Positions 1 to 64,000 of a stretch of DNA of 64,000 nt are shown in pieces. This DNA is from Cloeon dipterum (taxonomy: Eukaryota; Arthropoda; Insecta; Ephemeroptera; Baetidae). The translations under genes were made by a program, and so were the position numbers. The notes under the pieces were generated by a model. The model saw only the letters and a program-made list of their open reading frames with translations. It was not told the origin of the DNA and made no database searches. The DNA is taken from assembly GCF_949628265.1 (NCBI RefSeq), contig NC_088786.1:28541681-28605680 (forward strand). The letters are read 5' to 3'. Position 1 is the first letter of the stretch; each line of letters opens with the position of its first letter.

Positions 1-107
1 AAGGACTGGTCAATGCATGATTTTTATATATATGCCAAAATGTAGAAAAGCAATTAATTAATAACAAGTGCCATGCCCTATTGTATTAAGCAATTAATTT
101 TCACAAG

Positions 108-2768
108 GTTTGCCCTGGTCGCTCGACTTTGGAAGACCTGAAGTGGAAAACATCTACAACCTCTTTGCCACCTGTGGAGCCCTCCCCTGACCATTTCGTC
201 TTTTACAAGTATGTAAATGAAATTTACGGGATGTTCAGGACTTTATTGCTGTTGGTGAATTGTCCGACAGATTACCATGGGAAAACAAAGCTCCGGAGCC
301 TCGCAGCGCGCCTTTTGATTTACACCAGTCAAGCATCAAACTTCCATGTTGTAATAGTTCGGTGAGGCTTAAGACACTTTGCTCTAAAACGTTTGTAATT
401 TGGTACAAAGCCAGTCTTCCCGTAGATATATAATTTAATCTATGGATTTTTGTTGCTATTATTTCTGTTTCTACGGTTGTATAAGATGAAATTTCAATCA
501 ATTTTTGACAGGTTTGGCAAAGAGTGGAAGAGGCGCTGAGGAGCCGCATTAACAATGGCCGGCAGTTAATTGAGATCATCCAAAAGTGCAGCGGCCGCAA
601 TCTGGACTGCAACCTATTGCTGGAGCTTTTGCACGGCAGAAGGGAAGCGAGCTTCATCGAAGAAGAAACAGAGAACTTGTTCGCAGTTGTGATTCCCAAG
701 ATCCAGCAGCTGGCTCTGAAGTTACCTGAACTTGTGAAACAGCCAATTCCTATCCTCAATCCAGGACAATCCATCAGCCTGAGCCAGCTGCAGGTGGCTT
801 CCCTGCTGGCCAATGCATTCTTCTGCACCTTTGCCAGCCGCAAGAGGAACGTCAACCACATGCCAGACATTAATTTTCAAGGGTATTATTTTCTCATCAA
901 CTACTACATGTGATAATGCCCAATTAAAAAGTCTGCCGTCAGATTTTAAGGATAATTTTTGCCATTCCTCAAATATTTATGTTGAAGTGAATCACTTAAA
1001 TACAAATTTAAATTAAAAATCTATTCTTGCAGGCTGTACTACCTGCCTAGAGGTGACCAGAGTCACGTTGAGAGCAACATGGAGAAGCTCAAGTGTCTAT
1101 TTTCTTACTTCCGCAAAGTTGATTTAGAATCAGGGGGTGAGCTTTGCATTCAAATGTTAGTACTATAAAACTTAAAAAAACTTGGTACCGTGGCAGAGCC
1201 TAGTGGCGTGGTTACGTTCCACCGGAGAGAGGTGCAGAACAGTCCACAATGGAATGAATCAACCAAGCCTATTAAAAGACTGCACATCAGCCGCAAAGGC
1301 ACCATTGAAGACGATGGCACTTACATGCTGCAAATGGACTTTGCTAACAAGTTTGTTTATAATTTAAACCTTGAAATTGCATTACGTTGTAATCTCTCTT
1401 AAAGATATCTTGGAGGGGGCGTGCTAGGCCAGGGGTGTGTGCAGGAAGAAATTCGGTTCGCCATCTGTCCTGAACTGATCGCTGGCTGCCTCTTCAACAA
1501 GGTCATGCTTGAAAAGGAAGCCATTATCATTTGTGGTTAGTCAAATCGTAGCGAATTAGCTTTTAGTTTTTGAAAATATTCCTTGTAGGTTAATTTCACT
1601 GCAGAGGAATTAATATATTTTTTTATTTATTCAGTTATCATTGTGGCGTTTAAAAAAGACTTAATCAGTTTTATTTCATTATTTCATAATTTTATCAGGA
1701 GCACAACAGTTCTGCAAGTACGATGGCTATGGGTCCAGCTTCCAGTGGGAGAGCAACTTCAATGATGTCACTCCGAGAGACGCAAGTGGTCGGTTGTGTG
1801 TGTCGGTGGTGGCCTTGGATGCCATACCATTCTATGGTCGCAAAAGTCGCCAGTACGAAGTTAGCAACATGGACCGCGAGCTTAACAAAGCTTATGCAGG
1901 ATTCATGGTTGATGAGGGCGCCGAATCGATACCAGTGGCCACAGGCAATTGGGGCTGTGGGGTCTTTGGGGTGCGTTCTTTAATTCTATTTATTGGTGCA
2001 AGGCATAAACTTGTTTACTTTTTATATCTATTTGCTGCTATTTACTTATCATTTTTTTTATATTTTAGGGTGACCCAAAGCTGAAGTCGGTGCTGCAGCT
2101 GCTGGCAGCTTCTGAATGCGGCCGCGACTTAGTCTATTTTACCTTTAGAGACAAAAGCCTGATTGAGCCTTTGTACGAACTGCACTCTCTCCTTTTGCAG
2201 ACGGAGGCCACAGTAGGTAAGTTCTACTTTATGAATTGTTTTTGCAACAGGATCTTAATTTTCATGCTTGATACAAATCAGGAGAAGTCTACAGAAATTT
2301 GATGGAGTACAAACCCTCAAATGAGAACGTGCTTAGTTACCTGAAAAGGAAAATTCAAAAGAATGTCCCAATAACCAAGTACATAAAGAGCTGTGCAAGT
2401 AAGCTGTAAATTAAAAACTAATCAGCCAACTCTTTACTCATGTGCTGTGTAGGACTTGATGAGTCAGCAGACAAGAATATGAAGAGCGAAGCTCAGTGCG
2501 AAGAGCGTGTCAGTGAACAAGCTGACGCACAGTTGAAACATAAAGGCAGGTTTCTTTCCATAATCTGAAAATATTGACTTTTTAATTTTATCTTGCAGAT
2601 GAACCAGCATGTGCTGCCAAAGATGCTATCAAAGAGCTTCAGGGCACAACCCTTGCAGGGGAATCAACATCTGCTGAAGCAAAAACAAAAGAGGATGATA
2701 GTAACACAGCAGTGTCGAAAGTGAAATATCAAACTACTTTGGACAAGTTTTTTAAGAAATCGCAATAA
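108..2768 (+). CDS. Parg: Poly(ADP-ribose) glycohydrolase, 5' end cut by window
   Basis: Exons: 108-212, 512-882, 1033-1136, 1197-1350, 1405-1535, 1699-1970, 2069-2216, 2282-2398, 2453-2545, 2599-2768. They encode 554 visible residues, and the start lies upstream of the window. The enzyme cleaves ribose-ribose bonds of poly(ADP-ribose) in nucleus and cytosol. The helical domain is recognisable by [10 protein letters not shown]. The macrodomain-like catalytic core carries the signature [13 protein letters not shown], with the tandem glutamates of the PARG active site, followed by ELNKAYAGF and [13 protein letters not shown]. After the catalytic domain comes an acidic, low-complexity tail ending [12 protein letters not shown], a canonical PCNA-binding PIP-box pattern. 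The ninth visible intron (2546-2598) starts with GC instead of GT. Only this junction keeps the tail open. The gene is convergent with RpS20. Family assignment is certain; the first visible exon boundary is less so. Confidence 0.95.
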
Positions 2769-2825
2769 CTGTTTTGTGCCAGATTGTTTTTTAAATTTAT
2801 TGTCCATTCCTTTTTGAAATCGGGG

Positions 2826-2831
2826 AATAAA
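2826..2831 (+). terminator. Poly(A) signal AATAAA of Parg
   Basis: A canonical hexamer lies 58 nt after the Parg stop codon. The oppositely oriented RpS20 signal lies about 190 bp further right, so the two transcripts end close together but need not overlap. Confidence 0.7.
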
Positions 2832-3021
2832 GTTATTATCAATAATATCCTTTGTTTATCTCTTATTAGAAACCTAACTCTTAATTTAAGTTCCTAACAT
2901 TAGGAAAGAATTTCGTATATATTGTACTTTCTCCATGATAATCTTAAAAATTATTTCTATTGATGAGTGCCAACTTTGCTCTGTGCAAATAAAACAAATA
3001 ATTATGTAATAAAGGGCATGT

Positions 3022-3027
3022 TTTATT
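3022..3027 (-). terminator. Poly(A) signal AATAAA of RpS20
   Basis: TTTATT on the plus strand, 27 nt beyond the RpS20 stop. This implies a very short 3' UTR, as is usual for ribosomal-protein genes. Confidence 0.7.
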
Positions 3028-3053
3028 CACGCCGGTCCCTTTGCTACTACTCT

Positions 3054-5360
3054 TTACGAGTCAGCGATGGTCACCTCCACTTCTACACCGGGTTCAATGC
3101 TGATAGAGGTCTGGAAAATGAATATAAGTTAAATTAAATTGAATGAAATTTTATCGTTAGTAATGATTTAAAATTTCAGGTATGTCGTATACTTACGATC
3201 TGTCTGACGATCTCAGAAGAGCTGTGCAAGTCGATAACACGCTTGTGGATTCTCATCTGGAAGCGATCCCAAGTCTTGGAGCCCTCACCGCAAGGAGTCT
3301 TGCGTGTGGTGATGCGCAAGGTCTTGGTTGGCATGCGCACAGGTCCCTTGATCCTCAGCTGCTGCTTCTTAGCTCCTCCGATCAAGTCGGCACACACTGG
3401 AAATATGTTTAATAAGTACAGAGGTCTGCTTTCTGGGCTGTTCTAGAGCAAAATTTAAGATCAAAGTCAAGGGGATATTTAACGTAAAAAGTTGAATAGT
3501 GGCACACAAATCTTTATTTCAGAATTACAATATATAGTTGTGAAATCTATACAAGTTATTTTGGAATGATACCTTAAGCAACACTAAAACAGATCCTATG
3601 TCGGAATTAATATTAAAGTTAACACATTGAAAATGCAGGAAATCGTCCATCTGCTTTTCCACAAATTAAGCAACCTGGTTCTTAGCACTACAAGAAGAAT
3701 GTTCACGCAAGTTCAATCAAATGTATTTGTGCGGCTTCTTGACAGCTTGAAGGTAAGGGTTATCGATCGGATCTTCAGATGAGATTTTCTCCGCCTGTAG
3801 GATATCCTTGCCAACTTCAGATTGAGAATCAGGGCATTCCGGAGGACTAGAGGGTGGCGACGAATCTTCACCATCAGAGTCCTTGTCCGTGTTCTGGCTT
3901 AGATCGAGGCCGCGCTTCACCCTCTTAGGAGGCGGTTGCAACTCCAGGTCCTCATCTTCCTCATCAAACACTTGGTCCTTGGGCATCAGGGCGTCGAGGA
4001 AGGGCTGCGGGTGCGGCTTACAAGCAACAAGAGGGAAAATGTTGACGTCGTCTGTTGTGAATAGACTCTGTGTGTCCCCTGTCTTGGCCACAAACTTCGT
4101 GAGGGCGCGTTCGATGTCCCTTTTCTGGGCGGCGGCCTTCTCCCTGAGGGCCTCATATTCTGTCACCGGCTGCTTGTGCGTAGGCGTGCGAATGTACGCG
4201 TGCGGGTCAGGGAAGGCAGGTAGGTGCTCAGGAATGTGCGACGGGTGAGGCAACTTGCTGCCTGCCTGCAGAATTGTGATCGGGCGGGGAGCAGAGCCGA
4301 CACCCAATGCGGGCAGCACCAGACGTTGCTGGCGACGGGCATACCTGAAATTAATCCATTAGTATCGTATTTAAAAAATTGCCCAAGTTTGAAATCAACA
4401 AAATTTATGTTATAATTTGATTAAGGGATTGAAACGTACCTCTCAATGCCACGAAGGTCGATTCCGAGGTCAGCATAGGTCATGACGAGATCGCCAACCA
4501 CAGGCTGAACGCGTCCGGCGAGTTCACAGTAGTTTCGAGCGGTGTTCCCAGTTGAAATCATGAACGAAGTGAGCACCTCGAGCATCGTTTCGTAGGCGAT
4601 ATTGTCCACGGCGTCAAAACCTGCTTCAGTGAGCAGCGCGCCCAAACAGACGCCCAGTACTGTCCGGTGCTCAGCCATCGCGTGTCTCAGCAATCTTCTG
4701 ACTTAGACTGCGAACAAGCAAGAGGCGAAATTGAGCTCTGGACAGTGACTGGGATAACTGTTTTTACCACCCCCAGCGGAATGAATTTTCACCTTTGGTT
4801 TACCGATAGAGTTTGCGGTAACAACTCAAAAGCCTGGACACTATTTAGCGCCTTGGCTTTCAATGCAGCTTTGACCACATGTTAACACGAGAACCAAAAT
4901 TCAGGCATTTAAAGTCCCTGAAAGTATACCTTTCTCCAAGCTCCTGACGTTCCTGGAAGTAAGGGTAATGCGGATGCGGTGGATGGTGTGAATAGTGCCG
5001 GCTTCACCCGCGGACGGCTTCTCAGTATCTCCACCCTTGGCGTACGACTGCAATGTTAATTTTCCCATGAGGTGGTGATTTTAATTGAAGTTTTCGCATA
5101 ATTATGACAAAATTAATATGAACGGAGATAAGAGATAAGGAAAAGAGAAAATTAAGGAAATTAAGTAGATAATAGCTTTTCCCATCAGATTGTATGTATG
5201 TAACTTCTATTCGAAATTTTGAGGTTGCTACGAGTAACATAGCAGCATGTTCAAAGCTGGCAAGACGCTCCGCTGTTTAATAAAGTTTTACCCATATTAT
5301 TAAATCAAAATGAGCTTAAATAAATTAAAATGATAAACTATACGATGAGCTACTTACCAT
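3054..5360 (-). CDS. RpS20: 40S ribosomal protein S20 (uS10)
   Basis: Coding exons (minus strand, in order): 5358-5360 (only the ATG), 4930-5047, 3197-3396, 3054-3110. They encode 125 residues, close to the normal uS10 length plus a slightly long N-terminus. Diagnostic segments are [55 protein letters not shown] and the C-terminus [15 protein letters not shown]. uS10 sits in the head of the small ribosomal subunit. The ATG is the last triplet of exon 1 (ATG then gtaag). Just upstream, CTTTC (5373-5377 on the plus strand) looks like a 5'-terminal oligopyrimidine start, which would give a 5' UTR of about 17 nt and mTOR/LARP1-type translational control. The 1.5-kb second intron contains the whole TAF8 gene on the same strand. 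Head-to-head with Mettl3. Confidence 0.97.
3513..3518 (-). terminator. Poly(A) signal AATAAA of TAF8 inside an RpS20 intron
   Basis: TTTATT on the plus strand, about 200 nt beyond the TAF8 stop. It lies within the RpS20 intron, so RpS20 transcription must read through it before the next exon at 3396. Confidence 0.6.
3717..4678 (-). CDS. Taf8: TFIID subunit 8
   Basis: Two exons, 4440-4678 and 3717-4344, encode 288 residues. A second in-frame ATG at 4693 would add five residues. The N-terminal histone fold (about residues 8-78) includes LLTEAGFDA, the [11 protein letters not shown] helix and a [11 protein letters not shown] linker. Next comes the proline-rich TAF8 core with [20 protein letters not shown] and [19 protein letters not shown], then an acidic/serine-rich region with a PPPKRVKR basic patch. 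The protein ends [15 protein letters not shown], the conserved TAF8 tail that in vertebrates contributes to nuclear import. TAF8 pairs with TAF10 through the histone fold and helps assemble TFIID for RNA polymerase II initiation (known for the family). The gene lies entirely in RpS20 intron 2 in the same orientation and must have its own internal promoter or depend on alternative processing. Confidence 0.95.
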
Positions 5361-5724
5361 GTTGATGTAAATGAAAGCGGCTAGTCGAGGTAATCAAGAT
5401 AAACGCTTTGATCAGCGCTGAACTAGCCAGAGAACCTGATCACGACACGTGTGTCTTTCACAAAGATGCTAGCAAGCGGAAGCAGAGCGACCAATATGGC
5501 GGACGTTGCAAACCGGCATTATAACGCATGCGCTTTGAAAAAGGGCGTAACAGAACGCCGGCTAAAATTGTCAGTGTTGCCAACCGTACACGAAGTAAAC
5601 AAACAACATCTTCAAACTACAGAGACACATTCGAAGCGCATAATATATAAGACAGGCATAGGGTCTCAAGTCTGTACTTTACTACTTCTATTTAATCAAA
5701 ACTCCGGCTAAGAAATTGATCGAA
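5361..5724. promoter_or_regulatory. Divergent promoter of RpS20 and Mettl3
   Basis: About 350 bp separate the two start codons. The stretch contains CACGTG inside ACACGTGTGT (5445-5454), a pyrimidine tract for the RpS20 start near 5377, and no clear TATA box close to either gene. The Mettl3 side is relatively CG-rich around 5480-5560. Bidirectional action is inferred from spacing. Confidence 0.6.
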
Positions 5725-8245
5725 ATGTCTGACGCGTGGGAAGAAATCCAAGCAATCAAGAACAAGAGGATGAGTCTCAGGGAAAAGCTGCAGAAACGAA
5801 AAAAGGAGATGCAGAACATCCTCAACTCTTCAACTAACTTTGGGACCAGCATAGGTATATAATGACTTTTACGATTTGTTCCATTTACATACTACTATCA
5901 ACTGCTATTGTAGCAATCCCAGTTTTAATTTTTACTTTCTATCATGCGGTCTCATTGAAAATTTTTTTACATAGAGGAAAAACCACCACCAGAGAAAAGT
6001 GGTGGCTCCAGTGCCACAGAAGTGGACGACACTATGAAAGTGGATTCGCAAGTTGAAAATGAATTATTGAGCTACCTTAGCGATGTGGCTATCCAACTAC
6101 CTGTTGACCACTGTCAAGTAGCACAGACCATTAGTGCAAATTTGGGTAAAAAAGTGGTTGAAGAAGTCATTGCTAATTTACTACAGAAATTTTCTGCTCA
6201 AAAACTGATCAGGTAGTTTTCTTTAACTTGAGATAATCAGCTCATTTAAGCTAAAATTTACTTAACAGCATAAATGAGAGAATTATTGAAGGAGGGAAAT
6301 CATTTGAGTTGGTGTCAGTGGAGCACGCTAAGCTTCTGGCTATGACCAACGAGCACAAAGCCAGGAAGAGAAAAGCCGAGGCCGAGGAAGAACTCCGGAT
6401 TGAAGCAGAAAGTAAAGAGAAGCATGCTAGGAAGACTAATGATATCATGGTGATATGCTTGTTTCAACACAAATATATTGACAATTTATTCAAATTGATG
6501 ATTTAACTTTTGTCATTAACGCTTTAATAATATTCTTTTTATGTTTCTTTAAATATAGTCATTGCTCTCAATGCCATCAATCAAAGAACAAGAAAGCAAA
6601 AAGGTTGGCGAGGAAATCTTTGATTTACTGAGTAAAGCAACAGCCAAAGAAAGGTCAATGGCAGAGAAGTTCAAGTCACAAGGAGGTAGCTCTCTTTTAT
6701 GATTTAATTTTTTTTTCAAAGTGTTTGTATTCGCAGGCGCTCAGGTTAAGGAGTTCTGTCCCCATGGTACAAAGGCCGAGTGCGCTAAGGTCAACAGCAG
6801 CGGAGGTTCAGGGCGCCAGTGCTCCAAGCTGCACTTCAAAAAAATTCTGCAGAAGCACACCGACGAAGTGCTTGGTGACTGCTCTTTCCTCAACACATGC
6901 TTTCACATGGACACCTGCAAGTCCGTTAGCCCCTTATCTTGTTAGATATTTTTTTCACTTACTACTAATTGTCAGGTACGTTCACTATGAGGTTGACGGC
7001 GAGGTGGGTGGCAGATCAAGAGACCAGGAGGACGCGGCATCTCTGCAGCCTGCGCGAGAGGCGGCCACCACCCTGTTTCCAGCGCAGTGGATCCAGTGTG
7101 ACCTGAGGTACTTGGACATCAACTTGCTGGGCAAGTTTGCTGTGATCATGGCCGACCCGCCGTGGGACATCCATATGGAGCTGCCTTATGGAACAATGTC
7201 TGATGACGAAATGAGACAACTCGGAATTCCAACACTACAAGACGAGGGACTTATCTTCCTCTGGGTCACAGGAAGGTTAGCAAAATATTGCGTGATTTTC
7301 ATAAAAATTCTACTCCCCTCAGTGTTCTGTATCAGAAGATATAATTTTTCTTAAAATCAAGATCATTTCAAATATAAATTAAATAAAAACTGGGTTTAAT
7401 TACTGTATTAAAAATTTCTAAATGCCCTCAAATTGCGTTAGCTATTTCATCTTTTTATATGAAATTGAACGCAGCTTCTTTGGTGTGAAGCGAACTGTTT
7501 AATTCTCTGTATTCCTACAGAAATGTCATTCTCAACTAGTTTCTGCTCTATTTCCTTTCCCAACTTCGGGCTAGGAATAACTGGGATCAGTAACAAATTC
7601 TCATGTTACATCTTTAAATTTTATTTTCCTATTATTCAACATCTTAAAAAATATTTTTTATTTTAAATCCATGAAACTGAGCAAACTGTGACACTTCTCA
7701 ATCTGTCAGGGGTAGCAGCGGTCACCAATGAATTTTGTTTTGCAGAGCAATGGAGCTGGGCAGAGATTGTCTTAAGCTGTGGGGGTATGAGCGCGTCGAC
7801 GAGATCATCTGGGTGAAAACAAACCAGTTGCAGCGAATTATCAGGACAGGTCGGACGGGCCACTGGCTCAACCACGGTAAGGAACACTGTCTGGTGGGCA
7901 TGAAGGGCAGCCCCGCCAATCTCAACCGCGGTCTGGACAGCGATGTCATCGTTGCCGAGGTCAGGGCGACTAGTCACAAGCCAGATGAGATCTACGGCAT
8001 TATCGAGAGGCTGTCGCCCGGAACACGGAAAATAGAGTTGTTTGGTCGACCCCATAATGTCCAGCCTAATTGGTGAGTTATCCTGCTTTAGATATCCGAA
8101 AAATGAAATTTTCATCTCTCTTAATGACAGGATTACATTGGGAAATCAGCTCAACGGAGTCAAACTGGTTGACCCTGCGCTTAAAAAGGCCTTCTTTGAG
8201 AGGTACCCTGATGGTAACTGTATGGGTCCACAGAAGGCGAAGTGA
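5725..8245 (+). CDS. Mettl3: N6-adenosine-methyltransferase catalytic subunit (METTL3/Ime4)
   Basis: Exons: 5725-5854, 5975-6212, 6269-6449, 6559-6685, 6737-6920, 6976-7275, 7746-8072, 8131-8245. They encode 533 residues. The protein starts [12 protein letters not shown], the conserved METTL3 leader helix. The middle is charged and coiled-coil-like ([14 protein letters not shown]). The CCCH zinc-finger pair follows (CPHGTKAEC through [17 protein letters not shown], roughly residues 235-290). The MT-A70 domain carries the catalytic DPPW in [15 protein letters not shown] (about residue 345). Substrate- and SAM-loop segments such as [22 protein letters not shown] and the terminal [11 protein letters not shown] are also present. 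It methylates adenosine in mRNA in a heterodimer with METTL14, in the nucleus. All catalytic features are intact. It is divergent from RpS20 and convergent with JMJD4. The largest intron (7276-7745) shows nothing recognisable. Confidence 0.98.
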
Positions 8246-8319
8246 ACACCATCCTATTTTATCTACTATTCACTGTAAATATCGTAAATATAACTAAAAG
8301 ATTTAATTTACATACCACT

Positions 8320-8325
8320 TTTATT
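8320..8325 (-). terminator. Poly(A) hexamer overlapping the JMJD4 stop codon
   Basis: On the minus strand the end of JMJD4 reads GAA TAA AAG, so AATAAA includes the TAA stop. If used, the 3' UTR would be only about 15-25 nt. No better hexamer lies between it and the Mettl3 stop. Confidence 0.45.
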
Positions 8326-10003
8326 CTTTTTCCAAGCAATCCAAAAATATTTTAAAATCACAAGTGTCCACATCATTTAAAATTTCATTTTGTCCAAACG
8401 ATTCTAACACGTTGAGCACTTTACGCAAGTCAAAGATAGTGTGTTCCTTTCCTAACTGCACTTCCTCTTTCTTGATTTGAGCAATTCTAGGAGAGAAAAC
8501 ATAGAAAGTTGACATCAAATAATTTTTTTACAACAGCAATAAACCTTTGATTTGCGATGTATGCCAACATGGCTGCAAATCCTTTGCAGTCAACGCCTGC
8601 CACAGCCTTCAAAACAACCTGGCACTGCTCCAGCCAACCTTCCATGTCCTTGCAGTCCTGCAATTCATTCTCAACTGCACGAAGACCTTTCAGGAGGTTG
8701 CGCCAGGCACCCTCTATGCAGCAACCGTTTAGCCAGTTGTGGTTTATGGATATTGTGTCCTCCTGATGATATTATTTTTTGCTAAACTACAAGAGCAAAA
8801 ATTATTGCAAAAAACAGACCTCATTCCAAACTTGGTGATGCCACCCAGACGGCACGAAAATTGTTTGGCCCGCCAGCTGATCGATGATTATTCCACCTCT
8901 TGTCATTTCAGGCGAGAGGTCCCTTTGAAAAGGCAAGTCACCATGGGCGCTCTTCAAGTTTTCCTCGGTGCCAGGGGGAAAAAGAATCCACTTTTTTCGT
9001 CCACATATATTTGATGACCAGCTGAACGATGACAGCACATCTGCGTGCATTGGTGTCCTGACACAGGGTCAGTTTTTTCAGTGATTTGGGTTCTTGATTG
9101 ACTAACTCACCATGACCCCTTGGGTCCCATGTAGACAAATTTATAGTCATCACCACCATTTTCAGAGGCACAAAATTCATTTAACCAGTCTGACCGAAAG
9201 ATTTCTGGCCAGTGGTATGCTTTATAGTCAGGATATTCCTTGACAAAATGCCAGTCCTAGCGAGAAAAGTGTGATATAACCATTATAATTATAAAAATAA
9301 TAATTAATTCACTTTCAAGTAAAGGCAAGGCTGGTCTTTAGGATGTCCATCAAGGGCATACTTTCGCCAGTAGTCGAGAAAGTCTGTGACCCGCATGTTC
9401 TGCTTTTTCTGTGCATTGAAGTATTGCTCATTGCAGTCTGCAACCGGGGCCACTGAATTTCCTGTCAACAGAATTAAATTTTGTAGTTTTTAACTACTAA
9501 AACGTAATATTTATGTAATAAAATTCCATACCAAAGTGACGTTTCAAAAATTCAAAGTTTGGACTGCCAGTGTGATCGACCCACTCGCTCAAGCACCTCC
9601 AGTTTTCTGTTAAATTTGCTTCTATCAGGCAAGGCTTGTTGACTAGCATAAAATCATTGAAGAAATCCGAATACGAGATGTGTCCGTCAACTTCATCTAT
9701 TGACTCAATATTTTCAAACATAAGCCTTTGAAGAGCTGTTGTCCGCCAGCACTTGTCGATTTCTAAAATTTTCCCCATCAATCGAACGTTTTTTTCTTGA
9801 GTCAGTTCTGAAAAGATACATTGAAAATTTTTAATAAATATATTTATAATATTAAAAGACAAAAGTGAAAGAAGAATAAAATATTTAATATTATAAATTA
9901 ATATAAAATATATAATTAGATGTGCTTTTTTACTTTTTCTTCTGACAGAGGCTGTGGTACACGAATTAACGTTGTCTTCTGACGGGGGTGATAGATCTGG
10001 CAT
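8321..10003 (-). CDS. Jmjd4: JmjC-domain 2-oxoglutarate oxygenase JMJD4
   Basis: Exons in order: 9934-10003, 9532-9807, 9313-9461, 9111-9256, 8820-9057, 8545-8762, 8321-8486. They encode 420 residues. JMJD4 is a Fe(II)/2-oxoglutarate lysyl hydroxylase of translation release factor eRF1 (known for the human enzyme). The JmjC core reads YMGPKGSWTPMHADVLSSFSW, giving the HxD iron ligands. SNICGRKKWILFPPG, VFVPSGWHHQVWNEEDTISINHNW (distal iron histidine) and NGCCIEGAWRNLL follow. The N-terminal half has ISYSDFFNDFMLVNKPCLIE and a SPNFEFLKRHFG segment. Exon 1 is short (MPDLSPPSEDN) and lacks a signal peptide. It is head-to-head with DHX37 and ends 75 bp from the Mettl3 stop. Confidence 0.93.
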
Positions 10004-10455
10004 GAGCCGTTTGAATTTTTGAGTCCTCTTAAATCATAATATCACAGATCACAAATAAAAAATAAAGGGTCTCCTGTCTCCTGCTCTGGTCCTGTTGACG
10101 CAGCCGCATGGTTGGTACGGATGCCACGCCCATTAAATCGCAACACGTGTGTTTCCAGGTTGGACTGTTTTCTTTTATACTACTCTGCACTCGGCATTGG
10201 CAGCAAGAAGTGCAAAAGCTCGAAAGACAAAGTAAAAATAATCGATCACGTTGTTTTGGAAATAAGGCTTATTTCCTTCTGATTTTTCTAACAGTCAATA
10301 TTACTGTTGACTCTTGGAGCGGGAAAGTGAGTAAGTATTTTATACACATTTTTAACTCCAGAAACTTATCTTTAAAATGTATATACATAACTTGGAAAAC
10401 GTAAAAATGACGTACATTACATAAAATATATTTTACAAACCCGCAGAAAGTCAAC
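10004..10455. promoter_or_regulatory. Divergent promoter of JMJD4 and DHX37
   Basis: The 450 bp between the two genes contain the same ACACGTGTGT sequence (10143-10152) as the RpS20/Mettl3 promoter. A probable DHX37 5' UTR exon ends near 10326-10332 (good donors GTGAGT and GTAAGT). A polypyrimidine/CAG acceptor ends at 10446. Use is inferred. Confidence 0.5.
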
Positions 10456-10548
10456 ATGAGCAAGTTACCAAGACAGAGAAAGCGCAAGCGATGCGAAAGA
10501 AGAGAAGACAACGCTTTGACCGCAGACAAGATTCCAGAGCTGCCATGT
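10456..10548 (+). other. Short basic upstream reading frame in the DHX37 leader
   Basis: An ATG opens 30 codons beginning MSKLPRQRKRKR and ending at TGA (10546-10548). It overlaps, in another frame, an open stretch that would run without stop into DHX37 exon 10622-10813 through the donor at 10556. The peptide resembles the basic start expected of DHX37, so this is either a regulatory uORF or the true N-terminus separated from the body by a one-base indel in the GA-rich run around 10494-10508. Confidence 0.4.
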
Positions 10549-10627
10549 GAAATAGAGGTAATTAAAGCAGGTTAAATCTCATGAGCAAAATAAACTATAG
10601 AAGTGCTTGTCTTACAATTAGATCGAC

Positions 10628-13600
10628 ATGGACATCAACAAGAAGAAGGTACCTTCGGCAGGGTTTGATTCCTGTAATGTGTTGGCTCTGCCTTCGAAAA
10701 AGATCAAACTGGCCCCGAAGAGGGCCAGGGCATTAGATAAGCGACCCTTTTTGTCCAAGAAAAAACGCAAAGAACTGGAGAAAATAGTTCAAAAAAAGGA
10801 GAAAAAGAAAAAGGTGTGAAATTACATACATGATGCATAACTATTTTTGTCACATGAAAAATTGCATATTTCAGAGAGGCTCCTTGTTAGAAGCACTGAG
10901 CAGCTTTCAGGCGCCTGAGGGTTTGAATTTTGCATCAGTAATTAACCATAAAAAGAAGGCCCCACCGAAAAAGGAAAAAAAGTCTGCTACTGAAAATATG
11001 GAAGAGGATTATGAAGAAGACCTTGAAGAAAGTGAGGAAGAACAAATGGTCCAGGCTCCTGTTGCTGCCAAAGTGCAATATTTGGTTCCAAAGCCAACAA
11101 TGGTCCAAAATGTAATTACGATTTTTTTGACACAGTAAAAAACCATTACAACATCAAAATATATCTTGCAGTTCTGTCAATCTGCAATTGAAACCAAACC
11201 AAAAGCTGCCCCTAAAGTTGAAGAAGTGAAGCAGATTAAAAAAGTTGTGCCAGCAGAAGGAAAGACGCAGAAGGCGGTGTTTGTTCCAGTCAACAGATCA
11301 GAAAGCATGCAGGCTGCAAGAATGAAACTGCCCATTTTAGCTGAGGAGCAATCTATTATGGAAACCATAAATGAGAATCCTGTGGTGGTTATCGCTGGAG
11401 AAACTGGCTCTGGTAAAACTACTCAGGTGCCTCAGTTCCTATACGAAGGGGGTTACGCCAGGTGAGAAATAATCACTATTTATAATCGTACCCTTTTTTA
11501 ACTACGCGTTTTTCCTTCAGCAAAGGCAAGATGATTTGTGTGACAGAGCCTCGGAGGGTTGCAGCAATTTCGATGGCTTCCAGAGTGGCCGAGGAAATGG
11601 GTCTGAGCAGTCGGGAGGTGTCGTACCTGATCCGATTTGAAGGAAATGCCTCGCCTAGCACAAGGATACTTTTCATGACAGATGGTGTGCTGCTCCGGGA
11701 GGCCAGGAGTGACCTCCTACTCTCCAAGTACTCTGTAATCATCGTAGATGAGGCCCACGAACGCAGTCTATTCACTGACATCTTGGTCGGGCTGCTTTCC
11801 AGAGTTGTCAAACTAAGGCAACAAAAGGGAAACCCTCTAAAGGTATTAAAAGTTAATTTTTTATTTAATGGTATCAGCAAACTGATAACAGTTTAAAACA
11901 GATCCTACATTTTGCCAATTTAAATATTTTCCTCTTTGCGCAGTTAATTGTTATGTCTGCAACTCTTCGACTGGAGGACTTCACAGAGAACACTCGATTG
12001 TTCAAAACACCTCCTCCAGTTATAAAAGTGGATTCCCGACAGTATCCAGTGAACGTCCATTTTGCGCGTGAGACTGCTGTTGACTACATGTCTGCAGCGT
12101 ACAAAAAAGTCTGCAAGATTCACACGCAGCTGCCAGATGGAGGCATTCTTGTTTTCGTAACTGGTCAGAAAGAGGTAAATAAACTTTCATATTGTTTACT
12201 TTCATAACAATTGATACCCTACAGGTGAAACAGTTAGTACAAAAGCTGCGAAAAGCTTTCCCTCTGAAGACCCAATCAGAGCTTGAATCACAAGAGATGG
12301 ATTCTGAAAAAGAACAGGAGGAGAAGACCCCATTGGAGTTTGATGAGATTGGCCGCAAAGGTTCAAACCCAAAAAAGAAGAAAAAGAAGAAGAAGAATAA
12401 CGTGTCCTTAGAACCTGTCAATCTTGACTCTTTTGCTGAATCTGCACTAGATGACGAAGCTGCAGGTAACACGGATAAATATCAACGCCTAATTGTTTTT
12501 CCATTGCTAAAATTATTTGCAGATGCACTTGAGGGCGACGATGACGATGAAGACGGTGTGGACATTGATGACATGGAATTGCCAGCGCTGCGGCAGCCAA
12601 TGTGGGTGCTGCCCTTGTACTCGCTGCTGCCTAGCCATAAACAGACCAGGGTGTTCTTGCAGCCTCCTGAAGGTCACCGGCTATGTGTGGTGGCCACAAA
12701 TATTGCTGAAACTTCACTGACAATTCCTGGGGTCAAGTACGTGGTAGACTGTGGTCGCACCAAGCTCAGGAAGTGTGACAAAATTACGGGGGTGTCCACT
12801 TTTCATGTTGATTGGACTTCAAAGGTGAGATTTCTCATTAACGCTTGTAAAAATGATTTTCATGAAAGATGTCGTGTCCCATAAGAAAAAATTAAAAACA
12901 AAACTTTTCATTTAGGCTTCAGCAGAGCAGAGGAAAGGTCGAGCAGGACGTGTTGGTCCTGGACACTGCTATCGACTCTACTCATCAGCTGTCTTCAATG
13001 ACAAGTTGCCTCAGTTCTCAGAACCTGACATATTGAGCAGACCTGTAGACGACCTCTTCCTGCAGATGAAAGCCATGGGCATCGACAAGGTGAGATTACT
13101 TTTTTAACAAGCAATTTAACTCTACAAACTGGAGTTTTATTTTCAGGTTATCAACTTCCCGTATCCTAAGCCGCCAAGTCATGAACAGCTGGAGGCTGCT
13201 GAAGTGAAGTTAGTGCTGCTGGGTGCCCTGGAACCTCCCTCAGAGGGAAAGAAAAGTGCTGGTGGATTGACCCCTCTAGGAAAGGCGATTTCAGGGTTTC
13301 CTGTGGCGCCGCGCTTTGGTAAAATGCTGGCCCTATGCATGCAGCAGAAAGAGCTGATGCCTCACGCTGTGGCCCTGGTGGCCGTCCTCTCTGTCGAACA
13401 ATTGCTTCTCGAACCTGGCAAAGCGGTTAAAGAGTGTGCCTTACACGGCCAAGCCTTGCAGCTCGGTGACCCTGCCATTCTACTCAGGTTACTCTACGCG
13501 AGCGGCAAAGCCCTGGCGCGGGGTGGTGAGAAAGCCTTAAGCGAGTTTTGTGATATACATGCTCTTAGGCTAAAGGGAATAAAGGAGGTGGGCAAGCTGC

Positions 13601-14673
13601 GGGTGCAGCTTACCTCTGAAATCAACCTGGCTCACCCTGAACTTGGATTGTGCATCGACCCTATGCTGCCACCACCCAATGATTCTCAAGTGATTAACAG
13701 AGTCATTTTTTAAGATGGAACCAATACATATTTTTTTGCTTCTCTGAACAGTGTCGGATGCTGCGTCAGATCTTGCTGGCTGGCAGCGTGGACCAGGTTG
13801 CCATGAAAGTGGATCAATTTGAATTAAAGGAGAAGAAAGAAAAGTGGAAATTGGCTTATCGGACTCCCTTGCTGGAGCAACCAGTTTTTCTGTCGGGCGA
13901 GAGTGCTCTGAAGAAGGCCAAGCCACAGTGGGTCATCTTCCAGGAGCTTTTTGAGACTGGCAAAATCATGATGAGAGGTGAATATACAGTGATTTTTTGA
14001 ACGTAGTGTTGAACTTATTTATTTCAGGTGTTACTGTAATTGAGCCAGATTGGTTGACAACCTACGCACCCAGTCTCTGCAGGCTGTCCCCAGTTCTTCT
14101 AGATCCTGCGCCAAGGTTTGACTCAAGGAGCCAGAAACTCATGTGCTGGGTCACGGGAACTTTCGGTAATGTCAGTTTATAGATACATTTTGAGGTTTAT
14201 TTATTTTGTGCAGGTAAGGGTAACTGGGAGCTGCCTCGAATGGAGATCGAGATTCCAGAGGGACCTGAGAGGTACAAGTACCTAGCACTTTTCATTGTGG
14301 AAGGTGCTGTTTTTCCCTCGCTGGCAGAGTTCAAACATCAGCTCATACTAAATACAGGCGTCATGACAAAGAGCTATTCCAGGTATGGATTTTTATTTAA
14401 ACTTTGAACATGGGAAACTTAACTTTTTTACCGTTCACAGTTTAGCCCCCAAGTATGCTACAATGGTGAACCAACTAATGTTGAAACAAGCAGACAGCAA
14501 GCAAAAAATCGAGCAACTGTGGAAGAAGGATCCAAAATGTATTTTTTTATTCAAATTAATTAAAATTTAATTGATTTATTTTTTCTTCCATCACAGATTT
14601 GTTGCAAGCGTTTAAACAGTGGATACCTGAGTCAGCGCACGCTAGAGCAGAAACTCATTGGCCACCTTCCTGA
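10628..14673 (+). CDS. Dhx37: DEAH-box RNA helicase DHX37 (yeast Dhr1, fly kurz)
   Basis: Exons: 10628-10813 (exon starts 10622), 10875-11111, 11172-11461, 11521-11842, 11944-12174, 12225-12465, 12523-12824, 12916-13089, 13147-13689, 13752-13977, 14028-14165, 14214-14382, 14441-14538, 14597-14673. They encode 1077 residues from this ATG. The N-terminus is lysine-rich and acidic. The helicase core has GETGSGKT (about residue 217), [13 protein letters not shown] (about 314), SAT, the DHX37-specific acidic/poly-lysine insert, [11 protein letters not shown] and [12 protein letters not shown]2/OB-like domains follow. The final exon ends ETHWPPS, like other DHX37 proteins. Dhr1/DHX37 releases U3 snoRNA during small-subunit processome maturation in the nucleolus (family knowledge). 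The start is uncertain because an upstream ATG at 10456 is out of frame. Intron 12466-12522 is 57 nt and stop-free in frame. Confidence 0.95.
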
Positions 14674-14709
14674 AAGCTATTGTTAATATTGCAAAATTAA
14701 ATCCAATAT

Positions 14710-14715
14710 AATAAA
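14710..14715 (+). terminator. Poly(A) signal AATAAA of DHX37
   Basis: The hexamer lies 37 nt beyond the DHX37 stop codon. Confidence 0.65.
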
Positions 14716-15329
14716 AAATCATGGTACTTTAAAATGAAGCATTATATTAACCGCCTAATAATGTAGCTTATAAAGTGAACTTTTTTCTGCTCTATATCCT
14801 ATATCATATATATAGGATTTATCATTATTTACTTTCAAATAAAATAATTTGATCAATTCATTAATTTTAGATCTTGCGTTTTTGCATGGTTCCCGATTTC
14901 CCGACTGTATATTTTCTGATGTAGGAGAGTTGCCTCTTCTTTCATCCACATAAATACACCGCTCTCCTCACAGAAATAAGAAAAATAAGTGCGCCTTTAA
15001 TATTATACACTTAATGCGCAGTTGTCACGTTTCTTCGGCGAGTTCATTTTTTACCACTCAAGCGGAGATCGATTTTATCGATTTACTCAAACAGTAAGGT
15101 AAACCTAACAGGGTCAGTACAGTTATTTCAGATAGAAAACTCTGTTTAGATTGAAAAGATTAAAACTGTTATGATTAGGGTTCATTTGCCGTGCCTATAA
15201 AGTGTACAAAAAAGGGTTCAAAGGCAAAATTGATCTGGAATCAAAACAGAGAATCGCATCGCCCACGTGCACTGCGGGGTGGGGGCGTTTCCGTCGTTTA
15301 TATGTGGAGGGGAAGACAAGACAACTTGG

Positions 15330-15551
15330 TCGCGGTGCAGTGCGAAGAGCGACTTGGTTCGGCCGTCGGTTTTCGTTCCGGGACCTCGTGTGTTCGGCGT
15401 CTTCGTTCACCGTCGTCGAATTCGGCGAAAGGGTGTTAAAGAGCGGTCCACGGTCGACTGTTGCCGCGTTCTGGGGTAGCAGCGACGGAGGCGGGAACAC
15501 GCCAAGTACGTGCGGGAACGACGCGGCCACTGCAAGACGGCCCGTCGCTGA
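15330..15551 (+). other. Possible non-coding first exon (distal CTDSPL2 promoter)
   Basis: A CG-rich block ends at an excellent donor, CTGA followed by gtaagt (15552 onward). No downstream partner exon is provable. It would fit an alternative 5' UTR exon of CTDSPL2, or an unannotated transcript. The left edge is approximate. Confidence 0.3.
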
Positions 15552-16148
15552 GTAAGTTTTAAGCATTTTCTCCAAAATTGCACCAAAAACCGAATCTTTC
15601 GTCGCGTTGTGCGAGGTTTGCGTTGTCGGCACGCCTTGTCGCGGATCAGCCGACTCGTTTTCTGCCGGGACTGAAGAGATTCGAGGCGGCGCCGGTGGCA
15701 GGAGTCGCACTAGGCGGTTTCGCGGTGCCCCTCGGAGGCGGCGGTTTTGGCGCGCGACGACCTTGACGGCCAAATTGGCGAATCTTCGCTCTCCGGCTAT
15801 GCACGCTGTGCGTTCAGTTTAAAATGTACACAAGAAAACATGGCATGGGTTACACACACCAAGGCCGAACGCGGCGCGCGCGCGTTTCCTGATTGAACGC
15901 GACATTTCGTCTCTTCGACATTATTAAATTTGTCGGTCAGGAGAAATTTTGACATGGCCAAAAATTGGAAAAACTATTGATAGGCATCATATAAATTTCT
16001 TATCCTTTTGGGAATCTTTCATTTCTATTCCCTGCTAAATTTTGCCCAATTCCGAATAGAAATGCAGGAAAATGTTTTCCGTTTTTTCCCGCCATTACAG
16101 GCGAGCGTCCCTCGAACATAATTTGAATGAAAATAGGTGACTATGGTA

Positions 16149-16251
16149 GACTCACCATTTTCGCCCAACTCACACTTCTCGCTAGGATAGGGCATTAACA
16201 TTGATTCTTCCCGTCAGAGCGAGAAGTGTGAGTGATCGGAAAGCTTGAGTC
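16149..16251 (+). ncRNA. MicroRNA-precursor-like hairpin
   Basis: Arms 16168-16183 and 16218-16233 are a perfect 16-bp inverted repeat (ACTCACACTTCTCGCT and its complement). The lower stem extends with mismatches and closes with GACTCA (16149-16154) against TGAGTC (16246-16251). The inner loop can pair further (GGG near 16190 with CCC near 16210), leaving a small terminal loop. The size and shape match an animal pre-miRNA. I do not recognise the sequence as a known miRNA. A foldback transposon remnant is the alternative. Strand is undetermined; plus is given by convention. Confidence 0.35.
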
Positions 16252-18890
16252 CCCTATATATTTACAATAAAAATTTAGTCTTCAGCCATGAATGAACGGA
16301 AAAAGCACCACCGTCAAGATATTTTTTTAAGTGCGTCGTGAAAGTCATGATTAAAAATTTAATCAAGTTGAAATGATTAAAAAATGCAGAATTCGTTGGT
16401 AGTTTCATTGGTGCATTTTAATTTGCGAGACGAGAAAATCGCAGTGTAACCTTTTGGGCAATGCGGGTTCTTTGCAAGCAGGAAGGTACGATCGGTCCTT
16501 AAAAGGCACTCCCAAACTCGCTGAAATGTTAAAACGCCTCATTCGCCACTCTTGCATTTTCCCCCTTGCGTCCTGAATTCAAAATTAATTTCGCAAAGTA
16601 ATTGTCGCCGTCTTCGCCGATTTATTAATGATAACTAGCGTTGTGGGCCTTGAACGTTATGGACTAACTGCAATCAGTTTATTTTACTTAATTTTAAGTT
16701 GGACAGTTGTATTGAATCCTGGATTGATAGTAGTTGCAAGGCAGTCCTAGAAAATCAAATAATAGTCAATGAAGTGTGCCTTCTTTGTGCTGACATCCAA
16801 CACAGACTCAAAAATAATAAAATATCTTCCTCGATTTTTCCTTAATTTCTTCTGTTGTCACCAGTTCAACTTTCAATTTTTTCCGTGGCTACATGCCAAG
16901 AATGGCCATCACAAAAGCAACATCCAAAATTATCGAGTGACAAACCCACGTGCTCTATCAGCGGCAGCTTTAATTCAGTAAAATAGCAAATGAATTTATA
17001 TAAAAATGCTTGTTCCGGTCCGGTGGGCTGCTGATTTCAATTGTTTCGTAAATGAAATTTGATTGTTGGAGGCGGAAGCGGAAACTAGTAAAAACCGGCG
17101 TGTTTAGTGTGAGTGGCACTCTTTTTAAAGGGCTCGTCTCGGTCTTGTCGGCGAAATAAAAAAGCTGTTAGGGACTACGGTGTGACCTACGACCTTGGGC
17201 GAAGACGCGACGAATCACGGGCGACGGGGCACTCGAGCCCCTGTCGCCTATTGGTCGAGTCCAAGCCAGCAGAGGCTCACCTGATCGCGCAACAGGTCCT
17301 CTGTGCATGGCAGGTCGGCCAAAGGTCAGCTTGTCATAGGTCCGCCTGCTGATGGAAGGCTCGTCCAACCAGATTTCTCCGGCTTTTAGTATTTTACGAC
17401 TTTTTTATTTTTCGCAAAACGACATGACGAAATTTTCAGCCTTTCCTCAGCAACAGTTTCTGTTGGCAAAGCTTTGACGGAAATTGGGATTTTGGCTTTG
17501 TGCAGTGCGGTGAGGAAATTTCAACAATGCGATTTTCACTATCATTGTGTGACTAACTATTGGAATGGCGGGCCCGCAAAGTTTTGAAACTTTTTTCAAA
17601 TTCTCATGAAACTGGGAAAACTGTTGATACGTTGAGCAACACAGGCCATAAAACGCGGTATAATTCACTCTTCTTTCTCATTGCGGTAAGCTTCATCGGA
17701 TTTCTCAATTTTCGATCCTTTGTGCTATATTGAGCATACCTGAGGTGCTAGTACTTGTTTAATAGGCTTGAATTACAAATCTTAAAGGCTTTTTGGAATT
17801 GAGAATTTCACTGGATTTGTCTGTCTATTGGCAACTTTCAATTTCAAACGAGAATTTACTCTGCATTTATTTTTAATTACGTTGGGGTTCCTTTAAGTTT
17901 GGAAATTATTTAAAAAAAAATTCTATTTTACTGCAATTAAATATGAAAATTCTCATTAGAATATAATCTTGTAATACTCATAATATTATGAAAATTATTA
18001 AAGAAATCCTACCAATATTTCCAGTACTAAAAAATTACACAATATTGCAAACATACATTATGTTGTTGGGGTGAATTTAACTTGGGAGATCAAATTCTTA
18101 CGTCAGATCTTCGTAACTCGGGAAGCAGCTACGGTAGAGTAAAGATAAGTGACAACCTCTGGCTCTAATCCGAAAATTCTATAATTCCTATCAATATTTT
18201 AGTGAAACTTTCCAATCTGGTGTCGAAATTCGTGGTCTGCCGCTCTGAATACTATTGTACTTTTTACATCATTGTAGCACAATTTTGATTACTTCTGGTT
18301 TCCCTATCGCACAGGTCCAGGTATCACTTTGGTCTCTTTGACTAAAATATTTTATTTATCTTAATCGTAAATAAAAAGACACATTTCTTCCATTTCATTG
18401 CATCCGAAACAGCAACAGGCAAATTTTCCTACCAAATTCGGTTGATATTGTTACCGTTCCGATCCCCTCGTTGGCAGTAAACCTATCTAAAAATTTCAAA
18501 TTTTAAGGTCGGGCTAATGGCTATTAAGCGTCGGGGTTAGTGGCGCAGAGGAGCGATTTCAAGAGAGAGCGATTGGATTTTTGAGCGGAATCAATATATA
18601 GTGCGCGCGCGAAGAAAGACAGTTTTGCGTTTTAATTATGCAGGTGGCGGCTTGGCGGCGGCGCCGAGAGAGCACGCGGGGGGCGGGGTGGTCGGGGGTG
18701 GGTTTTGGAGGGGGCGGCGGGGCGGGAGGTGGCGCGCGGGATCGATACGTTGGCGGGGTGCGCAGCACTTGTCGCGCGCGCGAGCAGCAGATTGGCGGGC
18801 GCAGGAAGGCCAGGGCCCAAACACGAGAGACACCTTTCACGCTGACCTTTGGCTCGTTTGCGCTGTTGACCAGGTGATGGTGTAAGGAGG

Positions 18891-21821
18891 ATGTGGCTGA
18901 GGAGCGGCTCGTCGGCCCCCCCGCAGGTGGCCACCAGCCTGCGATCCCGCAAGTCGTGTCCCGCAGCAGCGGCCAGAGCGGCCAAACAGCGCGGCGGCGG
19001 CCCAGCCCACGGCGCGAGGGCAGCCCTCGCCAGGAGGTCACGTGCCAGGCACAACTTGTTGAGAGAGGTAAGAAAACTTCCAACGTCCTGCAATAACCCT
19101 GTGTTTCGGTTGTTTGTAAAACGTTTTTTGTGTTTATTTCTGGTTTTGCTGTCTCGCCCTGATGATGGGGGAAGTTGCATCATTTTTATCTTCACAGTTT
19201 TGCTTGCTCGCAATTCAAGAAATCAGAAAGTTCTTGAAAGTAACTTTAGACAGGTCTAATGTTGTACAATTTTTTCAATACAAAATCTTAAAAAAAGAAT
19301 CGATTGAAATATACGAAAAATTTCTAAGGGTGTTCAAATTATAATTTATCTTTTGTTCTCAGTGAAAACTATATTTGTAATTGCTTCATATATGTAAAAC
19401 TAATAAATTTAAAAGAAAATATGGCACGCAAAACCTGTTGGCTGAAATATCTAAACACATCATTTTTCCCCAAGTCTAACGCTTAGTTTTGTGCGCGCGA
19501 AAATTGCAGACTTTCCGCGGCAACGTGCCTGCTCTGAAAGGCGGCGCAAGCGGCGAGCCTGTGCACAAGAGCCCACTCTGCGAACCGACCGCTGACACCA
19601 CTGAAATGCATACTGTCGAGGTGAGTCACCCCCACTCCCTACTGCACTCGACCATCCAAGACAAAGAACGTTCGATCCCTTAACACGGGGACAATAAAAT
19701 ACCGTTTGGGCTTTCGAGCGAATTAATTTAGCTACTCACTGACACGAAATTAGAATCTTCGTAGCTGCAAATTCAAAGCTTAAGATTTGAAGTTCCGATC
19801 TTTGTAAGAATAAAAACTAATATTTTGAGTTCCATTCAGAGTAATAAAAATTTAAGTTTGATTATTTTATCATTTTGGTGAAGAGCTCAAAGACCCAAGT
19901 TTCTTGTTCTTAAAGATTTTCAAATCTTACATCATTTACAAATGCGAAACTGACAAAGCGTGCTTTTGTTTTTGAGCAGCAGGTGTCTGAAGGTGAGGAG
20001 AGCAAAGAAAACTGGCAGCACCCCTTACCTGAAGAGGAGGAGGGCGCCGGCGTGTCAGGGGTGGACGGAAGCGCCGCCTTGCTGGCTGCTTATGAAAAAC
20101 TGGTGACACCTGACCTGGCTTGCATGCTGGATGATGACGGAGGGGAGGAAGGGGCAGTGCTCAGGACAGATGAGCGCTTTGATACATACGTCGAGGTCAC
20201 CAGGTTCTACGCGGAGGCCGCCGCCGCGGCCGCCAACGAGGCGTGCGCCAGCTGCGATGAGAATGAACCTCCGAGCGCAATGGTGATTGCCAGCGTGGCC
20301 TGCGAGGCCTCAACCTCAGCCGTTGATGACTGGGAGCCCTTCGACCCCTACCTGTTCATCAAGAACCTGCCGCCACTCACTCCAGACATGAGGGCCAGGT
20401 TAGTTTGGTAACTCCATGAAGCAAAGTTTTCTGATTGTTTGATTCTCCCTTGGTGCGGAAGTTTCGTCGGCTTCTGTTATTTCAATATCGTTTTGCTAAC
20501 GTTGGGCAAACACAAAAGTTCCCAGTAACATTAAGAATGGTTACATTCAGCTTAAATGGCACCATAATATTCTTTGCGAGTTGACATCAATTTTGAGGCC
20601 TCAGTTAATTCAGATTTACGCTTGAGGTGCTATTCCTTTTGCTCCAAAAATATTAAGTGTCAGAGTTGTTACAGTGATTTAAGGGCTCATTCAATTGCGC
20701 GACACAGCCTTAACAATTCGGTAACTCTTTGCTGGCAGGTGCCCAGCACTGCCGTTGAAGACGCGAAGCAGTCCAGAGTTCTCGCTGGTGTTAGATCTGG
20801 ACGAGACCCTGGTGCACTGCAGCTTGCAAGAGCTGCACGACGCGTCCTTCAATTTCCCCGTGCTCTTCCAAGACTGCAGCTACCGCGTGTTTGTACGCAC
20901 AAGACCCTTCTTCAAGGAGTTCCTCGAGCGCGTGGCCAACATGTTTGAGGTCATCCTGTTCACCGCCTCGAAACGCGTTTATGCCGACAAGCTGCTAAAC
21001 CTGCTTGATCCAGAAAGGCGGCTTATCAAGTAAGCATTTTTTATTACAATGATGTGCAACTTTTCGATCTATGCGAGAGAGAAAAATATTCGCAAAGGAT
21101 TTATTTGAGTTCTAAAATGGAAAAATTTACTGCTCCCCTCAACTTCCAAATGACTGGTAAATTCTAACTATCTTTTTTCCTGCTAAGAACAATTAACTGT
21201 CTGCAAATTGATGTAATATTCTGCATTTCAAAAATGATTTCATGGCACCCATTTGTTTAATAAGGAGTGGGCCTCTATGAAAAGAACACTAATATACAAT
21301 AAACTAAATTATTTTTGCAAATTCCAAATTAAATTCACATATGATCTGTGGTGCAGGTACCGGCTGTTCAGGGAGCACTGCATCTGCGTCAACGGCAATT
21401 ACATCAAAGACCTGCAAATTCTTGGCAGGGACCTTTCGAAGACCATCATTGTGGACAACTCACCACAGGCCTTTGGCTACCATGTAAATTTAAATCCGCC
21501 TACTCATAGACGTTGTTGATTGACTCTTATCAATTTCAAAGCTTGAGAATGGCATCCCAATCGAGAGCTGGTTTGAGAACCGGTCCGACTGCGAGCTAAT
21601 GAAGTTGCTGCCCTTCCTTGAAAACCTCGCTTGCATGGTGAGAAGCGAAAATATTGATTATTTACGTCCTTCTTTGATATAAAAATCTTCATTTATCCCT
21701 TTAAATGCAACTCTTTTTTTATTCTCATACTTATTGTAATTAATTTATGAAACAGCGTGAAGACGTGCGGCCACACATTCGAGAGAAGTTCCGCCTGTTC
21801 AGCATGCTACCATCGGACTGA
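18891..21821 (+). CDS. Ctdspl2: CTD small phosphatase-like protein 2 (FCP/SCP family)
   Basis: Exons: 18891-19067, 19510-19620, 19983-20398, 20739-21029, 21357-21483, 21542-21637, 21756-21821. They encode 427 residues. The protein starts MWLRSGSS with a basic, Ala/Arg-rich leader, like the MRLR start of vertebrate CTDSPL2. Acidic and alanine-rich disordered segments follow. Then come [18 protein letters not shown] and the phosphatase domain [24 protein letters not shown], with the catalytic DxDxT at about residues 254-258. [40 protein letters not shown] and the second-aspartate motif [13 protein letters not shown] complete the domain. The C-terminal [19 protein letters not shown] is also conserved. 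It is a Mg-dependent protein serine/threonine phosphatase of the HAD superfamily. Exon 3 has tandem acceptors (CAGCAG, ends 19979 or 19982) that would add or omit one glutamine. Confidence 0.95.
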
Positions 21822-22247
21822 GCTACATTGTCCGACCGCCCCCAGCCGCCCTTTTTTCTGACCGCAGCAGGACGGTGTGGCAGAGTCGAGCAAAACCAGT
21901 ACCTTGGCGCCGCCACTGTCGGAGTCACTTTTTAGCATTTATCTTTCTCTCTTTTTGAATCGATATCGAGCTGCTGTTTCTCTTGGAATGCACAACTTGA
22001 TTTTTTCGCGACCACTTCTACACTGTGCCATACTTGGTGGTTTACGCAAATGTACAAAGGAGCAGCATTTACTCTTCTCCCCACCTATTTTCTCTCATCT
22101 AATATCGGACACAGATATTTTTGGTTTTACAATCACAAGTGTCATTAAAATAGCAATTTTAATATTGGTTTTCAACTTCTGTATTGTCAATGAAGATATC
22201 CAAACACCTGACTGCATTTTATCCAATATTGTAAAAATGTTATTCTA

Positions 22248-22253
22248 AATAAA
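22248..22253 (+). terminator. Poly(A) signal AATAAA of CTDSPL2
   Basis: This is a good hexamer after the CTDSPL2 stop, giving a 3' UTR of about 430-450 nt. Other sites further right cannot be excluded. Confidence 0.5.
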
Positions 22254-23596
22254 TGAAAAGGAAAGGCAATGGCTGAATCTCAAGAAAAGGGAAAAGAACG
22301 ATCTGTTATTTAATTCCTTTGGAAAATGTTGGAAACGTGATTTTGTTGCGTAAACTTTGATAGAGCTGCACTTTTCACTATTGTTGGCAAAAACTATGAT
22401 GGAAATAATGATGATTGTGATTGGCACCTGGTTAAGTGGAGCACACAGACACTTGAAAGTCAAAATCAACACTTGATTTGACTGCTAGATCTATAGGCCG
22501 GTACTAAGCATTCTTTGGTAAATTTGATCACATGAAATGCTTGTCACCACTAAAACTATTATTTTGCAACGCCACACAAGAAGATGGCATCACGATGTAA
22601 AGGAAGCAATTTTTGGAAAGCTGTTTGTACAGAACACAATAAGTTGTATAAATTGTTCTAAGAATTCATTTTGCTACTGTATGATACGTTATAATCCTGC
22701 CTTTCTTACTTTATTCTCTGTTTTCTTCACGGAGACGACGAGAAAGCAAAAATTTGTATTGGCTGCCCACCCTGGGAAGGCAAATTTTTGTTTTATTTTT
22801 ATTTATTTCCCTTCTACTTTCTTTGTTTATAAACATTATTGTAAGCAGCAAATGATTGCATTATAAACGGAACATGCTATTTGTTAGTGTTGGTAGGTTT
22901 CCATGTTAAGCAAAAGGTTTATTATTACTATTAATTTTAGCCAAGAGAGCATATTATCATGTAACAAACACGAGCAAACAAAGAAACATAATAAAAAATT
23001 ATGTACACCATTGTAAAAAAATGCTTTTAATTTCGTCAAATTTGATCCTCAATATTAAGAGGAAAAAACCAGTACAAAAATCAAGAAAAATTTTAATCGG
23101 TTGACCAAGACTACTCAAATTGAAAAGCACGGGATTAAATTAATATTGAGATGCGTAAAATAAATCGAATATCGATAAATAGAATGAAATAGAAAAAAAA
23201 CGAGTAATTCTGTAGATACTGAAAGTGGGGGCGAGGGTGATTTTGGCGCGGCAAGGTCGTGTAGGAAGGGATCCGGGGGGTGGGGTGTAGCGGAGGGCGC
23301 GTTTTGTCGCAGGTTAGGACTGCGGCACCAGCAGCGGCCGCAGGGGGTGGAGGAGTGCGGGCAGCGGGTGGGGCGATCAATAGCGAGCGCGGCAGCGAGA
23401 ACAGCAGCACCGCACAGCACACGCTGGGCCGTCGGTCGTTCGGTCGGTGGCCGCCGTGCATCAAGCAGAGCTGCCCCGAGACAGTGCGGCATTCGCGAGC
23501 CACTCACCCCCTCGTCGTGGCAGCAACCCTTCGTGGACCGAGAAGGCTCGGTGCAGTGTGCCGCCGCCGGCCTGCCGCCTCTGCTGCGTGGCAACC
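22254..23596 (+). other. Intergenic region and qvr promoter/5' UTR
   Basis: The left kilobase is AT-rich with nothing recognisable. From about 23220 it turns sharply CG-rich up to the qvr start codon, consistent with promoter and 5' UTR. Open frames there run in several frames on both strands and have no family resemblance. Confidence 0.45.
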
Positions 23597-26500
23597 ATGC
23601 ACGCCGCCCTCGCCTCTCTCACAGGTGAGACCGCCCCTGCTACCCTTGCACGCAACCTTTGCCCGAGCCCAGCTGCATTGAAAAATGCGTAAGCTTGCCA
23701 CACGTCTCAGCGGACGTTTTCTAAATGCATTCGCCGCACCGCCTGGTTTTAGTACCGTTTTCGAAACGAAAAGAACCTCCGTTTATGACATCTGCGCGGT
23801 AACCCTATAAACTCTAGACGCTTTATTATTTATTGTAATCCGTACGACCTGCAGTAATCCGAACCCTCTCCTTGTAGTATATCAATGAACCTGGAAGTGT
23901 CATGCAAGCGGGATATTTCTCTTTGTCAGGTTGTTTTCCCCCGCGCTATGACGATTTTCCTGAGATGCGCCAAGACGCGATTTAGTTTTTTTTGTGTTTT
24001 GTGCAAACATTTCAGGCGCATTGGCGAAAAGCGCCCAGAAAGCGGCGCGGCACATGGCCTGTTGATATTGATTTTGCGCGCGGCTATGTTGTCAGTGGCG
24101 AAAGAAAGAAGGCAAGGAAGGAAGCCCTGTCTGCACTGCGGCCGACCTATAATGGTCTTGGGAAGCTCTTCAACTATTTCTTTCAATCGGTTAATCGATG
24201 TGCCAAGACATGCTAGAGAGCACTGTTTATTTTTTTTCTCATGTGTGCCGGATAGTTGCATGCAGCTTAAGGAAAGTTACGTGTATTGCATGTGCCCTTA
24301 AATACGCATTTCCCTACTTTCTCACTAGAGCTTATTTTCAATTTGACCGCTGACACGCGCTGAAAGTCTTTTCACTGGACTAAGTAAATAATAACGCCGT
24401 TTGGCCGAGTGACACATAAATATTGGCAATGCGCTACCGGCGCAGACACAACAAAAACGAGCGCGTCTACAAAGTGTCGCAGTGGCGAGCAATGCGGCGG
24501 ATTTTCCTCTCGGTGGCTATGCAATTCTGAAATAGACAAAAGCCGCAGTTCCAAAACAAAAGCGAGGAAACAGAAAATAAGAGGGCCGATGAAGAGGAGG
24601 TCGCCCTTGCAAGTGTCGCGCGCGCATCTCAAAATAAACGCGTGAATCATACATATATCCACTCTCTCAAATTCGCCTCCGCTCTCGTCTCGCGTGTGCA
24701 TTTTCATAATTTTACTCACACACGGGTATCTCCGGTTAATTTGGGACTGTTAGTCTCATAACAGAATGCGTTGGCTGCGCCGTTCACGGGTAATTCGAAA
24801 TTTCACCTGGAGTGCACCGCAACTGAAATTTCTCAGCACAAAGAAAGCTCGGTTCATTTTCAACTGTGTAAAATCACTAAATATCAAGTTACGAATCCCC
24901 TGACAAATTGACTGTTAAGAATCCGATGCTAAACTAGGCACATCTCAAATCAATAGATAATGTTCTAGAACGTGCTTTTGAAAAAATCCAGGGGAAGAAA
25001 ATGACTTGATTTTAAAATGATATTATACCGAACCTTAACTACCCCTGGCATTATTTAAATTATGATAGAGTGGCGCACGCACTCTAACAGAGTGCATTGA
25101 CCTTGTTAAGCTCCCAAGTATTCATATTTTTTCTTTAAATTTCTTCTCGGCGTAAAACTGCGGAGTACGCACATTTTAATTCTTGAGTAATTATGCCCAT
25201 CAGCATGCAGCATGACGAAACAAATGAGCTGTGAAAAAAGGTGTCGCAGCAGCTTGGTCGGCGCATTTGGGTTCGCCACCGCGAGAGCAGAGCATTAATT
25301 AACAGGCGGAAACGTTTTAGGCCGTCGGCTACTGGAGCGCGGGGCGTGAGAGGCGCCTATTCCTCGCGTCGCACTTTGACCCGCGCCCGACTGACCTTTT
25401 GACTGATTGATTGACCCACGCACCACTGACATGATGGCCCTCGAGTGGATCTTCACCATTCCAGGTCAGTGCTTCTGCTGGTGTGTTTGTCTGCAACAGG
25501 GGAATTCGGCTAGCATTCATGCATGGTGGATGAACTTCCAGAATTTAATGAACAGCTAAGACCGATCAATAGTTTTTTTTCTATAAATTATAATTTAATT
25601 CAATCTATTATATTTTTGTTAAATTGGCTAAATATTTAAAATATTCAATGAATTAAAAAACTTAATATGGACGTTAAACTGAGATTTGCCTGAATATTTT
25701 TAAGCATTTGTAGTTAAATGCCGAAGGAAAAGGCAAAAATTCCATTTTTTAGACTGATAGTAACAGAAAAGACTGCGTTTTGACAGTTTGATCATTCAGT
25801 TCAAGTGAAATCGGCAATTAACCTCATTAATTTTATTGCTTTTAAATTATGGAATTGTGTGATATCTTTTCTGACTTTTCTAACATCCACCGTATTAATA
25901 GCCTGGACATAATTTTTGTGGAAATGGGGTTTCCCATTTTCGTGCGCACGTTGAACCGCATGCGTTTTTTCATTTTTATTGTCACTTAGGCGCACAGAGG
26001 CAGTAACGCTGTCTCTAACCAAAATTCTCTGCTGACACTCGCCCTAACGTCCGCGGTATAATCGTTATCGATCGAAGCGTCGTGTACGTGCATGAAATAG
26101 TCGCTAAAAATAAAATTATAATATGCATGTAACGCGCACATTGAGACAGAAACACACGAACAACTATAATGACGCTCTCAATGTTCTGTTGTCCTTTTGT
26201 AAGGCATCCCCTGATCGCATTCACCTTTTTCTGCCCGAGATTGATTGCTCAAACACCAATATTCTAATGCCTAATGGCGAATGCACAAATACAAACATGC
26301 ACAATTAATTTGCTACCCACCAGAGGAATACGCGGATGGCATTTTTGCACGTATTAATTTGCACGAACAACACTCTCTCGGTCTAGAGTCCACTAAAAAA
26401 CTCATTATTACAAACAAATCCTCTCTGTTTATTTGGGAAAGAAAATCATAGTTTTTTTTCCTTTTTGGCCCTCTTGACATGGTAGAGCCGATAGTGGTAA

Positions 26501-29500
26501 ATTCTAGTGGAATTTAAGTTTTGAATTGTGATTATACAGATGGAAACCTTGCATTATTACAATACTGTTAATTCTGTTAAACCAGACTGTTTTTTTGCGA
26601 ACATTCGGGAGACAAGGTTGAGTAGTGAAGCCCTGCCGATTTGTGTGGCACTCGCAATCAGTGAAGCCTGAAGGCAGATGGTCTGGCTCGGTTACGATGA
26701 CGTAATTTTTCTCGAAATGTTGAGTGTGCCGGTCACTAAAGGACTACAATTCACAGTTATGATGAGTCAAATAAACAAGACAAACGGGTGAACGGTCAAG
26801 TGGAGCTAACAATAAGAAAAATTCAATGGAGGGAAGAAATTCAATTGCTGGGCTTCCATACTGTACTAACAAATTTTAAATGGGAAAAGGATGACCGAGA
26901 GTTGTCGAGTGTGTTGCTATTTATATCAGTTTTCAAAGGGACCGCTGGTTAAAAAGTTAATTAAAAACATAAAAATATTTTCGCTCGAGTTTTAAAACTA
27001 TCTAGCGCCCAGGAATAAAAGATTGGGCTGGCATGGCGGATTTAACGCCGCAGAGATGCCTCTGGCCGCTGGCCAACTAATAACGCTTTTAGAGTGGCCT
27101 CTATCTCTTCTTCTATACGCGTACTAGCCGGCTACATTGACTGAGAGGCAAACAAGGAATGAAAACGAAAAAACCAATTTGTTGAAATTCCACATTTCTT
27201 ACAATTTTGGTAATTTTTCTAATTTCAAACCCAATCTTAAATTTCAATCGATTCTTCACGCAGACAAAAAATGTAAGGATGGGAATTAGCATATAAGTTA
27301 CAAACTATAATCATTGTAGCAATTTTTTATTTTACAATAACATTGTAATTTATGGAGTTCTCTCATTTTCTATTGTTCCTCTTCCGTTGCTTTTATTTAT
27401 TTAAAATCACCTCTGTCTTATTATTTTTCCCGCGTGTAGCGAGATGGACAAAAATTTACACACGTACTTCAGAAACAAACTAAGTTGTGGTTATGCACTG
27501 CACCCTTCTCATTCTAGGCTCCTTGTTTTCGCCTGCATCTCCGTCTCGTTTATGTGTTAATGCTTGTCTTTAAGGCAAAACAAGCAAATTAAATTTGCTC
27601 TTTTGCAACGTTAAAATAGTTCCCTTCGATTTGTGATATTTTGTTTGAGATACAATAATAGAAAATACCAAAAATACTAGAGGTCTCAGAAAGAATTTAA
27701 AAGTCCCGGAGTAAAATTAGCCTCCTGCCCTTCAGCACTATCAAACTTCACTTTTAAAAATTGGTCAGCCGCGCCAGCCGCCGGCGAAAATGCTCAGCCA
27801 CCTCCAGCCCATAATTCAGCTCCAGCAGCCGCTTAAAATTTCACGACTGAGACCTCTAGGAAATACCAATTATTACCCTCCCTTGTAATACCGTTTGTTT
27901 AACAATCATAATCATTATAAGAGTCTTTCTTTATACCACTCCTTGAAAACCGTCCACCCAACTCTGAACAGTTTTTGATGCAGGTTAAAATGCACCATCT
28001 CTAGTTGTCTCCGTGGTGCACGAAATGTGAAAATTTCGGGCGCCGCGACCTGAGACAGCCAGAGGTGTGCAGCAAGCAGAGAGTCGAGATTGACCAGTGT
28101 GTTCTCATTTTGCAATTGCAGTCGCGATGCTAGCGCTCCTAGCGCCGCTTTCTTCCGGCCAGGAATGTATGCCAGGTAAACACGATTGCCACAATTGATG
28201 TTCTGTCAGGGTTTTTTGGTGTTGCAGTGCTCATCCTAGCCGCCATCTCGCTCTCGGAGGAAGAGTGCCAGAGTAAGTTGGTCCTCCGCCTTTCCCCACC
28301 ACTTCTTCTTTGGACCCCCACCCCTCTTGGGTTGCCCCCTCCTGCCACGCTGACCTCTGTGGTTGATGAGCTTTAAAACTTGTCGCTCAGGTCACTCTCG
28401 GGAGGTCAGCGGAAGCAGGAACAGAGGAAACCGCCTCTTCTACTCCCCCTGCCCCGACTCTCCTAATTACACTTTTTATCAGTTATTAGTCAAGAGAAAA
28501 GGGCCAGCCTTTGTCGGTTTCTCGGTTTTCAAGAACACTGAATTTTTCGATTCAGGGCTTGCCCTTTTCCGGCTGGTTTCCTCTATGGGACAATTTTTAC
28601 GAATTTCCTGCGCGACCGCCGCGTCGCCACTATTCATTGTTGTGGCACGGTGGGCACGCGAGAAGTGGCCGAGCCGCCGGAACAAATTTTGGCTGTCGCG
28701 CCGCAACTCCCTCAGGCTGCAGCCGAAAACGGGTCAGAACAAAACGTGTGTAATTGGTGCTTTTGGCGCTACAGTTACCTATACTATATAAATAATATAC
28801 CTATATACTCTCTATACCTATCTACTATAAATATCTATCTATATACATACTATATGTTACCTATATACGTACGTACATGCGCATGGGAACTCTCTTAGAT
28901 TTAGACAACAGTTACCCTATATCTCTATACTAATTCCATTTATATACATAATTATATGCCTCCATCCACCTCTTTCTACTCTCTCTAACAGACTCTGTTT
29001 CCGCTGATTGGTTTCGACTAATCAACCAACTAAAGATTGAGTTTGATTAGATCTGGGCCAGTAGACCCAAATTAGTCTTTGTCTTCTTGTTGATGTTGTT
29101 ATTGTGAATTTCACTTACCCACGTTTCCTCTCTTTTCAAACCTTGTACTCAACTATTAATCTAGTCAAAATTGTAATGAATACAATAATTGTGTCCTATT
29201 GTCTGTGTCCTTACCCTTGGTTGATGCATTTCAGCCACAATTTGAAAAAAAGGCAATCACTCAAACTGTTCTCACAGATTTGCATAATTGAGTAACTACC
29301 CACACAAAGTAATACGCGCACCTTGGCAGGCAGACTAAATTTCTCTCTGAAAAACCCGACTCTTTGAGAAATCACCGAGATTAGAAAGGAAATCCTATAT
29401 CCGTTCAAAAATATTGGTTAATATTAAAAGTTAAGCGCGCGCGATCATTACTCTGCAGACGCTACCTGCTACCCATCAGACCGTTTTGGTGGCCACTACC

Positions 29501-32500
29501 TTGAGTGTCAAAATCCGCTCAAAAATATCATAATTGGTAGACACACAAAAACACACGTTCTGCTACTTTCTCAACTTTCTCTCGCCCCATAGTGCCTCTC
29601 TCTTAAGTACGAATATAAATTATCATACAAAAATATTCCTAGGTTATGTTCTTGTTTTCATTACGAGATTGTTGATGTTGCAAACTCTTTCTCTTTGTCC
29701 TGTTTTTGTTTCGTTTAATTAACCTCGATTGGTTCTTGTGTGCCATGGGTCATGATATTTTCTGATTATGAGACAAAACTGATTTAAGAATCATTTCTTT
29801 AGTTTCGGTTTGTTTGATTGTTATATTTCTTCTGGAATGAGTTAATTGGTGCGATGGATCTATCAATTAGTTCCCTTTTCCACTTACTCTTTTATATTTC
29901 CCCTGAAACTTTTAATGAAGTTGAAAAGGAAATGGTGCTCGCTCTGCTACTCGAATTAGCCTATTGCGGCAATTCGCTTGCTTTATGCTCTCTGTTTGCG
30001 CCTCTAATTTTTTGCTCTATCTCTCTTCCCTTTCGTTTGCCCTCTTAGCCCACCCACTATCCTCACGCACGCTGACTGGCCTCGTCTATATATGCCTCTC
30101 GCGCCTTTCGCCCTTCTCTCTAAGTTCTAACATGTTGCTGATCGCCGTCTTGCAATAATCCACATTTTAAATACAATTTTCATGCTGATCATACATAAGA
30201 AACATGTAGCTACCTAAAAATTACTCAGACGTAACATTAATGTCTACTTAAGCATTTTTTCGTGCAATTCTTATTATCATAAATATTTTTGTTTCGCATT
30301 CCCCTTTTCTCGGGATTTAGCACAAATTTAACGGATGTCCTTCCCCGTGCAGCACCGTCAAGAGGCCATGCTTTAGCTGCGCGGCAATTGAGCCGTGTTT
30401 GCGTCACTCGGGCTGCCGCGAGTGCAGATCAGAAATTGATTTTGACGGCGGCGGTCCGCGTGCTGCGGTTTGTGCGCGCCTATTTTTAAAAATAAAAAGC
30501 CGCACCGCTATGTTTAATTGCCGGTCGACCCAGTTCCGCGCCGTTCGTCACCACCTCCTTAAAAAATTCTTGATTTTTTTTTTAAATAAATTGATTTTTA
30601 AAAACGCTATTGGTGTTTTCTATATTTTATGTTTCGCATGATTAGAATTAAGGGTGGATAAAATTAAAACGACATGAGTCAGCGATTTTGTTACCCCCCC
30701 CCGCCCCTCTTCCTTAAACAACCCGATCGCTTTTGCTAAGCTATACTTGTGGCCACGTGTGCTAAAAACGTTATAAAAGACTAAGATGCAATGTGGTGTG
30801 TGCTAATCGAACGGCCGGTGGCCGCAGCGTGTGCATATTTTGTTGTGCTTTGCGGCTCGCAAACCGAAAGTCTATTTCGGTCTGCCGCCCTTCCATCCAC
30901 CCACCCCACCGTGCGACCACATCGGTGCTCACCTGGCAGTCCGCGAAAAAGAAAATAAATAATTACCAATTTCATAGTTTGCGCGCAGCCGACGCGCGCC
31001 AAAACGAAAAGCAGTCCGCGTTATCGCACCCTAAAGAATCGAATTCAAATGAAGTTGACGATCAAGATGCAAAAGAGTAGAAATTTAGTCGCGACGAAAA
31101 TGCAGAATGAATTGACAAAGCACGTGAAGTATGAAGAGAAATAGTTACCTTGAGTTGATCGAAATGCTAGTTAGGTGAGCACTTTGCATGCGGTTTTCAT
31201 ATTATGAACCTGCAACTGTCAATTTAGGAAGGAGGTTGCTCAATTGACCCCATTCCGATCGTTCATGTTGGGATATGCCTGCATCGGCCTGTTCTGTGCA
31301 TTTTCTCACTTTGCTCGATTTTGTTTTCTGCTTTGTACTCCTTCTTGATGTGCTAACTAAGGCTTTTTGGCGCAGTCTGCAGACGCTCCCATATATTCCA
31401 TAGGTGTAAGTATGTGGATTTCATTTCTATCTATCTATCTCTATCTCTCTCTCTCTCTCTATCTCTCATTCCACACCGGCGGCAGCACCTATGTCTGGCA
31501 CCTCCGAGCAGCACCCTTCAGCCCCCCAGAAAACTATATTCAAAGAGTATTTTTCAGTTTGCAAAATAATAATTTTAATTGATTGGAATTAAAATTTTCT
31601 CTTCAGTTCTGAGCCAGCGCAACTCAAATTTGGTTTTACTTTCTATTTCTGCTATCTGATTTTGAGCGTTAATTTACTTTTTCGTACTCTCTCTACATTT
31701 CTATCTCACGTCTGCTGCCGTCTCTCGTTATTCTAGCAAGAGACGGTAACACTTTGCTTTGCTCATCATCCATGAATCCATCAAACAAAATTTTGTGCTA
31801 TCTACGTTGTAGATATATTTTAAAAATCATGTGTCGGAAAACCATATTGGTACAAATTTAGTATCGCGGATTTTGCAATAAGACAGAATTGAAAAAAATC
31901 TAAGATGAGAACGGCGCGACGCGAAGACCTGATTGTGTAGTTGATATCTGAGATGATTTCGGGGGCTCTACAGGGGTTTGTCTCGTCGTCGCAAGCAATT
32001 TCTTATAGCACCGAGACGAGCCGCTTGGGCCTCCCGTTTGTATCTTTTTATTTTTGTGCTGAGCACTTTGGAACGAAGTGAGGCTAATGCGCAGTTTGTT
32101 TGGTGGTGCGGCAGCGCGGTCCATCTACTGCTACGAGTGCGATAGTTGGAGCGACATCCGCTGCAAGGACCCGTTTAACTACACTGCCCTGCCCAGGGAC
32201 CAGCCGCCCCTGCAAACCTGCAACGGCTGCTGCGTCAAGATGGTCCGCAACGCCCGCACTCGTAAGTGTCCCCGCGACAGCTCCAAAGGGGCAATTCTCC
32301 CTGCTAGCTATAGGTGTCTCCCCGTTCAGTTGGCCGCATGAAAAATCATCCAATGTTGCGCCAATTGTTGTGCGACACCTTTTTACGTTCAATGTTGCCC
32401 ATTTTTGTGCCATTTTGATCAGTTTCACTTCTAAACCTTTTTTTCTAATTACGAAGATAATCATTTTCTTATGTCCGATGCAAATCGCGGAACATTTTTA

Positions 32501-33493
32501 AGATAGCGATTAATGTCAATGTCTTCACTTTCAGAAGGACGTGGTGTACTTTTAAAATAATTTTAGCATGATTGGTTTCTTTTTCTCAAGTTAAAGATCT
32601 TCTTATCTAGCCTGCTATTAATGTCACTGACAAATGCTAGCTTATTATATTGACAGTTCAGAATTTTTTTACTCGCGGATTTGTGTGCAAAAGCATGAGA
32701 TGCGTTCCCAAATTTATGTGACTAATTTCACCGTGCCCCAGACGTTGTCTATGAACAGAAGGCCAAAAGCAACCACTATTCTTTCTCTGAAGATGTGCTT
32801 ATCACCGTTTACGCAGAAATTAACTTAGTCCCAAATATGCACGATTGCTGGAATAACTTATCATGTGCACACTGCATCTGCTGCATTTCATAACGTCTCC
32901 GGAAATGGAAAGGTCGACGCTTAGAACAAATGCAAAATTTTGTTTGTATTTGTGGGTCCGAGATTTCATTTTCGGGACGGCAACAGCGTCTGCATGCGAG
33001 GGTCGGCCGGCGGTCGGCGCGCCTGCGAGTTCGGCCGGCATGCAGCCGGCCGGGCGGACGGGTCGCGCGGGTTGCCTGCCCGCCGCTGGTTTGGCCGTGC
33101 TGTCTCTGTTGATGCTGGAGTCGTGTTTGTTCTCGTTGTCAGTGGCTCTCTCTCAGACGACTAGTTCTAATGGTGAATTTTCTCTTTCTCTCTCTCTTCC
33201 CTCCGTCCGTCCGTCTGCGGCCCCGCCCCCTGCTCCCGCCCGCCCGCAACCCCCGTTTTTGAAACGCAGAGTACGAGAGCGTGCGGCGAACGTGCACCTC
33301 AAAGCTGCAAATCAACCTGTTCATGGTGGACCATGTTTGCATGATGGAAAGTAGCGGGACTGGTCACATGTGTTTTTGTGAGGAGGACATGTGCAATGCT
33401 GCGAGGCCGACGCGAATTTCCGCACCGCCAATGCTGCTCGCGTTTGCCGCCCTGCTGCCCTCGCTCGCCGCGAGCCTCCGCATCGGCCGGTAG
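23597..33493 (+). CDS. qvr: Quiver/sleepless, GPI-anchored Ly6 protein
   Basis: Exons: 23597-23624, 28228-28272, 32115-32261, 33270-33493. They encode 147 residues. The signal peptide [21 protein letters not shown] is split over the first two exons. The Ly6/uPAR domain begins [15 protein letters not shown] and continues [51 protein letters not shown] and [18 protein letters not shown]. These nearly match Drosophila Quiver, and all Ly6 cysteines are present. The C-terminal hydrophobic stretch [22 protein letters not shown] fits a GPI-attachment signal after the last CN. In flies the protein regulates Shaker potassium channels and nicotinic receptors and promotes sleep. The first intron is 4.6 kb and the second is 3.8 kb. 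A 54-nt in-frame exon candidate lies at 28122-28175. The start ATG has a good context (GGCAACC before ATG). Confidence 0.95.
27677..27859. mobile_element. Short inverted-repeat element (MITE-like) in qvr intron 1
   Basis: A 183-bp block is bounded by perfect 13-bp terminal inverted repeats CTAGAGGTCTCAG and CTGAGACCTCTAG. It has no coding capacity. Similar but imperfect flanks (GAAAATACCA left, GAAATACCAA right) could be remnants of a target duplication. Its inner right part (AAAATTTC near the end, AGCCACCTCCA) recurs at 61204-61438. Confidence 0.6.
28122..28175 (+). other. qvr: Candidate qvr cassette or alternative exon, 54 nt
   Basis: It is bounded by TTGCAATTGCAG and GTAAAC. It begins and ends in phase 1 like its neighbours, so inclusion would insert 18 residues, [18 protein letters not shown], into the signal-peptide region without breaking the frame. 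It also holds its own ATG (28127). The intron to the next exon is only 52 nt. Confidence 0.4.
28770..28880. repeat. TATAC/CTAT-rich low-complexity tract
   Basis: Degenerate repeats of CTATAC and TATCTA fill about 110 bp of qvr intron 2. No function is apparent. Confidence 0.7.
31426..31467. repeat. (CTAT)n/(CT)n microsatellite
   Basis: A compound simple repeat of CTAT units followed by CT units in qvr intron 2. Confidence 0.85.
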
Positions 33494-36400
33494 GCCCCCC
33501 TTTTGCAAAGCTTACCTGCTCGCTGGATCCCCCAGGGGCTTTCAGCCACCCCTCGGACACTCACTCTCTCATTCAGACACAAGTGCTCGCTTGCTCTCAC
33601 TTTGGAGCCCAAGGGCTGCCGACTGGCATGAACCCATTATCAGACTTCGCTCAAATCGGAGACGAGTGAAAATTTTGCAAACCAGCAGTTAGGTAGCCCT
33701 TGGGTAACAAACAGGCCAATCGACATTGATGCTGCGAGGGAAAACGTGTGGACAATGGACGAAAGTGGTTTCGACCAGTGTGGTGCAAATTTGGCGGCGG
33801 ACGCGGGACCAGGACGCTCATGCAGACGCGGGACCACAGCAGCTTATGCGGCTCTCCGGCCCAAAAGCCTCGCGGACCCGTTTCTGCGAGATTCTGGCTC
33901 ACCTGGCGCCCAATTCCAAGTGCATGTGCCCACTAGCACCCTCAAAGCTCATTCACCCCAAAACCGCCGTCAGTGTACGTTTTTTAAGAGCAAAGCGAGC
34001 CGGAAACACCAAAATTTCCTCTCTCAAAATCTTACTTTACAAATCTGTTGATAGTTTTCCTCCCAAGAAAACGACACATTTTTGCCCCATCTGTGTGTGA
34101 ATCGATGTGAATTGAACACTTTGTTGTTGATCAATCGTTTTTATTACTAAACTGGAGAAAGATAAACTACGATGTTGAAAAGGCTCAGAAAAGACGACAA
34201 ATGATAAATATTTAGCAAGTGAAGATTCGAATCTCACGTGTTTTAGTACACAACACACACACATACTCGGACACGATTTTTGCGCTCATTTATGCGCCAC
34301 AGGCATTAAATAAGTGCAATAGCGTATGATTGAAAAGTTTCGAAAGCAACTGATTTTTACATTCGTAGTACACTGAGGCCGTTTTGAAGCAGTACGCAAT
34401 AATATTTTGCTGATGAGCAGCATCAAATTCACACATCAGCATTTCACCAGGAAACAGCTTCCTCATTAAAAATAAGAGCTTTTTGACTTGCGTCGATTGC
34501 TGCTTCTTATGCTGAGGATCATTTTTCTTTCCAGTCCTTCTTTTGTAATTTGAACAATCTTTGAATTTTGTACGGTTCGGCTTGTCCGTATTGTGATATT
34601 AGCGCAGAAGAAAAATGAACCAAAGACTTTCCTCCGCACATTCGATTGCTTTACACTTGGACACACACCCATGCATAGTAATGACCGACATCTGCATTTT
34701 AAGAGCACTTCTCGCTTTCTTGTCTCTCTCGGCAGTTTTTTTACATTTATCGTTCCTCTCGTTAAGAGAAACGCAAAACATTTCCTTTTACCTCTAACTT
34801 ACAACAATTTACAACCTTATGGCGTTTTTTCAGTTCGAAAATGAAAAAATACGCTTTTTCTTTGATGTTATTTCTGCATCATCGCGAATATTCACCAAAA
34901 AAGCAGGAAAATCTGAATCACCATCTCCAAAGATTGGACATCGCTCGTGTACTGTGCTACACGTTCTTGAATAATTTTCATTTGCCTACCTCGTGTATCG
35001 AGGCGAAAAACAAGAACGAAGAAAACAGCTGCAAAGAGCGCTTGCTTGAAAAGCTTGGTTTTATTCTTTGGTTTGGAATATCTCACAGCTTTTTGCCACG
35101 TGATATTGTAGCCAGCGCTTGGTATGCTGTTTCTCATGATTATTCTCTTTACCACTATTTCCTCTCTCTACTTTCTTTCACTATTACGGTCGTCTCAGCA
35201 GCGACTGGTTGATTGCAAAAAGCATCTCTTGCCCTGCGCGCTGTCTGGCTGCAGCTTGATGCCGAATTCCAACCACCTCACTCACAACCCGAATCATGAC
35301 GGAGGCTCATTCGCCTGCCCGGCCGACGGCCCTCTTCGCCACAAAATCTATTCGGCGGCCGACGGCCAGGGCGGGCGGATGACGTGTGACTGGTAGCCTA
35401 TACTTTCCCCATAGTATTCATGGTACTGTGTTGAACCAGTGAATAGGCCCCTTAAGCGCGGACCCCAGCCCCCCGTTTGCCCAACCGCCCCGCCCCCTAG
35501 ATTGCCTGCACTGACGCTAGACGGCCAATCCGGCGGCCAGCAGGACGGCCGGCTCGCCAGCTCTTGGACGTGTCCTTGCCTATTGCAACCAGATGAGAGC
35601 AACCACAACGCAGCCGACGACGAAGAAGCCCGATTTTCCAAAGACTTTCGTCGGCCAAATGAGACGAGTAGAGTAATCCTCGCAAAGTCCATTTTACCTA
35701 CTTCTTGTTATCTCGATTTAACGCGGTAGGCGCCTCGTAGAACGAAAACACCCTCGGGCAGAAGTGACGAGGTGCCTTTCCGCGGAGGAGGAGAAAATTG
35801 ATACAATTTCAAAAAAATAATTATGTTGATGCTCACGAGTTGATGACGCGGCTCTCGAGGCCCCGCGAACGGGCCGGGGGCCCCGAATCATGCACCCCTC
35901 GGCCCGTCGCCCGGGCCCACATCACTGCTGTGACTTGAAAATCGTGTTTCGATTTAACTTGGACGTTTTTCACGCGAGCACCTCATCGCCTCGTTTTTTT
36001 TTCAAACAATACAAGTTGTTGAAACACCTGTTTGACTCACACAAATTTTTAGAATTATCGTAATGTATAATGGGCGCGTGGAATAACACGAGTTGATTCT
36101 TTGATTAACGATTTATATCTTGACGATGTAAAACATTTATTATTACTATGTGCAGATGATATGTAAAGCCCGCGAGAGAATAATATTATAGATATGCCAA
36201 GATCTTTCTAAATACTACCATAAATATATATTCCGCTTGTATATCATCAGCCAGTAATAATTATTATGTATCGCGAATTTACGTGCTCTGTATGGATGAC
36301 CACATACACGAATTATAAAAGCCAACTCATTATTATATGCAGACGTAATATGTTGGAGGATAATATAATGATGCCATTCGAAAAGATAAATCTCTCGCTT

Positions 36401-36866
36401 TTTATTTGTTTCCTCACATCCCTGACCTCTTGATAAAATTGGAGATAAGAGACATTTTGGTCACAAACATTGTAATATATAGAGTCGTAAGTATCAAACA
36501 AGTGACTTGAACGAACGGATTTAGCTACGAAATATAAAGCAGCATGAGCGAAAAGCACGGTACACCAGGAAATATAAATTTTGAGACTCGGCACTAATTT
36601 TTAAAAGTAAACATTAACAAATACATGCTAAACACTCACAGCTAATGGAACATATTCCGAGCACAAATTTTTTAAATGCAAGAAGTTTGTTCAAGAAAAA
36701 CAATTATTTCAAAGTCATTGGGCGAGGCAGCACGAGTCGCTAGGGTCTCATTGAGTTGACCCGCTAGAGGTTAAAGTCATAACAAAGGCCAACAGTTTAT
36801 CTAATTTAGAAGTGCGCATCCGAAAAAGGGCCAGTCGTAAGCGAGGACGCTAGCCGCGAGAAAGCA
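33494..36866 (+). other. qvr 3' UTR and intergenic DNA
   Basis: No coding exon with family resemblance was seen in 3.4 kb. A CG-rich block near 35430-35930 includes a GC hairpin (ACGGGCCG at 35869-35876 against CGGCCCGT at 35900-35907). The qvr transcript end could not be fixed. Confidence 0.45.
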
Positions 36867-39800
36867 ATGCGGTTGCTAGCTGTTCTCTTCGCAGGTAAGC
36901 AGACATCTCAGACACCTTAACACCTTCGGCTACTCATCGATCTTGTTTACAGCGTCAGCCTTTGCGGCGGCTGGTTACGCTCAAAGTAAGTTCAAGTAAT
37001 GCTCAAGAATTATCGTATCCAGTTGGAATATATCCGGAAAATTTTAAATCCGAATGCAAGTTTAAAACTAGATATTGTTGTAATACTCATTTTGCACCAA
37101 GAATACGTAGTTGTGATTTAATTATTTATTTAATATTTATTTATTACGTAATCACACTGACGAAAATAATTAGGATAGAAAAAGTCTTTACAGTATAGTT
37201 GTGCAACTGTTAAAAATATGTTTTGCAAGTTGATTGCAAAGATATCAATAAATTTAGGATCAGTTACTTCTTCATTAGGGATAATTTTTAATGACCATAA
37301 AACTTCCTAAAACAGCTATTTTTGCTAGTCGTCAAGTAAACTGGACCAACGTGATTTTCTGTTAATGCTATGATTTTTACTTGATACTTTTATTGATATA
37401 TGAGTTTATTTCATATTCGTAGTTCCAAGTCGTGTTTTTCCTGCTGACTCTGAGTTACTTTACTCGTATTTGGGACACATAAGTGCCGGAACAACAGAAC
37501 CGCAAGAATTCCTCTCCCACTTCTCCATCAATGGCAAGCTGCGTGTGCAGACTCTTGTCGAAAAGGCCATATTTAAGGTCACTTTGATTATAATTTGAAC
37601 TCTAGAATATGAAATTAAATTTTTATGACAGTTGGAAGATGTATCGATCAGTGCTTTCAATGGTGAGGGTAACAAACACAAGCTGCCAAAGGGAGAGTGG
37701 ACATCTACACCGGCGCCTTCAGATGCCAATGCCATTTCCGTGCCATTTGTGGCCCTTTACGATAGTGGAAAGGTCGTGTACTTGCCTGCTTTTTATCAAC
37801 ACATTGATTTAAATCAATATTACAGATTACAACCTTGGAGTACGAAACAACTGATACAGTTTGGTCCAAAAATCTGAAAAGAGCAATTGCATCGCAATTT
37901 CAGATCGAGTTAAACCAATTTTCTTCCGATTTACCAAAAGAATTCATTTCTGACGAAGTAAATTAGAATTTCAAGGTTCAACATTCTTGACTTTAACGTT
38001 ATTTATGGTTTTTAAGCTGGGAATCTCAGGCGAGTGCAAAGTTGAAAATATTTTCACTCAAGGGGAAGAAACTGGTACGATATTACTGAGAAAATCGCAG
38101 GATGCCACACGCTGCAAAGGAAAAAAGTTCCTTTATGACAACCTCTCACGTACTAAGTGCAAGTCTGACGCTAAGGTAAATATTCTCTGTCTTTAATGCA
38201 ATAACATATCTGAACATTCTGTTAAAACAAAGAGCCCAATTTCTACGTCAACGGAAAGAACCTACGTCCTTCACGTTAAAGATGCTGGTGTCGAAATAAA
38301 AAAGATCAGGTCGAGGAGTGTCACTTCCTTTCAACCTCTATGGATCAAGGGAGAGTTGCAGTACATTTTTGTTAAGTAAGATGACACACATATGTGCAAC
38401 TTGATTTATATCATTTGACGTATACTATATTCTTTTATTTTATTTTGATATTGCTACCGAAAATAATATTTTTGTAATTTTGCAATATTTAAGAAACACA
38501 ACTTTGATACTTATAAATTATTAAGTGTATAGGTCTTATTGGTTTATGTTTAATTTTTTTCTTACTTGGCACATTGCAGCCAGACAATTGAAGAAAAAAG
38601 CGCGGGACCAATTTCAAACCCAATTGAAGTAGGAGACACCACACCATCTACTTTAGCATTCGAATTCCAGGAGTCTATATCTGGATCAGGACCAGACTTA
38701 ACCTTTGAAAGACATACTATGACGTCTGATATGCTAGTAAAACTGGTAAAAATTGAAAAAAAAAACAATTTTTCTCCAAAAGTTTTCTAAATAAAGTATC
38801 TATATAACAGGCTGAGAAAAGTCTGGTAAAAACAGCCGACCACCTAAACAAAGATCCGGAAGAGAATGTAGATAGCTTACACGACAAAAGCCCATTTCAC
38901 CTGCTGGCATTCATGCAACACCTTGACTACGATGGCCTTAAAAAGCTTAAAGACTTTGCTATGCTTGGTAATCTTTTGTTCCCCGTAAATGCAAATAATT
39001 TTACATGAAGTTTTCACAGGAACGAGCTACAAAGATGACAGCATTAAGCAGCTATTTGTGTCTTACCTATCAAAGGTGGGGACTCGCGCGTCAGTGCTGC
39101 TAATTCGAGATCTTGTGCTTGGACACGAACTGGACGACAAACAGACCATGAAGTTGTTAATTGACTTGCCATTTCATCTGAGATTTCCCAATGCCACTCT
39201 GCTGAAGGAGTTCAATGAATTCCTAAACCTGGATGCTAATCTTTTTGAAAACCATGAGATCCGGAAGACAGCAATACTTACATTCGCCTCAATGGTAGGC
39301 AAAGTGTGTCAGAGCGGTGTTTGTCCGCCAGCTATACTCGATGAATATGTCAAGATATTATATGATCGCCTTAGAGGTAATAAAACGATTAGATCCTCTA
39401 AATTATTCAGATTGAATTAGAATTTTGGTATAGACGCTACCGATTACGGGGATCAAATGATGTACGTGCAGGCGATGGGCAACGTCAGGATAGGTCCGGT
39501 AACCTCTTATTTGGAGCCAATAATCACTGGCAAACTTAACTTCAGTCGACAATTGCGGTATTTAGCCATCTGGGCGGCATCAGATGAGCTGATTGACGGA
39601 AACCCCGAAAAAGTGTGAAAAATACATCTTTTGCTATCTCTTAATTAAGAATATTGAAATTTACTAGGTGCGTGAAATCTTTTGGCCTATTCTGGCAAAC
39701 AGACAAAACGAGCTGGAGCTGCGCAGCGCAGCGCTGACGATGCTTCTGAGATCAGAACCCACAACTCAGCGTTTTATGAATATACTGTGGTTCATGGTGT

Positions 39801-42800
39801 CTGACCCCAGCCATCAACTGTACAAATTCTTCTACACTACACTATTTTCCTTTTCCAACACAAAGTTCCCATGCTACTCAAAACTGTGAGTAAAAACGTA
39901 TTCAAAGCAGATTGAAGGACGTATTTTTTCATAGAGCGGCGGCAGCACAACAGATTCAGAGAATGGCTCCAAAACCCCAACATCATGCTTCTGCTCTAAC
40001 AACTAGCAACGAAATAATAGACTTTGTTGATCCAGATTACGAAATTGGGCACATGTATCAACTGACTTTGATCGGAAGCGAGCGAAGCGACAATGCAGAT
40101 ATAACATACCTTCACGCAGATATGCACGTGCAGGGCCAGGTCTATAATTCCTACTCGGTAAACTTATCCATTTTATTTAATATATAAGCTGCTAACCTTA
40201 AAAAAAAAGATTTTTCTCAGGACAGAAGGTTCTAGTGAAATCGCTGCAAATAAAATTTTCAATACAGACCAAAGTGGCGAAACAGATATTGCAAAAGCTC
40301 TGCAAGCGCTCTTTGACAAAATCAAGGTGCGACGCCGTAAAGCCGACCCTCCCCACATTGAGATTATTATCAAAGTTCAGGGCCGCACAATCCTCAGCGT
40401 ATACATGAATGAGACTGATATTGGACGGTTTGCTTCTGGTGATGAAAATTGCATTGCTGGGAAATTCTAAAACTAATTTTGTCAATTAAGTTTTCGATAA
40501 ACTACGCACGTCAACCCCGCTGTCGCAGCACATTAACTACCAGACCCTGGAGCAAGCTGCCTTTTTTGAGTCAATCTTCCCCTCGGACATAGGCACAGCC
40601 ATTCTAATTGGAACAACCACTCTGCCTTTGATGGACATAAAGGGCAACCTCACCTACAACTTCAAACCGCCAGTAGTAGCCGTTAATGTCTCGCTCGACA
40701 CCAGGTATTAAAATCTGTCTAGCAATATTGCTTGGTTAATCTTGAGATAAATTACGATCTGTCAATTAAGATTTTACGTGCGACGAGGATTTGGTCTGCG
40801 CGTATTTAACCCAATAAGTGCACTATGGCATGGCGTACACCGTCCCAGTGTTCAGATACTGTCGATGCCATTGGACTTTGGTATCTCGTTTGATGTTGCA
40901 CAGAAGACATTTAAGGCGCGGCTCGGATGGACCAAGGGCAGGCATCTTTTCGATTGGATAAGTCACGGCCGCACCAGTGTCTACGCCGCTGGCTCAGCTA
41001 GTCACCTTAAGGATTCGCTGTCAATTTCATGCCCCAATTGCACTTATTTTACAAAAGTGCGCGACCTTGACAAACTTGATGAGAACAAGCAAATCGAATC
41101 CAACCTTTTCGACTCGGGAATCGACGCCCGTTTTTCCAGTTTTGACTGCGACAAGCGGCCCAACGACGCGGCACCTTTTGTCAAGTCATTATTTCTTCAG
41201 CGGTTTTCAAACTATGGGTATGCTACAAAATCCATTACTTATATAGCATGCCAATCTTTCTCTCTCTTTAGCACGCGCACACACCCTCTTAATTTTAAAG
41301 GAGTGAATTTTAAAGCAACTTATTTAAAAATCTCATGATATACATTTTTGTGAGAGGTAGTATATTGCATTGTTTCTAGATTTATTAAAAACGGAATCCA
41401 TCCGTTTATCAATGAAAATTTATTTGCTACATTTCCTAAGCTAGTTCCGGCGTCGAGGCTGGTGCCTTTCTTCAGAAGAAACGTTAACTTTTTTAACGTT
41501 TTTAACAACAAATCTTACAAAAAATAACACAATTTACGAAAACATTTATGATCTATACCTACTTCATGAAATGAGAAATAAACTTTATATGACAGTAAAC
41601 GATATCAATCCATGGAAATTTATTTTGAAGCACATAATATGATTATCGTGTTTTACAATAAATCTTAATTTTATATAACTAATTTTTTGTTTTCTAGATT
41701 TCCCGATGAATGGGGCAATTATCTGACAGTGATTGCTTTGCGATGGGAAATGTTGGCAGCGGTACAGCCCTTACTGAAGAGCTGTGGGCATAGATTCAGC
41801 TTGACGCCGAGCACTGACTCAAGCGGTGTGCAATTGGTCTTCAAAACCGAGAGTGTCAAGGAGCACAAACGACTTTACCGTATATTGCTCAGCATCATTG
41901 GAAATAGCAACCAACCAGAGAGGTCTTGGGATGCCAACCTTATAACCGAAGGCAACGAGCAGGAGACCAGATTAGGAGTCATGCTAAAAATTGTTGCCAG
42001 ATCCCCTAATAGAGAAGCCAAAGAGGAAGATCCTTCTGATGACGGTTCTCGAGTAATGAAAATGCTCCGGCGATTTGAGAATAAACAAAATTCAGAATCT
42101 ACATTTGTGGTACAAGCACTATCAAAATTCTTTAGTACATCCATTTGAATTTAATCATGATTACAGACGTGCATCAAAGCAGAGAACACGTACCCTGAGC
42201 GCGGCCCTGAGACATACTGGGACCAACTGGGACAACCGTTTGAATCGCGCCAGACGAAGCACCACATGGCGGTCGAGTTCCATTATTCAGACGACGGCAA
42301 GTGCCCCATGGGAAAGGAAGTGCCCCGTTTTGAAATCACAGCGACCACCGACCACCAAGGTCTCCAAGATGACATCTGGCCCTTCTCGACTTGCCTGGAA
42401 CAGCGCCAGAAGCAGCAATACCGCGATTCTAAGGGCAATCTCCTTTTCCCAGCTACCTTCGCCTGCGCAACATGCTCTTGGGCGCCGCGCCCAAGGAACG
42501 TCTCCATGACCTTTACCGCCAGAAACGTATATTATTTGTTTTATTTATCTTTGTCAACAATTAATGTGCTAAAAATAAAGAATTATAAGCATGGCAAAAA
42601 TTTCAACCGTCGGAGGTGAAATTCAGTTTTGTCTTAAATACTTATTTGGTTGACAGATTCCACATTTAGATGCACTGGGAGAAAGTCAGTTGGGAAAATT
42701 TATTACAAAAGAAGGCAACGATTACAGCATTGGAGTCGACATGGTGCACGCACTTGATGGTGAATCTGTAGCTTTCCAAATCAGGGCTTCAGAACTGGAG

Positions 42801-43767
42801 CCATTGAAAGTGCCGCTTCTCGTAAAGGGGGCCCCCTACATTATTTCAGAAAATCTAGCCAACTACCCTAGCGTGGACAACCTAAAGATGGCCATGGACC
42901 TAATTCGTGAGTAAAACATGATTCCCGCTTCTCAACAGTTATCACGATTTCTCTCTCAATAACTAGACCCGTGCCTTGTGGCTGGCGGCAAGGTGCTGAC
43001 CTTTGACAACTCAAGCCTCCCTTTTGAACCGCAACCTGATTTCACGCTAATATCTGCCGTTTGCACAGCAAACTCTCCGTTTGCTTTGTTCGCCAAAAAG
43101 ACAGAAGGCGCTGACGCTTTGGTATGTCATTTATTCTTATCAATTTTATCAATAATTTGACTTAATATGTTGGTAAATATTAGCTAATTACATAATTCAT
43201 TTTGGCTTGATGTACAGACTCTAAGAGTGTTTGTGGGTGAAATCGAGATCAATGTGGTACCGAGCGACGGCAAAAAGTCAATTGTGACTTACAACGAAGG
43301 CGTACAGGCAAAAGACTTGAAGGCGTTGGGAATAACGTGAGTTAAACCTTTTTATATATTAAATAAAATATTTTTTGTCAAATTCTCTGGAATATAGGAA
43401 TATGTGAAACAATTTTTCAGAATGTTTCATTTTTACCATACCATGTTATGTTCTTAGAACAACACCCAAGTCAATTTAGAGTAGAGATTAAAAAGTTAAT
43501 GGTCAATTAACTCTTGATGACAATAATTTTGTGTTTTACAGCGTAACCCAAAAAGAGAAGGGCAAGGTGGACATCCGGTATGAGGACTTCTACGTCCGTA
43601 ACACCGACATTAATTTGGGATTGCTGGTGCCCGAAGAATATGAGAAATACTACTGCGGAGTGTGCGGCGATAGTAACAAAGTACCTGAGTACACGCAAGC
43701 TCCAGGACCGCAAGGAAATAAAATCCCAGTGGAACAAATCGTCAATGCCTATACAATCCGCAACTAA
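36867..43767 (+). CDS. Vitellogenin-like large lipid transfer protein
   Basis: There are 22 exons: 36867-36894, 36953-36985, 37423-37577, 37632-37772, 37826-37957, 38017-38175, 38233-38375, 38580-38745, 38811-38967, 39020-39376, 39434-39612, 39668-39885, 39935-40157, 40210-40438, 40491-40704, 40771-41217, 41698-42106 (or 42109), 42167-42526, 42657-42906, 42967-43121, 43218-43336, 43542-43767. They encode 1499 residues. The signal peptide is MRLLAVLFAASAFAAAGYAQ. The lipoprotein N-terminal domain includes FSINGKLRVQTL, TVWSKNLKRAIASQFQ and a helical superhelix (residues about 370-640). The DUF1943 sheet domain includes FLRTEGSSE. A C-terminal von Willebrand D domain carries GGKVLTFDNSSLP and CGVCGD (about residue 1463). 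Such proteins carry lipid in haemolymph and into oocytes. It lacks the polyserine tract and an obvious RxxR cleavage site of typical insect vitellogenins, so a Vg-like paralogue fits best. The exon 40210 acceptor follows a run of A and is the least certain junction. Confidence 0.9.
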
Positions 43768-43865
43768 CGGGCAAAAAGCTACAATCTGTAGAAGGAAAAT
43801 TTATAGATGGGATCACTACATAACATTTAATGCTGTATATCTCAATCTCACACTTTATTGTAGTG

Positions 43866-43871
43866 AATAAA
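43866..43871 (+). terminator. Poly(A) signal AATAAA of the vitellogenin-like gene
   Basis: The hexamer lies 98 nt beyond the stop codon. Confidence 0.7.
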
Positions 43872-45517
43872 TTTTTCATGGCATTTTAGTTGATTTCTGT
43901 CAATTGATTTACCGTATGTACCTTTCCAATATTAACGTACGTTAAGCTATATAATCAATATCGAGTGTTTAACCTAGTTGTTGCTTCAACGAATCAATTA
44001 AAATTTGAGATATTTATTTTGTGCGATTTGCCGATTTTGAAATAAAGAAATAAAAAATTGTTGTTTCAGGAGTTAAACGGACATAAACTGGGTCATAATT
44101 ATATCTTTTTTCTATGCATTGTCTTCGATGAAGCCCCAAGTGCTTACCTTTATTAAAATAAAATGACACCGAAAGAAAAATCAATTTTTAAAAGAGCTAT
44201 ATAGGGCTAGGGAAAATTTCAGCGCTTTTGTTGTACTCAGTCAGCATCAGCATCAGCACTCCAGCAGTCGTATCCATTTGATTAAAGATTAAATTCATAA
44301 GAATACAACAATTAATTACGATACGCGTATAAAGAAAATTATAATTATTATTCAGATAATTCGCATAGTGCCTCAAGTCGTCTTTATAAAATTTTAATAT
44401 AAAAAATCTTAAGATCAAATTTTCATGGAACCCACACACAACCAAAATATAAACTTTTAGTAAGAAAAGTATATAATGGCATATTATATAAATAATACAT
44501 ATTTATGAACATGAGAAGAATTTGAAATCGTTTAAGTTGTTTAGCAGTCAAAAACAGTTCATTTTTTAAAAATTGAAGTCGTCAAGGAATGTTCCATTAA
44601 ATTCCCATAACGGACACGACAAAATTACGTAGTTATATACAATACAAATCAAGACGAGAAAAAGTGTAAATAACGTGCAGATGTACTTACTTTGAGTCGC
44701 ACCGGATGATCACTCTCATATTATTTATTTTGTCAGTCACATCAAAGTAGCTTTCTAAATTACATATATACCGCATTATTATAAAATAGATACATCATAT
44801 CGTACACATACAGCAACAGCAAGCACATTCATATTTACCTTGAGTCATGGGCCCACATCAAACACCATCACAAAAGTTCTGATAAACACCCTCTTTCTAC
44901 TTTTGTCAGTAAGATTTAAAGTTACGAGAGGGGTTGAAAGGAGTCGAGCAAAGCAAAAAGAACAGTAAGCGAGAAGCCTACGACCAGAGACACAATCCCC
45001 GGTCCCGGGTACTTTTAAATGCACCTCTTAGTAAAAACTAAACCCATTGGCGGAAGAGAACAGCTAGCGGCCAACCAGAACGTCGTATAACAACATAGGT
45101 GCAGCTGCAGCGCTTGTAGCTGAACTGTCGCGAGAATCTTGTAAATATTACCAGCTGGCTCTAAAGTCTAGCAAAGTTTGGAGTCGTTGAAATAAATGGC
45201 TAAAATAGAAAAGGATCTACTTTTGCAGTGGTAATAACCCTCAGTGATATTAGAGGAGTGAGGAGTTAGAATGTCTTAATTGCAACATTGAGCACAAAAG
45301 CAAGGTAAGATGTTAAAATAATATCTCTGTGCTCTGCGGTGCTCTGCTTGAAAATTCTGAGGGAAGGGATTTTTATTGAAGGTACAAATTAGTTACGCAA
45401 GAGATCGGCTTGCTTAATTTTGTCTATATGCAAGTGAACTAATATTAATGATCAAAGTACTATCGTTTTGCTATATGTAGTTGTATAACAATATGTATAT
45501 TTTGCTCATTTGTTTAG
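43872..45517 (+). other. Intergenic DNA with probable RNF14 5' UTR exon
   Basis: The stretch is AT-rich and non-coding. A likely untranslated exon ends at 45304 (AAAGCAAG then gtaagatg), and its partner acceptor TTTGTTTAG ends at 45517, one base before the RNF14 ATG. The 5' limit of that exon is not visible, perhaps near 45080-45150. Confidence 0.5.
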
Positions 45518-45518
45518 C

Positions 45519-47946
45519 ATGAACGATTTGGAGCAACAACAGGATGAGCTCGAAGCCCTGACTAGCATTTACATGGAAGATGAGTTCCAGCTCAACAAAT
45601 CAAAGCCGGGTGGCGTCTTCTATGCCAACATCGAGCTACCTCCCAATTTCCAAGTCGTCTATCGTTTACTGAATAACAAATTTAAGTATCTAACCGCATC
45701 TAGCAGCACTCCAGGTAAAATATTTATTTATAAGTAGTTTTACAATGGCTACTCTCATAATTGGCAAATAAATAATGAAATTGAAATATCAATTTTTGAG
45801 CGACCCCTGTTCCTTTCTTGTTTGTTTGCCAACGTTGTTAATCATTATATCTAAACATAATTTTATAAATTAGGTAAACCCCATACAGTTTTCTTTTTAA
45901 ATATAATTAATCAATTGTTTATTTATATTTAAAGTATTGAAAGATTTATAATTTATTATATATAACACTATGTATAACTTCTTGTTACGTTATTATTTGT
46001 GCAGGAAACACAGAAGAAAATGTATCTCCTGAAGAAAATTTAAAGTTTGAATCGTTCCCTGTGAAGTACTTACCACCAATCGAACTTTCATTTGAGTTGC
46101 CTCAAAATTATCCATCCCAGCAAAAACCTGACTACATTTTGTCAAGCAAGTGGCTAACAAGGGGGCAGGTATGTCACTGAGAATATTCAAAAGATGTTTT
46201 AAATTACAAGATTATACATTTAACAGCTCAGTAAACTATGCACCCAACTGGATCAACTGTGGGAAGAGCAAGCTGGCTTGGAGATTCTCTACGTTTGGAC
46301 CCAGTTCCTGAAGGAGGAAGCACTGAAATTCCTGGAAATCACGTCCTCTCTCAACATCAGTCAAATCTACTCAAGACAGATCACAAATCTAGAGCAAAAA
46401 CGGCTGAAACAGCTCAAAATGAAGCAACCATACACAAAGCGGGAATGTCGGCCAAAAGGAGACGGAGGTCAGAAAAAGGAGGTGAAAAAACCAGATGAAC
46501 GGGCAGTCCTGGATCTGCACGAGTTCATCGTGGCTGCATTGCAGAAGTATGACGAGGAGAGAAATGATGCTGTATTTAAAAAGAGCAACCAAACTTGCAA
46601 TGTCTGCTTCACTTCTAAACTCGGGCAGGATTGCATCCGATTCGATAAATGCGGCCACATATTTTGCAAGGACTGCATCCGTGGCTACTTTGAAGTGCAA
46701 ATCAGGGATGGGCATGTGCAATCTCTAAAGTGCCTTGAGGACAAGTGCGACGTGGACGCCCTTCCGTCCCAGGTGATTTTCCTCTTGCGCTTCCTGCGCC
46801 CTTTCACACCTTTTCTCAGGTCAGACAGGTTTTAAGCGAGGAGACCTTCGCCAAGTATGATGCTGCCCTGCTGACTGCTACTCTGGACACAATGATGGAC
46901 ATCATGTACTGTCCGCGCAAATCATGCCAATACCCGGTCAGTGTGGAACAAGGCGAAAGTATGGGCCGGTGCCCTAGCTGTCAGTACGTCTTTTGCATCT
47001 ATTGCAAGATGACTTTCCACGGGATGGAGCCATGCCGGTTAAAATCGAGTAAGCAAAACTTTAGCATTATTATTTTCTAAACAAATTATTAGATGCAGTC
47101 AAAATTATACTTCTAATTAAGATGGAATGTGGGTTTCTATGAATTTAAGCCAATTAAAACTTTTTTAGAATATTTGAAGTGTGGTTCACATTTCACATGG
47201 CTAAAAAATGCAGGATTCCTGCGCATTTGGTGATTCAGTGACAATTGGAGGCTCAAAAAATTGCCCTAGGTCTTTATTTCAAATCCCCTGTTTTGAATTT
47301 GTGCGGCAAGTCTGTATATCTTCAAGCAGTGGATTTGCCGTTCATTAAAAAATGATTGCTGCAGATAATATTGGAAACATGACTCGCGTCACTATTTTTG
47401 AACAGGTTTAAGGTTTCTTTTCAAATCATTTTTCTGCATTAATGTGTAAAGTGCGTTCTCCAATTAATTGAATCTTTCCCAGATATTGGAATTGCGGAAA
47501 GAGACACTAATCTTTCTTTATATTCAGATGAGCAACAGAGACTGATCAAAGAGTACACAGAAGGAACTGCAGAAGAGAAGTTAGCATTGGAGAAGCGATT
47601 CGGCCGCAGACAGCTCCAGCGCCTTGTGGACAATGCCTTATCCGAAGAGTGGGTGAGCGGCAACAGTCAAAAGTGCCCGCACTGCAACGTCTCCATTGAG
47701 GTTGGCTACTCTCGCAAAGTTTTAGGGGTCTCGTTTAACAAAATTTCGTTACAGAAATCTTCTGGCTGCAACAAGATGACGTGCTGGCGTTGCAACTCGT
47801 ACTTCTGCTGGATCTGCCAGGCTGAGCTGAACCCACTTGCGCCGTACCGCCACTTTAACGACCGAAACTCGCGCTGCTTCAACCGCTTATTTGAGGGCAT
47901 CGCCAATGACGAGGACGAGTTCTTTGCCGATATAGATGACCTGTGA
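45519..47946 (+). CDS. Rnf14: RBR-type E3 ubiquitin ligase RNF14
   Basis: Exons: 45519-45714, 46005-46168, 46227-46772, 46820-47048, 47528-47700, 47755-47946. They encode 499 residues. The RWD domain (about 1-155) starts DLEQQQDELEALTSIYMEDEF. A basic linker follows. RING1 is CNVCFTSKLGQDCIRFDKCGHIFCKDC (from about residue 244). The IBR is YCPRKSC to CPSCQYVFCIYC. RING2 is CPHCNVSIEKSSGCNKMTCWRC, and its GCNKMTC contains the catalytic thioester cysteine region. The end, YRHFNDRNSRCFNRLF plus an acidic tail, is typical of RNF14. RNF14 ubiquitinates stalled translation factors with RNF25 and acts as a nuclear receptor cofactor in vertebrates (family knowledge). The intron 47701-47754 is 54 nt and stop-free in frame. 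The stop overlaps a donor-like CTGTGAGT, so a short extra 3' exon is possible. Confidence 0.96.
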
Positions 47947-48995
47947 GTACCACGCTAAGTAGCTAGTTCTGCCTTCTATACGAAATATGCAATCATCATA
48001 GTGCCCATGTAAAGAATCCATGATATTACGTTGTAAAACCAATCGGGAGTGGGTATTGCCAAAAAATTGAAACAAAATCATAGAGTGGCTATCGGTTTTT
48101 AACCAGTGGAATTATTGTAGATGTAGATAGTCACTATATGTGTGAAAACCTCCTCAAAAAACACAAAGATCACACACAGTTCTTACAATGGGTCTGTTAT
48201 TGGACTCACAAAGTGATTAAAATAAAACACAATGCATTTTATGTGGCAAAATGATCACTTATGATCCCGAGGTTTGAGTTTTTGCAGAGTTTATAATTAT
48301 GCAAAAAGGGGTTTCTTTTATCTATATTACTGTTTTCGTTTATTTACTTTCTTGCTGTTCCACTTATTTTTTTCTAATTTTGCGTTTGGTTCCCCTCGTC
48401 TCTGCAGTGTTTAAAATAAGGTGATGCAAAAATATGTAATTTCCAAAAAAAAAAATCCATAGAGGGAAGTTGTCATGGGTATAGTTTTGCCTGATGTTTA
48501 CCAAACTATTGTTAGTCAATTAGAGTGTTTAAACGGTTAAAAAATCATTAAGAGCAATAATTCTTCAAACGCGAATTGGCGTAATCTGCCACTTTCATTG
48601 GAGTGACAGCTTTTAAAACACATTCTATTTTCATATCTAACAAATTGGATTTTTCAACTCTTTTTATATAATTCCGTATCAGGTGTCGATTGAAAAAAGT
48701 ATATTGCTATTTTGATAATGTGATATTAATTTTAACATCACGCAATGTTTTAAAATTGGTGGGCACTCGTAGCACTAAATGACACGATGCATCCAAAATA
48801 TAAGATACAATTTTGCAACTGTTATCATGCGCGTGAAACACAAAAATTATGATAGCGTATCACTCTTCGACAACACTATTCGTGGGATGCTTGTTGAAAC
48901 TAAAAATAAAGCATGGTGGAATGAATAAAAGTTCAGTTTTATTTGCATAAAAATATCTTTTTCTGCGGGGATCGTGTGCAAAGGAGCGTGCACGC
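47947..48995. other. RNF14 3' flank to nAChR cluster
   Basis: About 1 kb of AT-rich non-coding DNA. An AATAAA at about 48906-48911 could terminate RNF14 transcripts. No coding frame is recognisable. Confidence 0.4.
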
Positions 48996-51900
48996 TTAGA
49001 TGTGGAATGAAATGATCATGATGAGGAACACAAACACGTAGGTAAAAAGGAAGATCCTGTCGATGGCCGTCGCGAAGTGCAACCAGTCCTTGTGGGACAA
49101 GCCAATCGGGCTTGAGATGATGTGCTGCTGGTCGTGCTGGTCATCTGCATTGTCCCTCATTTCCTCTCCCATTGAGCCAAGAGTGCTTGGTTGCATCTGA
49201 GGGAGACGCAAAATTGATAAATTACTATTCCATCAAGTATCGGTAGGGGGAAACAAAACGCACCGACGGCGGCGGCTCCAACAGCAACACGGTGCCCAAC
49301 CAGCCCGACAGCGCTTGCTTGATGAACCAAGGCAATGGATGTGCGCTGTAATTCTTCGAGATTCTGATCACGACGACTGACTCGATCAGCGCGAACGCAA
49401 CCATGGTCAAACATGAACCGTAGAAGAGGACTAGAAGCCAAACAAAAAAGGCTTAACCCTGCGCAGTTAACAATACTTATTGGATAGTTAAAACTTCGAG
49501 ACTTGAAATAAGCGGCATTTGGAAGATGCGCGCAATTTCGTTTTTTAATACGTAATCTTAAATTAAAAATTTAAATCGCAACATTTTTTAGATAAAATCT
49601 TTAAGGATCTAAATCGGAGATATTTTTTAATTCACTCTCCGCAAAAACCATCAAAACTAAATCGTGGAAAAACATACATGTTCACTCTAGATCATTTCTA
49701 TGTTTTGTCCATCTGGGCTGTGTGACTTAATTTCCGTATTCATTTCGGAAAAATTTAAAGATTCGAATTGTAAATTTTATCTAATTTTGGCAGTTTTAAG
49801 TGTTATTCCCATTTTCATAAATTTTAAACATTTTTCATTAATTAATTGGTTTCCAAAAATTGGAAAGTTAAATGAGAAACAAATTTTGCATATCTAATAC
49901 CGCACCATAAACCCCATACTTGCTCCATTCAGCAAGCGATTTTTCCTGTGCCAGATGGTGCTGTCCCCGTCCAATAAAATGTCCCTCGCTAAATCGCACT
50001 ACGCTCGCTTTCACATAAAAAAGTAAATATAAAAAGGACTGTTCCAAAACTCACTGATTAATGGCGGTCTGTAAGCCATTTCTGGCAGTCGCTCGCTGAA
50101 CGACAGTAGCAACATACAGATGATTACGGCAGTCACACCATTCAGAATTATTTTTTCGCCGGCGTGGCTCGGCAGCAGAAAGGCGGCCAAAGTGAGCAGA
50201 ATGACCACTGCGAACATGGATCAGCTCTCACAATCAGTCGATTGTTGCGTTTATTGCGCCCCTTGTGGGCTCTCACCTGTGGCCGGCGTTATGACGACCG
50301 TCCTATACGCCTCGGACCGCCTCCTCATGGTCAGGGTATAGGTGATGTCGATGTAGCCCTCGGTGCAGCACGGGTAAAACTTCTCGTTGCGCCTTTTCTC
50401 GACACTCAAGATTTCCCACTGCGAGTTGTTGTGTAACATCTCCAGTTCTGCTTCGCCTTCTTCGATTTGAAGATCGATCTGCTCGCCATCGTAGGTCCAG
50501 GAGCCAAGCGTCAGCGAGCAGGTCTGCGTGTCGAAGGGCCAATAGTGCAGATCGATCTGGCAGAAGGCGTGGAATTCGGCCGGAGGTACCCACAGCACTT
50601 GGCCGCTGTCGTAGACAAGGCAGTGCGTGTTGCCGTAGTGGTCGATTTCGCTGCCCTGTGCACTGAAAAGTCAACATGACCTGAGTAGAACATCCTGAGG
50701 TTTTATCCAGTTTTAATTAAATTTTTAAAGGATTCCGCCTTCTCTAAATTTGAATTCTGCTCGATCAATTTTCGTGTTTAGCATACCTGTTGTACAGTGT
50801 AATATCTGGCTGCCACACTTCATGATCAGCGAGGTGTAATAAATTTATGTTCTCATAATCTGAAGCGTTCCACCGCAATTTTTCGTCGTTCCATACCTGG
50901 AAAGGTCTGAGCAATAAAATCAAATAAACTCTTACTTCCAAATTCAATTGTAAACCTTGGCAGATTTATAGCCCTCTTCCCTGGAAGCAACTCTAGTTAT
51001 TTCTTATAATTTTTTTCATGTTTATAAATCGCGTAATGCAAATTGCCGGTAATTTGCGTGTTATGTTCAGTGCGCAGCCCTCTAAATAAACATATTCCAG
51101 GCGCACACTGTATGTGCGTGCGTCGACGTTCTCTCCACATTGAATCAAATTACAGCGTTAATGGGGGTTTAGGCAATCAAGCAATAATCTTCACTATTGC
51201 CGCCGCTGTTGCTGCTGCTGCGAAACACCGGATGCAGTCCAATCTCTCAAGCCGCAGCATGACAATAGTTTATTGAAGAGGAAAAAGCGAGGGTGTAACA
51301 ATATTGTTTTAGCTGTGCGTTATAGTGCTTTCCAATATTTTTTGACACTGCTCCCACTTATCATGCAAACGTATTGTCCAGGGTAAGGACAGAGTTTTAT
51401 CGCAAGGCTATCAGTTGCAGGCCGAACGTTTCAATGAGTTGGTGTTTAATTTCCGCCAAGAGAAACGCTCTATCAGAAATAATATTACACCCACTCTCCA
51501 ACAGCAGATAATTTATTGCAAAACTGTTTGAGTCATATAAAACTTTATGCTTATTTAAACATTTTACGATACAGCAAAATAGCGATGATTATTCAATAAC
51601 CTCTCTGGTATTTATCAATTTAGGGATCACAAAGGTCACTCACCATTTTAGCCCAGACGTAAACAGTGAAAATCGACGACATTTCGTCCTGAAAAAGAAA
51701 AAAAGCGTGAACCTCTTTTTCGGTGGGGCCCGTTTGCGTCTTAAGTGCATCATTGTTATGCATTTTGGCCTTTGAATGCAGCGAGCGTCATTAAGTTTCG
51801 AGGCGGCCAACAGTGTGTGGCCCTCGACCTACCAGATCGATATGTTTGAAATTCAGATCAATGTTGACCACAGTGGTGTTGTTATGATGAGCCGGCCGAG

Positions 51901-52100
51901 TGAATTTGTCGTAATGCGCGAGCAGCTCGTGCTTCAGTTTGTCCATCACTGTGTGATTCCACAAAGTAGGCCCTCCTGTGAAAAATTGGGCCACGTGTCC
52001 AGCTGAAAGGCGATTATTTGCGATTCAATTACTTACCCGTTCGCGCCGACTGGGCCGAGACCATGAGGGGCAGCACAAAGAACGTCAAGAGACCGTTCAT
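48996..52100 (-). CDS. Divergent nicotinic acetylcholine receptor subunit A
   Basis: Exons in order: 52037-52100, 51833-52002, 51644-51688, 50787-50896, 50277-50662, 50055-50207, 49264-49430, 48996-49196. They encode 431 residues. A signal peptide (MNGLLTFFVLPLMVSAQS) is followed by the ligand-binding domain with WQPDITLYN (loop A), the Cys-loop CQIDLHYWPFDTQTC with 13 residues between cysteines, GSWTYDG (loop B), and FYPCCTEGYID (loop C, vicinal cysteines as in alpha subunits). M1 is VVILLTLAAFLLPSHAGEK. M2 reads IILNGVTAVIICMLLLSFSERLP. M3, a short M3-M4 loop and M4 (YVFVFLIMIISFHI) follow. Exons of 45 and 110 nt are the classic nAChR pair. Pore positions 2', 6' and 9' are Ile, Val and Val instead of the usual Ser/Thr, Ser/Thr and Leu. 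The left-most of three tandem genes. Confidence 0.92.
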
Positions 52101-52994
52101 TTCGGTGGTCTTGCGGTCCACGCGGCGACCGAAATGAAAATGAAGAGAGCGCGCGGGAGGATGAGTAGGAGGCTTTATCTCGGAACGGCGGCCGCTCTCT
52201 ATTATGCGTCTCGCTGAAGAGATGCAGAGTCCCGCAAGGCTGCTTGCCGACTGAATATGTTTATCATTTTTCAGTGAATACGTTGTTGTGTCTGACACGA
52301 GGCGACAGTGGCAAAAGGGGATTTCGCACGCACTCGAGTGTGTGCTGCGTGCGTTTGTTTTTTCCAATTGATTTCCATTTGTGTGTCGCTGATATGTGAG
52401 GTGGTCCTGGAATTAGGATATGCGCATCAAGCAAAATTTAAAAAAGGGTCTCCCGCCGGACTGCAGCCGATAAAGTGGTCGCTTTCGTGCTTTGGTGACT
52501 CGCTCTAGGTGTGATTCGAGCTGAGACTTATATAACTTACAACACCCCGCAGGAAAATATGCTACCGTGTTTTGGCAGCTCTCTATTGTTGCTCCGCGCT
52601 GGGCTAAAAAGCTTTTCCTCGTATGGTACAGAGACAGGGCAGGGGAAAGTACAGGCGGCAAATTAATCCTCCATTTTTTATTAACGTAAACACTTTTGAA
52701 ACACTTTTTTGCTTGATTATTTGCACAATGAGAGAACCTCGATCTTTACTTATTTTGCGATTTTATAGCCTTTTCAAAATCAAATTGGTAAAACTTGTCA
52801 TTGCATTAAAATTTATAGTGCGCAAATCTTTTCAACTGTACAATTCAACAAAATTGCGACGCAAAATTTAAAACTGCGCGAGCACTAAAAAAGTATTGTT
52901 CCGAAGTATTGAATATTTTCTACTTATATAAATTTATTGATTTTTAATTTTTAGTACTCCTCTTAATCAAAATTTGGAAAATCTTCGCATCTGC

Positions 52995-54991
52995 TTAGAC
53001 CATTGCGTAGAAACAAAAGATTTTCAGACTGTACAAAACAGCGTAAACTACAAAGAAACATCGGTCCAGTGCTACTGCAACTTGATGCCAGCCTCCGTTT
53101 GACCCAGTTCCTTCTAGCACCTCTCCAAACGAATTACTTGTATCAACCTATAAGTAAACATTTTTAATCGATGCATCTATTTCAATAAGTTTTTGTACTA
53201 ACCTTGCCGATGAACAACGCCTTGTTCACAATCGTTGGAAAGTTGACAGTCCCGTTACTATTGGACAATTTTATCACCAGCACTGATTCGCAAAAGGAGA
53301 CGACGGTCATCAGCAGGAAACAGCCAAAGGAGAGTGCTGAAAAAAATGAAACTCCAAACTCTGAGAGTATGATCGCAAGAAATTTTACCAATTTTTGGTG
53401 GCTTGTACGTTAGCGCGGGGAGTCTCTCAGCCATTGCGTACAAGACAAAGCAGATGAAAATTAGATTAACCGAGTTGACCATTATTTTGATGCCCGAGTG
53501 AGTCGGCAGGAGAAACGCAGACAACGATAGCAGTGTCACTAAAATAAATTTCAAACTTTAGACGTAAAAAGGAAATTAAACACATTTTAGAGGCTAATAA
53601 TTGCAACTAAATGACAACCCAGAAAATTTTATCCAATAAGTTGCTTGAAAGTAAAAAATAATAAAGCTCAGTTTCCTAGATTGCATCTAAAATCACCACT
53701 GCAGAAAACTGCTGGGAAATTCAGTTTCACTCAAACAAAATCCTATCTGTAATGTGTATATACAAAAGCTATTTTTTTTAATTTAACCTCGTAAATAACG
53801 TTAGTAATCATTGCATTTATTTTACGGCAAAAGTCGTATGTCCCGCTATTTTTTTTATTTAACAATGAAAAATTTAAAATTTAGTAGCTCTGGGTGAGCA
53901 ATTTTACCAGTGATCATAGCAAGCATTATGCCAGTGCAGAAGCCTTCCGACCGCCTCGCCATGTGCAACGTGTAGGTGATGTCAATGTACGGCTCCGGAC
54001 AGCAAGGGTAGAACTGCGAGTTGCGCGCCGTGTCCACGTTGGTCAGCGCCCACTCCGCATTCTTTGTCACCAGATCCAACTCGATAGACTGGCCTCCGGT
54101 TTGCAGATCGACATGCGAGCCGCTGTAGCTCCACGAGCCGAATTTCAGTTTGCAGGTCTGAACGTCGAAGGGCCAGATTTTCAGCTCCAGATCGCAGAAG
54201 GACCGGAACTTTGCTGGCGGTACCCACAGGATGCTGCCGTCGTAGTGGACCACCATATTCGAGCTCCCGTAAGTACCGATCTCACCCGCTTGAGCACTTA
54301 AAATTTTTCGTATTGTCAAAATTATTTAGCTCTCATTTGTCAACCAAGTGGATCAAACAAATAGTTCTGAATATTGTTTGTAAAAAATTTACTAGGCACT
54401 TTTTAATATTTCATTTCAAAATTTAAAATTTGAAAGCTCAGAATTAACATAATGCTGTGACTTGAAAAGGACAAAGTGTTACCTGTTACAAAGGTAGATA
54501 TCCGGCTTCCAAATTTCTTGCTCGTCAAAGTGAATACTTTTAATGCCACCGAATTCGTTTGGGTCCCAAGCCAATCTTGCATCCGACCATGCCTGTTTTA
54601 AATTAAATAGTTACAACACAGATTAGACAAAATAGAGGATTTACTCACCATCTGCACCCATCCGTGAGTTGTCAGCTCTGATGTTATCTCGTCCTAATGA
54701 AGTAATCAATTTTACCGTATTTTAAACTCAAATGTGAATATTACCAGATCAACGTGTGTCAACGTCATGCCAAAGGTGATGGTCGTTGCATTGACTGCTA
54801 GATTGGGCCTGGCGACCCTGTCATAATGCTTCAGCAGCGTAGACCTGAGAGAGTCCCCTGCAATATCTAAGCAGTGAATATTAAAAAATATATATAACAA
54901 AGAAATAGAGTTCTATACCTGTCCTTAAAGCTACGCTCAAGTTCAGCAGCGTAAATACGCAGAGCAATGCAAAGTGGTATCCAGCAGTCAT
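52995..54991 (-). CDS. Divergent nicotinic acetylcholine receptor subunit B
   Basis: Exons in order: 54919-54991, 54745-54857, 54649-54693, 54483-54592, 53908-54296, 53389-53538, 53203-53336, 52995-53147. They encode 388 residues, short for the family because the M3-M4 loop is very small. The signal peptide is MTAGYHFALLCVFTLLNLSVA. The Cys-loop is CDLELKIWPFDVQTC, loop B is GSWSYSG and loop C is FYPCCPEPYID. Two changes are striking. Loop A reads WKPDIYLCN, with Cys in place of the ligand-contact tyrosine of LYN. The intracellular M2 border reads SGIK instead of SGEK, losing the -1' glutamate. M2 is IMVNSVNLIFICFVLYAMAERLP, with Ile at 9'. Exon lengths of 45 and 110 nt and all phases match subunits A and C. 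Likely an accessory or otherwise altered subunit. Confidence 0.9.
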
Positions 54992-55445
54992 TGTTGTTGG
55001 CGACTTAATGCTCTGCTCGCAAATGATTGTGGAGATCCGTCCGCCAATTATTATACGAGGCAAGGGGGACGTTGAATTCACATATTAGTTAATGAGGGTT
55101 ATCATTTGGAGGTCTCAAGTGCGAAGTATAATGCACTGCATAACATGGCGTGTATGCCTATTGAGGCTTCTGGGTGTTGCGACAATTTTTATTGCCAATA
55201 TTACTCGATTTTTACACACTGTGGACCCTCCTTCCATTTGGACTTAGGAAAGTCTAATTCCTCTCTTACAATTAATTGTTTTTTGGCATGGAGGTTTTAT
55301 ATTGTTTTGAATGGCCAATAGCAAATTGAAATTTAAAAATGGGTTTGCTTTAGTGAGCATACCAAAAATTTAGCGGAATAATATTTTTTATTCAATACAA
55401 ACAGTTAACAATGAAAGAATGTTTTCATAGTATATTTCCCGCCCT

Positions 55446-58400
55446 TTACAAGACGGTGACGTAGAAAGAAATAATCTTGATGAGGTAAATCAAAAAGTAA
55501 ACAATGAAGAAAATTCTGTCGATAGCCGACGCAAACATAATCCATTCCCTGTTGAACTCCAAAGTGGAAGTTTCAGCCTGGCCTTTGCTGCTCAGTTCCT
55601 CATCGTTCGCCTTCTTCTGAACCTGCTGGAGAGAACTTGACTGTAACAACGGTATTTTTTGCAGTACTATTTCATTACGGAATTCTGGCCGTTCAGGATT
55701 AAAGAACCAAACCAGCCGGAGAGAGCTTGCTTGATGAATGGTGGTAGTGGGTGTGTACCGTAATTTCGGGAAATTTTTATCACCAGCGTGGATTCGAAGA
55801 AAGCAATCGCCGTCATCAGTAGGCATGATCCAAAGTACAGAACTAGAAACAAGAGTTCATTTTAATGCCAAGATAGAGACGAGGAATTGGACTTTACCAA
55901 TCAGAGGAGGATTCGATGCGATTGCAGGCAGTCTCTGACCCGCATCATACAGAAGGTAGGTAATTATGACCGCAGTGATTGAGTTTAAGACGATTTTTTC
56001 TCCGGCATGGGTCGGCAGGAGGAACGCAGACAAGGATATAATGATAATCACTGCAAAAAAATATGTTTAAATTTTACACAAAAAATTACTTAGTCGATTA
56101 TAAAATCTAATACTATAACCATAAATTCATTGAATATTCTAATGTGGTTGACACCAAACAAAAATTTCTATTGATTGAAGATTTATATAAGAATCTGAAT
56201 CGAGTGTATGCAGCCTGCGCGACGCATACGCTGCGCGGCTTGCATAAATTCAATTTACCAAACACGGGCGTCATGATCAAAGTCTTGTACACCTCGCTCC
56301 GCCTCTGCAGGTTCAGGGTGTAGGTGATATCTGCATATAGCTCCTCGCAGCAGTCGTATTTCTTTTCGTTCAGCTGCTCGTCAACATTGACCAAGTCCCA
56401 CTCATCGTTGGGAATCATAATTGCCGGCTCACGCCAGTTTTCCCACGGCTGCAGTTTGATTTGTCCGATGTGGTGTGTCCACGAGCCGATGACAATTTTG
56501 CACGACTGTCGATCGAACGGCCAGAAGCGGAGATCCATTTTGCAAACGGTTTCGTAGATGGATGGTGGGACCCACAGGACGGAGCCATTGTTGTACACAA
56601 TACTGTACGTCGTTCCGTGCTGGTTGATTTTATTGCCGATGGCACTATAAAAACAAAACAAACAATCCCTCATTTTAGGGCAATAAATTCCATTTTTATA
56701 GGGCAACAAAATAAAGGTATATTTGAACATCTGAGGGAACGTCTCTCACATCATACAAGTGAGAAAATACAATTATTATTGAGGGCTGGAAAATTTAGGA
56801 GATATATATTTATCTTGTTATATTTGATAAATAACATTAAAAAGGCGAAATCTATGCCGTATTTGAACCACACCTTGAATTGTCTTATAAGGTCTGAAAC
56901 GTCAAAAATCAATACACGTACTCTAAAGCTAGCAAAATCGTGAAATAAATCTTAAAAATGTTCAAAGAACCGTAAAAAATATTGCCTACTGCTTGAAACC
57001 CTCCATAAGAAGATTAAAAGTTCTTAATTCCCAGTTATTTCCAAGAAAAGCAATCACAAAAATAAATTTTAAAGCAATGTTTAAAAAAAACATCAAAAGC
57101 AGTCTAAAAATATATTAGCTTTTATGAAAATAATTTAAAATGTGAACCTGTTGTACAGCACAACGTCAGGAATCCACAGCTCATTGTAGGGCACGTGCAG
57201 GGCTTTCAAATTGCTGTAGTTGTCAGGATTCCAGCGCATCTTTTGGTCTTCCCAGTTCTAAACACCGGCGAATACAAAAAACGATTATCGCTAATCAAAA
57301 CGGGCCACAAATGATATATAATGGCTTTGAAACGCTGTGGCCTGACTACTGCAGATTGTTGTAAAGGTCACATTGACATCTGGACTAAGTGCTATGCGAA
57401 TTTAGCATGCACGTACGTTGGAAGCTCTGGACATTGTATGCACGCACGCAGGGAGGAAAAGATCAAACGCACGATGGAACTATAATGTACTTATTGGTGG
57501 CTGCTCTCATTGAGGATAATGGACGCCTGATTGTGATTTACTGAACACTACTGCCTCGCATGTAATTATTGTTAGCGCACTTTGTGTGCGAAATTGAAGT
57601 GCTGTCAAGAGCGAGCTGTTTGCAAATGATAATATCCTGCCTCGCGGGCTTTTATTTCGCGACTCGGCCACCGTGTTGAATGCGCAATAATTGCTTTCAG
57701 CTGCCGTGCCGTGCACGCACTTTGGTCAAATTTGACTTGCTAATGGTTGGAATATTAACTCACGAATCGCGACCATCCGTTGACAGTTAGCCTCGAAGTT
57801 GCGTCACACTGAAACACGCAAACCACAAATTAAACGTCACAGATTCTTAACATCATTTTTACGGAAATGTAATTTTTTAACGAGTGTATACAAACCACAG
57901 AAAAATGTGTGATGGTCAAACCGAATAGCACGGTCGTTGGGTTCGTTTCTTCACTTGGTCGGATAGTTTTGTCATATTCGTTTTCAACGAACAACAGCTT
58001 CTTCAACTTTTCTGCCGGAGTTTTCGGGATTGGATCTGAAAGTAAGAATTAACGATGAAAAATTTCCTGAAACAAAACAAAATTAAGGTTTGAGGTGATA
58101 AAAATTTCATGATTGAATTGTGTTTGTGATTTTTCCATATATTTCATTTCTCATATATATTAGAGAAATAAATAATAAATTTAGATTCAAGAATTCATTT
58201 TTGGGTTTGAATCAATTCACACCGTTCCTCAAAAATGAATAATTTATAGGGCGCTTATAAAAAATATATTCATGTTCGTTAAACAAACACAATTTTTAGT
58301 TTTTTTAAATTGGCTAGGGAGAATTCAGTTGAAAAACTATTTATGGAAAACAATTATTCATTAAAATTCATGAAAAATAAACAAATGTAAAAATACAAAA

Positions 58401-58664
58401 AATATTTGAATCACTCTCTTTTTCCTGTTTAAAATCTTGCCAGAATAAATAATATTTGTCAAGTTGCTTTAACAAATAAAATTAATCATTTTATAAAAAA
58501 ATGACCACTAAATTATGGAAACCCATAAGGGGCAAATTTCTTAGGAAACATAAATCAGCAAAAAGCATGTTGAGAATAAACAAAATCTCACCATCTGCGA
58601 GAACAAGTGCCAGTGCTGCACACGCGAAGAGGAGTTGAAGGACCCAGGAGAATGTGCGGTCCAT
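55446..58664 (-). CDS. Divergent nicotinic acetylcholine receptor subunit C
   Basis: Exons in order: 58592-58664, 57896-58035, 57764-57808, 57148-57257, 56259-56644, 55898-56050, 55679-55842, 55446-55625 (alternative acceptor at 55622). They encode 416 residues from MDRTFSWVLQLLFACAALALVLA (signal peptide). An in-frame ATG at 58709 is possible but would bury the signal. Loop A is WIPDVVLYN and the Cys-loop CKMDLRFWPFDRQSC. Loop B is GSWTHHIG, with His where an aromatic/Ser/Asp is usual. Loop C is YDCCEELY, keeping the vicinal cysteines and both tyrosines. M2 is IVLNSITAVIITYLLYDAGQRLP after AGEK; 9' is Val and 20' Gln replaces the usual Glu. The M3-M4 loop is short and M4 is present. First gene in transcription direction of the tandem array. 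Confidence 0.91.
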
Positions 58665-59562
58665 GTCGAGGATGGAATTGAAGTGATGACTTGAGTCTGC
58701 TGGCAGCACACTTAAAGAGCCGAAACGTCTACGATTCCATTGGTCATAACATCAATTATATCTGGCTCAGCGGCTGATCAACCATGCTGCAGGGGCGTAG
58801 CTTCTCTTATTGTCTCTTTTCTTGCACAATGACTAAATGTACAGCGAGTGGCTCTTTACCGCTTAACCTTGGAAACGCACAGGGAGGTGACAGGCGTCAA
58901 TTTACTCACACAGAACATTCATAGAGAAAAAATTGTTCACTTTTAAGAATAGCGATGAATTTAAATTTTACCTGCATTTTTATACGACGAATGCAGATGC
59001 TATTCATTGAAAGGTTTTGGTGGTTATTTGTACCGGAAATGAAAAGAGGATTGTAAATATTTGCTAATAGAAAGAGACACTAATTTAGTTATCGGTGTTT
59101 TTTTAGCAGTTTATACAAAAAATGGTAAGGAAAGCATTTTTACGATTTGCAACACAAAACATATGTATCCTTTGATTCGTTATTTGAGTGTCATGTCATA
59201 CATAATATATATTATTGGTCTCTGAATCCGGATCGAACTCGCCGACTTGCATAAGGCTGTCTACACGCCACTGAATTATGCATCGTTGGCGCTCATTGTA
59301 CACTTGTGGTGTGTGATGTCACAGAGTGTATGCCCCGATCCATCTCGTGTGCCACGCCGCGCACCCTAGACGAGGCCATTTATTAAATTAAGACAGGCAG
59401 CCCGGCTATTTCACTCTTGATCAACCAATTGTGCTAATTTAGCTGGCAGCAGCGAGTGGAATTCAAAGGGTTATGATTTATGGGAATTCTTTGAAATTGC
59501 TCCTTGTTTAATGCGCGCGCGGCGGGTTATTGTGACTCTCAGCACGTAGGATGCGTTATTAA

Positions 59563-59567
<5 letters not shown>

Positions 59568-59607
<40 letters not shown>
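59568..59607. repeat. (GA)n microsatellite
   Basis: About 40 bp of uninterrupted GA on the plus strand. Confidence 0.95.
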
Positions 59608-59612
<5 letters not shown>

Positions 59613-60906
59613 AAAGTACGCTGATGCTGCTTTGGATGGTCGAGGGACCTAAATTAAAATTGCCTTAATTAAGTTCGCAATTTGTGTTAGCAGAGGAATT
59701 TTCTTCGATGAGATGAATTCCGTGCTAAAGAATTTCTTGTTTCTTGCACAGAGCGTAAGCGTATTAAGAGCTGAAAAAGAAACACGTTCTTTACGGAACT
59801 ACGAGAGAGCAAGTTTGTAATTAATTCTTTGCGAGTTATTGCTGTAAGATATTCGCAGCAATTAACGACTGAGCTAGCTGAGTTTCTGGTGTGTGTTCTA
59901 GCGATTGTAAATAAACTAGAAAATATCTCTCGAGCTCAGCTTGTATAAACACCTTTTTAAATATTCTTCAAGTTTTACAATATTTCAGATTTTGGCAGAA
60001 TAATAATAGAGAAATAAAAATATTTTACTGCAGCTTTGACTCAAAATTACAAAACATTCGTGAATCGATGAATAAAATGCAACAGCTTTTGTTTCTAGCC
60101 CCAAGGGGTTTTAGGAGCGTATAAAATTCTGTTGATAAAAAGTTTGGTGCTATAATTTTTGCAACACGTTCTCGGTATTTTATTGCCAGTCAGAGAGCAC
60201 CCTTGAGGCTAATATTGAAAAAAAGCAGAATCGAGTAATTTTACTAAAACACAATTTTTCACTCGCCCCCTCGATAACCATTTAAATCCACAAATTGAGA
60301 CATAAATAAAATCACGTTGAAAATTATGTTTTTCTATTGTCATCATTAAAAACAAGAGGTTTAACTAACGGCTTAAAACCAATCTGCTGTCTCCTTGAAA
60401 GACATTTATAAATTTTTATCCTTTTGATTCAATTGAACAGCATGAGGTGCTTTCATGGCATGAACATCCATGGCATATATCAAGTACTTTCAAATCCGTT
60501 AGATAATAAAAACTCACAATGCGTTGTCTGCTGTTGAGCTAGATATTTCATTGTTTGAACGTTATTCTTTTTACAAAAGGGTGAGTTCAAAAACCATTGG
60601 GGATAGAGCCCCATCTAAAAACTTCAGTACATTAGGTGATTTCAGGAAAATTCCAACAGTCTGTGTGGTTTTTATAAATCAGAAGATTAGAAGCCGAGAA
60701 TTGGATTTAATTCGACTTAAATCACAAATATTTATTTATTTATTTAATTTGCCCGATTTGCCGATGTGTGTACAAAATTTGTTTTTAAAACAATTGATTC
60801 GATCGAGACACAAAGCGCATGTTTTTATTGTATAATATAATAAAATCCTAGAGTTCCTCTCTGCTTTCATGCCACCAGCAGAAGACGGATCTTTTATTCC
60901 CCTCAC

Positions 60907-61009
60907 CCGGTCCCATCTGGCATGGAGGAAGCCAACCCTTTGGCCTCCCCTGACTTGCCCAGATGCTTGTCAGCCACCGTCATTAATATGTCCCGGCAGC
61001 CTTTCCCTC
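60907..61009 (-). other. Exon-like open stretch, unassigned
   Basis: On the minus strand a TTTTGTTACAG acceptor is followed by 103 open bases and a GTGAGG donor. The only open frame reads GKGCRDILMTVADKHLGK then SGEAKGLASSMPDGTG. No family was recognised. A transposon fragment is the main alternative because a repeat copy lies 200 bp to the right. Confidence 0.3.
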
Positions 61010-61203
61010 CTGTAACAAAATCGGTCGCCGATCCGTGACGCCAATCTTGACATTTGGAGTTACTCTCGAACCTCACCTATTCACAATTATTGCAATAATT
61101 ATTTCACAAAATTGTACCCCCGACTTTCTAGCTTAAAATTTCAGGTCAAATGTTTCCTACAATATAAATTTCCCAACATAAACCTTACTCATATACTCAA
61201 AAC

Positions 61204-61438
61204 TGGAAATCTCAGCCAGTCAAGCAGGCCGGTAAATTTAGGGTCGTTTGGGCTCAGCTGAGGCAGCCACGCTAGCCAAAATGTTAAAAATGGAAAAGTG
61301 CCTGTAAGCAATTTATGTGCGGCACTTTGGGCCGAAAAGCCCTTTTAAAATCTGGCAAGCTGTCAGCCACCTCCAAGCAAAATTTAGCTAAACCGGTGGA
61401 TCCAGCCGCCACCTCAAAATTTCGCAGGTGAGACCCTG
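61204..61438. mobile_element. Second copy of the qvr-intron repeat family
   Basis: The stretch resembles the 27677-27859 element. Shared blocks in the same order are an ATCTCAG/GTCTCAG left end, GTAAA(A/T)TTAG, CTTTTAAAA, AGCCACCTCCA, CAGCCGC and AAAATTTC followed by GTGAGACC/CTGAGACC at the right end. It is longer and its terminal repeats are degraded. Edges are approximate. Confidence 0.45.
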
Positions 61439-62254
61439 ATTCAAAATTAAACTAATACCAACTTGAGTCATAATTCATAATCTTAGTTAGTCTCGAAATC
61501 AATCTGCAAAAGAAGAGTGCTTAATATTTTGTGGATTAAAACATTTATTAAACTCGGCAATAATTAAATTTAAAAGATGAGGTTGCTTTCAAAAAGCGGT
61601 TTCGGATCGCTGTGACCAGTCCGGCGAGCAGGAAGAATCTGGACAGCGTTTTCAGGCGGGCAGAAGGCGCTGATAAGAAACAGAGGGCCGTTTGGTTAGC
61701 TTGATTGCCTGAACAGCTGCTTTTTATTTGGCCTGCGCTGCCACGCTGTATTAATACTCAGCACGTGCCACACGCCGAACTCAATAATGTGTGGCATCGG
61801 ATTGCTTGGCGTAGCGTAGCGTGGCTCGGCCTGCACCCCCATCACTGGGGCAGAATTATCTCTGCGAATTTGGTAGCGGCCGCGCGGACATGGAGCAGAA
61901 ATGGCGATTTAATCTTGCCAGGGATAATTAAGCGCGTAGGCCGACGAAAGACACGCGTCAAAGGAAAAACTTTTTCTAATTACGCTGCTCATCTCGTCGG
62001 CATAACTTGACTCATCGATTTTATTCGCACTGAGTTGCCACTTTCTCGGAAAGCGCGTCAATCACGCCGCAAATCCCGTCGTCGCGCTTTTCCCGCGGCA
62101 GCCACCGCGTGTTTGCAGAACGGCAAAAATTTTCTGGTTGGATACTCGCCCTTTTTGCGCTTCTCGCTCGCTCTCAAACACACAACAAATTGCGACCTGC
62201 ATTCGCCGCCGAGTGGCCTATCGATCCAGGAGTAATCGTGGGCCCCAAGTTCGC

Positions 62255-62255
<1 letters not shown>

Positions 62256-62335
<80 letters not shown>
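62256..62335. repeat. (CT)n microsatellite, about 80 bp
   Basis: A long perfect CT dinucleotide run, i.e. GA on the minus strand, flanked by CTCGCTCG. It produces spurious Arg-Glu and Ser-Leu frames. Confidence 0.97.
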
Positions 62336-62338
<3 letters not shown>

Positions 62339-64000
62339 CGCTCTCTGCATATATATCGCGGAATTTATGCTGCCGCCAATAAATGTATTTATTGGGCGTC
62401 GACATGCGTTTCGTAAGAATGATTGCATTCGCGCTTCAGCTGCACCGCCGCTAAAGGATGCATGTATATCCATAATGAGACTTTCCCTTACGACTTACGA
62501 TTGCGTGTGTATTGGGCATTGGCCACCGCGATTGGCCTGTTGCATGGACGCAAAATTATGAAAATGGTTATTACTTGAACTGACAATAAGCCACGTGTAT
62601 GGATAAATTCAATATGATTTTTAAATTAATATATAGTTGTTGTTTATTATTCCACTTGAAGCAAAAAGTTTGTGAAAAAGCTTATAGTGGCTGCCACAGG
62701 GTCTGGCACTAGCCACTTCAATGCACGTTTTGCTCTGGTGTGAGCAGCGTACGCCTCTCACACCGCAGTATTCTGGCCCATATAAAGAACTGCAAAGAGG
62801 TGAGAAATCCTACATTTTTGACTACAAAGGACAGCGAAAAACCGTCTAAAAATCAATTTGCTCTGCTCCAAGCCCATAACAGATTCATGAATAAGCCTAG
62901 AAATAAAACAAATCTTCATCTGTGGTCGTGCGGTTTGTTCTGAGGTTGCCGGAAAGAAAATTCAGAAAAAATATATTGCTTTTGTTTTTAATTATTTAGG
63001 AAAAACTCTTTGAAAAATCAGCTAATGTCAAACCACCTGCATAGCCTGTCTTAAAAATCTGTGTTTATTAAATTCCATATGTTGATTTCCCATCGATTTA
63101 AATCGGCCAGATAAAACGGCAAGTAGTGCAGTTTAAATTGGACGAACACAAGAGTTTCCTTCTCAAAAAAACAGACAACTCGAAAGCAAACAATGGCTTT
63201 CAATTGGCGTGGCATACACAAGAAAAAAGTCTCGAATTTGATTGGAGAACTGTGGTTATTATTAAACAGGAAAAATCTGGGGAAAATTGGTTCTGGAGAG
63301 AGGCGATGGTAACTGAATGTTTCATGAATGCAATTAGTCAGTCTAGCCATCTTCTTAAAGAGAACACTTTAGAGGCAGAAAAGGAAAAATTGTTGTCGCG
63401 GAATAAAGCAGTCCCCTAACTATTTAAGTACCTGTTTGTAACAAAGGATATTTATCTGTTAATTTCGTCTTTAAGAGCCGGCTTTGTCATATACTCATGA
63501 AATAAGTGCGTTATCACTCACAATTTAGATTTTTTTGCATATTTAATTTGCATTTTATAACTCGTGAAACAGGGTGAACAGAATTCGCCGAAACTGGTCT
63601 AGTTTAATTAAATAACTACGAAATCAACGATGACGAAGTCTTTACATGTTTTTCGTTTACCTCTCAAAATCTGAATGGTTTAAATTATTATTGTATTTTA
63701 CAAGCTTGTGAGGGTTGGGGAAACACCATAACAAGTAATAATCATATAAAAATATATATCACAAGTTTTTATATTCCTTAAATAATTTATTTGTTTGCCT
63801 CCCAAGTTTCCTGCAAGTTGCTATAAAACCGACTGTAGATTTAAGATGTTGATATCGCCTGCTTCACTTAAGATAATCAAGAAAGTTCTGCTTGAAACCC
63901 TGCATCATTGAATAAACCTTTTATCTTGCAATTATACAGACATCTTCTTTTTCTACTTTATTCCAAAGCATTTGTTTTTTTTTCTCCTGATTATTCTCAA

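Follow-up and report, generated by a model that had tools for sequence, protein, structure and literature searches.

Three tandem divergent alpha-type nAChR subunit genes with apolar pore positions 2', 6' and 9' in the mayfly Cloeon dipterum

Introduction

Insect nicotinic acetylcholine receptors (nAChRs) are the targets of neonicotinoids. Divergent insect subunits include Drosophila beta3, Apis alpha9 and beta2, Tribolium alpha9 and alpha10, and Bemisia beta2 (PMC4647701), and their number varies between species (PMC2064938). In Drosophila beta3 the TM3-TM4 loop is extremely short and the protein lacks an extracellular C-terminal domain (PMC8505678). The GEK motif is replaced in Tribolium alpha9 (PMC2064938), and Aethina alpha9 (PMC7017565) and Bemisia beta2 (PMC4647701) carry KDR and MER, respectively, at its position, a change that also occurs beyond the divergent subunits, as REK in Bemisia alpha2 (PMC4647701). 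Among vertebrates, beta3 carries a natural Val at 9' and is reported as dominant-negative, its V9'S mutation giving gain of function, and human beta3 promoted alpha6beta4 function (PMC4022547). Among the matches listed for Cloeon dipterum together with the nicotinic acetylcholine receptor, the titles concerned insecticide toxicity or ecology, and the phrase "nicotinic acetylcholine receptor subunits" was absent from the mayfly literature among the matches listed.

Here we describe three adjacent nAChR genes, A, B and C, in a 64,000-nucleotide stretch of C. dipterum DNA (the window; G+C about 41%), and compare them with these systems and with the other nAChR loci of the genome.

Gene Structure and Duplication History

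Exon-by-exon models gave eight exons for each of the three genes, all on the minus strand (Table 1), and each reading frame runs uninterrupted from ATG to stop. Counted along the coding sequence, the phases at the ends of the exons are identical in A, B and C (1,0,0,2,1,1,0), GT-AG borders occur at 21 of 21 introns, and positions 48996-58664 extend exactly from the stop of A through the ATG of C. The first-pass annotation had proposed three genes of the same orientation with eight exons and matching phases, and the models confirm this to the base. An AATAAA follows each gene, a hexamer present in 10.7% of random 100-nt stretches from the region. Neighbouring genes were sought in 20 out of 84 open frames.

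Table 1. Coordinates of the array and of the other divergent nAChR clusters of the genome.
Feature	Position	Strand	Description
Gene A	48996..52100	-	422 aa; Pfam Neur_chan_LBD 6.5e-60, Neur_chan_memb 5.1e-15
Gene A exons 1-8	52100-52037, 51975-51833, 51688-51644, 50896-50787, 50662-50277, 50207-50055, 49430-49264, 49196-48996	-	
Gene B	52995..54991	-	388 aa; Pfam Neur_chan_LBD 6e-58; Neur_chan_memb unmatched at 1e-3
Gene B exons 1-8	54991-54919, 54857-54745, 54693-54649, 54592-54483, 54296-53908, 53538-53389, 53336-53203, 53147-52995	-	
Gene C	55446..58664	-	420 aa; Pfam Neur_chan_LBD 3.9e-50, Neur_chan_memb 6.9e-13
Gene C exons 1-8	58664-58592, 58035-57899, 57808-57764, 57257-57148, 56644-56259, 56050-55898, 55842-55679, 55640-55446	-	
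Exon 5 of A	50277..50662	-	Cys-loop (13 residues, W-P-F-D), pre-M1 arginines, M1 start and what we take to be loops E, B, F and C (YPCC), all on this single exon
Exon 5 equivalents	B 54296-53908; C 56644-56259	-	
M2 of A, 0' to 20'	50092..50154	-	within exon 6; K IILNGVTAVIICMLLLSFS E; counted from exon 6 start
M2 of B, 0' to 20'	53426..53488	-	K IMVNSVNLIFICFVLYAMA E; preceded by G-I in place of G-E; counted from exon 6 start
M2 of C, 0' to 20'	55935..55997	-	K IVLNSITAVIITYLLYDAG Q; counted from exon 6 start
AATAAA after A	48938..48943	-	53 nt past stop of A
AATAAA after B	52933..52938	-	57 nt past stop of B
AATAAA after C	55387..55392	-	54 nt past stop of C
D1/D2	G000:C2:23.65 Mb		tandem divergent nAChR genes, same genome
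E1/E2	G000:C4:16.45 Mb		tandem divergent nAChR genes, same genome

Exon 3 (45 nt) and exon 4 (110 nt) have the same length in all three genes, which had been taken as one of the signs of local duplication. We rejected this argument, since the core subunits n1-n3 of this genome possess both exons as well; they are ancestral and therefore do not date the duplication. Local duplication itself is supported by adjacency, by the shared exon 5 of 386/389 nt and by the 60% identity of A and C in the membrane domain. A, B and C formed a single clade in the joint tree with a support of 62/34 (vs all 14 other rows), which is weak because the other divergent pairs, D and E, attach nearby, and A-C could be paraphyletic to D/E. 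D and E remained beyond A-C, at lower support, in trees of the binding domain or the membrane domain alone; the membrane-only tree paired B with A, instead of A with C, and the binding-domain tree flags a meeting of long branches.

Place Among the nAChR Subunits of the Genome

Elsewhere in the genome, nine nAChR loci correspond to the nine core groups of insects (alpha1-7, alpha8/beta2, beta1), in a comparison made with core loci of this genome only, as partial proteins and under core names that we assigned. A-C fell outside these nine core-like loci, together with D1, D2, E1 and E2 (100/99), and two alternative groupings of A-C were rejected, one with n6 (p-AU 0.0014) and one with n7, n8 and human alpha7 (p-AU 0.0005). 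The first-pass annotation had held that placement in a conserved subunit group with the same M2 residues would speak against its view; A-C lie outside the core, yet they fit the insect divergent group, itself a known category. By the descriptions of its named members, they fit as alpha-type members, two of them with GEK. Since this known fast-evolving group fits them, A-C are real and unusual, yet would not be a new kind of subunit.

Like the insect divergent group, A-C have low identity to core subunits and a position outside the core groups, as tested against the core loci of this genome, and an altered M2 entrance, as reported for some of its named members, is found in B alone; the cited texts do not demand a replaced GEK of a divergent subunit. 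Their short M3-M4 loop and missing extracellular tail resemble Drosophila beta3 as described in an excerpt of PMC8505678. Unlike Aethina alpha9 and Bemisia beta2, as given in the excerpts cited above, A and C keep GEK, and all three keep YxCC.

D1/D2 and E1/E2 share with A-C the W-P-[FYH]-D Cys-loop (7/7), a phase-1 M1 intron three codons past the M1 Pro (6/7; one codon later in B), a short M3-M4 linker of 34-68 aa (7/7) and the tandem arrangement. Neither YxCC nor GEK is found in D or E, whose exon fusions also differ; the M2 of D1 carries Thr6' and Leu9', in an alignment whose register there needs gaps. With a root placed among the core subunits, the seven divergent subunits in three tandem clusters appear to descend from a single ancestor.

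Binding Domain

Loop C contains YxCC in all three genes (YPCC, YPCC, YDCC) and 13 residues separate the Cys-loop cysteines in 3/3, both as had been claimed; together with Neur_chan_LBD matches in 3/3, these motifs uphold the description of the array as alpha-type nAChR subunits in tandem. The positions of the aromatic cage, which we take to be the loop A Tyr, the loop B Trp, two loop C Tyr and the loop D Trp, are complete by alignment in A and C (5/5); B retains 4/5, with Cys in place of the loop A Tyr, and also lacks the M1 Pro. The arginines ahead of M1 are kept in A, B and C. Human alpha7 is the best PDB match of A (2e-63), with the same binding-loop anatomy and an M2 that aligns gap-free, and is 36-40% identical to A-C in the binding domain; it differs in Ser2', Thr6' and Leu9' and in a membrane domain only 22-24% identical.

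Pore Residues of M2

The residues at 2'/6'/9' are I/V/V in A, M/V/I in B and V/I/V in C, and the M2 register from G-2' to P23' is gap-free against core subunits and, for A, also against PDB nAChR chains. The nine other nAChR loci carry a polar 2' in 8/9, a polar 6' in 9/9 and Leu 9' in 8/9, vs 0/3 for A-C at each position (Fisher p 0.018, 0.0045 and 0.018, from small numbers of related sequences). The substitution of apolar residues for the polar, polar and Leu of the family thus stands exactly as first noticed. Excerpts of the text, apart from the figures, of six insect or arthropod nAChR papers (PMC2064938, PMC7017565, PMC8505678, PMC4647701, PMC7419010, PMC8803171) make no mention of 2'/6'/9'.

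The Val or Ile at 9' is a conservative substitution, with Ile9' likewise in core subunit n4, and its mildness is a point against a strong pore effect. Asn4' is found in A, B and C, and 7' is Thr or Asn in all three. GEK is kept in A and C, and the Glu at -1' is gone from B, where GIK replaces GEK; position 20' holds Glu in A and B and Gln in C, which also carries Tyr13', Tyr16' and Asp17'. The earlier wording of hydrophobic pores therefore applies to 2', 6' and 9' and fails for the pore as a whole, given Asn4', Thr/Asn7' and the retained Glu rings. The E-1' of A and C and the E20' of A and B suggest that cation conduction still matters.

A different M2 could be used if a canonical alternative exon existed and the modelled exon 6 were a minor one, as alpha6 has alternative M2 exons in this genome and in other insects. 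Across the entire window, open stretches of at least 15 aa in all six frames were scanned with a profile of A-C, n1, beta1 and human alpha7, which found only the three modelled exons, at E 3.6e-27 or better, scores that arise partly by construction with A-C in the profile; the next best hit had E 0.18. We consider a wrongly modelled exon extremely improbable.

The binding face is kept while the polar 2' and 6' rings are lost in 3/3, and Pfam finds no match to the membrane domain of B at 1e-3, although B aligns full length with A and C. Such features would suit subunits without an ionic function that reach the membrane or are secreted and serve as ligand sinks or as components in adhesion or signalling, their pore helix merely holding the pentamer together. 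This is unlikely in our assessment, for E-1' and E20' are largely kept and A and C are 58% identical over M2 0'-23', as expected of a working pore.

Divergence and Constraint

Protein identity is 40% between A and B and 44% between A and C, with no stop or frameshift in either pair. The 22-24% identity of A-C to human alpha7 in the membrane domain compares with 49-61% for core subunits n2, n6, n8 and n9 (four of nine compared). A and C share 68/114 identical residues in M1-M3 plus the next helix (60%) vs 94/235 in the binding domain (p 0.0006); A and B, with 44/110 and 95/229, respectively, show no excess of membrane conservation (p 0.81). Because A and C are 60% identical there though far from human alpha7, the membrane domain appears remodelled, not decaying. 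Among A-C, dN lies at 0.51-0.64 for the binding domain and at 0.34-0.52 for the membrane domain, well below dS, which ranges from 1.54 up to not calculable. With helix borders set by our choice, the M3-M4 linkers measure 67, 38 and 61 aa in A, B and C, and 30-33 residues run from the M4 start to the protein end, leaving no extracellular tail.

Low identity to the core subunits compared, and the loss of E-1', the loop A Tyr and the M1 Pro in B, might point to a pore drifting under relaxed selection after duplication, towards pseudogenes. Yet 0/3 genes have a stop, frameshift or broken splice site despite 56-60% protein divergence from A, and the low dN relative to dS and the membrane-domain identity of A and C also oppose it. 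Given intact frames and splice sites (3/3) with dN well below dS, we rejected the pseudogene reading; drift in that direction is very improbable and largely refuted.

Possible Roles of A-C

From what is observed, namely how the genes are built, their residues, their constraint and their position among this genome's subunits, our preferred, still tentative reading (probability roughly 0.45) is that A-C are intact genes of the divergent group encoding agonist-binding accessory subunits that change, and probably lower, the conductance of mixed pentamers. From sequence we infer that A-C are expressed, co-assemble and alter conductance. First, the subunits would keep an agonist-binding principal face, with vicinal cysteines and pre-M1 arginines. 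Second, they would co-assemble with core subunits or with one another. Third, where they line the pore, the hydrophobic girdle of 9' would reach as far down as 2'. This would raise the ion barrier and make the shut state more favourable, and mixed receptors would then pass less current, or current that is gated differently. Vertebrate beta3 is similar in its Val 9' and accessory role (PMC4022547), a comparison of how the subunits may work only; it differs as a beta subunit, and no closer kinship with A-C than that of other nAChR subunits is implied.

It is possible, though doubtful, that A-C form conducting heteropentamers, either on their own or with core subunits, where they would add current. 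Such receptors would gate unusually and belong to a specialised cell type, and a wider open pore, a rotated helix or alternating subunits would allow apolar residues at 2' and 6' to be tolerated. The complete cage of A and C, the mostly retained E-1' and E20' rings and a membrane domain more conserved between A and C than the binding domain are consistent with this. In addition, the three genes are adjacent, as are alpha1/alpha2/beta2, a cluster for which a benefit to co-assembly has been proposed (PMC2064938). Against it, a pore of A, B and C only would be without a polar ring at any of 2', 6' and 9', because 2' and 6' are apolar in all three, and B also lacks E-1'.

The Drosophila data bear on both readings. 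Knock-down of beta3 or alpha3 is reported to rescue the sleep loss of qvr mutants, which are without a brake on nAChR activity (PMC8505678). Since beta3 knock-down has this effect, a divergent subunit is suggested to add activity rather than silence, which favours conducting heteropentamers and partly counts against lowered conductance. Also against the accessory reading, Drosophila beta3 mutants kept their sensitivity to nearly all of the insecticides tested, and beta3 has lower transcription than the other subunits (PMC8803171). The promotion of alpha6beta4 function by human beta3 (PMC4022547), the absence of excess membrane conservation between A and B and the occurrence of a changed GEK beyond the divergent subunits count against it as well.

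A further, improbable reading is a dedicated A/B/C receptor in which selection would have fixed a continuous hydrophobic seal from 2' to 9', binding acetylcholine and not ordinarily conducting (ligand-sensing and non-ionotropic, or dominant-silencing), and kept as a tandem unit. A rotated M2 could bring Asn4' and Thr/Asn7' to face the pore, a point against an extended hydrophobic girdle.

Implications

In our judgement, no part of the insect receptor family is understood less well than its divergent nAChR subunits. With a kept binding site and a common apolar pore, A-C would form a small natural experiment on what such subunits do, be it to conduct, to silence or only to scaffold. The seven divergent genes in three clusters may also provide a way to trace how binding site and pore change separately, as A-C have YxCC and D and E do not.

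Gene structure and binding site

Coordinates of the nAChR genes, related loci and neighbouring features (positions without a contig or stretch name are those of the window)
Feature	Position	Strand	Remark
A	52100-48996	-	
B	54991-52995	-	
C	58664-55446	-	
D1	L009 3895-6362 (G000:C2:23.65 Mb)	+	divergent, nAChR-like, tandem with D2
D2	L009 6995-9393 (G000:C2:23.65 Mb)	+	last exon hand-picked
E1	L013 8044-6640 (G000:C4:16.45 Mb)	-	more divergent, tandem with E2
E2	L013 6311-4764 (G000:C4:16.45 Mb)	-	
Three core-like loci	C2 33.89-34.08 Mb		inside ~180 kb
Two core-like loci	C5 near 22.2 Mb		exon 4 present twice in one of them
Two alpha7-like core loci	C2 near 19.5 Mb		exon 8 present three times in one of them
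beta1 core locus	C2		beside the two alpha7-like loci
One core-like locus	C3		
n4	L019 5963-6103	-	alpha4-like core
n7	L031 and L032 (G000:C2:19.46 Mb)		second alpha7-like gene
Open frame	3720-4319	-	TAF8 C-terminal domain, Pfam 4.3e-20
Open frame	6725-7351	+	partial MT-A70 domain, 1.1e-13, as in METTL-type RNA adenosine methyltransferases
Fragments	12192-13710	+	Helicase_C 4.6e-06 and HA2_C 4.6e-07, as in DEAH-box helicases
Fragment	38989-39417	+	Vitellogenin_N, 4.7e-10, exon of a lipoprotein-type gene
Weak RING-finger match	46278-46832	+	best 8.1e-05, ~2 kb off the array; one of five families barely past its cut-off
GA dinucleotide run	~59568-59607		raw sequence; ~0.9 kb upstream of the gene C ATG

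Both strands of the window were examined, and three neighbouring nAChR subunit genes, lettered A, B and C by rising coordinate, were modelled exon by exon. Each comprises eight exons on the minus strand, with GT-AG borders at all 21 introns and common running phases of 1,0,0,2,1,1,0, and the products are 422, 388 and 420 aa long, respectively. The span given to the array by the first-pass annotation (48996..58664) was exact, and its observations agreed with our gene models, motifs and M2 alignment. Pfam matched Neur_chan_LBD in A (6.5e-60), B (6e-58) and C (3.9e-50), and Neur_chan_memb in A (5.1e-15) and C (6.9e-13); in B the latter was not matched at 1e-3. Human alpha7 was the closest solved relative of A (2e-63). 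AATAAA, present in 10.7% of random 100-nt stretches from the region, lies 53-57 nt past the stop codon in all three genes. A six-frame M2 profile, which included the M2 exons of A, B and C themselves, matched those three modelled exons alone over all 64 kb; the next-ranked match had E 0.18, and the scan thus gave no sign of a spare M2 exon. The three genes are intact and constrained.

The YxCC motif and the 13-residue Cys-loop previously ascribed to the array are both present in 3/3 genes. At the aromatic-cage positions of the alignment, all five aromatics are retained in A and C, and the loop A Tyr is replaced by Cys in B. The arginines preceding M1 are retained throughout, and the M1 proline is missing from B.

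Pore residues and constraint

From G-2' to P23', M2 of A-C aligns without gaps to core subunits, and that of A also to Torpedo-type and alpha7 chains, so the register is safe for these genes; M2 of the four further divergent genes, D1/D2 and E1/E2, requires gaps and its register is less sure.

Residues at the M2 rings of A, B and C
Gene	-1'	2'	6'	9'	13'	16'	17'	20'
A	E	I	V	V	M	L	S	E
B	I	M	V	I	F	Y	A	E
C	E	V	I	V	Y	Y	D	Q

The apolar 2', 6' and 9' residues already noticed in the array are real when set against the other nAChR loci modelled in this genome (nine, n1-n9), in which 2' is polar in eight (Ala in n3), 6' in all nine, and 9' is Leu in eight (Ile in n4). The change at 9' is mild, and the end rings of charge are partly retained. 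Asn4' is common to A-C and 7' is Thr or Asn; these residues could be exposed by a rotated helix.

Identity to human alpha7 was 39, 40 and 36% in the binding domain and 24, 22 and 23% in the membrane domain for A, B and C, respectively, and 40-59% and 49-61% for four of the nine core loci (n2, n6, n8 and n9). A and C were more alike in the membrane domain (68/114) than in the binding domain (94/235; p 0.0006); no such excess was found between A and B (44/110 vs 95/229; p 0.81). Among A-C pairs, dN over both domains was 0.34-0.64 and dS ranged from 1.54 up to not calculable. From these identities and the dN and dS values, the membrane domain is read as remodelled and selected rather than decaying.

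Related loci and placement

Family searches of the genome returned at least 76 binding-domain and at least 56 membrane-domain exon matches, every exon counted singly. A-C, D and E were absent from the 56 membrane-domain matches listed, so a divergent gene is detectable here via the binding domain only. The nine core-like loci, built from exon pieces and named by our own assignment, fit the nine insect core groups reported in Tribolium and others, including alpha4 with alternative exon 4 and alpha6 with three exon 8 (PMC2064938). Two M2-type exons were seen in n7, and alternative exon 8 may therefore extend beyond the alpha6-like n8. M2 of n4 combines Ile9' with His12', the other core loci having Leu9' and Thr or Val12'. 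Judged by exon pieces, five more binding-domain places (L010, L014, L015/16, L017 and L018) look like other Cys-loop channels. D1 and D2 are without YxCC; in each, one exon is 45 nt long and the M3-M4 linker is short. E1 and E2 have four exons apiece, with a third intron modelled as GC-AG in both, and the Cys-loop W-P-H-D.

A tree of the seven divergent subunits, the nine core subunits as partial proteins and human alpha7, with all 17 rows kept, split A-E from the ten other rows with support 100/99, and on checking for a place inside a conserved core group, A-C thus fell outside the nine core loci of this genome. D and E grouped together (100/100). Joining A-C to n6 (p-AU 0.0014), or to n7, n8 and human alpha7 (p-AU 0.0005), was rejected. 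A single A-C clade was neither established nor rejected (62/34). D and E still lay beyond A-C in single-domain trees with reduced support, the binding-domain tree carrying a long-branch warning. Two characters outside the tree back a probable single origin of A-E. First, the Cys-loop reads W-P-[FYH]-D in 7/7 divergent genes vs F-P-F-D in 9/9 core loci. Second, a phase-1 M1 intron lies three codons past the proline in A, C, D1, D2, E1 and E2, and one codon later in B; it occurs in 0/9 core loci, whose pieces span M1, with n6 breaking elsewhere. Exon 3 (45 nt) and exon 4 (110 nt), which had been taken as a mark of local duplication, do not serve as one: n1, n2 and n3 among the core loci have both as well, and these exons are therefore ancestral and uninformative on the date of the A-C duplication.

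Comparison with insect divergent subunits and possible function

According to the papers cited, divergent insect subunits have low identity to core groups and vary in number and type by species (PMC2064938, PMC4647701), and arthropods have five core groups plus two divergent groups (PMC7419010). The M2 entrance motif GEK is KDR in Aethina alpha9 (PMC7017565), MER in Bemisia beta2, STR in Bombyx alpha9 and beta3, and TIR in Bombyx beta2 (PMC4647701); a core subunit, Bemisia alpha2, has a changed motif too, REK (PMC4647701). Unlike Aethina alpha9 and Bemisia beta2, A and C retain GEK; YxCC is retained in all three genes. In Drosophila beta3 the TM3-TM4 loop is described as extremely short and the extracellular C-terminal domain as absent (PMC8505678); similarly, the M3-M4 linkers of A, B and C are short (67, 38 and 61 aa) and the proteins stop directly after M4, leaving no extracellular tail. 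On the tested features A-C fit the insect divergent group, the named divergent subunits being compared by description only.

With apolar rings extended as far as 2', a pore made mostly of A-C is predicted to present a higher barrier. The nearest documented functional parallel is vertebrate beta3, with a natural Val9', which was reported as dominant-negative and for which V9'S was gain-of-function; for alpha6beta4, however, the same paper contests that dominant-negative interpretation (PMC4022547). In Drosophila, knocking down either beta3 or alpha3 rescues qvr mutants from their sleep loss (PMC8505678), as if Drosophila beta3 added to receptor activity, counting against silencing, and insecticide sensitivity is reported as almost unchanged in beta3 mutants (PMC8803171). 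On balance we favour, at somewhat under even odds, A-C acting as accessory subunits that would alter, and probably lower, conductance; self-sufficient channels and non-ionic roles rank behind this reading. A-C, whose pore is unusual, are further members of an already known divergent kind, and the array has to be interpreted as one of three tandem clusters that together hold seven divergent subunits.
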